Positions 1 to 64,000 of a stretch of DNA of 64,000 nucleotides are shown piece by piece. Every line of letters starts with the position of its first letter. The first letter of the stretch is position 1. The notes under the pieces are model-generated. The model did not search any database. It worked only from the letters and a program-made list of their open reading frames with translations, and was not told the origin of the DNA. Where the stretch lies: positions 3,549,501 through 3,613,500 of the forward strand of contig CP130629.1 of the NCBI GenBank assembly GCA_030644725.1, read 5' to 3'. A program made the position numbers and the translations under genes. This stretch comes from Candidatus Electrothrix communis. GTDB taxonomy: Bacteria > Desulfobacterota > Desulfobulbia > Desulfobulbales > Desulfobulbaceae.

Positions 1-465
1 ACCTCCCATGTCTTTCATGACGGACAACTGGATGCGGAGCGGTTGGACAGGTTGTGTCGGCTCATCGGCAAAGAGCGATTGGTGCTTGATCTGAGCTGTC
101 GTTGGAAAGATGATGGCTATTACGTGGTTACCGATCGATGGCAGAAGTTTACTGACCTGAGGATCAGCGGGAAAATGCTGAAGGAGCTGGAGGGGAGCTG
201 CGATGAGTTTTTGATCCATGCAGTCGACGTGGAGGGAAAATGCATGGGCGTTGATGAACGGTTGATTGAGCTCCTGGCAGCAGCAGAGGTAAGCAAGCCC
301 ATCACCTATGCAGGTGGAGTCACTGACATGGACGATTTACAAATTATTCACAGGGCCGGAAAATCCAAGCTGGATGCAACAGTGGGAAGTGCGCTGGATA
401 TCTTCGGTGGCACAGGATGTGCCTACCAAGAGGTGGTAACTTTTCATAATCAGGCTGCGGGATAA
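1..465 (+). CDS. hisA: HisA, eukaryotic-type ProFAR isomerase (5' truncated)
   Basis: 3' part of phosphoribosylformimino-5-aminoimidazole carboxamide ribotide isomerase, the Amadori rearrangement step of histidine synthesis. The frame is open from base 1 (TSHVFHDG...), so the gene starts outside the window; a TTG at 43 is not a credible start. The blocks LVLDLSCRWKDDGYYVV, DEFLIHAVDVEGKC and ITYAGGVTDMDDL match the HIS6-like, eukaryotic-type HisA subfamily rather than classical bacterial HisA (from memory of the yeast sequence). The C-terminal GSALDIFGG phosphate-binding region is intact. It lies upstream of dsrA with a 376-bp gap, so the two are probably separate transcripts. Confidence 0.85.
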   Translation, partial: TSHVFHDGQLDAERLDRLCRLIGKERLVLDLSCRWKDDGYYVVTDRWQKFTDLRISGKMLKELEGSCDEFLIHAVDVEGKCMGVDERLIELLAAAEVSKPITYAGGVTDMDDLQIIHRAGKSKLDATVGSALDIFGGTGCAYQEVVTFHNQAAG

Positions 466-841
466 CGGCGTATCATTTTGGGATAGCGTTTTTATTTTTT
501 ATTGATGGGGCAAGAAGATGCAATTGGCAATAATTGGCAATAATAGGAAATTTTTGCTGCCAGCGTAAAGAGAACGCCTGGTTGTGTCATAAGGAAGAGG
601 GGCTTGCCAGCGGAGAAAGCAGTATTTTGGGAGCGGACTCGTCAGTGGATTTTACGCTTTTTTGTTGACAAATACAATTCATCTGTTTAAGTTCGCCCAC
701 TAAATACTAAATAAGTAATCAATAAGGTAAAGCGTTGTTGTTTTCCTGAAAAACACCTGCATACCTGTTGGATTTTCAGTAAGTGTATACGTTTTTTATA
801 TTTACCTTAATTTTTTATAACATTATCGAGGAGGAACACCG
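466..841. promoter_or_regulatory. Intergenic leader upstream of dsrAB
   Basis: This 376-bp AT-rich stretch contains no gene. It presumably carries the dsrAB promoter. A TTGACA hexamer lies at 665-670, but the best -10 at the right distance (around 686-691, TTTAAG) is weak. A strong GAGGAGG ribosome-binding site lies just before the dsrA ATG. I see no convincing operator. Confidence 0.4.
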
Positions 842-2122
842 ATGGCAAAGCATGATACGCCTTTGTTGGACGATCTAGAAAAAGGCCCTTGGCCAAGTTT
901 CGTTACCGACATGAAGCGCCAGGCAGAGACCCACCCAGAATGCTGGGATATTCTCGGTCAGCTGGAGCTTTCGTTCAAAGACAGAATTACACATTGGAAG
1001 CATGGCGGTATCGTTGGTGTTTTTGGATATGGCGGCGGTATTGTTGGTCGTTACTCCGACGTACCCAAGCAGTTCCCCGGTGTTGAGCATTTTCATACTG
1101 TTCGTATTGCTCAGCCTGCTGGCCTGTACTACTCCACCAAGAACCTGCGTGCCCTGATGGATCTGTGGGATAAGTACGGATCAGGTATGACCAATATGCA
1201 CGGTTCTACCGGTGACATGATTTTCCTCGGTACCCGTACCGAAAATCTGGAGCCCCTGTTCTGGGACCTGACCCATGATCTGGATCAGGATCTCGGTGGT
1301 TCTGGTTCTAACCTGCGTACCCCCTCCTGCTGTTTGGGTGATTCTCGCTGTGAGTGGGCCTGCTACGATGCTCAGGATGTTTGTTACCACCTGACCATGC
1401 ATTACCAGGATGAGATTCATCGTCCGGCTTTCCCGTATAAGTTCAAATTTAAGTTTTCCGGTTGTTCCAACGACTGTGTAGCGTCCATCGCCCGTTCCGA
1501 CTTTGCTCTTATCGGTACCTGGAAGGATGATATCCAGATGGATCAGGCTGCTGTCAAGGAATACGTTGCAGGCAACTATCCGTCTAACGGTGGTGCCCAT
1601 GCCGGTCGTGACTGGGGTGCCTTTGACATCAAGAAAGAAGTTATTGATCTCTGCCCGACCAACTGCATGTGGATGGAAGGCGATGAGCTGAAAATCGATA
1701 ATTCTGAGTGTACTCGTTGTATGCATTGCATCAACGTTATGCCGCGTGCTCTGAAGCCGGGTAAAGAGAAAGGCGCAACCGTTTGTATCGGTGCTAAGGC
1801 TCCGATTCTGGACGGTGCTCAGTTCGCTACCATGGTTATTCCCTTCATCAAAGTTTCCAAAGACAATGAGTACGAGAACGTTATTGACGTGATCGAGCAG
1901 ATTTGGGACTGGTGGATGGAAGTCGGTAAAAACCGTGAGCGTGTCGGTGAGACCATGCAGCGTATCGGTCTGCCCACCTTCCTGAAGGTTATGGAAGTCG
2001 AGGCTATGCCGCAGCATGTGAAAGAGCCGCGTTCTAATCCCTATGTCTTCTGGAAAGAAGAGGAAGTTGAAGGTGGATGGGAACGTGACGTTCAAGCATT
2101 CCGTAAAAAGCATGCCGCATAA
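842..2122 (+). CDS. dsrA: Dissimilatory sulfite reductase alpha subunit
   Basis: DsrA of the cytoplasmic DsrAB siroheme sulfite reductase, which reduces sulfite (finally to sulfide with DsrC) in sulfate respiration or works in sulfur disproportionation. The 426-residue length is normal. Visible motifs are the siroheme/[4Fe-4S] cysteine segment [12 protein letters not shown] near residue 162, SGCSNDC near 210, and an inserted ferredoxin domain with [12 protein letters not shown] near 290. The start has a strong GAGGAGG Shine-Dalgarno. It forms an operon with dsrB 61 bp downstream. Codon use shows heavy T-ending C/G codons typical of a highly expressed gene. DsrAB sequence supports a Desulfobacterota origin. 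Confidence 0.98.
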
Positions 2123-2183
2123 CTCATCGTTAATCGATTTTACTTAAAACTTAAATTTTTTTAATATATAAGGAGATTGTACA

Positions 2184-3323
2184 ATGGGTTACGATCCTAA
2201 AAATCCCATGGAAGGTCGTATTACTGACCTGGGACCTCGCTCGTACACGGAAATGCTGCCGCCGGTTATCGCGGCTAACAAAGGAAAATGGGACTACCAT
2301 GAGATCCTTGCTCCCGGTATCCTGATTCATGTAGGGGAAAGCGGAGACACCTGCTACACTGTTCGTACCGGTTCTCCACGTCTGGTTTCCATCGAGTATA
2401 TTCGTGAGATGTGTGATGTTGCGGATGCGCATTGTGAAGGCTACTTGCGTTTTACCACCCGTAACAACGTGGAGTTCATGACCGATTCCAAAGAGAAATG
2501 CGATGCCTTAGTCGAAGACCTCAAAGGTCGTGGCAACAAATTTCCCATCGGTGGAACCGGAGCCTGTGTTACCAATATCGTTCATACCCAGGGTTGGGTT
2601 CATTGCCATACACCGGCTACCGATGCTTCAGGTCCGGTTAAAGCAGTAATGGATGATCTGTTTGAGTACTTTGGTTCCATGACCCTGCCTGCGCAGGTAC
2701 GTATTGCTCTGGCTTGTTGTCTGAACATGTGTGGTGCTGTTCATGCTTCTGATATCGCTATCCTCGGTATCCATCGTAAGCCGCCGATGATTGATCACAC
2801 CCGTATCACCGGTGTTTGTGAGCTGCCTTTGGCTATCTCTTCTTGTCCGCTGGGTGCTGTAAAACCTGCTAAAGCTGAGGTAAACGGCGAAGAGGTCAAG
2901 ACCGTTAAGGTAAACGCCGAGCGTTGTATGTTCTGCGGTAACTGCTACACCATGTGTCCGGCTATGCCTTTGGCTGATCCGGAAGGTGACGGTATTGCTA
3001 TTTTGGTTGGTGGTAAGGTCTCTAATGCCAAGTCCGCTCCGAAATTCTCCAAGCTGGTTATTCCGTTCCTGCCCAACACCCCGCCGCGTTGGCCGGAGAC
3101 TGTTGATGCTGTTCGTAAAATCGTTGAAACGTATGCGAAGGATGCCAAGAAGTACGAGCGTATCGGCGAGTGGGCTGAGCGTATCGGTTGGGAGAAGTTC
3201 TTTGAAAAATGTGAGATTCCGTTCACCGATAAGTCTATCGACGATTACCGTCTGGCTTATGATACATGGCGGACATCCACTCAGTTCAAGTACACCAACG
3301 CTACAGACGCTTACACCAAGTAA
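2184..3323 (+). CDS. dsrB: Dissimilatory sulfite reductase beta subunit
   Basis: DsrB, partner of DsrA in the alpha2beta2 enzyme; it carries the catalytically active siroheme in characterised enzymes. Length is 379 residues. Visible motifs are [20 protein letters not shown] near residue 130, [14 protein letters not shown] near 175, and a ferredoxin domain [14 protein letters not shown] near 250. AAGGAG precedes the ATG. It is followed after 82 bp by dsrD; a stem-loop lies in that gap. No sign of decay. Confidence 0.98.
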
Positions 3324-3345
3324 GATTCTGCGTATAGCATAAAAA

Positions 3346-3375
3346 AACCCGGCATAGATTTTTTCTTGTCGGGTT
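3346..3375 (+). terminator. dsrB-dsrD intergenic stem-loop
   Basis: Stem AACCCGGCA (3346-3354) pairs with 3367-3375 (one G-U) around a T-rich 12-nt loop, immediately after dsrB. There is no clean T tract after the 3' arm, so it may be a partial terminator or mRNA-processing/stability element that sets dsrAB above dsrD, rather than a full stop. Confidence 0.55.
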
Positions 3376-3405
3376 CTTATAAACTCAGCCACTGAGGTAC
3401 AGATT

Positions 3406-3651
3406 ATGGTCATGAGTGTTGAAGAAATCGAAGCTGCTATCATCGAAAAGGCGACCAAGTCACCGAAGCCGCAGCTGTATGTCAAGGATTTTTACAAATG
3501 CGATCCTGACAGCAAACCCCGTGCAATAAAAAATATTGCTAACGGCTTGGTGAAAAAGGGAGAACTGATGTTCTGGTCCTCCGGTTCCACCACCATGTAT
3601 GCACGTCCAGATCGTATTAAGGATGAAGAGGGCGCTGAAGGGATAAACTGA
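3406..3651 (+). CDS. dsrD: DsrD, allosteric activator of DsrAB
   Basis: Small winged-helix protein (81 residues) found next to dsrAB in sulfate reducers. Recent work on other species reports that DsrD activates DsrAB sulfite reduction; its presence generally indicates reductive Dsr. The sequence MSVEEIEAAIIEKATKSPK and the C-terminal MFWSSGSTTMYARP are typical. Start: ATG 3406 has GAGGT seven bases upstream; ATG 3412 is possible and would remove two residues. It is followed by a strong terminator, so dsrABD is the complete unit here; dsrN is not adjacent. Confidence 0.95.
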   Translation: MVMSVEEIEAAIIEKATKSPKPQLYVKDFYKCDPDSKPRAIKNIANGLVKKGELMFWSSGSTTMYARPDRIKDEEGAEGIN

Positions 3652-3678
3652 TCCTTTTATTCCTCGTTGTTGCTTTAC

Positions 3679-3713
3679 AAAGCAAAGGCCATTTGGTCTT
3701 TGCTTTTTTTTTT
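3679..3713 (+). terminator. Rho-independent terminator of dsrABD
   Basis: A 12-bp stem (AAAGCAAAGGCC, 3679-3690, with GGTCTTTGCTTT, 3695-3706) with a 4-nt loop runs directly into a T tract. Confidence 0.9.
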
Positions 3714-3925
3714 CTGCCTATCCTTCTCCGTGTTGCTGCCTTACAATCCAAGCGATAATCCAGGCCATGGCATGGATGCACCTCTTGTTTTTGTTATCTC
3801 AGGTGATTTTTTTTCAAAAAGATGCTGTATTATATTTTTTTACAGTATATTGTTTGCATGGGGTTTGCGCTGCTCCGGGCAGGGATGAATTTTCTGTTGC
3901 AAATTCCGTTGATGCCCACTAAAAG

Positions 3926-4522
3926 GTGAAGACAAAGAATAAATCAGCACACAATAACATGATGAATTTCAGGAAAAGTTTACAGGCAAGTCAGTGTTGT
4001 CTCTATGTCATTGATCCGCAGGAACGGCTGATGGCTCATATCCATGAGGGACGACGAGTGATCAGGAATATTGAACTGATGATTCGTCTTGCCGATGCCT
4101 TGGAATTTCCCGTGATCGTCAATACGCAATATGAGAAAGGGATCGGTCCGATTGTCAAAGAGCTTGTCCCGCTGCTTGCGGATTGGCCCTGCATTGATAA
4201 AACAGAATTTAACGGGTTAGATAACGCCGGGGTGCGATGTATGCTTGGTAAGCTCCCCTCAACGGTTGATACCCTCCTGCTCTGCGGGGTGGAGAGCCAT
4301 ATCTGTGTGTATCAGACAGCTCTAGGAGCCATGCGGGCCGGTTATGATGTTCGGGTAGTTGCGGATGCTGTCTCTTCCCGTACCCCTGAAAATGATGCCT
4401 ACGGCAGAGAGCGCCTTCGGGAAATTGGCGCGGTCGTGGCTCCGGCAGAGATGATTATTTATGAATTATTGCAAAAAGCCGGAACGCCAGCCTTTAAAGC
4501 CATGCTTCCTTATCTGAAATAA
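3926..4522 (+). CDS. Isochorismatase-fold cysteine hydrolase
   Basis: A protein of the isochorismatase/nicotinamidase (YcaC-like) superfamily, about 187-198 residues. The likely catalytic Asp (CLYVIDPQERL), Lys (CIDKTEFNGL) and Cys (GVESHICVYQTA) are all present, so it is probably an active amidohydrolase, but the substrate cannot be read from sequence. The frame opens at GTG 3926; ATG 3959 or 3962 (MNFRKSL...) fits the family's usual N-terminus better, though neither has a clear Shine-Dalgarno. It stands alone between dsrABD and alaS. Confidence 0.85.
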   Translation: MKTKNKSAHNNMMNFRKSLQASQCCLYVIDPQERLMAHIHEGRRVIRNIELMIRLADALEFPVIVNTQYEKGIGPIVKELVPLLADWPCIDKTEFNGLDNAGVRCMLGKLPSTVDTLLLCGVESHICVYQTALGAMRAGYDVRVVADAVSSRTPENDAYGRERLREIGAVVAPAEMIIYELLQKAGTPAFKAMLPYLK

Positions 4523-4549
4523 AATTTGAAATAAAATCTGAAATAAATT
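4514..4549. repeat. Three 12-bp tandem repeats across a stop codon
   Basis: Units CTGAAATAAAAT, TTGAAATAAAAT and CTGAAATAAATT run head to tail. The first carries the TAA stop of the isochorismatase gene, so extra in-frame stops follow it. This looks like a recent micro-duplication; no function is evident. Confidence 0.7.
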
Positions 4550-4622
4550 TCCAGGTATTCTGACGGCTGCTATCCTAGTTTTCTACCCTCCCCTTAAACG
4601 TTAAACGATTTATTAAACCGTA

Positions 4623-7274
4623 ATGACCGGCAACGAAATACGATTAAAATTTCTTAATTATTTTAAAAGTAAAGGGCATACCGTCGTAGATTCATCATCC
4701 CTTGTCCCCCATGATGATCCGACCCTTCTGTTCACTAATGCAGGTATGTTCCAGTTTAAACGCATATTCATGGGGGAAGAACACCGAGAATATACCAGGG
4801 CGGTTTCCTGCCAGCGTTGTGTACGTGCCGGAGGGAAGCATAATGACTTGGAAAATGTCGGCTATACGGCCCGTCATCATACTTTTTTCGAGATGCTCGG
4901 TAATTTCTCCTTTGGTGATTATTTTAAAAAAGAAGCCATTGATTACGCTTGGGAGTTTTTGACCAAGGAATTGGGAATCAACCCGGAACAACTTTGGGTT
5001 TCTGTCTTTCGTGAAGATGACGAGGCCTATGCACTCTGGGAAGAGATTGAAGATCTGCCCAAGGGGCGGATTGTCCGGCTCGGTGAGGCGGATAATTTCT
5101 GGGCTATGGGCGATACCGGCCCCTGCGGTCCCTGTTCTGAGATTCATATTGATCAAGGCCGGGAACACGGGTGTGACCGTCCTGATTGCGCTGTAGGCTG
5201 TGATTGCGATCGTTTTCTGGAGCTGTGGAACTTGGTCTTCATGCAGTTTTATCGTGATAGCGACGGCACCATGACGCCGTTGCCCAAGCCTTCCATTGAT
5301 ACCGGAATGGGAGTTGAGCGGGTTGCCGCTGTTCTTCAGGGGAAATATAATAATTTTGATTGCGATCTGTTTACTCCGCTCATTGATACGGTTGTTCGAC
5401 TTTCCGGTAAGGCCTATAATGATAATGCCGCTGATGATGCAGCCATGCGGGTTATTGCCGACCACGCTCGTGCCACTGCCTTTTTGGTAGCTGATGGTGT
5501 GTTGCCCTCCAACGAGGGAAGGGGCTATGTCCTCCGTCGCGTCATGCGGCGGGCTATCCGTTACGGCAGGACCTTAGGGCTGACAGAGGCATTTTTCGGC
5601 GGTATCTGTCGTCAGGTAATCGACCTGATGCAGGATGCCTATCCTCATCTTGCTGACTCGCGAGAGCTGCTGGACAAGGTGACAGATAATGAGGAGACCC
5701 GCTTCGGGGAGACTTTGGATCATGGTCTGGCCATGCTGGATGAGGAGATTGCTCGTCTGTTGGCAGAGAAGCAGGATAAGCCGGTTATCAACGGCGACTT
5801 CATCTTTAAGCTCTACGATACCTACGGTTTTCCCAAAGACATAGTCCGTGACGTGGCCCTGGAAAAGGGTATCTCTCTGGATGATGCCGGGTTTGAGGCG
5901 GCCATGCAGCGGCAGCGGGAGCAGTCTAAGCGTTCCTGGAAGGGAAAAGATTTAGATCGGTTTTCCGCTGGCTTGATTGCACTGCTGGACCAGGGAAAGA
6001 CAACTGAGTTCCTCGGCTACAGCACAATCTCAGCCGAATCAATGGTGGACGGTATTATTGATGGTCAGGGAGAACTGGTACAGGAAGCCTACGCCGGAGC
6101 TGAGGTCCAGATCTATTGTCCGCAGACCCCGTTTTATGCCGAATCCGGTGGACAGATTGGCGACCGTGGCCTTATCAGCTGGGAAGGCGGGTCCTTCACT
6201 GTTCAGGAAACCAAAGCCGCTGCTGAAGGCTTGGTTTTGCACAGAGGTACGGTCAGCCAAGGAACAATAACAAGCGGGCAGCAGGTCAGCTTGCAGGTGG
6301 ATGAGCAACGTACAGCCACAGCACTCAATCATACAGCCACCCATCTTCTCCAGGCCGCCATGAAGGCAATCCTCGGAGACCATGTCAAACAGGCCGGTTC
6401 CTTGGTCCGGGCTGATCGTCTTCGTTTTGATTTTACCCATTTTTCACCGGTTACACCGGAGGAGATTCGGGCCATTGAACAGCTGGTGAATCAGGAAATC
6501 CGGAGAAATACGCCCGTTGAAACAGCTGTCCTCTCCAAAGAGGCAGCCATTGCCGACGGGGCAACGGCCCTGTTCGGGGAAAAATACGGTGATGAGGTTC
6601 GAGTTGTCAGTATACCGGATTTTTCCAAGGAGCTCTGCGGCGGCACCCATACCGGTGCCACCGGTGATATCGGGTTGTTCAAGATTATCTCGGAAAGCGG
6701 TATTGCTGCCGGGGTGCGTCGTATCGAGGCGGTGACCGGGCAGGCAGCAATGGACTGGCTCCAGCGTTTGGCGGAGCAGGCTGATGGCTTGGGCCAGTTG
6801 CTTTCCGGCTCCTTTGACGATGCGCAGGCCAAGGTCAAGGCTCTGTTGCAGCGCCAAAAAGACCTGGAAAAAGAGATTGCCTCTCTGAACGCGTCCAAGG
6901 CCTTGGGCGGTCTTGACGATCTCCTGGCCGGAGCTGTGGAGATTAACGGCATTCAGCTGATCTGCGGTCAGGTTCCTTTGGATTCCCCGAAGACCTTGCG
7001 GGATATCGGCGATAAGGTTCGGGATAAAATGACCAGCGGGGTTACAGTTCTCGGTGGTGAGTTCGGTGGTAAGGCTGCTCTGCTGGCCTTGGTCAGTAAG
7101 GATCTGACCGGCAGAATCAAGGCCGGACAGCTGGTGAAAGAGGTGGCCGCTCTTGTCGGAGGCAAAGGCGGGGGAAGGCCCGATATGGCGCAGGCCGGTG
7201 GTCCTATGGCGGATAAATTACCGGAAGCCATGCAGGCGGTTCCCGGCATAGTACGCAGTCTGATAGGGGAATAG
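4623..7274 (+). CDS. alaS: Alanyl-tRNA synthetase
   Basis: Cytoplasmic class II synthetase that charges tRNA(Ala) and edits mischarged Ser/Gly. Full length at 883 residues. Order: catalytic domain (NEIRLKFLNYFKSKGH at the start, class II motifs with RYVLRRVMRRAIRYGR), editing domain with zinc-binding HTATH near residue 567 and CGGTH near 671, and a C-terminal coiled-coil/C-Ala domain ending in GGKGGGRPDMAQAGG. Only 4 bp separate its stop from the following ketosynthase gene, suggesting cotranscription with lipid locus A. No defects are seen. Confidence 0.98.
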   Translation: MTGNEIRLKFLNYFKSKGHTVVDSSSLVPHDDPTLLFTNAGMFQFKRIFMGEEHREYTRAVSCQRCVRAGGKHNDLENVGYTARHHTFFEMLGNFSFGDYFKKEAIDYAWEFLTKELGINPEQLWVSVFREDDEAYALWEEIEDLPKGRIVRLGEADNFWAMGDTGPCGPCSEIHIDQGREHGCDRPDCAVGCDCDRFLELWNLVFMQFYRDSDGTMTPLPKPSIDTGMGVERVAAVLQGKYNNFDCDLFTPLIDTVVRLSGKAYNDNAADDAAMRVIADHARATAFLVADGVLPSNEGRGYVLRRVMRRAIRYGRTLGLTEAFFGGICRQVIDLMQDAYPHLADSRELLDKVTDNEETRFGETLDHGLAMLDEEIARLLAEKQDKPVINGDFIFKLYDTYGFPKDIVRDVALEKGISLDDAGFEAAMQRQREQSKRSWKGKDLDRFSAGLIALLDQGKTTEFLGYSTISAESMVDGIIDGQGELVQEAYAGAEVQIYCPQTPFYAESGGQIGDRGLISWEGGSFTVQETKAAAEGLVLHRGTVSQGTITSGQQVSLQVDEQRTATALNHTATHLLQAAMKAILGDHVKQAGSLVRADRLRFDFTHFSPVTPEEIRAIEQLVNQEIRRNTPVETAVLSKEAAIADGATALFGEKYGDEVRVVSIPDFSKELCGGTHTGATGDIGLFKIISESGIAAGVRRIEAVTGQAAMDWLQRLAEQADGLGQLLSGSFDDAQAKVKALLQRQKDLEKEIASLNASKALGGLDDLLAGAVEINGIQLICGQVPLDSPKTLRDIGDKVRDKMTSGVTVLGGEFGGKAALLALVSKDLTGRIKAGQLVKEVAALVGGKGGGRPDMAQAGGPMADKLPEAMQAVPGIVRSLIGE

Positions 7275-7278
7275 AATA

Positions 7279-8622
7279 ATGTCTGATGTCTCTTTGCCGG
7301 ATGCACAACCGGATGTACAACGCATAGTAATAACCGGAGTGGGCCTGACTGCACCCGGAGGGTCTAATACCCTTGCGGATTTTCGTGAGCAGGTTCTTGC
7401 GGGTCGAAGCGGGATCTCCACTATTGATCTGCGCTATATGGATACCTATCCTGCTGGGATCTGCGAGTTCCCGGAAACCAAGTACCGTAAAAAAAAGGAA
7501 AACAAGCGGGGGACCAGAGCCGGTTGTATCGGGGTGTACTGTGCCGGAGAGGCCTTGGCTGATGCCGGGATAGATTTCTCCGAGTATGATCGCAGCCGCA
7601 CCGGGGTCTATATGGGCCTGACCGAACACGGCACGGTGGAAACGGAAAATGAGGTCTATAATATAAGTAAGTTTGACTATAATGTCGATTACTGGACCCA
7701 TCATCATAATCCGCGAACCGTTCTCAATAATCCGGCTGGCGAAATTACTATGAAGTTCGGGATCACCGGTCCGCATTACGCGGTCGGGGCAGCCTGTGCT
7801 GCTGGTAATGCCGCTTTGATCCAAGGTTCCCAGATGCTTCGTCTCGGCGAGGTCGACCTTGCCCTCTGCGGCGGCTTATCCGAATGTGTCGGCTCTTTTG
7901 GCATCTTTGCCAGCTTCCGTGCCCAAGGAGCTTTGGCTGAGCATGAGGATCCGACCAAGGCCAGTCGCCCACTGGATCAGGATCGGAACGGGATCGTTAT
8001 TTCTGAAGGCGGTTGTGTCTTCACCTTGGAGCGCCTGGACAAGGCCCTTGCCCGAGGGGCAAAGATCTACGGGGAAGTTGCTGGCTATGCCATGAACTCC
8101 GATGCCCGTGATTTTGTCCTTCCCCATGGCCCACGTCAGGCCGAGTGCATCCGTTTAGCTCTTGAACGGGCCGGATTGACTCCAGAGGATATCAGCATTA
8201 TTAATACCCATGCCACCGGCACCAAGCAGGGTGATGTGGAGGAGTGCAAGGCCTTGGCAGAGGTCTTTGCCGGTTGCTCCGCTGTCAGAAGCAATAACAC
8301 AAAGTCCATAATCGGGCACGCTATGGGCGCTGCTGGAGTTTTAGAATTGGCTGCAAACCTCTCATCTTTTGAAGATAATTTTGTCCATCCGACTATTAAT
8401 TTGGATAATCCTGATCCAGCCTGCGCCCTCCCAGGCTTGGTTGCCGGGAAGGCGGAGAAGGTTGAGCAGGTAGAGACAATTCTTAATAATTCTTTCGGCA
8501 TGGTAGGAATAAATTCAGTACGTCATTATCAAGAGATTTATGGCAGACTAAACCTTTTTATGGTACTGTTATTCCCTTTTGCCAAAAAAGGGTTGGCAGA
8601 TATTTTCACCATAAAGGGTTGA
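7279..8622 (+). CDS. Beta-ketoacyl-ACP synthase (FabF-like), apparent 3' frameshift
   Basis: Condensing enzyme that joins malonyl-ACP to an acyl primer. The catalytic triad is visible: Cys in AVGAACAAGNA (about 173), His in NTHATGTKQGD (about 311) and His in SIIGHAMGAAG (about 346). The fold is complete to GMVGINSV, where a FabF-type protein should end in a short strand such as VIIKRF. That reading (VIIKRFMAD, stop at 8549-8551) is present one base out of frame after position 8521, so the 33-residue tail predicted here is probably an artefact of a single inserted base, real or from sequencing. It starts lipid locus A with a dedicated ACP and CrtI-like flavoproteins. It differs from housekeeping FabF enough that I give no symbol. 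Confidence 0.88.
   Translation: MSDVSLPDAQPDVQRIVITGVGLTAPGGSNTLADFREQVLAGRSGISTIDLRYMDTYPAGICEFPETKYRKKKENKRGTRAGCIGVYCAGEALADAGIDFSEYDRSRTGVYMGLTEHGTVETENEVYNISKFDYNVDYWTHHHNPRTVLNNPAGEITMKFGITGPHYAVGAACAAGNAALIQGSQMLRLGEVDLALCGGLSECVGSFGIFASFRAQGALAEHEDPTKASRPLDQDRNGIVISEGGCVFTLERLDKALARGAKIYGEVAGYAMNSDARDFVLPHGPRQAECIRLALERAGLTPEDISIINTHATGTKQGDVEECKALAEVFAGCSAVRSNNTKSIIGHAMGAAGVLELAANLSSFEDNFVHPTINLDNPDPACALPGLVAGKAEKVEQVETILNNSFGMVGINSVRHYQEIYGRLNLFMVLLFPFAKKGLADIFTIKG
8551..8620 (+). terminator. Nested stem-loop between ketosynthase and ACP genes
   Basis: Outer arms AACCTTTTTATGGT (8551-8564) and ACCATAAAGGGTT (8608-8620) are nearly fully complementary and enclose an inner CCCTTTT/AAAAGGG hairpin. 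The outer stem begins at the restored stop of the ketosynthase, which supports the view that the longer frame is not coding. It could adjust the ACP:synthase ratio. Confidence 0.6.
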
Positions 8623-8669
8623 AAGAAGAGCGAACGAATATTAAAGAGTATTTATATTGAGGAACCGGC

Positions 8670-8921
8670 ATGACCCGTGATGAAATCAAGGATATAATCC
8701 TTGAAATTATTGAAGATATAGATGAGGATGCGGATTTCGATGATTTGGATGCGGATCAGCCTCTTCGAGATCAGTTAGACCTTGATTCTATGGATTTTCT
8801 TGATATCGTGATGGAGCTGCGGAAACGCTATAAGCTTCAGATTCCGGAAGAGGACTATCCTGAGCTCGCCACCTTGACCAGTTGCGTCAACTATCTTGAG
8901 CCTAAACTGAAAGACGTTTAA
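8670..8921 (+). CDS. Acyl carrier protein of lipid locus A
   Basis: An 83-residue acidic helical carrier protein. The phosphopantetheine attachment serine is in LDLDSMDFLDIV (Ser about 41). The motif differs from housekeeping AcpP (usually DSLD), as is common in ACPs dedicated to secondary lipid or polyketide pathways. GAGG lies just upstream of the ATG. It sits between a ketosynthase and a CrtI-like oxidoreductase, so it probably carries the chain that these enzymes extend and desaturate. Confidence 0.92.
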   Translation: MTRDEIKDIILEIIEDIDEDADFDDLDADQPLRDQLDLDSMDFLDIVMELRKRYKLQIPEEDYPELATLTSCVNYLEPKLKDV

Positions 8922-9013
8922 TCAACCAAGGCATTCCGTTGAAATCGTTGAACTATGCAGCGGGGAGGGTGGTTTCATAATAACGCTTAAATCTCTTTTC
9001 CCGTATTTCCGTT

Positions 9014-10402
9014 ATGGCTGATTACCAGCTCATCATTATCGGCGGCGGCCTTTCTGGGTTGGCCGCCGGTATCCGTTCAGCTCGTTTCGGGCAGAAAACT
9101 CTGATTGTTGAGGGGCATAGCCTCCCCGGTGGTCTGAATTCCTATTATTACCGCCAAGGTTATCTGCTGGAGACCGGTCTTCATGCGATGACCAATTTTG
9201 CCGCTCAGGGGAGCAAGCATGCGCCCTTAAACAGGTTGTTCCGCCAGCTGAAACTTTCCCGCAAGAAATTTATCACCCACGAGCAGATGGGCTCAGAGGT
9301 GATTTTCCCCCAGGCTTCACTTCGATTTTCCAACGAGCTTGATCTCCTCTGCGAAGAGATAGCACGTCATTTTCCGGCAAGCATTGATCGATTTCGGGCA
9401 ATGGTTAAGGAAATTGATGCCTATGATCCCTTTGCCGAGGTGCCCTGGCAATCGGCTCGGAATTTTCTCCGTGATCGCCTTGCCGAGCCTCTGCTGGAGG
9501 ACATGCTCCTGCTGCCTCTGATGGTGTACGGCAATGCTGAAGAGCATGACATGGATCTGGGGCAGTTTGCCATCATGTTTCGGGCACTCTTTCTGGAGGG
9601 CTTTTTTCGTCCGGAAGGAACGATTAAGGACCTGATCGACATGCTGTTGGAGCAGTATGCCCAATTCGGGGGGGAACTGCGCTTTCGTGCTTCTGTTGCT
9701 GCAATCATCAATAAAGATGATACGGTACAGGGGATTCGCTTGGAAAACGGCGAAGAGATCACCGCAGATGCGGTCCTGTCGACGGTGGGAATTCCAGGAA
9801 CAGCTCAATTAAGCGGCTGGCCCCTGGACATTGACGAGTATATTGGTAGAATGACCTTTATGGAGACCATCTCCATGCTGCCGGAACTGCACCTGCCGCC
9901 GGAAAGGGCAGGGCGGACCATCCTGTTTTACAGCCTCAATGACGAGTTGAGGTATCATCGACCTGCCGAGCCCATTGATCCTTCCTGGGGTGTGATCTGC
10001 TTTCCGGATAATTTCCAGGGGCTTGAGCGTCAAAACGATGCACCGACCCAGGTTCGGGTGACCAATGCGGCCAATTATGACCTCTGGCAGCAGGCAGCGG
10101 CCGACAGGGAGCAGTACCGGCACCTTAAAGAAGCATGCGGGCGGCAGTCGGTAGCTGCGGTGAGTAAGATCCTTGGCAATTATACCCAGGGTGCGATCTT
10201 TCAGGACAGCTTCACGCCCATGACCATTGAGCGATTTACGGAAAAAAGGGGTGGAGCCGTGTACGGTAGCCCAATCAAGATTAAGAGCGGCAGAACCCCC
10301 TGGTCGAACCTCTTTATTGCGGGCACGGATCAGGGCTATCTGGGTATTGTCGGGGCCATGCTCAGTGGCGTGACTATTGTGAACCAGCATCTGTTGACCT
10401 GA
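9014..10402 (+). CDS. CrtI/phytoene-desaturase-like FAD oxidoreductase (locus A, first)
   Basis: A 462-residue flavoprotein with the dinucleotide-binding motif IIGGGLSGLAAGIRSARFG at the N-terminus, an FAD-contact LPGGLNSYYYRQGYLLETGLHAM, and a C-terminal LFIAGTDQGYLGIVGAMLSG typical of the CrtI/retinol-saturase amine-oxidase superfamily. It would add or remove double bonds on an acyl or polyene chain. It is one of three such proteins in the window, all beside ACP/ketosynthase genes. The exact substrate is unknown. Cotranscription with the downstream CSD-DUF1294 gene (15-bp gap) is likely. Confidence 0.85.
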   Translation: MADYQLIIIGGGLSGLAAGIRSARFGQKTLIVEGHSLPGGLNSYYYRQGYLLETGLHAMTNFAAQGSKHAPLNRLFRQLKLSRKKFITHEQMGSEVIFPQASLRFSNELDLLCEEIARHFPASIDRFRAMVKEIDAYDPFAEVPWQSARNFLRDRLAEPLLEDMLLLPLMVYGNAEEHDMDLGQFAIMFRALFLEGFFRPEGTIKDLIDMLLEQYAQFGGELRFRASVAAIINKDDTVQGIRLENGEEITADAVLSTVGIPGTAQLSGWPLDIDEYIGRMTFMETISMLPELHLPPERAGRTILFYSLNDELRYHRPAEPIDPSWGVICFPDNFQGLERQNDAPTQVRVTNAANYDLWQQAAADREQYRHLKEACGRQSVAAVSKILGNYTQGAIFQDSFTPMTIERFTEKRGGAVYGSPIKIKSGRTPWSNLFIAGTDQGYLGIVGAMLSGVTIVNQHLLT

Positions 10403-10417
10403 ACGGAGAATAGAATA

Positions 10418-11056
10418 ATGGGTTGCAAAGGGACATTAACCTCTTGGGATGATGAAAAGGGATTCGGTTTTATTACCCCTGAAGGGGCCGGGAAACGAAT
10501 TTTTGTCCACATTAAGTCCTTTACCAACCGCAGACAGCGACCTGAACTTCATCAGATAGTGAGTTATAGCTTGTCTTCGGATAATCAGGGCCGCCCTTGC
10601 GCAGTGCAGGTTGCCTTGCCTCATGAAAAACGTAAACTGAAGATGAAGAAAGGTACCTGCTCCTATACAATCGCTTTTTTCTTTCTTGCAGCTGTCACCT
10701 GTTCATTTTTTGCCGGAAAAATACCGCTTCTGATTATCTGTCTGTATTTCATTATCAGTCTACTGACCTTTCTTGTTTACGCGAAAGATAAATCAGCAGC
10801 AAAGAAAGGGGCGTGGCGGACACCGGAAAGTACCCTCCATCTGTTTTCACTGTTCGGGGGCTGGCCGGGTGCGCTTGTTGCGCAACAAACATTACGTCAC
10901 AAGTCGAAAAAGCAATCGTTTCGTTTTGTGTTTTGGTTAACGGTCCTGCTGAATTGCGCTGGATTGTTCTGGTTATTTACACCGACGGGAGCGGCTAAGC
11001 TCAATCTGCTGATAGAGAAAGGCCGTGAAATTGGCCTGCTGAAAAATATTTTTTAA
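10418..11056 (+). CDS. Cold-shock domain-DUF1294 membrane fusion
   Basis: 212 residues. Residues 1-66 form a cold-shock/S1-like domain (GTLTSWDDEKGFGFITPEGAGKRIFVHI retains RNP-type aromatic residues). Two hydrophobic helices then lead into DUF1294 with LHLFSLFGGWPGALVAQQTLRHKSKKQSFRFVFW, its characteristic block. This domain pair is widespread but of unknown function; membrane-anchored nucleic acid binding is an inference. It lies inside lipid locus A, although the family is not known to act in lipid synthesis. Confidence 0.88.
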   Translation: MGCKGTLTSWDDEKGFGFITPEGAGKRIFVHIKSFTNRRQRPELHQIVSYSLSSDNQGRPCAVQVALPHEKRKLKMKKGTCSYTIAFFFLAAVTCSFFAGKIPLLIICLYFIISLLTFLVYAKDKSAAKKGAWRTPESTLHLFSLFGGWPGALVAQQTLRHKSKKQSFRFVFWLTVLLNCAGLFWLFTPTGAAKLNLLIEKGREIGLLKNIF

Positions 11057-11107
11057 GAATTTCTCTATGGTTTGCCCCCTTTTTTCCTTAAACGTATTTT
11101 CATATCC

Positions 11108-11719
11108 ATGAAAGAAAAATACATGCTGAGGGAGGTTTTTGATGCCCTGCCTTCCATGGTCTTTGTGGTCGATCAGGATGTTAGGATTCAGGAATATAAT
11201 GCGGCGGCAGAGGAATTTATGCGCTCCGGGCGAAACACCATTCTTCAACAGCGTGCCGGAGAAATACTTCATTGTATTCATTCTAAAAAAGCACCAAAAG
11301 GGTGCGGAAGGTCGCACAAATGCTCTGATTGCATTATTAGAAATTCCGTCACTCAGGCCTTGCAGGGCAAGCGTGTTGTTCGCCGGCGGACTCGTATGGA
11401 AATCATGCAGAATGATCATAAGACCGAGATATACGCATTAGTCACGGTATCACAGTTTTCCTTTCGCGGCAGTCCCCATGCCCTTTTGGTGATTGAAGAA
11501 ATCAACGAGATAGCTGAATTGTACAATATGATCTTCATCTGTCCGGTTTGCGGGAAAGTACAGGACGATAAGAAAGTCTGGATGCAGGTTGAGGCATATT
11601 TCAAAAATAACTGGAATGTCGAATGCTCACACGGCTATTGTCCTGATTGCTTTAAGATGGAGATGAAAAAAATAAAATCATCTTCAAAGAACAGGAAGAA
11701 TTTGCCGATTATTGATTAA
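11108..11719 (+). CDS. PAS-domain protein with cysteine-rich insert and zinc-finger tail
   Basis: About 203 residues from ATG 11108 (a TTG at 11072 extends the frame, and neither has a good ribosome site). The N-terminal PAS domain (FDALPSMVFVVDQDVRIQEYNAAAEEFM) is followed by a CGRSHKCSDCIIR cluster, the end of the PAS sheet (HALLVIEEINE), and a C-terminal zinc-ribbon-like part with CPVCGKV and YCPDCF. No kinase or output domain is present, so it is probably a sensor or adaptor. The cysteines suggest redox or metal sensing (inference). It lies between two flavoprotein genes of locus A. Confidence 0.7.
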   Translation: MKEKYMLREVFDALPSMVFVVDQDVRIQEYNAAAEEFMRSGRNTILQQRAGEILHCIHSKKAPKGCGRSHKCSDCIIRNSVTQALQGKRVVRRRTRMEIMQNDHKTEIYALVTVSQFSFRGSPHALLVIEEINEIAELYNMIFICPVCGKVQDDKKVWMQVEAYFKNNWNVECSHGYCPDCFKMEMKKIKSSSKNRKNLPIID

Positions 11720-11805
11720 AGCGGATTATTTCGCGGGAAAAACGATTCAACAGCCTTGGGTAAAGCACTCTGGGTAATTTGTTAACATGGAAAGAGTTTA
11801 TTGCT

Positions 11806-13212
11806 ATGTCCTGTACACCTCTTGACAAGGTTCAAAACAGCTACGATGTTATTGTTATCGGCTCCGGTCTCGGCGGCCTGACCTGTGCCAACCGCCTTGC
11901 CAAGGCGGGCCATGCGGTTCTCCTGCTGGAGCATCATATCCAGTTGGGGGGGTTGGCGACCTGGTTTAAGCGGGGAGGGCATATCTTTGATGTCTCGCTG
12001 CATGGTTTTCCGCACGGGATGATCAAGACCTGCAAAAAATACTGGTCCAAGGAAATTAAAGACTCCATTGTCCAGCTCAAAAAGATTGCCTTTGATAATC
12101 CTCAGTTTTCCCTGACCACCACCTTTGCCAAGGATGATTTTGTTCGCATCCTCCATGAGGATTTCAAGATTGATCGGACCACAGTGGATGATTTTTTCAA
12201 CACAGTCAGGGCGATGAATTTTTATGATGATCAGGGCATGACCACCCGGGAGCTTTTTGAGCAGTTCTTTCCGGGGCGATCCGATGTCCATCGCCTCCTT
12301 ATGGAGCCCATTACCTATGCCAACGGCTCTACGCTGGATGAGCCCGCCATTACCTACGGGATTGTCTTTTCCAATTTCATGAGTCGGGGTGTGTTCACCT
12401 TTGAGGGCGGTACAGATAAACTCATCGGCATGATGGCGGATGATCTGGAAAGGAGCGGGGTGACCGTCTGCACCGGGGCCAAGGTCGAGCGGGTCTTGGT
12501 TGATAACGGCAAAACCAGGGGCGTCCTTGTCGGAGGTCGGGAAATTACGGCCAAGGCTGTGGTCTCTAATTCCGGCATCACCAATACCATTGATAACTTA
12601 GCTGGACGAGAAGCCTTTAGCGCTGATTTTCTTTCTCGTTTCGATAAGGTGGTGGTGAATAACTCTTCCTGCCAGGTTTATTTTGGTATTCGTAAGGGCG
12701 AGTCCTTCCCGGATATAGGAGATCTGCTCTTTACCTCAACGTCTGAGAAATTTTCCTCAGAAGAAATGCGGCGCATGGACACCAAGAGCCGCACCTTCTC
12801 GGTCTACTATCCTAAGACCCGTCCAGAAAAGCCGGATTACACCGTGGTTGCCTCTATGAACGGTAATTACGACGACTGGGCAGGGCTGGATGATGTTGCC
12901 TATAAAGAAGCCAAAGAGGTTATGGTGGAGCGTTGCTTTGTTGATTTGGAGCGATATATCCCCGGCATCCGTGATAAAGTGGATACCATTTCTTCAGCCA
13001 CACCCAAGACTTTTAATCGCTACACCCTCCATACCAGAGGCACCTCCTTCGGCACCAAGTTCGAGGGGCTGGATATCTCCCGTTCTCTCTTTAAAGAGGT
13101 GGGCGGTCTGTTTCATGTGGGTTCGGTGGGAATTATCATGAGTGGCTGGCTGGGGGCGATCAATTACGGGGTGATTGTGGCCAATGATGTGGATGCGTAT
13201 GTCCGTGCATAA
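11806..13212 (+). CDS. CrtI/retinol-saturase-like FAD oxidoreductase (locus A, second)
   Basis: About 468 residues from ATG 11806; the frame also extends to TTG 11779. The FAD motif VIVIGSGLGGLTCANRLAKAGH is followed by LLEHHIQLGGLATWFKRGGHIFDVSLHG. The C-terminal FGTKFEGLDISRSLFKEVGGLFHVGSVGIIMSGW completes the FAD site. It is a second, divergent member of the same desaturase/isomerase superfamily as the gene at 9014, which argues for a multi-step desaturation pathway. The locus ends here; a palindromic REP-like element follows. Confidence 0.85.
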   Translation: MSCTPLDKVQNSYDVIVIGSGLGGLTCANRLAKAGHAVLLLEHHIQLGGLATWFKRGGHIFDVSLHGFPHGMIKTCKKYWSKEIKDSIVQLKKIAFDNPQFSLTTTFAKDDFVRILHEDFKIDRTTVDDFFNTVRAMNFYDDQGMTTRELFEQFFPGRSDVHRLLMEPITYANGSTLDEPAITYGIVFSNFMSRGVFTFEGGTDKLIGMMADDLERSGVTVCTGAKVERVLVDNGKTRGVLVGGREITAKAVVSNSGITNTIDNLAGREAFSADFLSRFDKVVVNNSSCQVYFGIRKGESFPDIGDLLFTSTSEKFSSEEMRRMDTKSRTFSVYYPKTRPEKPDYTVVASMNGNYDDWAGLDDVAYKEAKEVMVERCFVDLERYIPGIRDKVDTISSATPKTFNRYTLHTRGTSFGTKFEGLDISRSLFKEVGGLFHVGSVGIIMSGWLGAINYGVIVANDVDAYVRA

Positions 13213-13249
13213 GGGGTCCAATAGCCTTTTTGTATGCAGGGTTCCGTAG

Positions 13250-13301
13250 GGGCGAACCTGTGTGTTCGCCCTGTTTGTCGGGCAGACACGCAGGTCTGCC
13301 C
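13250..13301. repeat. REP-like double hairpin
   Basis: Two adjacent perfect hairpins, GGGCGAAC/GTTCGCCC (13250-13271) and GGGCAGAC/GTCTGCCC (13280-13301), lie downstream of the flavoprotein gene. They resemble dispersed extragenic palindromes and may act as a terminator or mRNA stabiliser. Confidence 0.7.
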
Positions 13302-13435
13302 ATACCAGTTTTTGCACCGAATTTGGAAGATGATGTACAGCTCATGCCGTGGTAACGGGATGGGCTGTTTTTGTTTGAACAAGTTGATCAGCAAGAGAAA
13401 ATTTTCAATTCTTCAGAAGAAGAGAGGGGACGACA

Positions 13436-13996
13436 ATGAAGAAAATAATCTTGATCATGGTAATGATTTTATTACCGGTACAGGGCAATGCGCTTGAGTT
13501 TGATATATGGAAAACAGGCCTGGTAAAGAACAAGGTTATAGATAAGGCGAAACGTGACAAGATAGAGATTGTAGATGACGCCGCATCAAATGAAATACAT
13601 TATAGCAGTTCTCTTTTTCAGGAAGAAGCAAAGGTGAGCTTAGTCTTCACCAAGAAAAGCAATGTACTGTATGGAATAATAATAGATTGGAGAGATCTTG
13701 AAACCACAGAAAGGGGCGAGGCGCTGTATGAAAAGATAGGGAAAACACTTGGAGGGAAATATATAAAAGATGGAGAGGTTGCTGGGAAGGGGGCGATAAG
13801 AAATAAAAAAGAAAGATTTAGCGACTGTGCAACAACAACGACCAAATACAAGGGTGGGATTAGTGCAACTCTTTATCGATGTAACGAGAAACGATTTGTT
13901 AGCGTGAGCTATATAGATAGTAAGCTTGAGCAGCAGAACGTTTTTGAAGAAAAAAACGTGGTAAAAGAGCGGAATGGTGATAGCGGGAAGTTTTAA
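13436..13996 (+). CDS. Secreted protein of unknown function
   Basis: 186 residues with a signal peptide (MKKIILIMVMILLPVQGNA, then LEFD). The mature part is charged and ends in a Lys/Asn/Glu-rich tail. Two cysteines (DCATTTTKY and LYRCNEK) could form a disulfide. GAGAGGGGAC provides a good ribosome site. The pattern resembles small periplasmic lipocalin- or nuclease-inhibitor-like proteins, but I do not recognise a family. A terminator follows at 14089. Confidence 0.7.
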   Translation: MKKIILIMVMILLPVQGNALEFDIWKTGLVKNKVIDKAKRDKIEIVDDAASNEIHYSSSLFQEEAKVSLVFTKKSNVLYGIIIDWRDLETTERGEALYEKIGKTLGGKYIKDGEVAGKGAIRNKKERFSDCATTTTKYKGGISATLYRCNEKRFVSVSYIDSKLEQQNVFEEKNVVKERNGDSGKF

Positions 13997-14088
13997 GGGA
14001 AGAAGATGCAGAGATAGGGAACGGGGCTAGAAAAGGAGGTCTGAGAGGGCTTCGCGACCCGTTACCCCGTGCAGTTGATTGTGAGAGG

Positions 14089-14105
14089 CTGAGCTTATTG
14101 CTCAG
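14089..14105 (+). terminator. Short hairpin with T-rich tail
   Basis: CTGAGC/GCTCAG with a TTATT loop, followed by TAATTTTT. Probably the terminator of the secreted-protein gene. Confidence 0.5.
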
Positions 14106-14146
14106 GTAATTTTTCGATGGAGACAATCGTACAAGGAGGCAGAAAA

Positions 14147-14320
14147 ATGAAGGAAAAAACAGCAGATTTCTTGCGGATAATCCTGTCGCTGATCATCCCA
14201 CCGGTGGGCGTTTTTTTACAGGTGGGTTTTGGAATGCATTTCTGGATCAATATTTTGCTCACTTTGTTAGGGTATCTTCCTGGGGTGCTTCACGCTATTT
14301 ATATTATTTTGAAAAAATAG
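14147..14320 (+). CDS. Pmp3/YqaE-family small membrane protein
   Basis: 57 residues with two transmembrane helices. The pattern LSLIIPPVGVFLQVGFGMHFWINILLTLLGYLPGVLHAIYII is the full Pmp3 (UPF0057) signature. Members respond to salt, cold or membrane-potential stress in other organisms. The start at 14147 is fixed by AAGGAGG at 14133-14139; the frame extends upstream without a ribosome site. It is monocistronic with its own terminator. Confidence 0.92.
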   Translation: MKEKTADFLRIILSLIIPPVGVFLQVGFGMHFWINILLTLLGYLPGVLHAIYIILKK

Positions 14321-14415
14321 CGTAGGGAGGGGAGTTGTAGGAATCTTCTCGGTGTGGAGAAGTATGTGAGCCGGTTGATTAAAGACTGCTGAAGTCAACG
14401 GCTTGAAATAAAAAG

Positions 14416-14449
14416 AGGGTCGCTAGCATAAGCTGGCGGCCCTTTTTTT
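14416..14449 (+). terminator. Rho-independent terminator after the Pmp3 gene
   Basis: GGGTCGCTAGC pairs imperfectly with GCTGGCGGCCC and is followed by seven T residues. Confidence 0.85.
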
Positions 14450-14581
14450 GTCCTAATACTGAATGCTACAGAGAAGATACCCTCTTCATAGGGTAGGTCG
14501 TTGCAACTGCACTTCGTTGCTTGCATTTAGGGAAACCAAAAAATGGTAAAATATCAGAGGGTACTGCAAGAGAAAAAAACA

Positions 14582-14616
14582 GCGGCGACCGTGAGACAAG
14601 GAGACACGGCCACCGC
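14582..14616 (-). terminator. Terminator of duplicated gene, copy 1
   Basis: Imperfect 12-bp stem (14582-14593 with 14605-14616). Read on the minus strand it is followed by a T-rich run. The equivalent hairpin is kept in copy 2 (15888-15923) with a different set of stem substitutions. Confidence 0.7.
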
Positions 14617-14701
14617 AGGGGAAGCTTGGGAGACGGAAATGATTTGAGAAGATCAGCTCCGTTTTTCTATGTAATCAGGAAAAATGACGCGTTTACCCGG
14701 C

Positions 14702-14941
14702 TTAATTTTCAAGGCAACTGCACTGTTCTTTAATGGCCGAATAGAGACAACATTTCTTCCAATCAACTGTGTAGCTCATGCCGTAGATAATCTCGACAAC
14801 ACTGCAACCGCATTCACCGATGTTCGAGCAGACCTCAGGCTCACAACCGACAGCTTGTGTATTATTCCTGAGCTGTACCTGTACGTGTTTTTTGGTCAGA
14901 GGGCAGTCATACGCTTTGCTGGTTGCATGTCGGGTTTGCAT
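14702..14941 (-). CDS. Cysteine-rich 79-residue protein, paralogue 1
   Basis: Unrecognised small cytoplasmic protein; no signal peptide. Cysteines occur in YDCPLTKK, EPEVCSNIGECGC, WKKCC and EQCSC, suggesting metal or redox binding (inference). About 84% identical to the paralogue at 16010-16249; copy 1 has two extra Cys (VGCEPE, EQCSC). AAAGGAG lies seven to eight bases before the ATG, and a terminator follows the stop. The two copies flank another cysteine-rich gene (15271-15558), all on the minus strand. Confidence 0.8.
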   Translation of the reverse strand: MQTRHATSKAYDCPLTKKHVQVQLRNNTQAVGCEPEVCSNIGECGCSVVEIIYGMSYTVDWKKCCLYSAIKEQCSCLEN

Positions 14942-14988
14942 GTGAAACTCCTTTCGGTCGATTAGTGCGCTCTAGGTGTGCTGCTTTT

Positions 14989-15270
14989 ATTACTCATAAA
15001 GCAGCCTGACTTATATAATCCTTTCCAGTAAAAGTATAAAAAATATCATCCATCTCTCACTGTATTTTTACATCGGGAGCAAGAGTGAAGGAAATGTGAA
15101 ATCTATTATTGATAGAATGCCATAATTGTTTGTAAATACTGTAAAAAAGATGAGCGAGCCGGGCGGGATCCTGCTAAATGAAACGCAATAACTTTTCCCG
15201 GCTTCCTTCAGCTGACTTTACTTGCGGGTTATTTGCGTTCCACAATAACCCCGTGCGCTGGAGGAGACAA
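14989..15270. other. Intergenic, no gene seen
   Basis: About 280 bp, AT-rich. It must hold the promoter of the copy-1 gene and the 3' end of the two-CW gene. No further feature is convincing. Confidence 0.4.
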
Positions 15271-15558
15271 CTATACTGTAACAATTAACGCCTTTGAATC
15301 GTGTAACATTTTATAAAAATTACATTTAATGCATTCATATAATCCACCAGAGCAGCACCCTGATTTGTTGGCTTTATTGTGATGTTCCGGAATGGGAATG
15401 GCAACCCAGCAGCAGCGACCACCGTTCTTGCCGTTATGAATGCCGTTTAAGTTGGTTTCTGTTGCAACCCGACAAACTCCATATAAAGAAATATTTCTTC
15501 CGTTGGGTTCTCTCCCGCAATTCTTTACCTCCCAACAATTCAAGAAAGTCTCTTCCAT
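15271..15558 (-). CDS. Two-CW domain protein
   Basis: About 95 residues from ATG 15558 (MEETFLNCWEVKNCGREPNG); the open frame continues upstream to 15654, but that part has no family character. It matches the two-CW pattern: CWEVKNCGRE, GVCRVATETNLNGIHNGKNGGRCCW, then a C-terminal CIKCNFYKML. Such proteins are common in Desulfobacterota and are often near chemotaxis or signalling genes; function is unknown, and metal or heme binding is speculation. The ribosome site is weak (AGGGG about 14 bases upstream). Confidence 0.8.
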   Translation of the reverse strand: MEETFLNCWEVKNCGREPNGRNISLYGVCRVATETNLNGIHNGKNGGRCCWVAIPIPEHHNKANKSGCCSGGLYECIKCNFYKMLHDSKALIVTV

Positions 15559-15876
15559 AGCAGGCCAATCCCCTGAGTTTTTTTTAACAAGATGCTCTGC
15601 TAACAAACAAACAACCATGCATGTAAAGGAATCCTGAAAGAAACATGCCAACAAATTGATTTAGGAAGAAAAAAATGCAAGAAACGATTTTTCGTTGCGG
15701 AAGAAGAGGAAATACTTTGCTTATAGAAGTAAATAAAATGCACTCCGATTTTTTCAAGCCAAGAAAAGTACTAAAAGTTGTATAATAAGGCAGATAAGGC
15801 AAAAAAAGAGGGCGAAGTAATGCGGGCTATTGGGCGGGGCAAGGGTTCGAATTTCTGAAAAGGTTACTCTAAAAGG

Positions 15877-16297
15877 AGAAAAAAAGAGCGGCGACCGTGA
15901 AATGGAGGAGACACGATCGCCGCAGAGGAAGCTTGGGAGGCGGAAATGATTTGAGAAAATCAGCTCCGTTTAATCTATATAATCAGGAAGATTGTCGCGT
16001 TTAAACGACTTAATTCTCAAGGCAACTGCCCTGCTCTTTAATGGTGGAATAGAAACAACATTTTTTCCAATCAACTGCATAACTCATGCCGTAGATAATT
16101 TCGACAACACCGCAACCGCATTCACCGATATTTGAGCAGACCTCAGGTTCCCTGTTGACAGCTTGTGTATTATTCTTGAGCTGTACCTGTACGTGCTTCT
16201 TGGTCATAGGGCAGTCATACGCTGTGCTGGTTGTACGTCGGGTTTGCATGTGAAACTCCTTTCGGTCGATTGGTGCGCTCTAGGCTGTCGTGCTTTT
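15877..16297. repeat. Segmental duplication, copy 2
   Basis: Direct repeat of 14571-14988, including gene, terminator and upstream region. The hairpin at 15888-15923 has one mismatch in the stem against two in copy 1. Confidence 0.9.
16010..16249 (-). CDS. Cysteine-rich 79-residue protein, paralogue 2
   Basis: Same length and layout as the protein at 14702-14941. The core NIGECGCGVVEIIYGMSY and WKKCC are kept, while EQGSC and VNREPE have each lost one Cys found in paralogue 1. The ribosome site and start context are identical. Conservation of the core cysteines over both copies suggests both are functional. Confidence 0.8.
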   Translation of the reverse strand: MQTRRTTSTAYDCPMTKKHVQVQLKNNTQAVNREPEVCSNIGECGCGVVEIIYGMSYAVDWKKCCFYSTIKEQGSCLEN

Positions 16298-16675
16298 TTG
16301 CTGCAATTGATTATGTTTTCATAAAAACATATTGAGCCTGCCCTTACAATAAGGCGAACGCCTCATTTTGGTCGGGTAAATCGCCCGAGTTCCTCGGGCA
16401 AATCTCTTCTTGCAGCTTTAAATGCACCAATCCTTGATCCTCATGCCCCCCAATTCATCAGGGCTTTTTTCAAGGGCAAGACGTTGATCAATCAAGTTCC
16501 AGGCCAAGGTATAAGGTGAAAATTTTACTGGACTGCATCAACATCTCCTTATTCTTGAAGTCATGGGGCATAGCTCATGCTATATTACTCAATTTCATCT
16601 GGTTCGTCGAAGAGCCTTCGTTATAAACGTTCAGCATATTGCTAACCCATTTTTGACTGATTTGAGGAGAGTATC
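16298..16675. other. Intergenic between duplicated gene and sulfatase
   Basis: About 380 bp without an intact gene. Parts of the minus strand between roughly 16385 and 16560 read like degenerate coding sequence with several stops, but I cannot assign a family. A GAGGAG ribosome site for the next gene lies at 16663-16668. A hairpin CGCCCGAG/CTCGGGCA lies near 16382-16401. Confidence 0.35.
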
Positions 16676-18601
16676 TTGTCTATTCCTTTACTGCTGCAAG
16701 TCTGTGCAGCTCTCATTGCAGCTTTTCTCTTTTCCGCCTACACGGTTATAGGAACAGAGAGTAAGTGGACCTCCCTCATGCTTCTTGATACGGTCTCTCT
16801 TGCAGCTTTTTTTTATCTCTTCTTCCAGATTGTAACAAAAATAAAATCCGTCAAGATACGCATCGCGGTGGCGGCATGCATCAGTATTATCGTCAGTTTG
16901 ACCTTTATCGGCAATGTATTCTATTACCAGGTTTTTCACGATTGGGTGCATGCTGAACTCTTCGGCCAATGGAGTGTCGGGCTGTCCATACAAAGCAGTG
17001 TCTTTGAAAATGCAACGTGGAAGGAGATCTCCCTTGCCCTCTTTGTCCCGCTCATACTCTCTCTTCTTGCGGTACTTTGGAGAGATACACCGAAGAAATA
17101 CTCGAAAAGAGTTGGCTTGCTGATCGTAATCCTCTGTCTCTCCGTTCACTCTGTTGTCGTTTCCAAACATTTTGAACCCTCGGAACATAATTTTCTCGTC
17201 AACCTAGCAAGAGAGCTTGTCATCAAAAACTTTTCTTCCGAGGGAGATGCAATGCGGGGAAGTATCGACCCATCGCTCTACCCGGCTGTTGATACAAGCC
17301 GTTACATCGCCTCAACAGACAGTCGCTATCCCCTTATAAAAAACCCGAAGGAGCAACCCGGAGGCAGTTCTTTATCTCCAGAGGTCAAACAGCCTAATAT
17401 TGTGCTGATTCTGATGGAGTCGGTCCGGGCAAAGGAGTCAGGCGCATATGGGGCCAAGCTGAGCTTTACACCCGCATTCGATGAACTTGCTCAGCAAGGA
17501 ATGCTCTATAAAAACTTCTATGCAAACGGAACCCAAACCGTCCGGGGCGAGCTTTCCTTGCTCTGTTCTTTTTATCCGAACTACACGGGATCGCCGATCT
17601 ACATGAAGCGGCCAAACCTCAAGTTGAGTTCTCTGCCCGGTATCTTACAGGAGGATGGTTATAAGACCATGTGGATCAGCGGGTTTAAATCGAGTTATGC
17701 CAACAAAGATGGCTTTCTGAAAAAGCATGGTATTGAAGATCTTTATGATGGCAGCGACCTGGATCCGGCCAGTACCGAAAAAATTGGCTGGGGCTACTCG
17801 GACAGAGCGATCTTCTCTTATGCGGAATCAATCTTAGATAAGCAGAAAGAACCTTTTTTTGCCGAGATCATGACGCTCTCCAATCACTGGCCCTTTGATT
17901 TTGCCTATTCAGAGACGCCGGAGGCCCTGCCGGAGACGGCGGATGAAAAGTACAGCAACTACTGTCGCGGGATCTACTATACAGACTGGGCAATGGGTGA
18001 ATTCATGAAGAGGATGAAAAAGAAACCCTATTTTAACAATACCCTGTTCATCATAACCTCCGACCACGGTATTTGGTACTTTCCACCGGAAGAGAAGCTG
18101 ACCACAGTTGAAAAACAGGAGGCGTATTTCAGAATGCCCCTGCTCTTTTACGCACCAGCTCTCTTAGAGCCGAAGGTGTCTGGTATTGTGACAAGCCAGG
18201 TTGACGTTGCCCCGACCGTGTTGGACTTCCTCGGCATCCAGCGAAAAAATGCCTTCCTGGGACAGAGTATGCTTGATGAAAACCCGAGTCAGGAGCGCTT
18301 TGCCCTTATGCAGCATGTCATGAAATGGAGCTATCGTAGAGGGAAAGAGTATATCTATAGTTCCGGTTCAGAGGCCTTTGTTGAGCATTATCCGCCACCG
18401 CCCAAGGGCACTGCAATGAAGCGGTCTGATGAGCATCTCATCTTTACCTTACAGGAGGATCTCCTCCATAGAGGCGGTGAGCAATTTGTTTTTCATGGGG
18501 TTGATCAGGATCGTCAGGATAAAACGCAGTGGGTGATCAACCTGTTAAAATCAAATCAGGAGCTGCTGTTCAGTGATCGGATTTTTGATCGCTTGTATTG
18601 A
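16676..18601 (+). CDS. LtaS/MdoB-like sulfatase-fold membrane enzyme
   Basis: 641 residues. Four to five N-terminal transmembrane helices (about 1-165) precede an extracytoplasmic alkaline-phosphatase/sulfatase-fold domain. The metal-binding NIVLILMESVRAKESGAYG and the nucleophile-region ANGTQTVRGELS are present, as are SNHWPF and ITSDHGIWYF with the late metal ligands. Family members transfer phosphoglycerol or phosphoethanolamine to periplasmic glycans or lipids. The TTG start at 16676 is supported by GAGGAG seven bases upstream. It is monocistronic. Confidence 0.88.
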   Translation: MSIPLLLQVCAALIAAFLFSAYTVIGTESKWTSLMLLDTVSLAAFFYLFFQIVTKIKSVKIRIAVAACISIIVSLTFIGNVFYYQVFHDWVHAELFGQWSVGLSIQSSVFENATWKEISLALFVPLILSLLAVLWRDTPKKYSKRVGLLIVILCLSVHSVVVSKHFEPSEHNFLVNLARELVIKNFSSEGDAMRGSIDPSLYPAVDTSRYIASTDSRYPLIKNPKEQPGGSSLSPEVKQPNIVLILMESVRAKESGAYGAKLSFTPAFDELAQQGMLYKNFYANGTQTVRGELSLLCSFYPNYTGSPIYMKRPNLKLSSLPGILQEDGYKTMWISGFKSSYANKDGFLKKHGIEDLYDGSDLDPASTEKIGWGYSDRAIFSYAESILDKQKEPFFAEIMTLSNHWPFDFAYSETPEALPETADEKYSNYCRGIYYTDWAMGEFMKRMKKKPYFNNTLFIITSDHGIWYFPPEEKLTTVEKQEAYFRMPLLFYAPALLEPKVSGIVTSQVDVAPTVLDFLGIQRKNAFLGQSMLDENPSQERFALMQHVMKWSYRRGKEYIYSSGSEAFVEHYPPPPKGTAMKRSDEHLIFTLQEDLLHRGGEQFVFHGVDQDRQDKTQWVINLLKSNQELLFSDRIFDRLY

Positions 18602-18992
18602 TGAAAATGTACTGTTCTTTCTGGGCATGATTGGTGTTGGGTTCCTGCTGTTTCCGTTGAACAGGTCGAGTTGTTTGGTGATTCTTCAGGATGTGTTGAT
18701 AAGTGGAATTTCCTTGTCGCAGAAGGGAAAACAGTCGTATATCTCCTTTTTCTTAGGATAAATCTGTTCGTTGATCCTTGACAGGTATGGAAAAACAGTT
18801 TAAGCAGATTTATTGATTCTTAATTTCTGTAACTATCTTTTCTTCAAGAAAAAATTTAATCCCGGAGGTGGGGGATAGGAAGGGGAAAGAGATTTATCGG
18901 GTAGGTTTACCTGATAATAGAATATCATAGAAATCGTCCTTGGTAATGTCATTATCAGGGGATTATCACGGAAGGCTATCTGATAATCAATG
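18602..18992. other. Intergenic leader of the HNH cassette
   Basis: About 390 bp with no gene. A short overlapping frame at 18573-18761 has no coding character. The distal part carries four copies of a TGATAAT half-site (see separate entry). Confidence 0.5.
18910..18988. promoter_or_regulatory. Four TGATAATC half-sites forming two inverted repeats
   Basis: CCTGATAAT (18910-18918) pairs perfectly with ATTATCAGG (18951-18959). GATTATCA (18961-18968) pairs perfectly with TGATAATC (18981-18988). They may be operator sites for the HNH gene or a decayed recombination site at the left edge of the cassette. Confidence 0.5.
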
Positions 18993-18993
18993 G

Positions 18994-20007
18994 TTATGTG
19001 CGCTAGTAGGGAGCAATGAAAATACTATTTTGTAACGTAGGATGGATGAGAGATTATAATGGAATAAAAGGCGATTCCATTGAGCGTGGTGGTTCTTACA
19101 ATAAGGATTCTACAGGTCATGAGGTATGTAATTTTAGTAGTATACGGAGCAAGGTGTTTGGCTACGTTCAGCCTACAGGGCAAATAAAAATCGAAAAACT
19201 TGGTGCAGATAAAACAGCCAGTTTCGTTTCTGGGGTTACAGTTGTTTGGACAGCTGGTCCTGAAACAGGTGGTACAGCTGTTATTGGCTGGTATAAAAAT
19301 GCCACAGTATATCGCGATTATCAAGAATTAGAGAATAGAACTAAAATTCAAAAAGATAATGAGTTAACCAATTATAGAGTTGAAGCGAAGGCAAAAGATG
19401 TCACACTTCTTCTACCAGAAGAGAGGACTTTATTAATTCCGCGAGCAGTCAAAGGCGGAATTGGACAGAGTAATGTTTGGTATGCCGATGCACCAGAAAG
19501 CAAGGTACATGTAAAGAAAGTTCTGACACTCATTGACAAAGGATTTAGTAAAGAATTACCCGATGTTGATCGATTCATGGCATCCAAAGAAGGAAACCCG
19601 AGGCTCGTTGCCCATCTTAAGCGAGAAAGAAATCAAACCATAGTAAAGGAGAAGAAAAAACAAGCTCTCGATAACACGGGAAAAGTTAGTTGCGAAGTAT
19701 GTAGTTTTGACTTTTATTCAGTCTTCGGAGCGATTGGTGAAGGCTTTTGTGAAGTTCATCACTTGCAACCATTATCGAAATCCGATGGGGAAGTGAATAC
19801 AACGCTTGAAGATTTGGCAATTGTTTGCTCAAACTGCCATAGGATTTTGCACCGTCAAAATCCTATGCTGACTATAGAGCGACTCAAAAAGGTAATAAGT
19901 AAAAATAACACATAACCAGGAACTTCACCGCAACAAAAAGGTGTCGGGTATTGCCATCATCTTGCTACGCTTTAAATTCGCTCTTTTTTGTCCGGTGAGT
20001 TTGGTCG
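18994..20007 (+). mobile_element. Integron-type gene cassette carrying an HNH nuclease
   Basis: The left junction G^TTATGT (18993-18999) is the exact complement of the R'' box ACATAAC (19910-19916) of the attC at the right end, as expected for an inserted cassette whose circular attC joins both ends. The right cut would be at G^TTAGGC (20007). One gene fills the cassette in the usual orientation and its stop codon lies inside R''. No integrase gene is in the window, so this may be part of a CALIN (cassettes lacking a nearby integrase). Confidence 0.72.
19016..19915 (+). CDS. HNH endonuclease (McrA-like C-terminus)
   Basis: 299 residues. The C-terminal HNH zinc-finger nuclease is clear: CEVCSFDFYSVFG, then GFCEVHHLQPLSK, then LEDLAIVCSNCHRILHR. 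This arrangement occurs in McrA-type and other restriction endonucleases. The N-terminal 200 residues are not recognised and may be a DNA- or modification-reading domain (for example KVFGYVQPTGQIKIEKLGA, TAVIGWYKNATVYR). AGGGAG precedes the ATG. Base composition is AT-richer than the core genes. A defence role is plausible from the domain and cassette location; it is not shown. Confidence 0.88.
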   Translation: MKILFCNVGWMRDYNGIKGDSIERGGSYNKDSTGHEVCNFSSIRSKVFGYVQPTGQIKIEKLGADKTASFVSGVTVVWTAGPETGGTAVIGWYKNATVYRDYQELENRTKIQKDNELTNYRVEAKAKDVTLLLPEERTLLIPRAVKGGIGQSNVWYADAPESKVHVKKVLTLIDKGFSKELPDVDRFMASKEGNPRLVAHLKRERNQTIVKEKKKQALDNTGKVSCEVCSFDFYSVFGAIGEGFCEVHHLQPLSKSDGEVNTTLEDLAIVCSNCHRILHRQNPMLTIERLKKVISKNNT

Positions 20008-20013
20008 TTAGGC
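19910..20013 (+). repeat. attC recombination site (104 nt)
   Basis: Order: R'' ACATAAC (19910-19916), spacer, L'' ACTTCACCG (19922-19930), a variable centre, L' CGGTGAGT (19993-20000), spacer TGGTC, R' GTTAGGC (20007-20013, matching GTTRRRY). L'' and L' pair with a single unpaired T, the extrahelical base typical of attC. Pairing continues inward (ACAAAAA/TTTTTTGT). This layout is hard to explain otherwise. Confidence 0.8.
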
Positions 20014-20112
20014 GCAAACCGCTAACGTACACTCCATGTTTTCGGGACGACATACCTCTATAAAAAACTACAAGAATATATGAACGACTCAGCAGATGAA
20101 GTGGCATGAGAG

Positions 20113-21363
20113 ATGAATCTGAGGATCACCAAGCATGGGGAATCGCCAAGCGAACAGACTCTCCTTTTGTTGAGTCACGCTGATCAACAATCACATCAAG
20201 ACCGAGTGGAGACGGCCTATTACGAGAAAAAACGTCTCGTGATCAGTGATGCTGCATCGGGCTCATATCAAGATGACTCGCTGTTTGCAATAATGGGCTT
20301 CAGAGTTGCTGAGCACATAAATCGTAAAAGTATCAGTGAAGCATTAGAGGCAGGTGGTGCAAAAATCCATGAACAGCACTTTACCCCGCTGATGTCTCGC
20401 CATGAGTTGTCTCAGGGGACACAGAAACATCTGGATGAGCTGGAGTGGCAGGACGGCAAGGCAATGGCGGAAGGAGTTGTTTTGTTTGCTGCCGATGGCG
20501 GTGAATGGCCTGTTCCCGGAATAGTCTGTCAGCGTTTTGCACGGTATGTGAGAAGATACTTCGGGGGGCATCCGGCAATCATCCGTCGTATAGCTACTGC
20601 TGAATCATTGCCGAAACGACTTGAGGTTATATCCTGGTTTGGAGACAAACAGGATAGTAATACCATTGAAATCATGCATAGCACTCAGGCCTCATCTATA
20701 AAGTTATCCGAAACTTCTATGCTGTCAAGGGACTTCGGGGATGACCAACTTGCCCGATGCATGGAAGCAGCATACCACAGCGGCCCAATCTGCGACGCTG
20801 ATTTTGAAAAAAATTTGGCCCGTATTCGAGGGGACTTGGAGAAAGAACGATGGTTTCCCGCCCTGCTAGGCGTTTTAACACTCGGATGGTCTCATCCTAT
20901 AGCAACCATTCCGCAGGATCTGTTCAGTCTTTTGCAGCCGCTCAGCAAGGTAGACACTACGGCGGCACAATGTTGCGCGATGCTGGAGAGGATGCGGCAG
21001 AGACAGGGAGATTTGGATATCGCAAAATTGACGGAAGAAATTCAACAAATGCGAAAAGATGCTGGCGACCGTGCCTATGTTTTGGATATTTTCCTCGGTA
21101 CCTTTTTGATAGATGAAGAACCGAGCCAGGCGATTAGCGCATATCTTGCTGGCCTTCAGGGGGCCCCTCGCCTTGTTAGCCCTTACCATGACTTGGGCTT
21201 GCTATTTGAGAGAAAGTATAAACACAATGATGCATATAGATGCTGGGATTTTACCAGATGGCTTTCCCCGAACCATCCGATCATGAGTGACGTGGAGGCC
21301 CGTGAACACGATATCCTTGCGGTAGAGGCGGAGGCACCGTTCGGGCAATTTGTTTCAGTATAG
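20113..21363 (+). CDS. Unrecognised 416-residue protein
   Basis: No family recognised. It is soluble, without signal peptide or membrane segments. The C-terminal third (about 260-405) is helical with a TPR-like feel (AISAYLAGLQ, SPYHDLGLLFERKYKHNDAYRCWDFTRWLSPNHP). The N-terminal half contains LVISDAASGSYQDDSLFAIMGFRVAEHI. It starts 100 bp after the attC, so it could be the next cassette's gene, but no attC with the matching GCCTAAC R'' box follows it. A strong hairpin ends it at 21436. Ribosome site is weak (GAGA). Confidence 0.65.
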   Translation: MNLRITKHGESPSEQTLLLLSHADQQSHQDRVETAYYEKKRLVISDAASGSYQDDSLFAIMGFRVAEHINRKSISEALEAGGAKIHEQHFTPLMSRHELSQGTQKHLDELEWQDGKAMAEGVVLFAADGGEWPVPGIVCQRFARYVRRYFGGHPAIIRRIATAESLPKRLEVISWFGDKQDSNTIEIMHSTQASSIKLSETSMLSRDFGDDQLARCMEAAYHSGPICDADFEKNLARIRGDLEKERWFPALLGVLTLGWSHPIATIPQDLFSLLQPLSKVDTTAAQCCAMLERMRQRQGDLDIAKLTEEIQQMRKDAGDRAYVLDIFLGTFLIDEEPSQAISAYLAGLQGAPRLVSPYHDLGLLFERKYKHNDAYRCWDFTRWLSPNHPIMSDVEAREHDILAVEAEAPFGQFVSV

Positions 21364-21435
21364 TTGAGAAGGGGGGTGAGGCCACGTTTATTTTACGTTT
21401 TATATCATTACGTTAAACCGTTGTAAAAACATGGT

Positions 21436-21462
21436 TGCTCAACTGGCAGAGCCAGTTGAGCA
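21436..21462. terminator. Perfect 12-bp hairpin between convergent genes
   Basis: TGCTCAACTGGC (21436-21447) and its exact complement (21451-21462) with a 3-nt loop, between the plus-strand 416-residue gene and the minus-strand OmpA-like gene. Probably a bidirectional terminator. Confidence 0.8.
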
Positions 21463-21529
21463 TAGATTTCAATCAGAAGTCAAGGGCTTTGACGTTGAAA
21501 TAAAGACACGGAGCATGTCGAGATATCAG

Positions 21530-22327
21530 TTAGTTAACAACTGTAATCTCTACTCTTCTATTAACCGCACTGAGCGGGTTATAAGGATCCAGTAGTTGAT
21601 CTTCCCCCATGCCTATAGGGATAATCCTTTGCGGAGAGATGCCGTGAACCTGGGTCAGATAACGGGCTGCACTGTATGCCCGCCTCATGGACAATGCTCT
21701 GTTATACGCTCGGGAACCGGCTGCATCCGTATGCCCGATAAGCTGAATGCGGGAATGCCGTAACCTTGTATCCCGCAAGGCGATGACCAATTCATCCAGC
21801 TGACGTCGTGCTACTGGTAGCAATTCTTCGGAATCATAGATAAATTGAACAGCAGAAAGCGTAACGGAACGAGTCGGCGATGGAGGTGTCTGTACCACTT
21901 GGACTGGACGTATATTTGGTTGCTGAATGGGCTCCTGTAGAGGTAGCGGAGGCGGAACACTTGGATATTGAATAACTTCCTGCCGGGGTATGACCGGCAC
22001 CGTAGGTGGCGGAGGCACTTGACGATATACCACTTGCGGGATTGGCTTTACCGGCACAACAACAGGGCGGGGGAGAAGAGGCAGCGCATGTGGCGGAGGT
22101 ACTTGACGAGGCACCACTTTCGGGATTGGCCTAACTGGTACAACAGGCGGGGGAGCAAGGCCTCGGGCACGCCTTACCGGCTTGGCGGGCGGCGGGGGAG
22201 CAAGTCTCCTAATGAGATCCCTGGCAGGTTTGACAGGAGGTTGAGCAAAAGAAACATACCAAGGGCAGAGAGTCGCTGCTGTCCAGACAACTGCACTAAA
22301 CAACATTACCAGTCGTTTTCTCAACAT
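21530..22327 (-). CDS. OmpA-family outer-membrane/peptidoglycan-associated protein with proline repeats
   Basis: 265 residues. Signal peptide (MLRKRLVMLFSAVVWTAATLCPWYVSFA), then a proline-rich linker with imperfect repeats of the type VVPVRPIPKVVPRQVPPPP (about residues 55-115), then an OmpA_C peptidoglycan-binding domain (LSAVQFIYDSEELLP, LIGHTDAAGSRAYNRALSMRRA, RVEITVVN). Asp in GHTD and Arg in MRRA are the diaminopimelate ligands. There is no beta-barrel, so it is probably periplasmic, spanning to the wall. Monocistronic. Confidence 0.88.
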   Translation of the reverse strand: MLRKRLVMLFSAVVWTAATLCPWYVSFAQPPVKPARDLIRRLAPPPPAKPVRRARGLAPPPVVPVRPIPKVVPRQVPPPHALPLLPRPVVVPVKPIPQVVYRQVPPPPTVPVIPRQEVIQYPSVPPPLPLQEPIQQPNIRPVQVVQTPPSPTRSVTLSAVQFIYDSEELLPVARRQLDELVIALRDTRLRHSRIQLIGHTDAAGSRAYNRALSMRRAYSAARYLTQVHGISPQRIIPIGMGEDQLLDPYNPLSAVNRRVEITVVN

Positions 22328-22370
22328 ATCATATCCTTTTGAGGGTAATCATTTTTGGTCACGAGGTTAT

Positions 22371-22410
22371 TGAAGGGGGGGGGGAAAGGGAGGGTCTGTT
22401 CCCCCCTTCA
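22371..22410 (-). terminator. Hairpin downstream of argBD
   Basis: TGAAGGGGGG (22371-22380) and CCCCCCTTCA (22401-22410) form a perfect 10-bp stem; a G10 run lies in the 5' arm. Likely terminator for the minus-strand arginine genes, or a hot spot for length variation. Confidence 0.6.
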
Positions 22411-22489
22411 TTTCCGGTCAGCAGAAAGAAAATAGGAAATCTCTCGGTTGCCTTCACCGAATCATTGTCTACCTGAGTCTGTATAAGGA

Positions 22490-23701
22490 TTAGGCAATAG
22501 CAGTCAAAACCTCCTTCAGCTGCTCTATAAGAAGATCAATATCCTTCCGGCTCACGGTCAAGGGCGGAATAAAACGCAGCACCCGCATCCCAGCAAAATT
22601 GATCAGGCAACCCCGCTCAAACAGCTGCTGAACAACTTCTGCCCCGTGCTCAATCCCCTTTTCTGTCAAGACCAGAGCAAGGAGCATACCGCTGCCGCGA
22701 ACGCCGGAACAGAGCTGCGGGAATTCTTCCGCAACTTTTTCCAGGCGGTGGATAAAATATGCGCTCCGTTCCTGAACAGCATCGAAAAAGCCATCAGCCA
22801 GCATGGTTTTCATTACCGCAACGCCAGCTGCGGCAGCCACCGGATTACCGCCAAAGGTGGAGGCATGGGTGCCCACCGTGAAGGAGGCAGCGATATCAGA
22901 TCGGGTCAGCATGGCCCCAACAGGAAGACCATTACCCAAGGCTTTGGCCAAGGTCATGATATCCGGGGTAACGCCCAGTTGCTCATAGGCAAACAGGGTG
23001 CCGGTCCGTCCCATTCCGGTTTGTACCTCATCAAAGATAAGGAGCAGATTATGCTTATCGCAGAGGCTCCGTATTTTCTGTAAATAGGCAGGTTCTAGGG
23101 GGCGTACACCGCTCTCGCCCTGAAGGGGTTCACAGAGGATAGCACAGGTACTAGGATTGATCAGTTTTTCCAACTCATCAGGATCTCCGAAATCCGCATG
23201 AACAAAACCGGCAGGCATGGGCTCAAAACCCTGCTGAAATTTGGGCTGGCCTGTGGCCGCAACCGTGGCCAGGGTCCGGCCGTGAAAGGAACCGGAGAGC
23301 GAAATTATTTCATAGCGGCCCTTGCCACTATGGATCCGAGCCAGCTTGATTGCTGCTTCATTGGCCTCGGCACCGGAGTTGGCCATGAAAACCCGATCAG
23401 CAAAGCTGTTGGTGATGAGTAGTTCAGCCAGTTCAGTTTGCGGCTCGGTGTAAAAGAGGTTGGAGACATGCATGAGCGTCTTCGCCTGCGTACACACCGC
23501 CTCTGTGACCGCCGGATGGCAATGTCCTAAAGAGCAGACAGCGATACCTGCGAGGAAATCCAGGTACTCTCTACCGTCCGCATCCCACAGCCTGCACCCT
23601 TCTCCCCGCACCATAGCTGCCGGAAATCGGCTGTAGGTCCCTGCAAACACGGCATCACCTTTTTCTTTCCATTCCGAATTATTCATCGCTGTTGCTGTCA
23701 T
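22490..23701 (-). CDS. argD: Acetylornithine aminotransferase
   Basis: PLP-dependent class III aminotransferase (403 residues) of arginine synthesis; converts N-acetylglutamate semialdehyde to N-acetylornithine and may also act in lysine synthesis. Motifs: [55 protein letters not shown] and the PLP-lysine region [15 protein letters not shown] near 253. The start overlaps the end of argB by 4 bp (ATGA), so translation is coupled. Confidence 0.96.
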
Positions 23702-24582
23702 GCTGTAATCTCCGTACCGATACCTTTATGGGTGAAAATTTCTAGCAGGATGGCGTGTTCCTGCCGCCCGTCAACGATATGGGCCTTATTGACTCCGCTT
23801 TCAAGGGCGGAAGCGCAACAGCGGAGTTTCGGAATCATCCCGCCGCTGATCACCCCGTCCTCAATCATCTGCTCAATAGAGTCCTTTCTGATGGAAGAAA
23901 GAAGGGTGCCTTCGTGGTCCTTCACCCCTTCCACATCAGTCAGCAGGATGAGCTTGACTGCATCCAGCTCGGCAGCAATGGCTCCGGCCACTAGATCGGC
24001 ATTGATATTATAGGCCTGTCCGTCTTCACCCACCCCGACCGGAGCAATGACCGGGATAAAATCCTGGGCATCCAAGGTCTCAAGAATCTCAGGATTCACC
24101 TTGGTCACCTCACCTACCCGGCCAAGATCAATGAGTTCTGGTGGAGCGTTTTCCGCTTCCGGTTTCCCGAGCATCTTCATTTTTTTCGCCTGGACAAGAT
24201 CACCGTCCCGTCCAGAGAGTCCCACCGCCTTACCGCCACAATGGTTGATCAGACCGACGATTTCCTTATTCACCTTACCGACCAGCACCATCTCCACCAC
24301 ATCCATAGTCTCGCCATCCGTGACCCGCATGCCCTGAATATAGTTGGAGGTGATCTGCATCTTTTCCAAAAACTTATTGATCTGTGGTCCGCCGCCGTGG
24401 ACAACCACAGGATTCAGGCCGATGTATTTGAGGAGAATAACATCCAGAGCAAAATTCTTCTTCAGCTCCTCGTCCACCATAGCGTGACCGCCGTATTTGA
24501 TCACCACTGTTTTATGGTTAAACTCTCGTATGTAGGGCAAGGATTCTATTAATACCTTGGCCTTGGCTACTTCATGTTCCAT
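23698..24582 (-). CDS. argB: Acetylglutamate kinase
   Basis: Second step of arginine synthesis: phosphorylates N-acetylglutamate. 294 residues of the amino-acid-kinase family. [34 protein letters not shown] and [25 protein letters not shown] are diagnostic. The extended N-terminal helix ([18 protein letters not shown]) is typical of arginine-sensitive hexameric enzymes, suggesting feedback inhibition. Operon order argB-argD. Confidence 0.96.
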
Positions 24583-24627
24583 AATATGCTCCGATTTTCT
24601 TTTTTGAAAATAGGCCGTGTTGTTACA

Positions 24628-25725
24628 TCAGACATTAAAACGGAAGAGAATGCAGTCCCCGTCCTTGACCACATACTCTTTACCTTCAGAACGCATCAAG
24701 CCTTTGTCCTTGGCCGCAGGTTCAGAGCCGCAGGCGATATAATCCTCATAGGCAATGACCTCGGCCCGGATAAAGCCTCGCTCAAAATCCGTATGAATTT
24801 TTCCAGCTGCTCCAGGCCCGGTTGTCCCCTTGGTGATGGTCCAGGCTCTGGTCTCCTTTTCGCCCACCGTGAAATAGGTGATCAGCCCCAGGAGGTCATA
24901 CCCAGCATGAATAAGGCGATGCAGGCCCGGCTCTTCCATGCCCATATCGGCAAGGAACTCCTGTTGCTCCTCCGCATCCAGCAGGCTGAGTTCCTGCTCA
25001 ATGGCCCCGGCAATGGTCACGACAGAAGCACCTTCCTTTTCGGCAACCTCCTTGAGTCGATCGACAAAATCATTGCCATCGGCAATATCTTCATCGCTGA
25101 CATTGGCCACATAGAGGACCGGTTTCGTGGTCAGCAGGCAGAGGTCACGCATTAACTCCCGTTGCTGATCTGTTTCCGGCTCCAAGTTTCTGGCCGGTTT
25201 GCCCTCATCAAGAATTCCTTGCAGCTGTTCCAGAAAAGCAGCCTCAGCTATAAATTTTTTATCTCCCGATTTTGCCTGGCTTGCTGCCTTCTTGTGCCGC
25301 TTGCTTACAGTATCCAGGTCGGCCATGACCAATTCCATAGTGATGACTTCCAAGTCCCGGATGGGATCAACAGAGCCGTCCACATGGACGATATTATCGT
25401 CCTCAAAGCAGCGGACAACATGAAGAATGGCATCCACTTGGCGGATATGGCCAAGGAACTGATTGCCCAAGCCCTCGCCCTGACAGGCACCTTTGACCAG
25501 CCCGGCAATATCGACAAACTCCATTGGAGTGGGAACCTTACTGCGGGTCTTGGCCAGATCCGCTAATATATCAAGGCGCTTATCCGGCACCGGCACCACG
25601 CCTACATTGGGCTCAATTGTGCAAAAAGGATAATTTTCCGCTTCAATAGCAGCTGCTGTTAACGCATTAAAGATGGTTGATTTTCCCACATTGGGCAGGC
25701 CGACAATGCCGCATTGAAACCCCAT
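24628..25725 (-). CDS. ychF: YchF/Obg-family redox-regulated ATPase
   Basis: 365 residues of the universal TRAFAC P-loop protein YchF (human OLA1), which prefers ATP and binds the ribosome; linked to oxidative-stress regulation. Walker A is GLPNVGKSTIFNAL at the N-terminus and switch II is VDIAGLVKGA. The G4 position reads NVSDED instead of NKxD, the family's ATP-type substitution. The C-terminal TGS-like domain (YFTVGEKETRAWTITKGTTGPGAAGKIH) is intact. The gap to argB is 45 bp. Confidence 0.96.
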   Translation of the reverse strand: MGFQCGIVGLPNVGKSTIFNALTAAAIEAENYPFCTIEPNVGVVPVPDKRLDILADLAKTRSKVPTPMEFVDIAGLVKGACQGEGLGNQFLGHIRQVDAILHVVRCFEDDNIVHVDGSVDPIRDLEVITMELVMADLDTVSKRHKKAASQAKSGDKKFIAEAAFLEQLQGILDEGKPARNLEPETDQQRELMRDLCLLTTKPVLYVANVSDEDIADGNDFVDRLKEVAEKEGASVVTIAGAIEQELSLLDAEEQQEFLADMGMEEPGLHRLIHAGYDLLGLITYFTVGEKETRAWTITKGTTGPGAAGKIHTDFERGFIRAEVIAYEDYIACGSEPAAKDKGLMRSEGKEYVVKDGDCILFRFNV

Positions 25726-25989
25726 AGCTCTCTCTGTTTTTCGTTAAAATATTATTGGTAACTGTAGAATGAATTCTTCCTCCCGAAACAAGGGAGGAGG
25801 AATATGAAATTATTTTCTACAAGATATTATAAACACACATCCATCCCCTCTGGGGAGGGACAACAAAACATGAAAATTGTCGGGCGACTCCGAGGAGTCA
25901 CCGGAACTTTCATATAAAATAAATAAAGGGGGATGAGCCCCGAAGCCTCCTAAAGATGCTTCCTGAAAATAATCGTCATGATGTTCTTT
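25726..25989. other. Intergenic with inverted repeats
   Basis: 264 bp. A near-perfect 12-bp inverted repeat (25773-25784 with 25792-25803) lies in the ychF leader. Shorter palindromes (CGACTCCGAGGAGTC) follow near 25885. No gene is seen. Confidence 0.45.
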
Positions 25990-26886
25990 TTAGCGACCAA
26001 AGGTCGCTGTCGTATACTTTTTGTCACCGGAAGGGATGAAAGGAAGGTTCTGGAACACCGCCTTCAGTTGTCTGTTTTGGCAGTTACCCATACACATCCG
26101 ATCGCACATAGAAGGGAGTCCTATACAGTTTTTTTCGCATATTTCCTGGCAGCATAACTGACGTTCAAGGTCTCCGGTCACTGGATCCCGGACGCCCAAC
26201 ACTTTCTCCTCCTGCGTAATTGTTGCTGCACAAATATTCTGCTGCCCCCCCCTGCCGGTAAAGAATTGAGAGCCGGTAACAGTCACCGTATCTCCCACCC
26301 GAAAGTAGAAGACAGACGGACATTTAGCCGTTAATCGTTCTGGATAAACATGGATGGTCGTATTTTTTTGCTGGTTGGTTTCTATATCAAGATGCAGGCC
26401 CCTTCGTCCTGTCAAGGGCTGAACCCTGTATTCAACATTGCGTATCCGCCCTTGAATCTCGGTAAGGGGGCTTTCCCAAGGGCGACCGCATGTTGAGATT
26501 TTCGACATACTACTCTGTTGCAGCAGGGAAGTTTCCCGGACGATTTTTTGTTTTATCGCAGCGGAAGAGGTGTTTTTGTTGTGCTGGTATCCTTCTGGAG
26601 AAGGTTTTGATTTCCCGGGCGATATGGTTCTCTCTGTAATCGAATGACGGAGTGGAAAGGACCATAGGCTTCTTTCCACAGGAAGTTTTTTTTCAAGTTC
26701 TGCCCCGTATACAGCAGGGATAAATTGAACAGCTCTCCCTATGCTTTTTTCTGGAGATGGGTCCCAATGTGGTAAAAATCCAGCTGCAAGCAGGAAGGAA
26801 AGGATGAAAACGATTGTATTTTTTTTGAACGGTTTTATTTTTGCGACCTGACAATGGGAATAACGAAATTGAGTGTATATTTTCAT
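25990..26886 (-). CDS. Secreted or anchored protein with cysteine-rich C-terminus
   Basis: About 298 residues from ATG 26886 (MKIYTQF); the frame runs on to 26934. An N-terminal hydrophobic segment (NTIVFILSFLLAAGFL) is a signal anchor or peptide. The centre (GRIRNVEYRVQPLTGRRGLHLDIETNQQKNTTIHVYPE, VGDTVTVTGSQFF) looks like an OB-type beta domain. The C-terminus has a cysteine cluster (CCQEICEKNCIGLPSMCDRMCMGNCQNRQ) that could bind metal or form disulfides. Family not recognised. Confidence 0.7.
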   Translation of the reverse strand: MKIYTQFRYSHCQVAKIKPFKKNTIVFILSFLLAAGFLPHWDPSPEKSIGRAVQFIPAVYGAELEKKLPVERSLWSFPLRHSITERTISPGKSKPSPEGYQHNKNTSSAAIKQKIVRETSLLQQSSMSKISTCGRPWESPLTEIQGRIRNVEYRVQPLTGRRGLHLDIETNQQKNTTIHVYPERLTAKCPSVFYFRVGDTVTVTGSQFFTGRGGQQNICAATITQEEKVLGVRDPVTGDLERQLCCQEICEKNCIGLPSMCDRMCMGNCQNRQLKAVFQNLPFIPSGDKKYTTATFGR

Positions 26887-26962
26887 GCCGCGAGAGTAAC
26901 ACGGCATTCTCTCTGAGGAAAGAACATTTAGCAATAGCGAGTTAACTATTTTATATTGTTTG

Positions 26963-27073
26963 TTATTTTTTTAATTCCAAGGCATGGCCGTCGACATAAG
27001 GATGCCAGCAAGCGTGAATGCAGGATGGACCTTTACGGCAAGATCCGCATTGCCATTTGAGACTCCTCCAAGC
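26963..27073 (-). pseudogene. Cysteine-rich 36-codon reading without start codon
   Basis: The minus-strand frame between stops at 27074-27076 and 26963-26965 reads WQCGSCRKGPSCIHACWHPY followed by VDGHALELKK. The C-x2-C, C-x3-C spacing and the composition look like a real small protein, but no ATG, GTG or TTG lies in frame, so it is either the decayed 3' end of a gene or chance. The rest of the 26935-27311 gap shows nothing else. Confidence 0.3.
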
Positions 27074-27311
27074 TCATTTTTTGCCAGTTTAACTGGTTAG
27101 TGTTGAGACTACCAGAAAAATTTCTCTTTCCTCTTTGCAACGGGCAGATGGCGCTCATTGAAAATTTCTGCTGACGATCTGATGATCTGAAAAAGATCCC
27201 GGTAAATAAGATGACTTTTTTGGGTCACCCCTATATATTTGTTTGAGTCGATACCCTTTTTTCGTCCGTGATCGGATTTTTCATTGTAATCAACCAGCCA
27301 ATCAAAAAATT

Positions 27312-27578
27312 ATGCAGGAATTGACAGAAGAACTGAAAAGAAAACTTATTGATATCTTGAATCTTAGCGACCTAGAGCCGGAAGATTTTGACGAGCAGGC
27401 CCAATTGGTCGGCGGAGAACTCGGCATCGACTCCATAGATGTTTTGGAAATGGTGGTTATGGTTGAGAAAGACTACGGGATCATTATTAATAACCAGGAA
27501 GTCGGCCAGAAGGTCTTTGCCTCTCTTGCCTCCCTTGTAGAGTATATTCAAGAAAATTCGCAGGGAACATCCTCTTGA
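27312..27578 (+). CDS. Acyl carrier protein of lipid locus B
   Basis: 88 residues from ATG 27312 (MQELTEELKRKLIDIL); the frame extends upstream to 27243 without support. The phosphopantetheine serine is in GELGIDSIDVLEMVVMVEKDYGI. The DSIDVLE variant is seen in ACPs of polyketide-, aryl-polyene- or ladderane-type loci. The stop overlaps the TTG start of the next gene (TTGA), so carrier and ketosynthase are translationally coupled. Confidence 0.92.
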   Translation: MQELTEELKRKLIDILNLSDLEPEDFDEQAQLVGGELGIDSIDVLEMVVMVEKDYGIIINNQEVGQKVFASLASLVEYIQENSQGTSS

Positions 27579-29848
27579 CAATCCGACCGGTATATATCTG
27601 CGGCACCGGGATCATCAGCCCGCTCGGTGCTGATTATGCGTCAACGGAAGCAAAACTGCGGAAAGGGAACACAGCGATCCGCCCGTTGGACCTCTTTTCC
27701 CTGGTCCGGGGAAATCCTCTGCCTGTGGGGCAGGCCCCCCTGCTTGAAGATAGGGGAGATAGCACACTCTCTCTGCCGAGAAGCCACCGTTTGGCTCTTG
27801 CAGCAGCCAAGCAGGCTCTTCATAATAAGGGTGGTAAGGAGGGCTTGGCGTCAGGCTCCTCTTCAGAGGTCACTCCAGATGTCGTCATTCTCGGCACCAC
27901 CACCGGTGGTATCCTCACCACAGAAGAGCTGCTGTACGAACAGGTGAAGGAAAAACCGGAAAAATCGCGTTTCCGGTATCATGGTTTGCATACTATTGCC
28001 GCCTGTATCGCTGAGGCATGTCATTGCACCGGCCCGGCCCTGACCGTCTCCACGGCCTGCGCTTCCGGGGCTGTGGCCCTGGCTCTGGCCCTGCGTATGC
28101 TTCGCAGCGGTCAGGCGGAGACCGTGTTGGCAGGCGGGGTGGATTCGCTCTGTCGTCTCACCTATTTCGGTTTTCATTCCCTGCAATTGGTTGATCGAAA
28201 GGGCTGCAAGCCCTTTGATCAGGATCGGCAAGGCATGGCTGTTGCCGAAGGTGCAGGCATGCTTTTGCTCTCCACTGTCAAGCCCAAGCATTGCCGGGCC
28301 CGCTTGCTCGGTGCTGGCCTTTCCTGCGATGCCTATCATCCAGCGGCTCCCCATCCCGAGGGCAGGGGAGCCTTTGCCGCAATGGAGGCAGCCTTGGCTG
28401 ATGCTGGGCTGGCTCCTGATGATATCGACTATATCAATCTGCACGGCACCGGCACTCCGGATAATGATCTGGCGGAATCCAAGGCGGTGCGCAGATTGTT
28501 CAACACTGTGCCCCCGCTTTCCTCGATTAAGGGTGCCTCCGGTCATTCGTTGGCTGCTGCCGGGGCCATTGAGGCTGTCGTCTCGGTGATCAATGTTACA
28601 CAGGGCTTGCTCCCCGCCAATACCGGTCTTCAGCAGGTAGATCCAGCCCTGGGCCTATCTCCGTTGACCAAACCCCTTGAGCAGCCGACCAAGGCGGTGC
28701 TCTCCAATTCCTTCGGATTCGGTGGCAATAATGCCTCTGTGGTTATCGGAGCGCCGAATTTACCGGAAAAAGCGCATGGACAAACGGGTAAGGTGCTGGC
28801 GGTTCATGGCTGCTCCTGCCTGACCGGGGCCGGTGATCTGGCTGCTACCCTTGAATGCCTGCAAAACGGGGAATCCGCTGCCGGTTGCGCAGAGCAGGAC
28901 GTCATTGCAAAGAACCTCCCACCTCGTCTGATCCGCCGTTTGAAGCGGCTGCCGAGAATGACCTTGTCCTTGGCCCAGGAAGCGGTTCAGGCTGTTCAGA
29001 ATAATGAAGGGGGCGAGTTGGAGAAACCAGCAGCCGTCTTTATGGGCACTGGTTGGGGAGCACTTTCTGACACCTATGATTTCTTGACCCGGCTGCGGGA
29101 ATCGCAAGAGCAATTCCCCAGTCCCACGGATTTTGTCGGGTCTGTGCATAATAGCCCGGCCAGCCAGGCAGCGATTCTCTTCGGGGCGACTGGTCCCAAT
29201 ATCACCACCAGCGGGGGCGATTACTCCTTTGAGCAGGCCCTGTTGGCGGCCCAGCTCCAGCTTGATGATTCGATGCCTGCTCTTATCCTTGGTGCTGACG
29301 AGGGGCATTCTGAATTCTCACCGCTCTTTGATGCTTCGATTCCTCAGGGAGCCTCTTCGGCTGATCTTGCTGACGGCGGTGGGGCCTTGTTGGTGAATCG
29401 GAGTATGGAAGAGGCGATCTGTAGTCTACGTCTTCCCTTTTACCGGAGCAGTAGGGGTGAAGATCCGATGAATGCTCTTATTAAAACGCTTCACCACGAC
29501 TCCCAAGAAGTTGGAGATGCCGGAGATCTCAACAAGTACGCCCTTGTTTTGGTTGGTATTCCGGCAGCCATGGAAAAAGAGGGAGAAGAACAGCTTGCTC
29601 GTTTTATAGAACAGGCCTCGCTCACCGCCCCGGTCATTCGTTATCGCAAACAGATCGGCGAGTTTGCTTCGGCATCGGCTGTGGCTGCGGCCCTTGCTGT
29701 CTCTTTCATGGCAGCAGGGCGTATTTTCGGCACCTTGACAGAAACAGAGGATATCCTCTTGGATGATCAGAATAATGAACAGAAGAATACCATTCTTGTC
29801 TTGGGTCTGGGTGAATACATCACGGCAATGGAGTTTGAACGACTATGA
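27575..29848 (+). CDS. Double ketosynthase: KS fused to chain-length-factor-like domain
   Basis: 757 residues. Residues 1-400 are a complete ketosynthase with Cys162 (VSTACASGAVAL), His in NLHGTGTPDND and His in GASGHSLAAAGA. Residues 410-757 form a second thiolase-fold domain of the Ketoacyl-synt_2 type (FVGSVHNSPASQAAILFGATGPN, then TTSGGDYSFEQALLAAQ), which lacks the catalytic Cys and resembles chain-length factors and ApeC-like proteins of aryl polyene loci. A KS-CLF fusion in one chain is unusual; such factors are normally separate subunits. TTG start overlaps the ACP stop; the 3' end overlaps the radical-SAM gene by 4 bp. Confidence 0.9.
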   Translation: MTIRPVYICGTGIISPLGADYASTEAKLRKGNTAIRPLDLFSLVRGNPLPVGQAPLLEDRGDSTLSLPRSHRLALAAAKQALHNKGGKEGLASGSSSEVTPDVVILGTTTGGILTTEELLYEQVKEKPEKSRFRYHGLHTIAACIAEACHCTGPALTVSTACASGAVALALALRMLRSGQAETVLAGGVDSLCRLTYFGFHSLQLVDRKGCKPFDQDRQGMAVAEGAGMLLLSTVKPKHCRARLLGAGLSCDAYHPAAPHPEGRGAFAAMEAALADAGLAPDDIDYINLHGTGTPDNDLAESKAVRRLFNTVPPLSSIKGASGHSLAAAGAIEAVVSVINVTQGLLPANTGLQQVDPALGLSPLTKPLEQPTKAVLSNSFGFGGNNASVVIGAPNLPEKAHGQTGKVLAVHGCSCLTGAGDLAATLECLQNGESAAGCAEQDVIAKNLPPRLIRRLKRLPRMTLSLAQEAVQAVQNNEGGELEKPAAVFMGTGWGALSDTYDFLTRLRESQEQFPSPTDFVGSVHNSPASQAAILFGATGPNITTSGGDYSFEQALLAAQLQLDDSMPALILGADEGHSEFSPLFDASIPQGASSADLADGGGALLVNRSMEEAICSLRLPFYRSSRGEDPMNALIKTLHHDSQEVGDAGDLNKYALVLVGIPAAMEKEGEEQLARFIEQASLTAPVIRYRKQIGEFASASAVAAALAVSFMAAGRIFGTLTETEDILLDDQNNEQKNTILVLGLGEYITAMEFERL

Positions 29849-31206
29849 GGGTATTACTGATCTCCCCCAATACCTTGACCGTGCCCTACCCGGTGTACCC
29901 CATCGGGCTTGATTACGTGGCAAGCTCGATCCCGGCGCACCATGCAGTTCGTATTGCGGATTGCAATGTCCTTTCCCGTGAGGCATTGGGAGAGCTTCTT
30001 TCCGAGTATCAACCTGAAGTAATAGGTATTTCCTGTCGGAATATTGACAATACTGAGGCCGGAGATCCACTCTGCTTTATCAATGTCTATAAAGAGCTGG
30101 TCTCTTGGTTGCGTTCCCGTACGCAGGCGATCCTGGTTTGCGGTGGTAGCGGCTTCAACATCATGCCGGAAAAGATCCTGCCCTATTTTGATGTAGATTA
30201 CGGCCTTGTCGGCGAGGGAGAGCGATTCGGCCTGCTTGTGGAGGCCCTGGACAAGAAGCAGGAACCGAGCGAGATCCCTGGCGTGCTGGCGGCCTCCTCC
30301 TGCTCGCCTGACATCCCTACGGAGAAGGCCCCTCCCTGGGACGGTCAGCGTCATCGTACTTTCCAGCAGGAGGCAGAGCATTATCGCTTTTATCTTGAGC
30401 ACGGCGGCATGCTCAATCTCCAGACGAAACGGGGTTGTTCCTTCCGCTGCGTGTACTGCCCGTACCCCCATATTGAGGGGAAAAAACATCGCCTGGTTGA
30501 TCCCCAACAGGTGGCAAAAACCGCACTGGAACTGGAAGCGGCTGGGGCAAAATATCTCTTTCTCACCGATTCGGCCTTTAACTCGGATATTGACCACAGC
30601 CTTGCTGTCGCCAAGGCCTTTCAAAAGGCCGGGCTGACAATCCCCTGGGGCGGCTTCTTTGCCCCGATCAAGCTGCCTGTGGACTATTTCACGGTCATGG
30701 CCGATGCCGGGCTTGCCCATGTAGAATTCGGTACAGAATCCCTGTCCGATGCCATGCTGAAGAATTACAGGAAACCTTTCCGCGTGCAGGAGGTCTTGAC
30801 CGCCCATCAGCAGGCCCTTGATGCTGGTTTACATACGGCCCATTATTTTCTCCTCGGAGGACCTGGGGAATCTGCGGACACGATCAACGAGAGCCTGGAG
30901 AATCGTGAGCAGCTCAAGAAGACCGTGACCTTTTACTTTGTCGGGATCAGGATCTATCCTGGTACCGGGCTGTACGATATCGCCTTGGAAGAGGGGAAGA
31001 TCAATGAGACAACGGATCTCCTCCAACCTGTTTTCTATGAGCCTGATCTGATTACTCGGGAGCAGATTGATGAGATGGTCACGGAACGGGCCGGGAATCG
31101 GATCAACTGGATCGTTGGCTCAGGAGGGGCTCGGGCCGCTGAGATCGTCAGTAAAATGCACTCCAGAGGCTATGTCGGTCCTCTTTGGGAGTACCTGATA
31201 CGGTGA
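29845..31206 (+). CDS. B12-binding radical-SAM protein (lipid biosynthesis type)
   Basis: 453 residues. An N-terminal cobalamin-binding-like fold (MRVLLISPNTLTVPYPVYPIGLDYVASSI; EVIGISCRNID) without the DxHxxG base-off motif is followed by a radical-SAM barrel with CxxxCxxC in TKRGCSFRCVYCPYP (about residue 197) and a C-terminal part with YFVGIRIYPGTGLYDIA. Database naming of close relatives is, as I recall, lipid biosynthesis B12-binding/radical SAM. It could methylate, cyclise or rearrange an unactivated acyl chain. It overlaps the ketosynthase gene by 4 bp, so it belongs to the same operon. Confidence 0.88.
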   Translation: MRVLLISPNTLTVPYPVYPIGLDYVASSIPAHHAVRIADCNVLSREALGELLSEYQPEVIGISCRNIDNTEAGDPLCFINVYKELVSWLRSRTQAILVCGGSGFNIMPEKILPYFDVDYGLVGEGERFGLLVEALDKKQEPSEIPGVLAASSCSPDIPTEKAPPWDGQRHRTFQQEAEHYRFYLEHGGMLNLQTKRGCSFRCVYCPYPHIEGKKHRLVDPQQVAKTALELEAAGAKYLFLTDSAFNSDIDHSLAVAKAFQKAGLTIPWGGFFAPIKLPVDYFTVMADAGLAHVEFGTESLSDAMLKNYRKPFRVQEVLTAHQQALDAGLHTAHYFLLGGPGESADTINESLENREQLKKTVTFYFVGIRIYPGTGLYDIALEEGKINETTDLLQPVFYEPDLITREQIDEMVTERAGNRINWIVGSGGARAAEIVSKMHSRGYVGPLWEYLIR

Positions 31207-31229
31207 ACCGCACCTCAAGGCATAAGGTT

Positions 31230-33014
31230 ATGAAATTTCCTTACGGCATCTGCGATTTTCAGAAAATCATCAAGGAAGGATATTTTTACGCCGATCGGAC
31301 CGAGTTGATCCCCCTGCTGGAAGAAGCCGGTGACCAACTCCTGTTTCTCCGTCCCCGCCGTTTCGGCAAGAGTCTGCTCCTGTCCATGGTGGAAAATTAT
31401 TATGATTTGGCCAAGGAGGATAGGTTTGAAGAGCTCTTCGGTCACCTGAATATCGGAAAAAATCCGACCCCCAGGCATAACAGCTATTTTGTTTTGAAAT
31501 GGGATTTTTCAGCGGTCAGCCCCCAAGGGGCAACAGAAGAAATCAGGCAGAATCTGCATGATTATCTCAATGATCGCATGGATTTTTTCTCTGCTTATTA
31601 CCGTGATCGGCTAACGACTGAAATCCGTCTTGATAGGAAGAACGCCCTGTCTTCCTTTCAGTCCCTGCTCAATGCGGTCCAGCAGAGTGGACACCCGCTC
31701 TATCTGTTTATTGATGAATATGATAACTTCGCCAATGAAGTGATGGTTAGTGCAGAGCAACGGGGAGGAACAGATTATGCTACCCTGCTTTCCGGGGAAG
31801 GAGCGCTGAAGGCCCTGTTCAAGGTGATCAAGTCCGCCGCAGCAGGCCAGGGGCTGGACCGGGTGTTCATCACTGGCGTGTCGCCCGTGGTGCTGAGCGA
31901 TATCACCAGCGGCTATAATGTTGCGGAAAATATTTACCTGTTGCCGGAATTCAACCATCTTTGCGGCTTTCTTCAGGAAGAGATTGCGGAGCTGCTAAAG
32001 GAAATCACGGTGCATTGCGGTCTGTCGGAAATCAAAGCAACCGAGGCCTTGGAGCTGATGCGCAGCTTGTACAACGGCTATTGCTTCAGTTCACGTACGC
32101 AGAAGCGTATGTATAATCCAACCTTGGCTCTTTATTTTCTCAAGTCCTTTCAGCGTGACTGCGAATATCCGCAAAAATCCCTTGACAGTAATATGGCTAT
32201 GGATAGAGGGAGAATTCGCAGTATTGCCCGTATGCCCGGAGGGCAGCAGCTTGTCATGGAGGCATTGGCGGAGCAGCCCTCTGTCAGTATCCCGGAACTG
32301 GCTGATCGCTTCGGCGTGCAGGACATGCTTGCTGCTCGCAAAGATACGACCTTCATGGCCTCGCTGCTCTATTATTTCGGGGTACTGACCATCGGGGGGA
32401 AAGATGATTTCGGTAAAATCGTTCTGAAGATCCCCAACCTGGTGATCCGCAAACTGTATGCCGAGCGGATCCGGGACTCCTTGCTGCCGGATAATCAAAG
32501 CATGGAAACCGCCCGGCAGGTTGCGGAAGCCCTGTACCAGCAGGGAAATATCCGCCCTCTATGTGATTTCGTTGAGCAGAAATACTTCAAGATTTTTCAT
32601 AACCGTGATTATGCCTGGAGCAACGAGCTGACCCTGAAGACCGCTTTTTTGACCCTGCTCTTCAACGATACCTTTTACATCATGGAATCGGAGACTGCGC
32701 TGGAACGGTCGTATGCCGATCTCACCATGATCGTGCGTCCGGATATGCGTCAGTACGGCCTGCTGGATATCCTGCTGGAATTCAAATATGTCTCCTTGAA
32801 AGAAGCAGGGCTGAACGGAGAACAGCTTGAGCGGCTCGGTCCAGAACAACTCGGACAACTGCCTGCGGTACAAAGAAAACAGGAGGAAGCACGGCAGGGA
32901 TTGACCCGTTATCAGGGCAAGCTCCACGATAAATTTTCCGATCTGCTTAATCTGCGCAGCTTCAGTGTGGTTTCGGTAGGATTTGAACGACTGGTTTTCA
33001 CCGAAGAATCATAA
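31230..33014 (+). CDS. AAA-ATPase-like / PD-(D/E)XK nuclease (DUF1703) protein
   Basis: About 594 residues from ATG 31230 (MKFPYGICDFQKII); a TTG at 31185 would overlap the previous gene. The N-terminal AAA-ATPase_like domain has FADRTELIPLLE and the P-loop-like LRPRRFGKSLLLSMVENYY, with LYLFIDEYDNFANE as Walker B. The C-terminal PD-(D/E)XK nuclease-superfamily (DUF1703) part contains GLLDILLEFKYVSLKEAG. The family is expanded in many anaerobes with unknown role. It interrupts lipid locus B and has a small upstream gap, so it may be a cargo insertion. Confidence 0.88.
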   Translation: MKFPYGICDFQKIIKEGYFYADRTELIPLLEEAGDQLLFLRPRRFGKSLLLSMVENYYDLAKEDRFEELFGHLNIGKNPTPRHNSYFVLKWDFSAVSPQGATEEIRQNLHDYLNDRMDFFSAYYRDRLTTEIRLDRKNALSSFQSLLNAVQQSGHPLYLFIDEYDNFANEVMVSAEQRGGTDYATLLSGEGALKALFKVIKSAAAGQGLDRVFITGVSPVVLSDITSGYNVAENIYLLPEFNHLCGFLQEEIAELLKEITVHCGLSEIKATEALELMRSLYNGYCFSSRTQKRMYNPTLALYFLKSFQRDCEYPQKSLDSNMAMDRGRIRSIARMPGGQQLVMEALAEQPSVSIPELADRFGVQDMLAARKDTTFMASLLYYFGVLTIGGKDDFGKIVLKIPNLVIRKLYAERIRDSLLPDNQSMETARQVAEALYQQGNIRPLCDFVEQKYFKIFHNRDYAWSNELTLKTAFLTLLFNDTFYIMESETALERSYADLTMIVRPDMRQYGLLDILLEFKYVSLKEAGLNGEQLERLGPEQLGQLPAVQRKQEEARQGLTRYQGKLHDKFSDLLNLRSFSVVSVGFERLVFTEES

Positions 33015-33022
33015 AGCGCCCT

Positions 33023-34510
33023 ATGCCTTCTGATAAAAAAATACTCATCATCGGCTCCGGTATCGGCGGCCTTAGTACGTCAATTATCCTAGCAAAGCTG
33101 GGGTTCGAGGTCACCGTGCTGGAGAAGAATGCTCAGGCAGGCGGATTGATGCGCAGCTATCCCCGTGACGGTATTGAATGCGAAGTCGGGGTGCATTATC
33201 TGGGCTCTCTTGATAAGGGACAAGTTCTGCGGAAATTCTTTGATTATCTGGGAGTCACTGAGGATATTCCGGTCACCAGAATGGGGGAGAGTGGCATCAT
33301 TGATCGTTATATCTTTGATGCTTGCGGCAGTCAGCCTGTACAACCCACAGTCTTTGATGTACCGCAGGGAATGTCCGCCTTTGCGAAAAATCTCAATCAG
33401 GCCTTTCCCCTGGAACGAGAGGCAATCGCCGAAATCCTTTCCCATTTGCGCAAGGCGAGCGAGCAGTTGCACCGCCTAGATTTTCTCTATGGGACGGAAA
33501 ATAATTTTTCCCTGCTTGATCAGGCAGACTCCTTTGGTGAAATCCTCAATCAACTGAACTGCTCTCCGCGGCTTCGCAGTGTCTTGGCCGTGCCTTCCTG
33601 CTGGATCGGCGTCCCCTTGGAGGATTGTCCGGCCTATTATCATAATATGGCCCTGGCCTCTTACCTCTCATCCTCGTGGAGGCTGGATTGCAGCGGTTCG
33701 GATATGGCTGATGCCTTCAGTCGTCGTTTCCTGGAATTGGGTGGAAAGATTATAACCCGAGCCGAGGTCACCGGGCTGGAGGTTGAAGAGCGAGTCGTCA
33801 AAGGCGTTCGCTTGCGATCCGGAGAGTATCTCCCGGTTGAAACGGTGATCGGTGCCGTACATCCGAAAGTGGTTTTGCAGATGTTGCCTGAGGGCGCTGT
33901 GAAACCATCCTACCGACAACGAATCAGCAACCTGCACGATACCCACGGGATTTTTGCAGCTCATGTTCGTGTTGATGCGGAGAGCCATCCCGAGATCCCC
34001 TATAATATTTTCAATATTGATACGGACGAGAAAGGGAATGTTCCGGATCTGAAGTATTATCAAATCCGTAAAACGGAAAAAGAAGGTGCTAACCTCCTTT
34101 CAATCCTGACTTCAGGCAAGGATGAACTATGGGCACCCTGGGGGGGGACCGGCACCGGTCGGCGTGGCAAAGAGTATAGCGCTGTAAAAGAGCAGCATGC
34201 TGAGCAGTTACTTGAAGAGGCTGAGACCTTATTCGGTCCTTTTAAAGGAGCCAAAATCCTTGATACCTACACTCCCCTGACCATACGGGATTGGGTTAAT
34301 AGTCCCGGCGGGAGTGCTTACGGGGTCCAGCGCTCTTCCAGTCAGATGCTGTCTGCTGCTTTGCTGAACCGCACTGCTGTTAAAGGCCTGTATCTTGCCG
34401 GTCAAAATGTATTGGCTCCCGGTATCATCGGTGCTATCATGGGATCATTCAGTACGGTGAAATTAATTGTCGGAGCAGAGGCGTTTAAAGAAGACTGCTT
34501 GATGCAGTGA
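33023..34510 (+). CDS. CrtI/retinol-saturase-like FAD oxidoreductase (locus B)
   Basis: 495 residues. FAD motif ILIIGSGIGGLSTSIILAKLGFEVTVLEK, then QAGGLMRSYPRDGIECEVGVHYLGS, and the C-terminal GLYLAGQNVLAPGIIGAIMGSF. The HYLG pattern resembles all-trans-retinol saturase and polyene desaturase relatives. The 8-bp gap to the preceding gene suggests one operon. Together with the flavoproteins at 9014 and 11806 it gives three desaturase-like enzymes for the two lipid loci. Confidence 0.87.
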   Translation: MPSDKKILIIGSGIGGLSTSIILAKLGFEVTVLEKNAQAGGLMRSYPRDGIECEVGVHYLGSLDKGQVLRKFFDYLGVTEDIPVTRMGESGIIDRYIFDACGSQPVQPTVFDVPQGMSAFAKNLNQAFPLEREAIAEILSHLRKASEQLHRLDFLYGTENNFSLLDQADSFGEILNQLNCSPRLRSVLAVPSCWIGVPLEDCPAYYHNMALASYLSSSWRLDCSGSDMADAFSRRFLELGGKIITRAEVTGLEVEERVVKGVRLRSGEYLPVETVIGAVHPKVVLQMLPEGAVKPSYRQRISNLHDTHGIFAAHVRVDAESHPEIPYNIFNIDTDEKGNVPDLKYYQIRKTEKEGANLLSILTSGKDELWAPWGGTGTGRRGKEYSAVKEQHAEQLLEEAETLFGPFKGAKILDTYTPLTIRDWVNSPGGSAYGVQRSSSQMLSAALLNRTAVKGLYLAGQNVLAPGIIGAIMGSFSTVKLIVGAEAFKEDCLMQ

Positions 34511-34529
34511 TGGAAAGGAAAACATCTTG

Positions 34530-36434
34530 ATGCATAAGCAGCTCCAACAGGCCTGTGACCAGGGAGAAATACGGCTCCTGGATCTCCACCTCGGTCTTTT
34601 TTTAGAAAAGCAGGCCGTTGACAGAGATGGGAAGACCTCCAAGGATACCAAGAATATCGAAAGCACGGGCAGCCGACCAGGGCACCCATCCCTGCTGCTG
34701 GCCGCAACCTTGGCCAGTGCCGCAATGGGCAACGGTCATGTCTGTTATCCCTTGGGCGAGGCACCTGAGCAGCCAGCTCTGGCGGAAATGGTGGAGGAAA
34801 ACTGTCCCGGCCCGGAACAATGGCGGGAAGAGCTGCTCGCCACCTCTGTTGTCGGTCGACCAGGAGAAATCTCTCCCCTGATTCTTGACGAAAAGAACCG
34901 CCTCTATCTCCGCCGTTTTTTCTGCTACGAGGAATTCATCGCCACGGCCTTACGGCGACGGGCGGCTACCGCTCTTAATCTTGATCGCCAGGTTGCTTCC
35001 CAATTACTGGGGCGGCTTTTTCCTCAGGAGGAAGAGGGTGCTATTGATTATCAGCAAATGGCTGCTGCCTTGGCCCTGCTCAAGCCTCTGGTGATTATTT
35101 CCGGCGGACCGGGAACTGGCAAGACCCATACTGTGGCACGTATCCTGGCAGCAATTCAAGCCCTCCATGCCCGGCAACAGGGTGAACAGAGGGGGCAGAG
35201 GAAAAAGCTCATCAATATAGCCTTAGCCGCCCCGACAGGTAAGGCTGCGGCCCGCCTGGAAGAATCTATCAGCAAGGCCAAGCTCTCTTTGCCGAAAGAC
35301 CTCCGGCACGATATCCCGGAACAGGCCCAGACCCTGCATCGACTGCTCGGTTCTCGTCCCGGTGCAACGGCTTTTCGTTTTAACAGAGATAATCCCTTAT
35401 ACCTGGATCTGCTGATCCTGGATGAGGCCTCCATGATTGATGTGGAGATGATGGTCGCTCTCCTGGAAGCTCTGCCGGAGAAGACGCGTATTATTTTGCT
35501 CGGGGATCGCAATCAGCTGGCCTCGGTGGAAGCAGGAAGCCTGTTTGCCGATCTCTGCGGCAACGATGAACTTGGTTGGTTGCCGCAGCTCTGCGGAGAA
35601 TTGGAGCAGCTGACCGGCACCTCGGGCTTGCCTTCCTCCTCATCCGGTGAAGCATCCGATCCTACCTTGGCAGACTCCCTGGTCCTCCTGCGTACCAGTT
35701 ATCGTTTTCAAGATAACAGCGGCATAGGATGCCTTGCTGCCGCAGTGAAAAGCGGTTCCGTGGAGCAGGTGAACAGGGCGATGGCAGAAAATTTTGCTGA
35801 TGTGGAGAGAGTGCAGTACACTGGAGCAAAGCGGGAGCAATGGCTTGAGGGTCGGATCAGAAAGGGATTCCAGCCCATGCTGACGGCCTCTTCGCCGGAA
35901 CAGGCCTTTGCCGCCCTGGAAGAGTTTCGTTTTCTCTGCGCCCTGCGCAGGGGGCCGGACGGGGTTGAAGGCATCAATACCTTGGTGACCCAGGTCCTTC
36001 GGCGAGCTGGTTTGATATCTCCGCAAAACACGGAATGGTATCAGGGAAGACCGATCATCATTCTCCGTAATCAGTATGAGATGCAGCTCTTTAACGGAGA
36101 TACTGGCATCCTTTGGCAGGATGAGAAGGGGCGTTTACGGGCCTGGTTTCGCCGAGCGGATAATTGTCTTTCTTCAATCAGCCTGGCGCGTTTACCTGAG
36201 CATGAGACGGCCTATGCCATTACGATTCATAAGGCCCAGGGATCGGAGTTTGATCAGGTCCTGCTTCTCTTGCCCGATGAGGAGAGTCGGGTACTCAGTC
36301 AGGAGCTTCTCTATACAGGTATTACCCGGGCCCGCAGCAGGCTCATTCTCTGCGCATCTTCGGACATACTCGCAACAACGGTCTCACGAAAAACACAGCG
36401 TTTTTCCGGGTTGGCTGAAAAACTGCACGGTTAG
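34530..36434 (+). CDS. recD: RecD-type helicase, exodeoxyribonuclease V alpha subunit
   Basis: 634 residues from ATG 34530, with AAAGGA ten bases upstream. A 5'-3' superfamily 1B helicase of RecBCD, acting in double-strand-break repair and degradation of foreign DNA. Motif I is IISGGPGTGKTHTV near 191, motif Ia AAPTGKAAARL, motif II LLILDEASMIDVEM, motif III LLGDRNQLASVEAG, and motif VI YTGITRARSRL. The C-terminal TIHKAQGSEFDQVLLLLP marks UvrD_C_2. recB and recC are not in the window on this side. The 19-bp gap suggests readthrough from locus B. Confidence 0.93.
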   Translation: MHKQLQQACDQGEIRLLDLHLGLFLEKQAVDRDGKTSKDTKNIESTGSRPGHPSLLLAATLASAAMGNGHVCYPLGEAPEQPALAEMVEENCPGPEQWREELLATSVVGRPGEISPLILDEKNRLYLRRFFCYEEFIATALRRRAATALNLDRQVASQLLGRLFPQEEEGAIDYQQMAAALALLKPLVIISGGPGTGKTHTVARILAAIQALHARQQGEQRGQRKKLINIALAAPTGKAAARLEESISKAKLSLPKDLRHDIPEQAQTLHRLLGSRPGATAFRFNRDNPLYLDLLILDEASMIDVEMMVALLEALPEKTRIILLGDRNQLASVEAGSLFADLCGNDELGWLPQLCGELEQLTGTSGLPSSSSGEASDPTLADSLVLLRTSYRFQDNSGIGCLAAAVKSGSVEQVNRAMAENFADVERVQYTGAKREQWLEGRIRKGFQPMLTASSPEQAFAALEEFRFLCALRRGPDGVEGINTLVTQVLRRAGLISPQNTEWYQGRPIIILRNQYEMQLFNGDTGILWQDEKGRLRAWFRRADNCLSSISLARLPEHETAYAITIHKAQGSEFDQVLLLLPDEESRVLSQELLYTGITRARSRLILCASSDILATTVSRKTQRFSGLAEKLHG

Positions 36435-36471
36435 GAAGATATAATTCGGTTTAATTTTTTGAACCAAAGGA

Positions 36472-36499
36472 TTGACAGACGAAACTTTAACCTTATACA
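36472..36499 (+). promoter_or_regulatory. Sigma-70-type promoter of the cytochrome lipoprotein gene
   Basis: TTGACA (36472-36477) and TATACA (36494-36499) with a 16-bp spacer. Confidence 0.7.
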
Positions 36500-36501
36500 A
36501 T

Positions 36502-36526
36502 GCATTATCCATAAGAAGGATAATGC
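36502..36526. promoter_or_regulatory. Perfect 9-bp inverted repeat at the transcription start
   Basis: GCATTATCC (36502-36510) and GGATAATGC (36518-36526) with a 7-nt spacer, immediately after the -10 box. It is in the position of an operator or 5'-UTR hairpin. Confidence 0.6.
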
Positions 36527-36555
36527 GTTTACTATAACCTGAGAGGAAGATTCAC

Positions 36556-37374
36556 ATGCGTATTACCAAAACAGCTGTTTTGTTTAGTAGTTTGTCATTG
36601 CTTTTGTCATTATCGGCTTGTAAGCAGCCAAGTGACGAACAGCCGGAGGCACAGGGACCGGTGGTTTCTGTAGCAGCGCCTGAGGTCAAGGAAGCTGGTG
36701 AAGCAGCAGCACCTCAGGAAGAAGTGCTGATTGATGATTCCGATGCCGCTGAAAAAACAGTGGAGATAACAGATAAAGATTTCGGTTGTATTCGTGATAT
36801 GCAACCAGTACGCGGCATGTACGTCGGAAATCTGTTGGGCAATATCGACGCAACCATTGCTGTGGCTAACTCTGAGGAAGGCGGCGTTTATCCTCCGGGA
36901 ACAGTTGTGCAGATTGTTCCGGGTGAGGCTATGGTCAAGCGAGAGGCAGGTTTTAATGCGGCGACAAATGATTGGGAATTTTTTACCCTTGCTGTCTCTG
37001 CGGAGGGAAGCACGATAGCGAGCCGAGGCGGGGAAGAGGTGAAGACCGCCTTTGGTCAGGATTGTCTTTCCTGTCATGCCCAGGCGGAGCTGAAATGGGA
37101 TATGGTCTGTGAGACAGGCCACGGTTGCGATCCGATTCCTATTACTCGGGACATGATCGTTGCCCTGCAAAAGACCGATAAACGTTGTGCGCCGATGGAG
37201 CTTGAAGATGTTGATAAGCAGGCGCTTGGAAATCTTGGGAAGCTGATTGAAGGGGTCAAAGCGCAGGCTGCTGCTGCCGCCGCTGCACCTGAGGCCGCAG
37301 AAGCCACTGAGGTTGCACCGCCTGCTCCTGAAGCAGATGCTGCTCCGGTTAAAGAGGGGGAAGGGAAACAGTAA
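36556..37374 (+). CDS. Lipoprotein with single c-type heme motif (cytochrome P460-like)
   Basis: 272 residues. Lipobox LSLSACKQ with Cys22; a charged linker; a domain (about 70-225) with RGMYVGNLLGNIDATIAVANSEEGGVYPPGT, NDWEFFTLAVSAEG and the heme-binding CLSCHAQ. The arrangement resembles cytochrome P460-type domains (inference). More cysteines (CIRDMQ, MVCETGHGCDP, DKRCAP) could form disulfides. The C-terminus is Ala/Pro/Glu-rich and unstructured. It has its own promoter, operator-like repeat and terminator. A role in periplasmic electron transfer is likely but the partner is unknown. Confidence 0.85.
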   Translation: MRITKTAVLFSSLSLLLSLSACKQPSDEQPEAQGPVVSVAAPEVKEAGEAAAPQEEVLIDDSDAAEKTVEITDKDFGCIRDMQPVRGMYVGNLLGNIDATIAVANSEEGGVYPPGTVVQIVPGEAMVKREAGFNAATNDWEFFTLAVSAEGSTIASRGGEEVKTAFGQDCLSCHAQAELKWDMVCETGHGCDPIPITRDMIVALQKTDKRCAPMELEDVDKQALGNLGKLIEGVKAQAAAAAAAPEAAEATEVAPPAPEADAAPVKEGEGKQ

Positions 37375-37399
37375 GATACGAGGAAGTTACGCTCGTTGT

Positions 37400-37436
37400 A
37401 ACGCCCGGTGCTTATATAAGTGTCGGGCGTTTTTTT
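37400..37436 (+). terminator. Rho-independent terminator
   Basis: ACGCCCG/CGGGCGT stem followed by seven T residues after the cytochrome gene. Confidence 0.9.
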
Positions 37437-37545
37437 ATGCCTGATCTCTACGCTATAGGGAATGTTTTGTAGTATACTGCTGGAGGTGTAAATACAAAAA
37501 TATCGAGTTTTCTATAACCACAGATTATGCATGGAGGTAATAAAG

Positions 37546-39576
37546 ATGAAGAAAAATACAATAAGCAACGTGAGCAGATACGTTCAATTCGTCCTCTTCA
37601 GTGCCCTTGCCTTACTTCTCACCGATGCTCAGGCGCGTATTACCCGAATCGATGTTCAATCAGTTCAGCCCGGAGCCCCCGGCTTTGAAATCATCAATGG
37701 TATTGCCTATGGTGAAGTCGATCCTAGCGACAAACGTAACGCCCTGATTACCGACATAGAATTCGCCCCCAAGACTGACGATGGTCAGGTTGAATACAGC
37801 ACTGAATTCCGTATTCAAAAACCCGTTGGTAACGGCAGTGCAGTTATGCTGTATGATGCAGTAAACCGAGGTGCTCCCGTATCGGAACTGATATTAGGTC
37901 CGGCGATCTTCGGTGTTCCCAGCGTCCCGGAAGAACGGGGGTATATCTCGGTTTGGAGCGGTTGGCAAGGTGATCTGAAGCAGGATTCGGCATTACTCAA
38001 TATCAATGTGCCTGTTGCTACCGATAACGGTCAAACCATCACCGGAAATGTACGCACCGAATATATCGTAAAGACCCCCGCATCTACTCTTGATCTCTCC
38101 AGCGGTGAGTTCTCCGCTGACAAACATCTCAGTTATATTCCGGTCAATCTTGATACGACCCAAGCCACCCTGACCATACGTGCAAAAGAAAGTGATCCTG
38201 GCATTGCCATCGCCCCTGCCGATTGGGCCTATGCTGATTGCTCTGTTATCCCTTTCCCTGGCGTTGCTGATGCGAGCAAGATATGTCTTAAGGATGGCTT
38301 TGATTCCGATTATATCTATGAGTTGATCTATGAAGCCAAGGATCCCTTAGTGCTGGGCCTCGGGCTCGCAGCCACCCGTGATTTTGTCTCCTTCCTGCGC
38401 CATGCCGAGAAAGATACGTATGGAAATCCTAACCCCATTGCCGGACAGGCCACGGCGGCAATGATGCACGGCACCTCACAAAGCGGACGATTTGTCCGCA
38501 GCTTCATTGATCTTGGCTTTAACGAAGACGAGCAGGGGATGATGGTTTTTGAAGGGGCAAATCCGCACATTGCTCCTGGGCGCATCCCAATCAATGTTCG
38601 TTTTGGTCAACCGGGCCGTGGTTATGGTCAACATGAGGATCATCTTTTTCCCGCTCATGAATCGCCATTTACCTGGGCGCCTCTCTACGACAGTGTAGCT
38701 GGTCAAACCGTTGGTCTGCTGGACCGCTGCAATGCAACCGATACCTGCCCGAAGATCATGTGGACGGTCAGCTCTACCGAATATTGGCAGGGTCGGGCAT
38801 CACTGCATACTACCGATGCGGAAGGGAAACATGATGTCGGCCTGCCCGGCAATGTGCGTATGTACCTTTTTTCCGGCACCCAACATGTCGCCTTTCCCGG
38901 TCTCTCTGCCAGCAAACCGGCCCAATGTCAGCAGCTGAGCAATCCCAACAGCTATATTCCTCATCTGCGGGCCTTGATTGTGGCTCTGGAGGAGTGGATT
39001 GTGGATAACCGACAACCACCGAAGAACAATATTCCAACCATTCGAGAAAAGACCCTTACCGCTTCAGCACAAAATGCCATCGGCTTCCCAAACATTCCAG
39101 GCATGACCTACACCGGCTTGCTCAACGAGCTTACCCTGATTGATTACGGCCCGGATTACGATGCACTCAACGAAAGTGGTATTTTGCAAGAGCCGCCATT
39201 TCTGGTTACTGGTGCGGACTATACTGTCCTGGTACCGAAGGTAGACAGTGATGGCAATGAAGTGGCGGGAATTAAATCTCCCGACCTGTTGGCACCGCTG
39301 GGGACCTATACCGGCTGGAATTTAAGGGATATCGGTTACGCGGAGGGTGAGCTCTGTGGACTTACCGGCTCCCATGTTCCCTTTGCAGAAACAGAAGCGG
39401 AACGCCTGAGTAACGGTGATTCTCGCCCATCCCTTGAAGCGCGTTACGGCGATCATCAGGGGTATGTGGATGCGGTACAAGCTGCGGTTGATCAACTGGT
39501 TGCAGATCGTCTCCTGCTCCCAAGTGATGCTGCTCGTTATATGCAATGGGCAGAACGCAGTTCAGTGTTGCAGTAA
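37546..39576 (+). CDS. Secreted alpha/beta-hydrolase-domain protein
   Basis: 676 residues from ATG 37546, with GGAGG at 37533-37537; an ATG at 37531 lacks support. Signal peptide (VQFVLFSALALLLTDAQA). The nucleophile elbow is HGTSQSGRFVRSFI near residue 310 (GxSxSG), and RIPINVRFGQPGRG follows. The long N-terminal beta-rich part and PHLRALIVALEEWIVDN at the C-terminus fit the large 'alpha/beta hydrolase domain' family. Probably a periplasmic esterase or related hydrolase; substrate unknown. Monocistronic with its own terminator. Confidence 0.82.
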   Translation: MKKNTISNVSRYVQFVLFSALALLLTDAQARITRIDVQSVQPGAPGFEIINGIAYGEVDPSDKRNALITDIEFAPKTDDGQVEYSTEFRIQKPVGNGSAVMLYDAVNRGAPVSELILGPAIFGVPSVPEERGYISVWSGWQGDLKQDSALLNINVPVATDNGQTITGNVRTEYIVKTPASTLDLSSGEFSADKHLSYIPVNLDTTQATLTIRAKESDPGIAIAPADWAYADCSVIPFPGVADASKICLKDGFDSDYIYELIYEAKDPLVLGLGLAATRDFVSFLRHAEKDTYGNPNPIAGQATAAMMHGTSQSGRFVRSFIDLGFNEDEQGMMVFEGANPHIAPGRIPINVRFGQPGRGYGQHEDHLFPAHESPFTWAPLYDSVAGQTVGLLDRCNATDTCPKIMWTVSSTEYWQGRASLHTTDAEGKHDVGLPGNVRMYLFSGTQHVAFPGLSASKPAQCQQLSNPNSYIPHLRALIVALEEWIVDNRQPPKNNIPTIREKTLTASAQNAIGFPNIPGMTYTGLLNELTLIDYGPDYDALNESGILQEPPFLVTGADYTVLVPKVDSDGNEVAGIKSPDLLAPLGTYTGWNLRDIGYAEGELCGLTGSHVPFAETEAERLSNGDSRPSLEARYGDHQGYVDAVQAAVDQLVADRLLLPSDAARYMQWAERSSVLQ

Positions 39577-39604
39577 GAAAGGTTTTATCAGCGAAGCTGT
39601 TAGT

Positions 39605-39630
39605 GCCCGGCCTTGTGCCGGGCTTTTTTT
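39605..39630 (+). terminator. Rho-independent terminator
   Basis: GCCCGGC/GCCGGGC stem with a 5-nt loop and a run of T after the hydrolase gene. Confidence 0.9.
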
Positions 39631-39770
39631 TATCCCGCTGCCCCTAAGCATGGGAGGCTATAGGATTTCACAGAAGCAGGCAAAGGGAAGGGCCATTGCA
39701 ACAAAGAGCACAGGAACTCATCAAAAAGAGAGAGTTTCTTTCCAAGGGCGGCATATTCCGGTTGCACATT

Positions 39771-40181
39771 TCAGCAATCCGTTTCCACCCAGTTCTCAAG
39801 GCGCAACCCAGAGACCCGTTTAAATTCCTTGGTATTATTGGTCACCAGAATGAGCCCCAGTGATCGGGCGTGACCGGCAATCATCATATCATATGGTCCT
39901 ATGGGCTGGCCGATCCGATACAGCTCCGCCCGTATCTGGCCGAAATGGTAGGCGGCTTCGTTATCCAGAGGGAGTACCTCCATTCGGGCGACCATTGCCT
40001 CGATATCGGCAAGATTTCGTTCCACCTGCTGTGAACGCTCTGCCCCGAAAATTAGCTCGCCAAGGGTGACGGTGGAAATACACATTTGCCCTTGGTGCTT
40101 TTTAAAACAGCTCCGTATCTGTTGCGGGCGATTTTTTATCGCATAAATAACGATATTGGTATCCAGCATGTACTTCAGCAT
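39771..40181 (-). CDS. vapC: VapC-family PIN-domain toxin
   Basis: 136 residues. PIN ribonuclease with acidic residues in MLDTNIVIYA, STVTLGELIFG and IGPYDMMIAGHA, and TNNTKEF near the C-terminus. It would cleave RNA, often initiator tRNA, when unbound by its antitoxin. The ATG at 40181 overlaps the antitoxin stop by one base (TGATG); a GTG at 40184 is an alternative. Complete and probably active. Confidence 0.93.
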   Translation of the reverse strand: MLKYMLDTNIVIYAIKNRPQQIRSCFKKHQGQMCISTVTLGELIFGAERSQQVERNLADIEAMVARMEVLPLDNEAAYHFGQIRAELYRIGQPIGPYDMMIAGHARSLGLILVTNNTKEFKRVSGLRLENWVETDC

Positions 40182-40417
40182 CACAGGGTCTCTCGAATCT
40201 GGTCTTTAGGTTGATCCCGCTCCTCCATGAAATCATCGGAAACTCCCGGTCCATCAAACCAGTCATCCCAGGATTGATCTGCCGGAGCAATAATGCGTTT
40301 ATTGCCGATAGCTATAATCTCAACATTTTTAATTGATTCGGGAAAAGAGACAGATTTTGGCAGGCGGACTGCTTGGCTTCTGTTGGTTTTAAATATTTTG
40401 GTTCGAGCACAGTTCAT
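40181..40417 (-). CDS. vapB: VapB-family antitoxin (AbrB-like)
   Basis: 78 residues from ATG 40417 (MNCARTKIFKTNRSQAVRLPKSVSF); the upstream frame to 40513 is promoter DNA. Swapped-hairpin AbrB/SpoVT DNA-binding N-terminus and a disordered acidic toxin-neutralising tail (WDDWFDGPGVSDDFMEERDQ). GAGGTG lies five bases before the start. It is expected to repress its own promoter, where a palindrome is seen. Confidence 0.92.
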   Translation of the reverse strand: MNCARTKIFKTNRSQAVRLPKSVSFPESIKNVEIIAIGNKRIIAPADQSWDDWFDGPGVSDDFMEERDQPKDQIRETL

Positions 40418-40478
40418 GGGGCACCTCTTGGGGAAATGTATTTGGAAGGGAAGGTTGACTATGTTAGCCGGTTCATCA

Positions 40479-40513
40479 AGTATAATTATACTACTGGATG
40501 CGGGATATGTCAA
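40479..40513 (-). promoter_or_regulatory. Consensus vapBC promoter with palindromic operator
   Basis: On the minus strand TTGACA (40508-40513) and TATAAT (40485-40490) are separated by exactly 17 bp, a full sigma-70 consensus. The -10 lies inside a perfect 14-bp palindrome AGTATAATTATACT (40479-40492), a natural VapBC autorepression site. Confidence 0.85.
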
Positions 40514-40538
40514 AGGGATATACGGCGGGTCGAGTGCT

Positions 40539-40709
40539 TTACTTGCTCTGCTGCTTCTCGGCCCATTCCAGGACTTGGTCGAATTTGCTTTGGCTGGGTG
40601 GCGGAGGTGCGAGCAGGGTGCCGTATTTTTTTAGGTCCTCCGGGGTGCGGCGTTTTGTTTCGACAATATCAAGGTCCTGTACGTCCAGTTGCCAGAGGAA
40701 TTTTACGGC
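40539..40709 (-). pseudogene. 3' remnant of a coding sequence, possibly the lost end of the nSTAND gene
   Basis: 56 codons plus a stop, with an in-frame stop just upstream and no start codon. The reading (KFLWQLDVQDLDIVETKRR, TPEDLKKYGTLLAPPPP, SKFDQVLEWAEKQQSK) has good coding character. It is on the same strand and about 90 bp downstream of the truncated nSTAND gene, so it may be that gene's original C-terminus left after an internal deletion (inference). Confidence 0.5.
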
Positions 40710-40797
40710 TTAGAAAATGCATGACACATTGCTGGTATTACTTATTAATAAAGTAGAATTCGGATTGGATTTCATGCGAAGTTACAGAGTTGACCCA

Positions 40798-42630
40798 CTA
40801 TCTGAATAGGTTTGCCAAAAACTCGTTTATCACTCGAACCTGCTCCCGCAAGATCAAGTGTCCTCGTTCTTCCTCCACCCATTGCCGCAGAGTCCGCCAG
40901 CGACGGATCAGAGCCTCATGCACCACCTCAACCGTCTCTTCCCCGCGCTCCTCATCCCGCTCGGTAACGATAAGCCGTTTATCCGCCAACCGGGTAATCA
41001 GCTCCCGGTATTCCGCCTGAATCTGTCCGACCGTCGCCACCTGTCGGGTATCCTCGGTACCTTGTCCCGGACGAACCAACTTGAGAAAGATATGGCGGAG
41101 CTGCTCCCGCTCCGATTCAGTAAACTCCGCATAGACCGCATCAGCATGCTTGGCCAGGGCCTGTTGCACCCCGCCGATGGCCGTATAGGCTGCATGGGTA
41201 ATCCGTCGGAACTCCTGCCGTTCCCACAACTGGGTCAGGCAGAACTCCAGCAGAGGCAGGCTGCCCGGTTCTTTACCCACGTCCCGGATAATCAGGTCGA
41301 TCAGACCGGATTCAAAGCCAATCTTGAACAATTCAGCAGGCTTTTTCACCGCTTTTCGCAGTCCGTCCTCGCTGATTGGCGGAACAATAACCGAGGCGTT
41401 GTTCAGGGCCTCGGCAAAGACACCGTAATGCAGTGCGGTTTCCAGGAAATCCGCCCGCATGGTGATAACCACGCTCAATATCCCTGTCTCCCCGGCCTCC
41501 AGCAGCAGGTCGATAAAGCACCGGGCCTCCGTGTCCTCATTCAGGGTGTAGAGTTCCTCAAACTGATCAACAACCAGCAGGAAACGATGCGCCCTTTTTT
41601 TCTGAACGATGCGGCGGATCAGGTCGGACAGAGATAACTCGCCCGCACGCAAATCGGCAGCGCACTGCCGTGTCCCTTTAATAACCTCCAGTTCATCATC
41701 GTACAGCAAGGGAACAAGGCAGGAGGACAGTTCATAAAAGGGCTGCTTTTTCGGACGACAGTCGGCAATGAGCCAATTTCCTGTGCTGCGTAGAGCAGGA
41801 ATTACACCGGCAAGGACAAGAGAAGATTTACCGCTACCGCTGGCCCCGATTACGGCTGTGAAGGGCTGCTGCTCAACCTTTTCCCTGAGTGCAGTCGTAT
41901 CTGACTCCCTGCCGAAATAAAAACGGGCATCTTCTTCCTGGAAGGACTCCAGGCCGCGATAGGGATTGGCCGGGCGGCTGTGCTGATCCAGATCAGGAAA
42001 GGCCTTGATGAGCAGAGCAGCCGGAATCATGTAGGCAACCCTGGCCTTGTGCCGGTTCAGGATACTCACGGTCATCCCTAATGCCGCATTTTCTTTAGCC
42101 GACCAGACCGCTGTGCCGCTGAAGCCCGCTTCAATCTGTTCCCTGCCCTGATGATGAATTTCCACCCAGCCCTTGGCGTTTAGTCCTTGCAGGGTACCGT
42201 TGGAATAGGTGCCGTTATCAATACCGACAGGAAAGCCGCACATCCTGACGCGCTGATCAAAAAAAGACTGTTCATGCGGCAGAACAACGGGTGCAGGCCG
42301 GGCTTCCTCTGGCAGGGATGTTCCCGGCATGATCTCCAACACGGCAATGTCTTCAATCTCACCAACCGCACTTTTTTCCTGAACCGGAAACCAACGCAGG
42401 ATCTTTGCCCGCAGCAGGGAACGGTTTTTCAGGAGGGGGAAATCAAAAAAGACCTCGACATCAGGCTGGTCGGCTGCGTATTCATTTCGACGTAGAGCTG
42501 CATTGACCACATGGGCGCAGGTGAGGATGTGCTTGGGCGTGACCAAAAAGCCCGCGCCTATAGGTCGGCGGGGCTCTTGGTTATCCGTCAGGATACGGAC
42601 AAGGGAGGCATCGAAAGATGGAGAGGGCAT
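40798..42630 (-). CDS. Trypsin-like protease fused to nSTAND1 NTPase, C-terminal sensor missing
   Basis: 610 residues. Residues 1-190: trypsin-like serine protease with His40 (LTCAHVV), Asp in EIEDIAVLEI and Ser in EAGFSGTAVW. Residues about 225-600: nSTAND1 NTPase with NPYRGLESFQEEDARFYFGRE, Walker A IGASGSGKSSLVLAG and the hallmark LLVVDQFEELYT. In related proteins the STAND module is followed by WD40 or other repeats that sense a trigger. Here the chain stops soon after RRWRTLRQWVEEERGHL with VINEFLANLFR, so the sensor seems deleted. A trypco1 gene lies upstream. This architecture belongs to predicted immunity/conflict systems. Confidence 0.88.
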   Translation of the reverse strand: MPSPSFDASLVRILTDNQEPRRPIGAGFLVTPKHILTCAHVVNAALRRNEYAADQPDVEVFFDFPLLKNRSLLRAKILRWFPVQEKSAVGEIEDIAVLEIMPGTSLPEEARPAPVVLPHEQSFFDQRVRMCGFPVGIDNGTYSNGTLQGLNAKGWVEIHHQGREQIEAGFSGTAVWSAKENAALGMTVSILNRHKARVAYMIPAALLIKAFPDLDQHSRPANPYRGLESFQEEDARFYFGRESDTTALREKVEQQPFTAVIGASGSGKSSLVLAGVIPALRSTGNWLIADCRPKKQPFYELSSCLVPLLYDDELEVIKGTRQCAADLRAGELSLSDLIRRIVQKKRAHRFLLVVDQFEELYTLNEDTEARCFIDLLLEAGETGILSVVITMRADFLETALHYGVFAEALNNASVIVPPISEDGLRKAVKKPAELFKIGFESGLIDLIIRDVGKEPGSLPLLEFCLTQLWERQEFRRITHAAYTAIGGVQQALAKHADAVYAEFTESEREQLRHIFLKLVRPGQGTEDTRQVATVGQIQAEYRELITRLADKRLIVTERDEERGEETVEVVHEALIRRWRTLRQWVEEERGHLILREQVRVINEFLANLFR

Positions 42631-42661
42631 GGGGTGAAATTGATGTGAAAGAGGCTATTTT

Positions 42662-42758
42662 CCCAGCGATAAATCACTGGGCTATTAGCGAATGTCCCTT
42701 CGGGACACCTCGTCCCGGAGGGACGGACCGAACATAGCCCACGGTTTCAACTGTGGGC
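42662..42758. repeat. Cluster of four intergenic hairpins
   Basis: In order: CCCAG..CTGGG (42662-42681), TGTCCC/GGGACA (42693-42707), CGTCCC/GGGACG (42711-42725) and GCCCAC/GTGGGC (42737-42758), between relE-type and nSTAND genes. It resembles dispersed REP/BIME units and may terminate relBE transcription. Confidence 0.7.
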
Positions 42759-42770
42759 GAAGGACTCAGG

Positions 42771-43043
42771 CTATCTATCCTCTTTTCCATGCCAAATTTT
42801 GAGGATATACAGCGTTGTTCCACGTATCTCATACCGCACCACATAACGACCGAAAATCAGTTCCCGAATCTCTCCGGGGAATCCCTCAACCGGTCTTCCG
42901 ATCTTCGGGGCATCTGTAAGATTGCTGATGGCTCCCCGCAACCTTTTCGCCACCTGTCGTGCTGCTGTCGGATTATGCTCCGCAATGAATGCACGCAATC
43001 GTACCAAGTCGTTCAATGCGGCTTTGGAGAATTGCAGCTTCAT
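42771..43043 (-). CDS. RelE/ParE-family toxin
   Basis: 90 residues. ParE/RelE fold: MKLQFSKAALNDLVRLRAFIAEHNPTAA, GRPVEGFPGEIRELIF, RYVVRYEIRGTTLYILKIWHGKEDR. The C-terminal signature matches ParE/RelE toxins; whether it targets gyrase or ribosomal mRNA cannot be decided. The start overlaps the antitoxin end by 4 bp. Confidence 0.92.
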   Translation of the reverse strand: MKLQFSKAALNDLVRLRAFIAEHNPTAARQVAKRLRGAISNLTDAPKIGRPVEGFPGEIRELIFGRYVVRYEIRGTTLYILKIWHGKEDR

Positions 43044-43309
43044 CGGGGCGGTTCCGGCTCGTCTTCATCTCCCCAGCTTGCCAGCCAGCTCATAACCTCT
43101 TCTCCTGCGACGACTCTGCCGCACTCAATATCTTCCAGGGCTTCCAATGTCTCCTCATGTCGGCGGATCTTTTTTTTCTCCTGCTCGACATACTGCGTCA
43201 TGAGCATGCGAATCACATGGCTCAAGTTCATCTCGTGAGACGCAGCGACCGCCTCGAAATTTTTTTTTAATTCTTCCGGGACCCTTGCCCTTACGACAGC
43301 TGTTTTCAT
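43040..43309 (-). CDS. RelB/StbD-type antitoxin
   Basis: 89 residues. Ribbon-helix-helix N-terminus (MKTAVVRARVPEELKKNFEAVAASHEMNLSHVIRMLMTQYV) and an acidic C-terminal tail. GGAGGTG is an optimal ribosome site. It would neutralise the adjacent toxin and repress the operon through the palindrome upstream. Confidence 0.9.
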   Translation of the reverse strand: MKTAVVRARVPEELKKNFEAVAASHEMNLSHVIRMLMTQYVEQEKKKIRRHEETLEALEDIECGRVVAGEEVMSWLASWGDEDEPEPPR

Positions 43310-43326
43310 TATTTCACCTCCGTTGG

Positions 43327-43360
43327 TCTACATTGTAGAACATCGGCAAAAGAAAGACAA
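43327..43360 (-). promoter_or_regulatory. Promoter and operator of the relBE-type pair
   Basis: On the minus strand TTGTCT (43355-43360) and TACAAT (43332-43337) with a 17-bp spacer. The -10 overlaps a 13-bp inverted repeat TCTACATTGTAGA (43327-43339), the likely antitoxin-binding site. Confidence 0.7.
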
Positions 43361-43375
43361 GCCCTGTTGCTGTGG

Positions 43376-43699
43376 TCATTTTTTCTCATTCGTCCATTTC
43401 AATGAAACCTTAAAGGTGGCCTCGCTGTCCGCCGAAGCAAAGATCACCCCGGTCTTGGCCTTGAATTTCAGCCCGAATTCCAGCCCGATTTCATCCGGGG
43501 TGTTCATCTCCCGAAATGTCTTCAATACCACCTCAGCAGCAGGCTTGACCTGGGCCATTGCATCAGCAAAACGGGACTCGGCCTTTTCCGGCTCATCTTC
43601 CCTGCCTTGGCTGACCAGCTGCATCCCCTCAGCCTCGGAGACCTCGGCTTCCACATAGACCGGCTGGCCGCCCATCTCAAATTCTATCAGTTTTTTCAT
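43376..43699 (-). CDS. Trypsin-co-occurring domain 1 (trypco1/CU044_2847-type) protein
   Basis: 107 residues from ATG 43699 (MKKLIEFEMGGQPVYVEAE); the frame continues to 43726. This family was defined as a companion of trypsin-like proteases in bacterial conflict systems built on effector-associated domains (Kaur, Iyer, Aravind and colleagues, from memory). Block: KPAAEVVLKTFREMNTPDEIGLEFGLKFKAKTGVIFASADSEATFKVSLKW. The matching protease-nSTAND1 gene lies 750 bp downstream on the same strand, beyond the inserted relBE pair. Confidence 0.85.
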   Translation of the reverse strand: MKKLIEFEMGGQPVYVEAEVSEAEGMQLVSQGREDEPEKAESRFADAMAQVKPAAEVVLKTFREMNTPDEIGLEFGLKFKAKTGVIFASADSEATFKVSLKWTNEKK

Positions 43700-43763
43700 G
43701 CTCGCTCTCCCTTCGTCACTGTTCAATCTCCCCTGAAATTTTTATGTGCAGGGTTACTGGAGG

Positions 43764-43785
43764 GGCACGGCACGCCGTGCCCCTA
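43764..43785. repeat. REP-like palindrome
   Basis: GGGGCACGGC/GCCGTGCCCC, a perfect 10-bp stem with a 2-nt loop, between the trypco1 and alpha-2-macroglobulin genes. Close in sequence to the palindrome at 50769-50790. Confidence 0.75.
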
Positions 43786-43812
43786 CCGAAGAATTTTATT
43801 TTGGGAAACCCC

Positions 43813-46800
43813 TCACTCCACCTCGCTCACAATCACCGTGCCAACCCCGCTTCGGGCCCGATACTCAGGTCGATACATGGCCTCAACCTCCACCGGAGGC
43901 AGGGTATAGATACCCGGCGTAACCGCCCGGACCAGATAGGCAGACTGGAACCTGCTCATTTTTTTGTTCCCGTTGACCTTGGGCAGAAATTTGGTGTCAA
44001 AGGCCGCCACAAAACGGTCATCCCGCGCATCCACATAGAGGTTGTCGGTCAGCTGATCCTTAAGCCAGCTAAAGGCCGTGTCCCACTCGGTAATGGGCCG
44101 CTCGACTTCAAAACCCGCAGGCAGCAGATCAACCAGCAGGGCCTGGAAGTCAGACCCGGTTTTCACCTCACCCTGAAGGGTGACCACCATGAGTTCTCCC
44201 TGCTGGATCGCATCCACCGGCATGGGTTCCCCGGCAGTGTTGTACCATTCCCGGAAAATCGTGAAGCCGTTTTCCATCGGCTCAGGTGCTTTGACGGGCG
44301 AGCCTTGCACGGTGGTCACCAGCCAGACCGCCTTATCGCCCTTATTGGTGATAGTGACCGGGTTGCTCAGCAGCGAATTGCCGTCCCGTTGCAGGGCAAA
44401 AAAGGTGCTCTTCGGCGTTTTCGGCTTGGGCTGCTCTTTTTCCTCGTCCTGAGGACTTGCCGGAGCCTCGGCTTCCGGCGGCTTGCTAGTACCGAAGCTG
44501 AGGGCAGCCTTGATCCTGGTAAGCAAAGAAGGTTTCTTTTTCTTTGGTTGCTCTTTTTCTTCCTTTTTGGCTCTAACAGGGGCCTGCTCCGCAATATCCA
44601 GATCAAGAGGGCTGCTTGGCTCCAGGGTCAGGGAGGCCATGATCAGCCAGGCCTGTTCCTGGGTGGACAGGTATTTCTCCTGCGCAAATAACCGGGTCAG
44701 CTCCTGCCAAGCCGGGGCCGGGTCCACTTCCTTGATCCCGGATTCAGCAATGATATGAATAATGCCTGCCAGATTACGGAGACGCGACCCATAATTTCGC
44801 CAGCTGGAAGCAGGATCGCCGTTTGCCCTCTCCATAGCCGCCTTGAGACCCTTGATCGCCCGACTTCGATCTCCTAAGAGGGCCAAGGCTCCGGCAAGCT
44901 GGGCCTGAGCCAGAGGCGAGGGGATCTTCTGAAACCAGGTATCAAAAAGATAGCGGGCATCCTCGTGCCTGCCCTGTCCGGTTCGGGCCAGCACCCAATG
45001 GGCATAGGCCAGAGGAGCCAGTTGCTGCACCTGGGGATTATTGGCGTTCTTAACCTGGTCAATCAGCCATTGCATTCCCTTCTTGTAAAAATACTCCGGC
45101 ACCACATAGCCCTTTTCTTGGGCCCGACTGAGGAAATCCAGGGCATAGGCGGAAAGCCAGGGAGCAGTTCTGCCACTGTCCGACCAGAGCGAGAAGCTGC
45201 CCTCGCCCAATTGTTTTTGGAGGATGCGGTCAATGGCCTCCTGGACCCTGCCGGGCAGCTCCTTGTCTACGGGAGCGGCAAAGCGTTCAGCCAGGATATT
45301 GGCCGAGAGCAGGGGCATGGCCCGGCTGGTGAGCTGCTCCAGGCAGCCGTAGGGGTAGCGGTCAAGCTGACCCAGCAGGCCGGGCACGTCCAGATTGGGG
45401 GAGCTGGAGATGCTCAGGGCCACCTTGGCAGTTTCCGGGAACAGGCCGCTGAGGGTCTCTTTATTCAGGATAACGGACTCGCCGGGATCAAGCCTGCTGG
45501 AACGGCGTTCCAGGATGGGCAGGTATTTGCCGCGAACATTGAGCGGGAAATCTCCGCTATAGCTGTAGTCCTCCGGTCCCTTGACCTGGACATGGAGGCT
45601 GCCTGCGCCGATCTTATCCGCCTGCACCGGGAAGCGCAGGTTCTCTCGTTTGCCCGGTGCAAGGGTGATGGAGACGGGATTAGCCCTCTCCCCCGTCTCC
45701 GTCTTTGTTTCTGCCCCGGTTGCCATGGACACAGCGCCTTCTGCTGTCCAGGTGATGCTGTAGTCACCTGCCGGGCCGTCGATGTTTTCCAGGAGGAGCT
45801 GGATGCTCGACTCGTCGCCCTGGGCTAGATAGCGAGGCAGGGCCGGTGAAACCACCACCGGATCATTGATCTGCATATCACGGCTGGCCGATCCCAGCTT
45901 ATCCCGTGACCAGACCACGGTCATCAGGCGGAGCCTGCCGTTGAAGTCGGGGATCTCCAAAGGAACCAAGGCCGTGCCGTTCTCTCCGGCCTGAACCACC
46001 CCGGAAAAGAGCGAGACCACCTTGATGTTGGAGTCCGGGGCACCGCGCAGCCCGTTCTCCCCGGCACCGGTACGCAGGACAAGGGGTTTGCTCTCAGGCG
46101 GGGCGATCAGCTGCCCGTACAGATCTCGGATCTCCAGGCCTAGCTGCTGCTTGTTAAAGAACCAGGCCAGCGGATCGGGCGAAACAAAGTCGGTGAGTTG
46201 GAGGACACCGTCATCCACCGCAGCCAGGGTCAGGTGAATCGCTTCACCGGGGGCTGCTTCTTTGATCTCCACCGGTACCTGCAAGGTCTGGCGGGGACGA
46301 ATCTTGTCCGGGGTCTTGATGGCGACCTGCAAGCGTTGGGCTGCCGGATCAACATTGAGCCAGACCAGACCCACAGCCCGATCTGCCCCTTTCTTTTGCT
46401 CCTTGCCCGGTCGATACACCGTGACCAGGGCATAGACGCCTGCGCCCCAGTCCGCCTTGACCGGGATCTCCAGAGTATCCTCTCCCGCAGCAAGGGAGAT
46501 ATTGCGCACATCGTGGATGGAACTGTTGGCCAGGATCAGACTTGCCTGTCCCGGATAGGGCGATTTTATGGTCAGCTTGGCCGTGTCGCCGACCTGATAT
46601 TGCTGGCGATCCAACTCCACCTTGACCGCATCCGGGGTGTCGCTTGTGCCGATGAGCTGATTACCGGCTGTAAAACGGAAGGCTGTGACCAGCTCTGCCT
46701 CCTTATTGAGCAGCTCCAACCGATAGTCTCCTCGGGTAACAGGCAGGGCCAGGGGGATCGGGCCGGTCTCCTGCCAGCTCAACTGATCCCGTCCTTCCTC

Positions 46801-49236
46801 ATGATCACGCACGATCCGCTCATAGCCCCATTCTCCGTTTTTCCGGAACCACTGATAATCAATCTCCTCCCGGATAAGCCGGTAACCGAGCTTTCCTTGT
46901 TTTTGCGGCAGGCCCTTGCTGTCCAGGGCAATAACAGCAAATTTTGCCGTAGTGTCGGCCGGGACTTGCTCATCCTTGAAGCCCGGCTGCACACCGAGGT
47001 ACTCGGGCAGATGCCGCACCGATACCCCGGTGGTAGCGGCAACGGTTCTGCCGTCAATATCCATGACCTCGGCATGGACTACCGCCTTGAGGGGCTGGCG
47101 GGTTGTCTCCTGCTGACCGTTGAGTTGGAGGACCAGGGTACCGCGTCCCTGGCCATCGGTTCTGATGTCCTGGAGCTCAATATCGCCGATGCCCGGTTCC
47201 TCGCCTGCCCTGCCAAAGAAGAAATTGGCAAAGTCGGCGAAGGGGTGGGGATCATACTGAAGGCTCATTCGGGCCTGAACTCGCAGATCCGAGCCCGGTG
47301 AACCGTAGAGATAATCTGCCTGTACTATAGCTTTGGCTCCATCCTTGGCTCCGCCCTTTGGCGTAAGGACACCTACAGGTTCCAGCCGGGCCTCCAGGCG
47401 GGGCGGTTTAAAGGACTTGACCAGAAAGCCGACCTGCCCCACGGGTTTTTCTTCCACATCCACATAGAGGGCTGCTGTCCAGGAACCGGAACGGGCCGAG
47501 TTTGGCAGGTTGATAGTTTCGCTATAGCCTCCGGCAGCACCGGGGGTGAGGATTCGCTCCAGCTTGACCTTGGCATTGGGGCCTCTGAGACGCAGGGTCA
47601 GGGGTGGGGCATCTATGGCCCGGCCTAACTGATCCCGCATCAGGGCCACCACATGCACGGTTTCACCGGGGCGATAGATCCCCCGCTCGGTGTAGACAAA
47701 GGCATCCACCGGGCCGGGAGCAGCGCGTCCGCCCACGCCTCGATCACTAAAGTCAAAGAGGGCCTGTTGGAGCTGGAGAAAGGTGAAACCGGATTGGCTG
47801 TCTGTGGAAACCAACTGGACAGGGGCCTGACCGCCCTTGCCGCGCAGAAGGCCGGGAGCAAAATGGACCTGACCGTTTTCGTCCGTGGTCAGCGTCGACA
47901 GCGGGGTATTATTACGAGCAGCGAGGACCACCTCGACCCCGACAAGGGGCAGAGCGGTTGCCAGACTGCGAGCCATCACCGTGAGACCGTCACTGCCCTG
48001 ATAGGCGGTCAGGCCGATATCGGTCTTGACCAGCCATTGACTGGCAGCACCTTGCCAACGTTTCGGGGTGGTGTTGCCGTCTTCGGCAATCAGGATGTAG
48101 AGACCGGGAGAGGCAATGCTCTCCTTGGGCAGGGCCAGGGCGCTGACCGTGTTCTCATCCTCCACAGATTTGATCTCTGTTTCGCCTTGCCAAACCAGCT
48201 CGCCCTCCCTGTTCTTGATGTTCTCCAGCTCGTACTCATTGAGCTTGCGGCGAAAGCCGTTGCTGACAAACTCACCCAGGATATTGCGTTCATGAATACG
48301 GTAGAGGCGGAGGCGTACCTTGCTCACGTTTATTGTATGGAGGCCCACTGCTCCGGAGGCATCGGCCAAGATGTAATCATTCTGGTTAAACCAGAGCGCA
48401 GAGGGACTATGACCGGTGGTAATGGTAAAGGTTGCCGTATCCATGAGTTCCTTGCTCTTCCCTTTCAGGCCCTTGCGCAGGGTGATCTCATAGGTGGTGC
48501 CGTAGGATGCGCCGCCGATGCAGAGCTTTCTGTACTCCGTAAAGAAGGTGGCGTTCAGGGCCGGGGAGATCCGCACATAATCGCCGTAATGGGCCTGATC
48601 TGGATTGATCAGCTCATCATTTACCCCGAGACAGAGCCTGGGGTGACCGTTGTCGGTATCCGCCGTGTAGCTCTGAATCAGTAATTTTTTATCCTCAGCC
48701 TGTTTGATCCGCAGGCGGGCCAGCTTTTCTCCATTCTCGCTGCTGCTCTCCAGCGTATTGAGCCGTTCATAGAGATCAATGGCCGCCGGGGTCCAATTTC
48801 TATAGGAGGTCGTGCGTTTCTCCAGGGCTGCGCCGGTCAGAGAGAGGGCGGCTGCACGGAGCTTGTCATTATCGGCTGCACCATAGGCCAGCCAACCGCC
48901 TTGACTTGCTTTGGTCCATTGCTTGGCACAGCTGTTGGCCCTTGCCACGGCAAGCCAGAGATCGGCATCCGGTTGGCCGGAAAAGAGGGCTGCCTGCCGG
49001 TACAGAGGGATAGCGGCAGCGCATTGCCGTTCCGTGACCATGATATCTGCGGCCCGCCGGAGGAGATCCGCTTCTTGCGGTTTCGGGGGCAGGTTGCCCT
49101 TGGCTGTGTAGATCTTGGCAAACGTGCGGGCTTCCTTTTCCAGGGCATTCAGGCTGTAGTCTTCCGCCAGTACCAAGCCGGAAAAAAGCACAGCCTGGAT
49201 AAAAAAGAGGGTTACTGCAAGGAGAGTCGTTTTCAT
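43813..49236 (-). CDS. Bacterial alpha-2-macroglobulin family protein (YfhM-like)
   Basis: 1807 residues, longer than E. coli YfhM. Signal peptide (MKTTLLAVTLFFIQAVLFSGLVLA) without a lipobox. Many MG beta-sandwich domains; the A2M module includes YRPGETVHVVALMRD, and the thioester motif GCLEQLTSR lies near residue 1297. It would trap proteases in the periplasm by covalent capture. A Lys/Pro/Glu-rich low-complexity insertion (about residues 1545-1615, with KKKKPSLLTRIKAAL) interrupts the C-terminal part and explains some of the extra length. No pbpC gene is adjacent, unlike in many bacteria. Confidence 0.93.
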   Translation of the reverse strand: MKTTLLAVTLFFIQAVLFSGLVLAEDYSLNALEKEARTFAKIYTAKGNLPPKPQEADLLRRAADIMVTERQCAAAIPLYRQAALFSGQPDADLWLAVARANSCAKQWTKASQGGWLAYGAADNDKLRAAALSLTGAALEKRTTSYRNWTPAAIDLYERLNTLESSSENGEKLARLRIKQAEDKKLLIQSYTADTDNGHPRLCLGVNDELINPDQAHYGDYVRISPALNATFFTEYRKLCIGGASYGTTYEITLRKGLKGKSKELMDTATFTITTGHSPSALWFNQNDYILADASGAVGLHTINVSKVRLRLYRIHERNILGEFVSNGFRRKLNEYELENIKNREGELVWQGETEIKSVEDENTVSALALPKESIASPGLYILIAEDGNTTPKRWQGAASQWLVKTDIGLTAYQGSDGLTVMARSLATALPLVGVEVVLAARNNTPLSTLTTDENGQVHFAPGLLRGKGGQAPVQLVSTDSQSGFTFLQLQQALFDFSDRGVGGRAAPGPVDAFVYTERGIYRPGETVHVVALMRDQLGRAIDAPPLTLRLRGPNAKVKLERILTPGAAGGYSETINLPNSARSGSWTAALYVDVEEKPVGQVGFLVKSFKPPRLEARLEPVGVLTPKGGAKDGAKAIVQADYLYGSPGSDLRVQARMSLQYDPHPFADFANFFFGRAGEEPGIGDIELQDIRTDGQGRGTLVLQLNGQQETTRQPLKAVVHAEVMDIDGRTVAATTGVSVRHLPEYLGVQPGFKDEQVPADTTAKFAVIALDSKGLPQKQGKLGYRLIREEIDYQWFRKNGEWGYERIVRDHEEGRDQLSWQETGPIPLALPVTRGDYRLELLNKEAELVTAFRFTAGNQLIGTSDTPDAVKVELDRQQYQVGDTAKLTIKSPYPGQASLILANSSIHDVRNISLAAGEDTLEIPVKADWGAGVYALVTVYRPGKEQKKGADRAVGLVWLNVDPAAQRLQVAIKTPDKIRPRQTLQVPVEIKEAAPGEAIHLTLAAVDDGVLQLTDFVSPDPLAWFFNKQQLGLEIRDLYGQLIAPPESKPLVLRTGAGENGLRGAPDSNIKVVSLFSGVVQAGENGTALVPLEIPDFNGRLRLMTVVWSRDKLGSASRDMQINDPVVVSPALPRYLAQGDESSIQLLLENIDGPAGDYSITWTAEGAVSMATGAETKTETGERANPVSITLAPGKRENLRFPVQADKIGAGSLHVQVKGPEDYSYSGDFPLNVRGKYLPILERRSSRLDPGESVILNKETLSGLFPETAKVALSISSSPNLDVPGLLGQLDRYPYGCLEQLTSRAMPLLSANILAERFAAPVDKELPGRVQEAIDRILQKQLGEGSFSLWSDSGRTAPWLSAYALDFLSRAQEKGYVVPEYFYKKGMQWLIDQVKNANNPQVQQLAPLAYAHWVLARTGQGRHEDARYLFDTWFQKIPSPLAQAQLAGALALLGDRSRAIKGLKAAMERANGDPASSWRNYGSRLRNLAGIIHIIAESGIKEVDPAPAWQELTRLFAQEKYLSTQEQAWLIMASLTLEPSSPLDLDIAEQAPVRAKKEEKEQPKKKKPSLLTRIKAALSFGTSKPPEAEAPASPQDEEKEQPKPKTPKSTFFALQRDGNSLLSNPVTITNKGDKAVWLVTTVQGSPVKAPEPMENGFTIFREWYNTAGEPMPVDAIQQGELMVVTLQGEVKTGSDFQALLVDLLPAGFEVERPITEWDTAFSWLKDQLTDNLYVDARDDRFVAAFDTKFLPKVNGNKKMSRFQSAYLVRAVTPGIYTLPPVEVEAMYRPEYRARSGVGTVIVSEVE

Positions 49237-49493
49237 GGGAGGCTCCGTTGAAAAACAGTGGGGAATGGCCGGGCCGAGCCTTGGGCAGCAGGGAGATGCT
49301 GTCTCGGGCCGAGCCCTGTTGCTTCATACGCGGAAAGATACGCAGAAAGCTGGTGCCAAGTATCAATAGTATTTTCTTAAACACAGGCGGGAGGGCTTGG
49401 CAAGGGGAAAATGCTTTGGAGGTCGATACGTTCGGAAGAAAAGGCGGTTGTGCGGAGCTGGGAGGTGGGAGGCGGTTGCTCTCTTCTCGGTAG

Positions 49494-49516
49494 GGGGCGT
49501 TCAGGATGAACGCCCC
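49494..49516 (-). terminator. Perfect 10-bp hairpin
   Basis: GGGGCGTTCA (49494-49503) and TGAACGCCCC (49507-49516) with a 3-nt loop, just after the porin-leader remnant on the minus strand. Probably the terminator of the original porin gene or of the pst operon. Confidence 0.75.
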
Positions 49517-49526
49517 TTGAAAGCAG

Positions 49527-49643
49527 TTAGCCCACCTTATCGTTACCCGACTTGATTTCAAGGGCCGAGGCCGACACCGCTCCGCCGAGCAGCATTGCTC
49601 CGACTGTCAAGGTAATCGCACCGGTTGAGTAACATTTCTTCAT
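49527..49643 (-). pseudogene. 38-codon porin leader remnant
   Basis: MKKCYSTGAITLTVGAMLLGG then AVSASALEIKSGNDKVG and a stop. This is a signal peptide plus the first beta-strand of a large bacterial porin (mature starts like ALEIKSGNDKV are typical of such porins). AGAGGAAG ribosome site and downstream hairpin are intact, so the gene seems to have lost nearly all its body by deletion. Its place at the end of the pst operon suggests a former phosphate-starvation porin. Confidence 0.65.
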
Positions 49644-49765
49644 TATCTTCCTCTTTGTTCCTTCTTATTTTTATTGACATAAAAACAGCCAGTTTGCTTT
49701 ACAGGAAAGCAGACAGACTGATAAAAAAACTCTTTATCCTGCTCGTATCTCCGCAGATAAAAATA

Positions 49766-50707
49766 TCAGCCAAAACGACCGGTAATATAATCCTCGGTCA
49801 GCTGATGTTTAGGGTTGGTAAAGAGCTGATCCGTAATGCCCACTTCAATCAGCTTACCAAGATGAAAGTAAGCGGTCCGCTGAGAAACCCGCGCAGCCTG
49901 CTGCATATTATGGGTGACGATAACAATCGTATACTGCTCCCGCAGCTCATCAATCAGATCTTCCACAGTTGCCGTGGCGATAGGGTCCAGGGCTGAACAG
50001 GGTTCATCCATCAGGATAATTTCAGGCCGGACAGCAATGGCGCGGGCAATACAGAGACGCTGCTGCTGCCCTCCAGAGAGGCCGGTTCCCGGCTGATCAA
50101 GCCTGTCCTTGACCTCATCCCACAACCCGGCCTTGGTCAGAGAATACTCCACCACCTCATCCAGTTCCGTCCGATTATTCACCAGCCCATGAATCTTGGG
50201 GCCGTAGGCAATATTATCGTAAATCGACTTGGGAAAAGGATTCGGTTTCTGAAACACCATCCCCACCTGGGCACGAAGCGGCACCACATCAATATTTTTA
50301 TCATAGATATTCAATTTGTCCAGAATAATATCACCGGTAACCCGACACACAGGAATCGTGTCGTTCATCCTGTTTAAACAGCGGAGAAAGGTTGATTTTC
50401 CGCAGCCGGACGGCCCGATCATGGCGAGAACCTGATTCTTGCCGATGTCAATATTCACGTCCAAAATCGCCTGCTTATCGCCGTACCAGACATTGACATC
50501 CCGACAGGTCATGCGGGGTGCCTCAACAAAGGGTTGGCCGACCGTTTCCTCAATAGTTGCCTCGACCGGCCCTTCGCTTTTTGAGAGCGTATTCCCTGTA
50601 TTTTTGGTAACGGAAGGGGAAGCGGTCAGAGCGGTCTTCCGGTCGTCCTCACCGTAGCTGGCAAAATATGGCATTTTATTCATGGACCTCTGTTCTGCGG
50701 TAATCAT
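49766..50707 (-). CDS. pstB: Phosphate ABC transporter ATP-binding protein
   Basis: 313 residues. ATPase of the Pst high-affinity phosphate importer: Walker [12 protein letters not shown] near 98, signature [14 protein letters not shown] near 213, Walker [14 protein letters not shown]. It carries an N-terminal extension of about 50 residues ([14 protein letters not shown]...[10 protein letters not shown]) not found in E. coli PstB. GAGGAAG precedes the start. Last intact gene of the minus-strand pst operon. Confidence 0.97.
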
Positions 50708-50768
50708 CTTTCTTCCTCGGGCCGCCGGGATGTTCTTCCCCGATGGCTTGTGTTGCGCATAAAGAGAA

Positions 50769-50790
50769 GGGACACGGTATGCCGTGTCCC
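50769..50790. repeat. REP-like palindrome
   Basis: GGGACACGG/CCGTGTCCC palindrome between pstS and pstB, related to the one at 43764-43785. It may tune mRNA levels between pstS and pstB. Confidence 0.75.
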
Positions 50791-50801
50791 TACCAAATTT
50801 T

Positions 50802-51836
50802 TTACAGCTGTAAGGGTGTCAACTCCTTAACAGCTTTCTCGACCTGAGCACGTTCTTCTTCCGGCATGGGGATAAGTCCTTTCTCCGACAGATATCCCTC
50901 ATCGCCCCAAGCACGGTCGCTGGTGAATTCAGACAAAAACTCTTCCATCCCGGGAATCGCTCCGACATGAGAATTTTTTACATACATGTACAGCGGGCGT
51001 GAAATGGAATAGCTACCGCTGGCGATGTGATCAAAATCAGGCGCAACCCCGTCGATAACAGCACCCTGAATCTTATCGGCATTCTGATCAAGATAGCTGA
51101 AACCGAAGATCCCTAACGAATCAGGATTTACTTCCAGCTTCTGGATAATCAGGTTGTCGTTTTCTCCGGCCTCTATATAAACACCGTCTTCGCGCAAGGC
51201 CTGACAAACCGCCTTAAACTGTTCTTTGTTAGTCTTTTTGAGATCATTCACCCAGGGAAAGGTCTTACAACCACCCTGCATAGCCAATTCATCAAAGGCA
51301 TCACGGGTTCCTGAAGTGGGCGGCGGCCCCATGACCTCAATTTTCCTATCCGGCAGTGCAGGATTCACCTCTTTCCAGGTCTTGTACGGATTATCAACAA
51401 AGGTTTTGCCGCCCTTGGGATCGGGCACAGAGCGAGCCAAAGCCAGATAGAGATCTTTCTTGGTCAACGAAAAACGGGCTGCTTTTTTTGAGTTGGCAAC
51501 AACAATACCGTCGTACCCGATCTTTACCTCAGTTATCTCCTTGACCCCGTTGCTCATACAGTCGTCATATTCGGATTTCTTAATCCTGCGGGAGCAGTTG
51601 GTGATATCCGGGGTATCAATACCGGTACCGGCACAGAACAGTTTCATTCCTCCGCCTGAACCGGTTGATTCAATCTTCGGGGTTTTAAAGGAACTGGTCT
51701 TGCCAAATCGTTCCGCCACCGTGGTTGCAAAGGGGTAGACTGTGGATGATCCCACAAGAGAGACATAGTCTCTCCCGCCTGCCCAGACATCGGAAGCCAG
51801 CAGCATACAGGCTGCAATCAACAACGTTTTCTTCAT
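50802..51836 (-). CDS. pstS: Phosphate-binding protein PstS
   Basis: Periplasmic phosphate receptor, 344 residues. Signal peptide ([19 protein letters not shown]), then [23 protein letters not shown] (phosphate P-loop-like), [28 protein letters not shown] and [14 protein letters not shown] with the other phosphate contacts. Unlike E. coli, it is not first but lies between pstA and pstB. Confidence 0.95.
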
Positions 51837-51914
51837 TTTTTCTCCTCGTATTCCGTTCTCTTTTACGAAATTCTTCAGTTTGTTATTTGACTCTTTTCAG
51901 AGCAAGCTCAAGGA

Positions 51915-53207
51915 TTACCACCGCCGTTCAAATTTCATCCGCAGATACACAGCCAGCCCATTCATGGAGATCAGGACCGTTAACAGCACGAGAATGGCAG
52001 CGGATGTGCGCTCGACAAAGGCGCGTTCCGGTGAATCGGCCCAGAGAAAGATCTGCACCGGCAAACCGGTGGCCGGGTCCGTGATACTGGCCGGCACATC
52101 GACAATAAAGGCGACCATGCCGATCATCAGCAGGGGGGCGGTTTCGCCCAAAGCCCGAGACAGGCCGATAATGGTTCCGGTCATCATGCCGGGCATGGCC
52201 AGAGGAAGAACATGGTGGAACACCGTCTGCATCTTGGATGCGCCCACACCGAGAGCAGCCTCGCGAATGGAAGGCGGCACCGCCTGTAACGAAGCCCGGC
52301 TGGCGATAATAATCGTGGGCAGGGTCATCAGAGAGAGAACTAACCCGCCGACCAGGGGCGACGAGCGGGGCATACCGAAAAAGTTCAGGAACACGGCCAG
52401 TCCCAACAGGCCGAAGACAATGGAGGGCACTGCGGCCAGATTATTGATATTCACCTCGACCAGATCGGTCCACCTGTTTTTCGGGGCAAACTCTTCCAGA
52501 TAGATAGCAGAGGCGACAGCGACAGGAAAGGAAAGCACCAAGGTCACCAGCAGGGTAAAGAGGGAACCCATCACCGCTCCTCTGATACCGGCCAGCTCCG
52601 GCTCCCGTGAATCACCGGCCTGAAAAAAGGTGGTGTTAAAATGCCGCTCCAGCCGCCCCTGCGCGATAAGCTGATCAATCCACTGCATCTGCTTATCCGA
52701 CATGGCACGCTCCGACTCCGGGGTATCTCTGTCGATTCTGCCCTTCATCAGCATGTCGGCCAGATCATCGGCAGGTAGCCACAGAGAGACGGTCTTCCCG
52801 ATCAAGGCCGGATCAGCCGTCACCATTTTCTGCAATGTATATGCGGCACCGGAGCTGACCAGCCTGTACATTTCCCGTTTATCCCGTCGTGACGTAACAT
52901 CAGGCAAGACATCTCTCATAGCCTGCTTGACCAGCTTGCCGTAATTCGCCTTTACCAGACTGTTGACATCCAAAACCTCGCGGTCAAAATGAACATCCAG
53001 CAGGATATCGGTACGGAGAAAGGCTGACCAGCCATTGGAGATAATCGAGGCGAACAGAAGCACCAGAAAGCCGAGACTCAGCATCACGGCGGAAAAGCTC
53101 AATCTGCGAAAACGATCCTCTTTCCGCCGACGACGGATCAGATTGCGTTCAGCGCGTTCCATAGCTGATGCTCCTGTTGTTATCTTGTTCTTTTTCTGAT
53201 TACCCAT
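51915..53207 (-). CDS. pstA: Phosphate ABC permease PstA
   Basis: 430 residues, longer than E. coli PstA because of an N-terminal periplasmic loop (about 60-200) following the first transmembrane helix. The permease core with EAA loop (IREAALGVGASKMQTVFHHVLPLAMPGMMTGTIIGLSRALGETAPLL) is complete. This long form is common in Desulfobacterota. Confidence 0.93.
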   Translation of the reverse strand: MGNQKKNKITTGASAMERAERNLIRRRRKEDRFRRLSFSAVMLSLGFLVLLFASIISNGWSAFLRTDILLDVHFDREVLDVNSLVKANYGKLVKQAMRDVLPDVTSRRDKREMYRLVSSGAAYTLQKMVTADPALIGKTVSLWLPADDLADMLMKGRIDRDTPESERAMSDKQMQWIDQLIAQGRLERHFNTTFFQAGDSREPELAGIRGAVMGSLFTLLVTLVLSFPVAVASAIYLEEFAPKNRWTDLVEVNINNLAAVPSIVFGLLGLAVFLNFFGMPRSSPLVGGLVLSLMTLPTIIIASRASLQAVPPSIREAALGVGASKMQTVFHHVLPLAMPGMMTGTIIGLSRALGETAPLLMIGMVAFIVDVPASITDPATGLPVQIFLWADSPERAFVERTSAAILVLLTVLISMNGLAVYLRMKFERRW

Positions 53208-53303
53208 GTTCTTCCCGATAGATATATCATTTCCTGCTTACTTGGCCCGCAGGTTCTTTCTTATTCGTTGAAGCTGTTTATACCGAACACAGATTACAGA
53301 CCG

Positions 53304-53319
53304 GTTAGGTGTTTGTTAG
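53304..53319 (-). promoter_or_regulatory. Pho-box-like direct repeats upstream of pstA
   Basis: Two GTTAG cores (53304-53308, 53315-53319) exactly 11 bp apart; read on the minus strand as CTAACA-N5-CTAACC. The same sequence and spacing occurs upstream of phoU/phoB. An internal PhoB site inside the operon is suggested. Confidence 0.55.
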
Positions 53320-53338
53320 GATTGTATTTGGTACACAG

Positions 53339-54733
53339 CTACTCATACTCTTCCCGATATTTCCGAACAATATACAGGGCTATGACATTCAGGATCAAGG
53401 TCACGATAAAGAGCAGAAGCCCCAGGGCAAAGGCGGCCATGGTCTTGGGGCTGTCAAATTCCTGATCCCCGACCAGCAGGGTCACGATTTGCACGGTCAC
53501 CGTGGTCACCGCTTCAAGAGGATTTGCCGTGAGGCGAGCGGAAAGCCCGGCAGCCATGACCACGATCATGGTTTCGCCGATTGCCCGTGAAACCGCGAGC
53601 AGCACTCCGCCGACAATACCGGGCAGAGCAGCAGGCAGCACCACCTGCATCACCGTCTCGTTCTTGGTCGCGCCCAATCCGTAGGAGCCATCCCGCAAGG
53701 ACTGGGGCACAGCATTGATTACGTCATCGGAAAGAGAGGAAATAAAGGGAATAATCATAATCCCCATAACTAAGCCCGCTGCCAAGGCGCTTTCCGAGGA
53801 CACATCAAGCCCGATCAGCGTTCCTGTCTGGCGAATAAAGGGCGATACAACAAGGGCGGCAAAGAAGCCGTACACCACGGTGGGAATCCCGGCCAGAATC
53901 TCCAAGAGAGGCTTCACCACAGCCCGAAAGGTATTGCCAGCGTACTCTGATAAATAGACCGCTGAAAGCAGGCCCACCGGCACGGCCACCAACATGGCAA
54001 TAGCGGTAATCATGAAGGTTCCCGCCATAACCGGTATGGCCCCAAAACTGCCGGAACTCCCGGCCTGATCGGCCCGCATGGCCATCTGGGGACTCCACTT
54101 GAGCCCGAAAAGAAAATCAGCCACGGGGATCTGCTGAAAAAAGCGGATGGATTCAAAAAGGACCGAGAGAACAATGCCGATTGTGCAGAAGATAGCCAGG
54201 GTGGAGCAGGCGATGAGGGCATAACGAATAATGCGCTCCACATGATTGCGGGCACGTAAGGCAGGCTGAATCCGGCGATAAACCACGGCAAAGGCCACAA
54301 TGGAAGCCGTCAGGATTACCAAGGCTAGGGCCACAGAGCTGATGAACTCCAAGCGGTGATAAAAATCAGCTGCGGCCTGCATGGCCGGGTCAATATCGCT
54401 GACAGCGACATGGCCTGCAACAAGGTTTTGCAGGTCATTGAGGAGCAGGTTGAGCTGATCCCCTGACAGGTTCCGCATATCCGCAGGCAGAGTGCGCAGC
54501 ACAAAGCCGGTCAGACCCCAGTCCGAAGCTGTCAGCCAGAACAGGTAGAGCAGCAGTCCGGGAATACCGCACCAGAAGGCGGTCAACAGCCCGTAATAGG
54601 TCGGCCTGGAATGCAGCCTGCTGTTGCGTCCTTCCCTTGCTTTATAGTTCAAGGCAAAGGCTTTGTCTCGTCCCTGCCGATAGGCGAGGGAACTCAGTAT
54701 CAGTAATGCTGCTGGAATATAAAAAAGTAACAT
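53339..54733 (-). CDS. pstC: Phosphate ABC permease PstC
   Basis: 464 residues; N-terminal extension with extra membrane segments and a periplasmic loop (about 75-130) before the standard permease core. EAA block: LRDGSYGLGATKNETVMQVVLPAALPGIVGGVLLAVSRAIGETMIV. Pairs with PstA to form the channel. Confidence 0.93.
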   Translation of the reverse strand: MLLFYIPAALLILSSLAYRQGRDKAFALNYKAREGRNSRLHSRPTYYGLLTAFWCGIPGLLLYLFWLTASDWGLTGFVLRTLPADMRNLSGDQLNLLLNDLQNLVAGHVAVSDIDPAMQAAADFYHRLEFISSVALALVILTASIVAFAVVYRRIQPALRARNHVERIIRYALIACSTLAIFCTIGIVLSVLFESIRFFQQIPVADFLFGLKWSPQMAMRADQAGSSGSFGAIPVMAGTFMITAIAMLVAVPVGLLSAVYLSEYAGNTFRAVVKPLLEILAGIPTVVYGFFAALVVSPFIRQTGTLIGLDVSSESALAAGLVMGIMIIPFISSLSDDVINAVPQSLRDGSYGLGATKNETVMQVVLPAALPGIVGGVLLAVSRAIGETMIVVMAAGLSARLTANPLEAVTTVTVQIVTLLVGDQEFDSPKTMAAFALGLLLFIVTLILNVIALYIVRKYREEYE

Positions 54734-54809
54734 GTCGTCTTTTATTCGGCTCGTTATCCGTCTTACGGCTCTGTTCAGGGTTCTTGTTCAGCTGAGGAAA
54801 AGGGTTCTC

Positions 54810-55463
54810 TTATTCATTCCTGACAATAGCCCCTTCAACAAGATAGATAACCTCTTCCGCAATATTGCAGGCCCGGTCGCCGATACGTTCCAAATGGCGG
54901 GACAGCAGGTACATATTCAGGAGGGCGGCAGCATGGCCGGTATCCGCATCAAGCTCCTTGACTACGGCCTTATAGGCCTTATCCCGTAAGGCATCAACCT
55001 CCTCATCTTCATGAAATATTATGCGGGCCAAATCTGCATTTTCAGTGACCAGGGCATCCAGGCTCATCTTGATCATCTCCAGCACCTTAACCGCCATCAG
55101 CCTGTAATCCACGGCAAAGGAGACCCCGCCCTTTTTATGAATAACCTGAACTCGTTTGGCAATACCGACCGCCATATCACCGATTCGTTCCAGCTCGTTG
55201 TTAATTTTGATAATGGCAACGATGAGGCGCAGATCGCTGGCCACGGGCTGATGCAGAGCCAGCACCTTGAGGCATTCCTCTTCTATCTGCACCTCCATCT
55301 GATCAATCTCGTTATCCGTGCGGATGATCTCTTCGGCCAGCTCATTATCGCCGGTTTCCAAGATAATACAGGCCTTGCGCAGGCGGTCCTCCACCAAGGC
55401 TCCGAGATCGATAAACATCTTCTTGAGTAAATCTATTTCCCGATGCAGCGTCCGGTTGATCAT
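54810..55463 (-). CDS. phoU: PhoU, phosphate signalling protein
   Basis: 217 residues from ATG 55463 (MINRTLHREIDLLKKMF); the frame extends to 55505 without a good site. Two three-helix PhoU domains with metal-binding E(I/V)D clusters (IIRTDNEIDQMEVQIEEECLKVL; FHEDEEVDALRDKAYK). It links Pst to PhoR in repressing the regulon. In this genome it heads the minus-strand operon phoU-pstC-pstA-pstS-pstB and is divergent from phoB. Confidence 0.93.
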   Translation of the reverse strand: MINRTLHREIDLLKKMFIDLGALVEDRLRKACIILETGDNELAEEIIRTDNEIDQMEVQIEEECLKVLALHQPVASDLRLIVAIIKINNELERIGDMAVGIAKRVQVIHKKGGVSFAVDYRLMAVKVLEMIKMSLDALVTENADLARIIFHEDEEVDALRDKAYKAVVKELDADTGHAAALLNMYLLSRHLERIGDRACNIAEEVIYLVEGAIVRNE

Positions 55464-55586
55464 TTTTTTATCAGGCACCCTTTTTCTCCAAAATCCTGCT
55501 GTCAAGGCAAGTCAGAAATGAATCCGTTTGTTGTTCTTTTTCCCGCGCAAATTTTACTGATAGTACCGAGTGCTGATTACAGCTCG

Positions 55587-55613
55587 GTTAGCGTATTGTT
55601 AGGATCGTGTTAG
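55587..55613. promoter_or_regulatory. Pho box: three 11-bp-spaced repeats
   Basis: GTTAG cores at 55587, 55598 and 55609, each exactly one helical turn apart, in the divergent phoU/phoB gap. On the minus strand this reads CTAACA-N5-CTAACA-N5-CTAACC, close in layout to PhoP/PhoB boxes. It probably controls both directions. Confidence 0.7.
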
Positions 55614-55692
55614 CCGCCTGTTTTTTGTTTGCAAGGATCGCGTGAACTGCGTACTTATATCGGTATGAATCGACAACAAAGAGAGGGGAGCT

Positions 55693-56388
55693 GTGAGCAA
55701 AGCGAATATATTAGTGGTGGAAGATGACATGGATATCCAGCAGCTGGTCAGCTATCACCTGATCAGATCTGGATACAATGTCAGTTGCGCGGACAGCGGC
55801 GAGCAGGCATTGCAGCTCTTGGCTGAAGAGAACATCTCCGCAGTTATTCTGGACCTGATGCTGCCCGGAAAAAACGGGATGGAAGTCTGTGCCGACATCA
55901 GAGAAGATCCTGAGAATCAGCACCTCCCGGTTATCATGCTGACCGCCTTGGGCGAAGAAAGTGATATCGTGGCCGGTCTGGACGGCGGTGCTGATGATTA
56001 CGTAACCAAGCCCTTTAGCCCGAAAGTGCTGATGGCCAGGGTCGAGGCCATCATGCGCAGAGATATTGACAAGAAAACAACGGATTCCGAGACGGAAGAG
56101 GTCATCGCGATCCATGATCTCCGCATCACGCCACGGCGGCACGAAGTCCTTGTTGCCGGCAAACCGGTCCAGCTGACCACGACCGAATTCACTATTCTGC
56201 TGATGCTGGCCCGCAGGCCGGGCTGGGTCTTCAGCAGGCAGCAGATTATTGATCAGGTCCGGGGTTATGATTATTCCGTCACCCCCAGAGCCGTGGACGT
56301 GCAGATCTTCGGGCTGAGGAAAAAGCTGGACAAAACCGGAAAAAACATCGAAACCGTCCGGGGTATCGGGTATCGGCTCAAGGAGTAG
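55693..56388 (+). CDS. phoB: PhoB response regulator
   Basis: 231 residues. REC domain with acidic pocket (VVEDDMD) and phosphoacceptor Asp54 (VILDLMLPGKNG), conserved Thr and Lys (MLTALGEE; DYVTKPFSP); OmpR/PhoB winged helix (LTTTEFTILLMLARRPGWVFSRQQI; VDVQIFGLRKKLDK). GTG start with GAGGGGAG upstream. One base separates it from phoR. Context with pst and Pho boxes makes the assignment firm. Confidence 0.95.
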   Translation: MSKANILVVEDDMDIQQLVSYHLIRSGYNVSCADSGEQALQLLAEENISAVILDLMLPGKNGMEVCADIREDPENQHLPVIMLTALGEESDIVAGLDGGADDYVTKPFSPKVLMARVEAIMRRDIDKKTTDSETEEVIAIHDLRITPRRHEVLVAGKPVQLTTTEFTILLMLARRPGWVFSRQQIIDQVRGYDYSVTPRAVDVQIFGLRKKLDKTGKNIETVRGIGYRLKE

Positions 56389-56389
56389 A

Positions 56390-58204
56390 ATGATGCGCCG
56401 CCGCCCCCTGTTTTGGCAGATATTTCCGGTCAGCCTGCTGATCAGCCTTTGTACGGTCCTGGCGGTCAGCTGGTTTGCCACCACAACCTTTAAGACGTTT
56501 TATTATGATCAGATGGTCGTGGATATTGAGGCTAGGGCCTTGCTGCTGGAGCAAAAAATCTTGGACCTTGTCCTGGACTCCCCGGATGCCCTCCAGGACT
56601 TCTGCCGTCAGGCCGGACGACGCGCTCATACCCGTATCACCGTGGTCGGACCGTACGGAGCGGTGCTGGCCGACTCCAACGAAGACCCGCAACGCATGGA
56701 AAAGCACGGGAAGCGTCCTGAGATCACCAAGGCGTACAGCGGGCAAACCGGCTCGTCCCTCCGATTTTCCACAACACTGCACCGTGACATGCTCTATGTC
56801 GCCATTCCGCTGCGCCTCAGTTCTGCCGATCATGCCGATAAAACGGGTGCGCTGCGATTATCGGTTCCTGCCACGGCCCTGAATACGGTTCTGGGAACCA
56901 TCCGCAACCGGGTTGTTCTGGCCTCCCTCCTGACGATCCTGCTGGCAGCAGTCTTTTCCCGCCAACTGGCCCTGCGCATCAGTCGCCCCCTGGAAGAAAT
57001 TAAACGAGGAGCGGAACAGCTTTCTTCAGGAGAAAAGACCCGACTCGTTAATCCCCACGAACACGGCCTCTCTCTTGAGATGAGCGGCCTGATTATTTCG
57101 CTGAATCGGATGGCGGAGCAGCTTATGGAGCGCATCCTCCTGACCTGTCGTCAGCATAATGAGCTGGAGGCTGTTTTCTCCTCCATGACCGAGGCGGTGG
57201 TTGCTGTGGATGCTGAAGAATGTGTAATCCGCCTGAATCGAGCGGCTGGCCTTCTCTTCCGCATTGACCCGCAAATCGGCAAAGACAAGCCGGTGCAAGG
57301 GATGTTGCGCAACCCTGAACTCATGGAGATGATCCGAGGCACCTTACGCAATAATAACTGTGCTGCCGCCGAGGTGGAACTCTTTGACGGCCAACAGCGG
57401 ACCATCCTGGAAGTACGGGTCGTTCCTTTGCAGGATAATGAGCAACAGCCCATCGGGGCTTTGATGGTGATGGATGATGTCACCCGCATCAATCGTCTGG
57501 AAAATGTGCGCCGGGAGTTTGTCGCGAATGTGTCCCATGAACTCAAGACACCGATCACTGTGATCAAGGGTTATGTGGAAACCCTGCTTGACGGCGGCGT
57601 AGCTGCCCATGAGGACGGAAACAAATTTTTGCAGATTGTTTTGCGGCAGGCCGGGCGGCTGGATGCCATTATCGATGATCTGTTGAGCCTCTCCCGAATT
57701 GAAAATACGGCCAACAGTCACAAGACCTCGCTTGATCTTGCTTTGAAAGAACTGTATCCGACCCTGCATGCGGCCTTACAGACCTGTAAACTCAAGGCGG
57801 ACGAACAACAAATACGCTTGGATCTCCAGTGCCCGCCCGATCTCAAGGCGATACATAACCCGGCCCTGCTGGAAGAAGCTGTGATCAATCTGCTCAACAA
57901 TGCCGTTACCTACAGCCCCTCCGGTTCAAGCGTTTTTGTTCGGGCGGAATCCCGGCAGGAGAGCGGCAAGAAACAATGGGTCGAAATTGCGGTCGAGGAT
58001 AAAGGATGCGGCATCCGAAAGGAGCATCTGGACAGAATTTTTGAACGATTTTATCGCTGCGATAAGGCACGGAGCAGAGAAAACGGCGGCACCGGCTTGG
58101 GCTTGGCTATTGTCAAGCATATTGCCCAGAGCCAGAGAGGAACCGTTGAGGTGGAAAGCCACTTTGGCAGGGGATCAACCTTTACCCTGAACCTGCCGGG
58201 ATGA
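56390..58204 (+). CDS. phoR: PhoR sensor histidine kinase
   Basis: 604 residues. First transmembrane helix near 10-30, an extracytoplasmic domain, a second helix near 170-190, HAMP (LALRISRPLEEIKRGAEQL), PAS (LEAVFSSMTEAVVAVDAEECVIRLN), HisKA with His about 383 (NVSHELKTPITVIKGYVETLL) and HATPase_c (NLLNNAVTYSPSGS; DKGCGI; GGTGLGLAIVKHI). The large periplasmic domain is unlike E. coli PhoR but common outside the Gammaproteobacteria. Two consecutive ATG codons (56390, 56393). Confidence 0.95.
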   Translation: MMRRRPLFWQIFPVSLLISLCTVLAVSWFATTTFKTFYYDQMVVDIEARALLLEQKILDLVLDSPDALQDFCRQAGRRAHTRITVVGPYGAVLADSNEDPQRMEKHGKRPEITKAYSGQTGSSLRFSTTLHRDMLYVAIPLRLSSADHADKTGALRLSVPATALNTVLGTIRNRVVLASLLTILLAAVFSRQLALRISRPLEEIKRGAEQLSSGEKTRLVNPHEHGLSLEMSGLIISLNRMAEQLMERILLTCRQHNELEAVFSSMTEAVVAVDAEECVIRLNRAAGLLFRIDPQIGKDKPVQGMLRNPELMEMIRGTLRNNNCAAAEVELFDGQQRTILEVRVVPLQDNEQQPIGALMVMDDVTRINRLENVRREFVANVSHELKTPITVIKGYVETLLDGGVAAHEDGNKFLQIVLRQAGRLDAIIDDLLSLSRIENTANSHKTSLDLALKELYPTLHAALQTCKLKADEQQIRLDLQCPPDLKAIHNPALLEEAVINLLNNAVTYSPSGSSVFVRAESRQESGKKQWVEIAVEDKGCGIRKEHLDRIFERFYRCDKARSRENGGTGLGLAIVKHIAQSQRGTVEVESHFGRGSTFTLNLPG

Positions 58205-58221
58205 TGTTTTTTCTCCCTATA

Positions 58222-58331
58222 TTTGATAGTCTGGCAAAAAGTCGGAAAACGTCAAGTCGTCAACTACAACTCAATGAGTTACGAAGCGATTTTGCTCAAA
58301 TTTGGACTTCTTGCGTAACCATCTATTTTAG
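58222..58331. repeat. 110-bp imperfect palindromic repeat, copy A
   Basis: Ends are inverted (GCAAAAAGTC near 58234 with GACTTCTTGC near 58305), and the middle contains CTCAATGAGTT. The same element, 110 bp, recurs at 59524-59633. It looks like a MITE or RAYT-mobilised palindrome, just downstream of phoR. Confidence 0.8.
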
Positions 58332-58334
58332 CTA

Positions 58335-58371
58335 GGCACGATCCGTTCATAGCCCCATTCACCGTTTTTCT
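58335..58371 (-). pseudogene. Fragment homologous to the alpha-2-macroglobulin gene
   Basis: About 35 bp match the coding sequence at 46806-46842 with two differences, and translate to KNGEWGYERIV as there. The fragment abuts the left end of the IS element. It indicates a lost second gene copy or captured DNA. Confidence 0.6.
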
Positions 58372-58468
58372 GGCACTGGTTCCGTATGATTACCAGTATA
58401 TGTAGCTAATATTTAGTTGATTAATGTGCAAGCTAGTGTTAGTCTCTACCTGAAAAAAGGAGACTAAT

Positions 58469-59893
58469 ATGAGCTTTATTAATAATCATTGTCCTGAATG
58501 TGAAGGGACTTCATACCGGATTTTAAAAAATATGTAATTCGTTGCGGGGAAGAACGCCAACTTTATAAATGTAATGATTGCGATTCTTGTTTTTCAGAAA
58601 CAAGACATACGATACTGGAAGGGTTGAAAACCCCTGTTTTTCGAATCATAATGATATTGACCGCATTAAGTGAAGGCCTGGGCATCAATGCGGCAACAAG
58701 GGTTTTTTCTGTTGGAAAAAACAGTATTTATCGTTGGCAGAATCGATTATCATCGTTACAACAGACCTTAATGCTGTATTCATTGTGTCAACAATTTATT
58801 CAATTAATTGTTGAAGGTGATGAGCTGTATACCAAAATCGGCAAAAACGTTCCGCCAAGCGAATCTGAATGATGGACCATAGTCTTAATGGATAGAGTGT
58901 CTCGTTTTATTTGGGCGTTAGAGTGTGGAAAAAGGGATGAACGGCTGTTCAAAACAGCAATGCGTATATTGCTTAAACAGGCCCCTGACATGCTTTTCCG
59001 GCCAATGGCTTAATTGTATAATTTTACGAAAGAAAAAAAGGACATTTAAAATCTTTCCCCGACATTCTGAGCCCTTTTCTTCATTTTAAGAATTTTGTAA
59101 TAGGTTGAATTCTTAACTTTTTTCTCTATTATCCGAAAGGGCTCTATCATAAACCAAGAATATCCGGGGTGCGGATCAACGGCTTATGGAAATAACAACC
59201 CTCATCTTCCTGAACAACCTGAACGATGTCGGGTCATTGTACCTTATGTCCATTTTACAGAAAGGTTGTCAGGGTCCTGTTAAAGGCATAAGGAAGACAG
59301 ATGATCTCACACTCTTGACTGATGGTGAACGACGTTATGGAAATATATTATTTGAAATTTGTTATGAACTTTTGAAAACGGGAAAGAGGGGGCGTCCTCG
59401 TAAGACCCTGAAGAAAGGCGTTAAGGTAAGAGTTAAGAATAAAGGGTCGCAAAAAAAGAAACCTGGACGCAAGCGAAAAAAATATCAAGCTCCACAATCA
59501 GAGCATCCCGATACAACTCAAAATATGATGGTCTGGTAAAAAGTCAGGAATTGCGTTTTTGATGACGACAATTCAATGAGTTGCGATGCGAAAAAAGGGT
59601 TTTTGGGACTTTTTACGAATCCATCAAATATAGAAAATCCTGATATTCATGCAAATCATGTGGAAGGATTCAATGCCGCTCTCAGGAGAATGTGCTCGGC
59701 TTTCCGTAGAAAAACTAATACTTACGCTAAAAAAGTTGAAAGACTTCAGGACCGGTTGAGTGTGATATGGATAATTCACAATTTTGTTCGCGTCCATTAC
59801 ACCACCAAAGAAGTTCCGGCGGTAACGTTAGGTGTTATTGAAGAAGGGTTGACCCTTGAAGATATTTTGAGATTAAAAGGAGTTAACAGCTGA
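58469..59893 (+). pseudogene. IS1-family (single-ORF type) transposase, broken
   Basis: Translating across frames: zinc finger MSFINNHCPECEGTSYRILK, frameshift near 58533, YVIRCGEERQLYKCNDCDSCF, helix-turn-helix GLGINAATRVFSVGKNSIYRWQ, catalytic start VEGDELYTKIGKNVPPSES, a TGA (58870-58872), TIVLMDRVSRFIWALECGKRDE, further shifts, ERRYGNILFEICYELLKTG, a palindrome insertion (59524-59633), and a C-terminal HANHVEGFNAALRRMCSAFRRKTNTYAKK. The DDE transposase is clearly inactive. Ribosome site AAAGGAG is intact at the start. Confidence 0.85.
59524..59633. repeat. 110-bp imperfect palindromic repeat, copy B (inserted in the transposase)
   Basis: Same unit as 58222-58331; here the terminal inverted repeat GTAAAAAGTC/GACTTTTTAC is perfect. 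It splits the transposase reading frame after HPDTTQN, so it moved in after the IS arrived. Confidence 0.8.
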
Positions 59894-59912
59894 GTCAAGC
59901 GGAACCAGTGCC

Positions 59913-59979
59913 GATAAAAGAGGTAGTTTTCATCGGCAAAGAAACAGGCTTGGCGGTTATTTCCGCGTTGGATGATGTG
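59913..59979 (-). pseudogene. Fragment of REP-associated tyrosine transposase (RAYT)
   Basis: Minus-strand reading HIIQRGNNRQACFFADENYLFY is the characteristic N-terminal part of Y1/IS200-like RAYT proteins (HUH-related family). It ends at the right boundary of the IS, which seems to have interrupted or truncated it. RAYTs mobilise palindromic REPs, which fits the hairpins nearby. Confidence 0.65.
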
Positions 59980-60029
59980 TCCCCTATTTTTCTAATTTTA
60001 CTAAGTTGTGTCTGCCAACTTATGAGGAA

Positions 60030-60084
60030 ACGCTCTGGTACTTCAACAGGTTCATGCATTGAAAATGTCAAAGTACCAGAGCGT
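60030..60084. repeat. Long inverted repeat
   Basis: ACGCTCTGGTACTT (60030-60043) and AAGTACCAGAGCGT (60071-60084) are perfectly complementary with a 27-nt spacer, next to the RAYT fragment. Probably a REP/MITE hairpin. Confidence 0.7.
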
Positions 60085-60135
60085 TCCCTCCCCACATTAA
60101 CAGCCGTTGTTGCTTACCTGCACTATCTAGGGCAA

Positions 60136-60164
60136 CCCAACTTCCGCGCCATGCGGAAGTTGGG
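60136..60164 (-). terminator. Perfect 12-bp hairpin after the subtilase gene
   Basis: CCCAACTTCCGC (60136-60147) and GCGGAAGTTGGG (60153-60164) with a 5-nt loop, 9 bp after the stop of the minus-strand protease. Likely terminator or REP. Confidence 0.8.
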
Positions 60165-60172
60165 GGTAAGGT

Positions 60173-63100
60173 TTAATTGTTAAGGAGCAACATGAGTATG
60201 GGGGCAATTACCATCGGTTTCTGCCCGGATCGGATGCACATATTATCCAGCGGAGCAAAAGTCCCTGATGGATCCTCCCAGTAAATGCTGCGAATGCCAG
60301 CACCGGCCAAGGTTTGCGGTCCGGCGGGCTGTCCTCCGTAGGTGTCGGTTTGCGAGAAGGAATCCACAATTGCACCGCTACTGTCACGCGCCTCTACTGA
60401 AATTTCACCAATATTTCCACCGTAGTTGAAGGTGATGGACTCGACGTTAAAGTTAAAAAATATTTCGGCCGAGCGACTGGTATTGAGGATGTTAAATACA
60501 TTGCCGGACGAACCAGCCAAGGCCTGTTCTGGATCCGAGCTTGACGTGATCTCAACGGTTCCTGTGGCACTGATTGTGCCGGAGCCAGTGGCAAGCGGAG
60601 TCGTGTCAAGAGTACTGCCAGTTGCAACCGTGTCGGCGTTGAGCCGGACGTCCGGTGCCTGAATATAGTACATCTCCACCCGTGAAAAAGCGTTCACATT
60701 CTCTTCCCAGAGATCCCGCGCCTGGGTCGTATTCACGTTGTACTGCATTCCCATGCGCTTGAGGGTGACGGATTGACCAAGAATCGTTGTTGTGAATTCG
60801 TTGGAGCTCGCATACGAATTCCTCATTGTTGTGGTGCCTGCGGCTCCGAGGATTCCGATAATGTCACCTTGGCGAACCGGTATGGCGGTATGAATGATAC
60901 TCTTACCTTCAACCCCGACACGACGAAACAGGGAAACGAACGCATTGGTGTTCGCATCAATAGAGTCCTGCTGGCCGGGATCATCCATAGATTGTGAAGA
61001 ACCGTCTGCATAATTAGGTGGTGGATTATCGAAACGTACGACCTCGACGTTTTGTACGCCAGCATTGCTCTCGTCCGGGACACGCAGCCCAGTGATCAGG
61101 AAATCAGTCGGGGCCGTGAACCAGTACCCGCGGGTTACGTTGGAGCTGAATGTTGTGTTAAAGTCTTGAAGCTTCGTTGGCGTTGCGCCAGAACACGGGG
61201 TAATAGCCAAGCTCTCCCAGCCGTTGGCAACGGTTAATCCGTCGAAAGTCACGTTGGTAATGAACGTAGCTGCACCGCTGCTGGTGTTAATGGTATAAAT
61301 CGCTCCGCCGGAGGTGATGGCATAGAGCGTATCTCCCAAAAAGGCGAGGCCCGATTGCGCGCTGACATCGTCCAGCCCAAGCGAACCGACCAATGTAGCG
61401 TTGCCGTTGGACAGGTTCACCGTGTAGAGTGAATCAGTGGTGATCCAATCTGTAGCGAACGCTGTGCCGTCGCCACGAATCGCCAGACCGTCCAAATATA
61501 TACTCGTTGTGCCAACCGCTACCGTACTGCCGGTCTGCGGGTTGACCTTGTACAGCGTTGTATTTCCTGAGACTCCGTTGACATTATACAGCATGCCGTT
61601 ATCTGCATTATAGGCCAAACCGGCATCATTGCCGTTACGTGTCCCGGTGGAACCGATCAGCGCTCCGGGAGGAGAACCGACATTCCACAGTTCCTCAACA
61701 GTTCCGCCGATTGCGTATACTGTTCCCTTGGGACCTATACTCATCCCTTCGGCATCGCCAAAAGACATCGCGTCGCCCATGGCTTTCGCCCGTCCGGTGC
61801 GCAGGTTAATCCGGTAGAGCTTGTCATCGCCGTTGGACTGGATCGAATAGGCATAAGGCCCCGGCTCATCATTCGGGGTGTAATGAACCGTTCCGTTCCA
61901 AGTGCGTGGAGTATACGTTCCAGCGAATGGATAGGCTATACCCACACCGGTGTTGATTTGGATTTCTCCGTTATCAAAGCTTTCACTACCGTTCGTGTAC
62001 TGCATAAAGCCTGAGGGTGTACCTATATCTGTGATATAGATACCATAGGTTTCTCCCGCATTGATGGTCAGACCGCCGATATCCGCGAAAGCGGCAACAC
62101 CTGTGCCGTTGGCTTGGATCGTGTCGGTCCCCAGCAATGTCCAAGCTCCTGCATTGGCTTCATTGCCTGCATAACCGCCTGGGGTGGTGTACACCTCAAT
62201 GGTTACCGGGTTGGTGATCTCGGAATGGGGAATATCAAATCCGGAAATGGTTATTGTTTCATGGGCGGTGATGTCGAACATGGCTCCGTTTTGGCTGTTC
62301 CCACCCCGGTACGTGGTTTTGAGTGATCCAGATTCAGTACCGCCGGTCACCCAGAGCGCATAGTCCGCATCTGTTGCTGTTGTTTCAACATGCGCATCCT
62401 GGACAACTGCGTCGGCGAAAATTTGAACATACCATTGCCCGGCCTCGGGATTGGGGATAAAAACATTTTCAACGGTATCTTTGGTGTTAGACGACCCGCC
62501 GGAGGTAGAAACATTTCCTGCTGTCAAACCATTGTTGCCCCAATAGACGATTCCGCTGGGTGACGTGACCTTTAACGAAAGATCGTTGATACGGTGCAGC
62601 GCAGCACTGGTTGTACCTTCTGGATCCATATAGGTCATGGTTACGTTTAAATCGGGTTCCCCGGATGCAACCTTAATGATATGGAGTTTATTTTGCCCCT
62701 GTGCTAAGATGTTGGACTCGTTCACATAGAAGGTTTTGGCTCGGAGATCGTAAAGATTTTCCAAATCCGGCATACCCCAGCCCTGGACGTATCGATCAAT
62801 ACTGCCCGGTAAGGTTCTTGCTGTTCCTGGTGTCCAATCGTAGCGGTAGGCTGTGTTGATCAATGCGGCCTTGGCTAGCATTGCTTTGGGCCGGTTACTG
62901 AACACTGTGCCGCTGCCCGAGGTCAGCATGCCAGACCCTTCCCAGGTATTCTCATGCCACATCTGATGAAATAGGCCCATATGTCCGGCGACCGTCGGTG
63001 TGGCACCACTGGTTCCTCCGAAATTAGTGTACGACGTGTTGCTGTTGTTGTTGGCGGCCAAGGTCTGGTCGTAGAAAAAACATAGATCAGGCTTAATTCG

Positions 63101-64000
63101 TCCGTCCTCTGCCGGACCTACGCTTGTTCCAGAGCTATTTACCCATGTGTCATCACTCCGCGAAAGTGTACCGTAGTGGTTTACCGCACCAACAGAAACA
63201 ATATTTTTGGCCCATGCCTGAGGGCGCGACAACCGAGCAGCTGTTCCGTTGGTGGCAGTGCCCGCATTACTTTGCGACTGCGTGTGCAACAGGCCGGTTT
63301 GAAAAATTACGTCATCCATTTCACTGGATATGGATGAGTAGGAGGTGTTGCGTGCGCTGCCCACACTTGATGTCTGCACAACTCCCTGAGAAATGGTACC
63401 GCTGGTAGCGGTCAACTCCTGGGCTATTTGCAGGCGGGTTTCAGATCCTCCAAACTGAGTTGACTCATTATAGGCATAGAAATACCCTGTATCCGCATCA
63501 GGAAGCAATCCACGTGCATTCGCACTTGCACCACGGGCGAACATATGGGAGTACACTGAGGTGCCGTGAGGGGAGCCCGTCCCTGTGCCGGTGCTGTGCA
63601 ACGTGGGAAGGAGCAAGGAGAATTCGGTATGGGTGCTGAGGATTTCGGTGTCAAAGACTTCAGCTCGTACCCCCTGCCCGGTAAATCCCAAAGTGTTTTC
63701 AAGCACATTTGCTCCACCGATCTCTCGAACGATGTCCATGTCTGTACCGCCAAACCCCCAAGGTTCGATGAAATGCACTTCGTTCATCTGGGCTACCTGA
63801 AGGAGCTGGTTCATAGTCAAGGTCGCCTGCATGCGGAAGCCGCCCGGCGTAACTACACTCACGATGCCGCCTAGTGCCTCAATAGCCGCCTTGACAATAG
63901 CCTGCTGTTCTGGTTCGTCAGTGTCCTGCAAGGTATTGGTTTTAGGTGCTGGCGGAACATTTCCGGCATCATTCGGTGCCGCAGCTTGTTCAATGACTGA
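60173..64000 (-). CDS. Secreted subtilisin-like (S8) protease with beta-propeller-like region (5' truncated)
   Basis: At least 1275 residues; the frame is open to the window end, so the signal peptide lies outside. Catalytic Asp (AEVFDTEI), His (GSPHGTSVYSH), oxyanion Asn (QSQSNAGTA) and Ser (NFGGTSGATPTVAGH) are present. A P-domain-like part follows (PSGIVYWGNNG; VFIPNPEAGQWYVQIF), then a DUF4394-like propeller region with repeated YAI/LYTVNLSNG/GNATLVGS patterns, then a jelly-roll tail. The C-terminus (PMVIAPILMLLLNN) is hydrophobic and could be a vestigial sorting signal. Likely an extracellular scavenging or processing protease. Confidence 0.88.
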   Translation of the reverse strand, partial: SVIEQAAAPNDAGNVPPAPKTNTLQDTDEPEQQAIVKAAIEALGGIVSVVTPGGFRMQATLTMNQLLQVAQMNEVHFIEPWGFGGTDMDIVREIGGANVLENTLGFTGQGVRAEVFDTEILSTHTEFSLLLPTLHSTGTGTGSPHGTSVYSHMFARGASANARGLLPDADTGYFYAYNESTQFGGSETRLQIAQELTATSGTISQGVVQTSSVGSARNTSYSSISSEMDDVIFQTGLLHTQSQSNAGTATNGTAARLSRPQAWAKNIVSVGAVNHYGTLSRSDDTWVNSSGTSVGPAEDGRIKPDLCFFYDQTLAANNNSNTSYTNFGGTSGATPTVAGHMGLFHQMWHENTWEGSGMLTSGSGTVFSNRPKAMLAKAALINTAYRYDWTPGTARTLPGSIDRYVQGWGMPDLENLYDLRAKTFYVNESNILAQGQNKLHIIKVASGEPDLNVTMTYMDPEGTTSAALHRINDLSLKVTSPSGIVYWGNNGLTAGNVSTSGGSSNTKDTVENVFIPNPEAGQWYVQIFADAVVQDAHVETTATDADYALWVTGGTESGSLKTTYRGGNSQNGAMFDITAHETITISGFDIPHSEITNPVTIEVYTTPGGYAGNEANAGAWTLLGTDTIQANGTGVAAFADIGGLTINAGETYGIYITDIGTPSGFMQYTNGSESFDNGEIQINTGVGIAYPFAGTYTPRTWNGTVHYTPNDEPGPYAYSIQSNGDDKLYRINLRTGRAKAMGDAMSFGDAEGMSIGPKGTVYAIGGTVEELWNVGSPPGALIGSTGTRNGNDAGLAYNADNGMLYNVNGVSGNTTLYKVNPQTGSTVAVGTTSIYLDGLAIRGDGTAFATDWITTDSLYTVNLSNGNATLVGSLGLDDVSAQSGLAFLGDTLYAITSGGAIYTINTSSGAATFITNVTFDGLTVANGWESLAITPCSGATPTKLQDFNTTFSSNVTRGYWFTAPTDFLITGLRVPDESNAGVQNVEVVRFDNPPPNYADGSSQSMDDPGQQDSIDANTNAFVSLFRRVGVEGKSIIHTAIPVRQGDIIGILGAAGTTTMRNSYASSNEFTTTILGQSVTLKRMGMQYNVNTTQARDLWEENVNAFSRVEMYYIQAPDVRLNADTVATGSTLDTTPLATGSGTISATGTVEITSSSDPEQALAGSSGNVFNILNTSRSAEIFFNFNVESITFNYGGNIGEISVEARDSSGAIVDSFSQTDTYGGQPAGPQTLAGAGIRSIYWEDPSGTFAPLDNMCIRSGQKPMVIAPILMLLLNN

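Follow-up and report, generated by a model that had tools for sequence, protein, structure and literature searches.

The window, that is the whole 64,000-nucleotide stretch of Candidatus Electrothrix communis DNA that was analysed, contains among its open reading frames the complete trio of locus B: an ACP, a ketosynthase–chain-length-factor (KS-CLF) fusion and a cobalamin (B12)-binding radical-SAM enzyme (rSAM), all on the + strand. The ACP (88 aa, 27312..27578, ATG start) has its phosphopantetheine serine, Ser41, in a DSID motif (codon 27432-27434). The KS-CLF (757 aa, 27575..29848) begins with TTG in a TTGA overlap of 4 bp with the ACP stop, and is composed of a ketosynthase half (27575..28759) and a chain-length-factor half (362 aa, 28760..29848; PF13723, 41.7 bits). 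An ATGA overlap leads from the KS-CLF into the rSAM (453 aa, 29845..31206), which shows both PF02310 and PF04055. Downstream lie an AAA-ATPase_like/PDDEXK-like gene (31230..33014, +; PF09820, 168 bits) and a CrtI/CrtD-like FAD enzyme of the amine-oxidase fold (495 aa, 33023..34510, +; PF01593, 78.9 bits). The TTG-started frame 31185-33014 overlaps the end of the rSAM gene, the likely true start being the ATG at 31230. The CrtI-like gene had been listed among the overlapping frames in an earlier note on this DNA, but it is parted from the rSAM by this very frame.

The 4-bp overlap between KS-CLF and rSAM was present in 30 of the 31 locus-B-type rows with both genes readable (25 of 26 once 5 duplicate records were removed), and only L080, whose KS-CLF frame is broken, departs from it. 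The spacing between ACP and KS-CLF was -4 in 21, -1 in 8 and +9 in 1 of 30 locus-B-type rows, with start codons in the relatives picked as those nearest to the query start, a choice that biases the spacings towards 4-bp overlaps. The coupling of ACP, KS-CLF and rSAM is conserved in relatives and is not due to chance, and the earlier claim that the three genes are translationally coupled through 4-bp overlaps was borne out.

The ACP matches PF00550 (33.3 bits) and falls below the cut-off of its best NCBIfam model, PRK09184 (67 against 70); a single PDB sequence, 9ls6, was found at E<=1e-6 (3.2e-12). The ketosynthase half likewise remains under the cut-off of PRK09185 (363.7 against 407), and its Cys162, His290, Lys319 and His324 are invariant in 29/29 rows. 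In the chain-length-factor half, aligned by motif over 29 rows, the position of the active-site cysteine is taken by Asp (24), Glu (2), Ser (2) or Asn (1), and in none by Cys. The protein had been called a double ketosynthase; it does have two halves, but only one is a ketosynthase, the other being a Cys-less chain-length factor. Its structure model (pLDDT 86.3, pTM 0.93) gave the KS-CLF of PfaC, 6riw, as best Foldseek match (TMq 0.77, E 2.2e-41, 906 columns), the common feature being the single-chain KS-CLF fold. In PfaC-type PUFA synthases the KS-CLF sits within the multidomain PfaC, which carries dehydratase domains. The locus-B protein differs in consisting of KS and CLF only, with the ACP and dehydratase genes separate; Pfam and NCBIfam gave no dehydratase match within the 757 aa and only KS and CLF domains.

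Locus B is conserved beyond one strain, having been found at >=58% identity in 18 of the 57 genomes searched (own included). A scan of genome contigs yielded 25 records with locus B, whose titles name Desulfobulbaceae, Desulfocapsaceae, Desulfobacterales, Deltaproteobacteria, Desulfogranum or just a bacterium. Most of the testable relatives have the trio embedded in a single superlocus, together with a dedicated FabG, a dedicated dehydratase, an AMP ligase and a LolA/lipoprotein pair; this superlocus also holds a second B12-rSAM, two short rSAMs, a second ACP, two KSs, a thioesterase and a PKS-type dehydratase; a cultured relative has most of this gene set. Outside the own genus the divergent dehydratase was found in 23/26 testable loci, FabG in 23/25, the second B12-rSAM in 20/21, rSAM350 in 15/20 and rSAM332 in 15/19, all of them lower bounds, as L051 and L052 (rSAM broken or cut) fall outside some distance windows. 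The Electrothrix communis genome has kept all superlocus parts, spread over four places: locus B; C1:3251154-3262189; an AMP ligase (53%) with B12-rSAM3 (83%); and a dehydratase (60%), FabG (81%), LolA (54%) and lipoprotein (42%). The dedicated FabG-like ketoreductase and ApeP-like dehydratase are at C1:3831061-3836391. Across the 57 genomes (own included), rSAM332 shared 15 with the locus-B rSAM (p 4e-9) and a close B12-rSAM3 likewise 15 (p 2e-8), by Fisher tests in which shared ancestry is ignored.

The locus was compared with 17 E. coli CFT073 aryl polyene (APE)-cluster proteins together with FabF, FabG and ACP of the own genome. The best matches, all above the housekeeping proteins, were ACP1 for the ACP (44%), ApeO for the KS half, ApeC for the CLF half (2.1e-11 with its HMM in the set of 17) and ApeP for the dehydratase; FabG, with 187 bits to ApeQ and 205 to housekeeping FabG, is no closer to APE. 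The KS halves form a clade with ApeO and sister KSs at a support of 100/99, the KS halves with ApeO alone reaching only 80/70. Locus B pairs an ApeO-clade KS with a CLF that lacks the cysteine in 29/29 rows, and APE clusters likewise have a KS with a Cys-less CLF, an ACP, an ApeP-like dehydratase and a FabG-like ketoreductase, as well as a thioesterase, an AMP ligase and, weakly, a LolA-like protein. The fatty-acid-like assembly line proposed earlier is supported, as one of aryl-polyene/PUFA type. In PMC8358021, ApeO-ApeC alone is reported to yield a fully elongated polyene in vitro, and ApeC is described as one thiolase fold. Whereas ApeC is separate and has 240 aa, the locus-B CLF is fused to the KS and longer (362 aa), so that the APE trait of a separate, half-size, single-fold CLF is absent here.

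Further differences concern the surrounding genes. MMPL, LolA, ACP2 and ApeD of the APE cluster each matched 1/40 loci, and the APE methyltransferase, DUF3261 and one hypothetical protein matched 0/40. Unlike E. coli APE, locus-B-type loci hold several radical-SAM enzymes, a KS pair and sometimes a CrtI-like enzyme; the superlocus KS pair is nearer FabF than either APE KS. An ApeR-type KS (mKS1 with ApeR, 100/100) and an acyltransferase are located next to the genome's distal locus, with no close match to either in 37 locus-B-type stretches, and their occurrence in the own genome only makes the APE parallel weaker for the superlocus itself. The product might still be a simple aryl polyene pigment whose primer is an aromatic acid, with the B12-rSAM standing in for the SAM-dependent methyltransferase that E. 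coli has in its APE cluster. This would fit the missing methyltransferase (0/40 loci) and the AMP ligase, whose best APE match is ApeH and best NCBIfam model 4-coumarate-CoA ligase; however, the latter score is far under the cut-off (106.5 against 334.7 bits) and E. coli APE has nothing equivalent to the extra rSAMs and the KS pair, and we consider such a pigment unlikely.

The rSAM passes the NCBIfam model TIGR04072 (rSAM_ladder_B12) narrowly, with 382.6 bits against a cut-off of 360 over model positions 1-443, and two orthologues, G014 and G032, score below it (356.1 and 353.1). With this match, and with the KS half in the ApeO clade (100/99), the lead in the earlier note towards ladderane candidates and aryl polyene clusters is supported. 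The nearest solved structure to the rSAM model (pLDDT 90.0) is TsrM (6wte/6wtf), with which the predicted fold is common over the whole length (Z 38.5, rmsd 2.4, 449 residues); the TsrM model TIGR04428 itself is failed (129 against 500 bits). TsrM is a methylase acting on C2 of tryptophan, in which Arg69 is the residue under the cobalt and Glu273, a cluster ligand, blocks AdoMet ligation to the cluster. By sequence alignment, the counterpart of Arg69 is Arg65 (30037..30039, +), an arginine in 43/43 rows. The CxxxCxxC motif (Cys198, 202 and 205; 30436..30459, +) for the [4Fe-4S] cluster is kept in 43/43 rows, and the Glu273 of TsrM is replaced by Ala, Val or Thr, again in 43/43. The presence of a radical-SAM enzyme had been read as pointing to chemistry on an unactivated chain. 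This does not follow, TsrM being a C2 methylase; methyl transfer to an sp2 carbon appears about twice as likely as ring closure. The closest solved homologues of the rSAM (TsrM, AprD4 and MgmA) all act outside lipid metabolism, a circumstance raised beforehand as an objection, which applies to the rSAM and not to the KS-CLF with its PfaC and APE relatives.

We propose, with a probability of roughly 0.57, that locus B encodes the core enzymes for elongation and tailoring in a lipid pathway that anaerobes have and that is of the aryl-polyene type (a highly reducing type II PKS). From the gene content, overlap, conservation, co-occurrence, family and predicted fold, which were shown directly, we infer the following order of steps. 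The dedicated ACP would carry the chain and the KS-CLF fusion would elongate it, while the FabG-like ketoreductase and ApeP-like dehydratase, coded elsewhere, would leave double bonds and so give an ACP-bound polyene, an enoyl-reduction step presumably being absent. The cobalamin rSAM, made from the same coupled message, would then form a C-C bond on the ACP-bound chain, more probably by methylation of an sp2 carbon than by closing a ring. The second B12-rSAM with the AMP ligase, the two short rSAMs, KS pair, thioesterase and PKS-type dehydratase, and LolA with the lipoprotein may serve to prime and extend the chain, to release the product and to deliver it, probably to membrane lipid. The CrtI-like enzyme could be an optional desaturase or isomerase.

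The way in which ladderanes are made is still unproven; according to Javidpour (2016), anammox bacteria are not in pure culture. Rattray (2009) names the B12-rSAM Kuste2803 and the Cys-less FabB Kuste2805, and Javidpour (2016) groups kuste2802-2805 into a single cluster that comprises an rSAM, a FabF, a non-canonical FabB and an 'ACP synthase'. Compared by description only, this cluster has B12-rSAM, KS and Cys-less KS as in locus B; its KS and Cys-less KS are unfused, whereas locus B has a fused KS-CLF, and the Cys position holds Phe in Kuste2805 but mostly Asp in the locus-B CLF. Furthermore, the host of locus B is not an anammox bacterium, unlike that of the Kuenenia clusters. According to the printed descriptions, rSAMs, KS paralogues, CrtI-like enzymes and special ACPs are scattered likewise over kuste2802-2805, kuste3335-3352 and kuste3603-3608. 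The D. psychrophila locus (DP1853, DP1855) is described in print with radical enzymes, KSs, a membrane protein and a ligase syntenic with Kuenenia; by gene content, from descriptions only, the distal locus of Electrothrix communis resembles it. Rattray reports a kuste3335-3352-like locus in D. psychrophila, with no ladderanes found there, and no syntenic counterpart of Kuste2803.

It is unlikely that the rSAM acts by ring closure (possibly to cyclobutanes) on an all-trans polyene, the role put forward for anammox Kuste2803. The passing of TIGR04072, the similar gene set printed for kuste2802-2805 and the Ala/Val/Thr at the Glu273 position, which frees AdoMet to ligate the cluster and makes radical chemistry possible, are consistent with cyclisation; against it are the methylase as closest fold, the lack of ladderanes in D. 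psychrophila despite its locus, and the TIGR04072 scores of the four verified locus-B types (G000, G008, G014 and G032), 353-382 bits against 482-651 for the 15 best members. Cyclisation is a special case of the aryl-polyene-type pathway in its first steps and a rival to it in the last. A product of the kind reported from Desulfotalea psychrophila, polyunsaturated hydrocarbons (C31:8, C31:9) or an anaerobic PUFA, is very unlikely: such hydrocarbons are 5% of the lipid of that organism, where no PKS-type PUFA genes were found, and the KS-CLF has a fold like that of PfaC from PUFA synthase, but the producer, with Kuste2803 reported as lacking synteny there, may not have locus B.

In this sulfur-cycling bacterium, aryl-polyene-type machinery is joined with suspected ladderane parts. 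If B12-rSAM and KS-CLF are one module, it becomes testable in a cultured sulfate reducer, and KS plus Cys-less KS, read as an APE-type KS-CLF, could provide the polyene for which the published scheme invoked an unknown desaturase. Desulfobulbaceae and related bacteria, among them the cultured Desulfogranum mediterraneum, might even use the APE-type KS-CLF to produce (ladderane-related) polyene lipids that carry rings or are built by rSAMs in some other way, with the anammox clusters a scattered version of the same superlocus. We regard this as an unlikely extension; were it true, the ladderane precursor would be a type II PKS polyene and not a desaturated fatty acid.

The AAA-ATPase_like gene, whose PDDEXK_9 match is under the cut-off (21.3 against 25.5), has 22 matches in the genome, several of them partial; a test of 28 other loci found it in 3, all of the own genus; L037 and L038 have two tandem copies. 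It is an insertion in the own genus and lies outside the pathway. For the CrtI-like enzyme the best carotenoid model was CrtD (94.8 against a cut-off of 549.7), with 66.4 against 238.1 for crtI_fam, both far under the curated cut-offs, and neither model places it among the CrtI/CrtD carotenoid desaturases. The enzyme is facultative: of the 18 rSAM-bearing genomes, 11 have it. That the two genes belong to separate pathways and are adjacent by chance in the own genus would agree with the 1.8 kb AAA gene that parts them and with a CrtI directly downstream in just 4/29 loci outside the genus. Nevertheless, 11 of the 12 CrtI genomes (12/57) have the rSAM (p 2e-6, by the same Fisher test ignoring shared ancestry), the twelfth, G056, carries rSAM332 and B12-rSAM3, and CrtI immediately follows the rSAM in L039, L040, L070 and L085 (likewise in L073, within the limits of its contig); we give chance adjacency little credence.

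The earlier note had also paired locus B with a locus A and counted two ketosynthase systems, two special ACPs and three flavoproteins. The count stands within the window, but the genome as a whole has 10 ketoacyl-synthase matches in 9 genes. The pairing was not upheld: the locus A flavoprotein is in 45/57 genomes, including 28 of the 39 without locus B, and locus A varies independently of locus B. Among eight members of the genus, all four of rSAM, rSAM332, B12-rSAM3 and CrtI are found in four and none of them in the other four.

Locus B (window 27312–34510) may well encode an assembly line of the aryl polyene (APE) type whose chain is tailored by cobalamin radical-SAM enzymes (probability about 0.57). 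The window corresponds to C1:3549501–3613500 of a single-contig genome of 4.85 Mb. The ACP gene (27312–27578) shares a TTGA overlap with the gene for a ketosynthase–chain-length factor (KS–CLF) fusion (27575–29848), which shares an ATGA overlap with the B12-dependent radical-SAM (rSAM) gene (29845–31206). The earlier note had placed four genes in overlapping frames; this is true of these three, but not of the CrtI-like gene (33023–34510), because an AAA-ATPase_like gene (31230–33014) separates it from the rSAM gene. The AAA-ATPase_like gene was considered as a pathway member and rejected; PF09820 (AAA-ATPase_like) has 22 matches above cut-off genome-wide (several partial), one of them within locus B, and in two sister species a tandem pair occupies this position. 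Downstream of the CrtI-like gene lie a RecD-like gene and then a gene with a sub-threshold cytochrome-P460 match. No known RNA element reached its gathering score in the window or in the extracted loci L100, L040 and L043, and repeats around locus B were confined to short imperfect pairs. At the left edge of the window (842–3651) are two NIR_SIR proteins, DsrAB-like, together with a small ORF that may be DsrD.

The fusion, previously called a double ketosynthase, does carry two KS-type halves on one chain, but the second half is a CLF lacking the active-site cysteine. In the KS half, Cys162, His290, Lys319 and His324 are present in 29 of 29 rows of the alignment (28 of 33 KS–CLF rows plus the window). 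A midpoint-rooted KS tree joined the KS halves, E. coli ApeO and sister KSs with support of 100/99 (80/70 for ApeO with the KS halves alone), and placed mKS1, the ApeR-type KS of this genome, with ApeR at 100/100. Against a set of 17 E. coli APE-cluster proteins plus the organism's own FabF, FabG and ACP, the KS half matched ApeO best, the CLF half ApeC, the ACP gene product ACP1, mKS1 ApeR and the dehydratase ApeP, whereas the FabG, second ACP and KS pair of the larger locus described below were nearer the housekeeping proteins. The Ape letters are our own assignment to the CFT073 genes, which bear generic RefSeq names, and we take structure 9ls6 to be of APE origin. Moreover, the predicted model of the 757-aa KS–CLF (pLDDT 86.3) found its best structural match in the PfaC KS–CLF (TMq 0.77). 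On the Cys-less CLF half, the tree, the APE matches and the PfaC-like model, the protein is a single-chain KS–CLF of the polyene/PUFA kind. ApeO–ApeC alone is reported to give fully elongated polyene in vitro (PMC8358021).

The rSAM protein scored 382.6 bits against TIGR04072, 'rSAM_ladder_B12' (cut-off 360), compared with 178 for BzaD (cut-off 450), 129 for TsrM (500) and 84 for HpnJ (578). Its predicted model (pLDDT 90.0) aligned with TsrM over 449 of 453 residues (Z 38.5, rmsd 2.4), followed by AprD4 (Z 30.3), MgmA (28.8) and OxsB (28.2), and the top Foldseek order was similar. In TsrM, Arg69 is reported to keep cobalt without a lower ligand, while Glu273 keeps AdoMet off the cluster, so that no 5'-deoxyadenosyl radical forms (PMC8992657, PMC13331322). 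Across the rSAM alignment (42 of 50 readable rows plus the window), the Arg69 counterpart, Arg65, is arginine in 43 of 43 rows, whereas the Glu273 position holds Ala in 29, Val in 10 and Thr in 4. The enzyme would thus bind cobalamin in a TsrM-like setting while leaving its cluster potentially open to ligation by AdoMet.

Ladderane-like cyclisation proper by the rSAM would agree with the family name and with Rattray 2009 (PMC2649909), where the anammox B12-rSAM Kuste2803 is a cyclisation candidate, described as lacking synteny in D. psychrophila. That paper also lists Kuste2805 as a Cys-less KS, reports no PKS, and records C31:8/C31:9 hydrocarbons, and not ladderanes, from D. psychrophila. Cyclobutane formation by cobalamin-rSAMs is a proposal in a 2026 preprint, which lists 'ladderane synthase' among the non-methylating enzymes (PMC13142503); an anammox methyltransferase study states that the ring-forming enzymes are not identified (PMC9821293). 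For Desulfobacterota, antiSMASH 'ladderane' clusters appear in print without lipids (PMC9902471), and Javidpour 2016 (PMC4790861) gives two anammox CrtI-like proteins as not displaying CrtI-like activity. We regard ladderane-like ring building as unlikely; for the tailoring in general, methylation is preferred, at about twice the likelihood of cyclisation.

The locus proved to be conserved beyond one strain. Among 57 searched genomes, the organism's own included, 28 gave an rSAM match at E ≤1e-40; 18 hold orthologues at ≥58% identity, counting incomplete copies (G010 and G028, cut at contig ends; G025, frame broken), and the 10 others hold other types at 30–39%. TIGR04072 exceeded its cut-off in 63 of 297 genomes of a phylum sample, with five candidates scored per genome, against 0 of 14 controls. 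A single clade (100/100) unites all 14 locus-B-type rows in the rSAM tree; L123 and L127, on very long branches and probably in wrong frames, were retained like other flagged long branches. The 4-bp KS–CLF/rSAM overlap is preserved in 25 of 26 distinct loci; duplicate records L067, L068, L079, L084 and L088 (equal to L040, L041, L043, L045 and L039, respectively) were dropped. The locus of G008, a genome of the same family, is identical to that of Desulfogranum mediterraneum DSM 13871 (L043 = L079), from which the present genome is placed, by inference, in the Desulfobulbaceae. In scans meant to reach anammox sequences, viral contigs searched with the rSAM alignment yielded 5 pattern matches and no relative; plasmids yielded 52 records, all below 60% identity, the top one being 27.8% to a tsrT; a 25-record search of genome contigs used one protein as query and finds close relatives only.

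The trio of relatives belongs to a larger superlocus with two arms. One strand carries AMP ligase, a second B12-rSAM (B12-rSAM3), lipoprotein, LolA, FabG and an ApeP-like dehydratase; the other carries ACP, KS–CLF, B12-rSAM, sometimes CrtI, a second ACP, two short rSAMs (rSAM350, rSAM332), KS, KS, a 4HBT thioesterase and a PS-DH-type dehydratase. In D. mediterraneum, where contig NZ_AUCW01000015.1 bears the superlocus as 16 genes, CrtI is the sole part missing. Among testable loci outside the own genus, the divergent dehydratase occurs in at least 23 of 26, FabG in at least 23 of 25, B12-rSAM3 in at least 20 of 21, rSAM350 in at least 15 of 20 and rSAM332 in at least 15 of 19, these being lower bounds because L051 (broken rSAM) has the dehydratase and L052 (cut rSAM) has rSAM350 beyond the distance windows used. 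CrtI lies immediately downstream of the rSAM in at least 4 of 29 loci outside the genus. Outside the genus (L040 and other loci, L100, L143), B12-rSAM3 (79–89%) and rSAM332 (82–88%) are far better conserved than complete KS–CLF copies (48–63%), which points to the other rSAMs as the slow-evolving pathway core. Sister-type TIGR04072 rSAMs (L053–L060, L063) stand in tandem with a B12-rSAM3 homologue (57–61%) in nine of nine loci, and five (L053, L055, L056, L060, L063) also have ACP and an unfused KS within a few kb; the pathway thus has a second gene arrangement in these loci.

Every superlocus part is present in this genome (G000), split over four places. Besides locus B, C1:3251154–3262189 holds the second ACP, rSAM350, rSAM332, KS, KS, thioesterase and dehydratase; AMP ligase (53%) and B12-rSAM3 (83%) lie near C1:3.76 Mb, and a fourth place, near C1:3.83 Mb, has lipoprotein (42%), LolA (54%), FabG (81%) and dehydratase (60%). 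The second place also has an ApeR-type KS, an acyltransferase, a different kind of B12-rSAM and a SPASM-rSAM, which found no close match in 37 locus-B-type stretches but have matches in the sister-type loci L054, L058 and L063. This position of the ApeR-type KS outside the superlocus lowered our estimate for the APE-type reading from 0.60. At the fourth place (L146:7056–12395, G000:C1:3831055–3836394), ~4 kb, including ORFs of 475 and 633 aa, separates FabG from the ApeP-like dehydratase, with a dehydratase piece (query 102–152) beside FabG and a FabG piece (query 13–39) beside the dehydratase; an insertion that duplicated the flanking ends would leave a similar arrangement.

When compared with the 18 of 57 genomes that have the rSAM (Fisher tests, p-values uncorrected for shared ancestry), rSAM332 occurs in 17, 15 of them shared (4e-9), close B12-rSAM3 in 18, 15 shared (2e-8), and CrtI in 12, 11 shared (2e-6). 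The rSAM stands without rSAM332 in G017, G025 (whose contig nonetheless has rSAM350) and G029, without B12-rSAM3 in G010, G029 and G040, and without CrtI in seven genomes; conversely, G050 and G056 have rSAM332, G023, G050 and G056 have B12-rSAM3, and G056 has CrtI without it. The four genes sit at three distant places in G000, yet members of the genus have all (G000, G003, G005, G007) or none (G001, G002, G004, G006; completeness 97, 93, 89 and 69%). What this analysis adds is that the elongating enzyme is of KS–CLF/APE character, that the superlocus is contiguous in relatives and that its parts are jointly retained or absent in a genus where they are scattered; our literature search found no paper uniting APE, rSAM and Desulfobulbaceae genes in one cluster, and we do not claim the superlocus as undescribed.

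The earlier pairing of locus B with locus A (window 7279–13212; KS, ACP and two CrtI-like flavoproteins, adjoining alaS) was abandoned, since the flavoprotein distribution does not track the rSAM, and housekeeping proteins, rather than those of APE clusters, are the nearest matches of its KS and ACP. Of the 57 genomes, 45 have the first flavoprotein (17 of 18 with locus B, 28 of 39 without), which hence seems to serve a core rather than an accessory function in the order.
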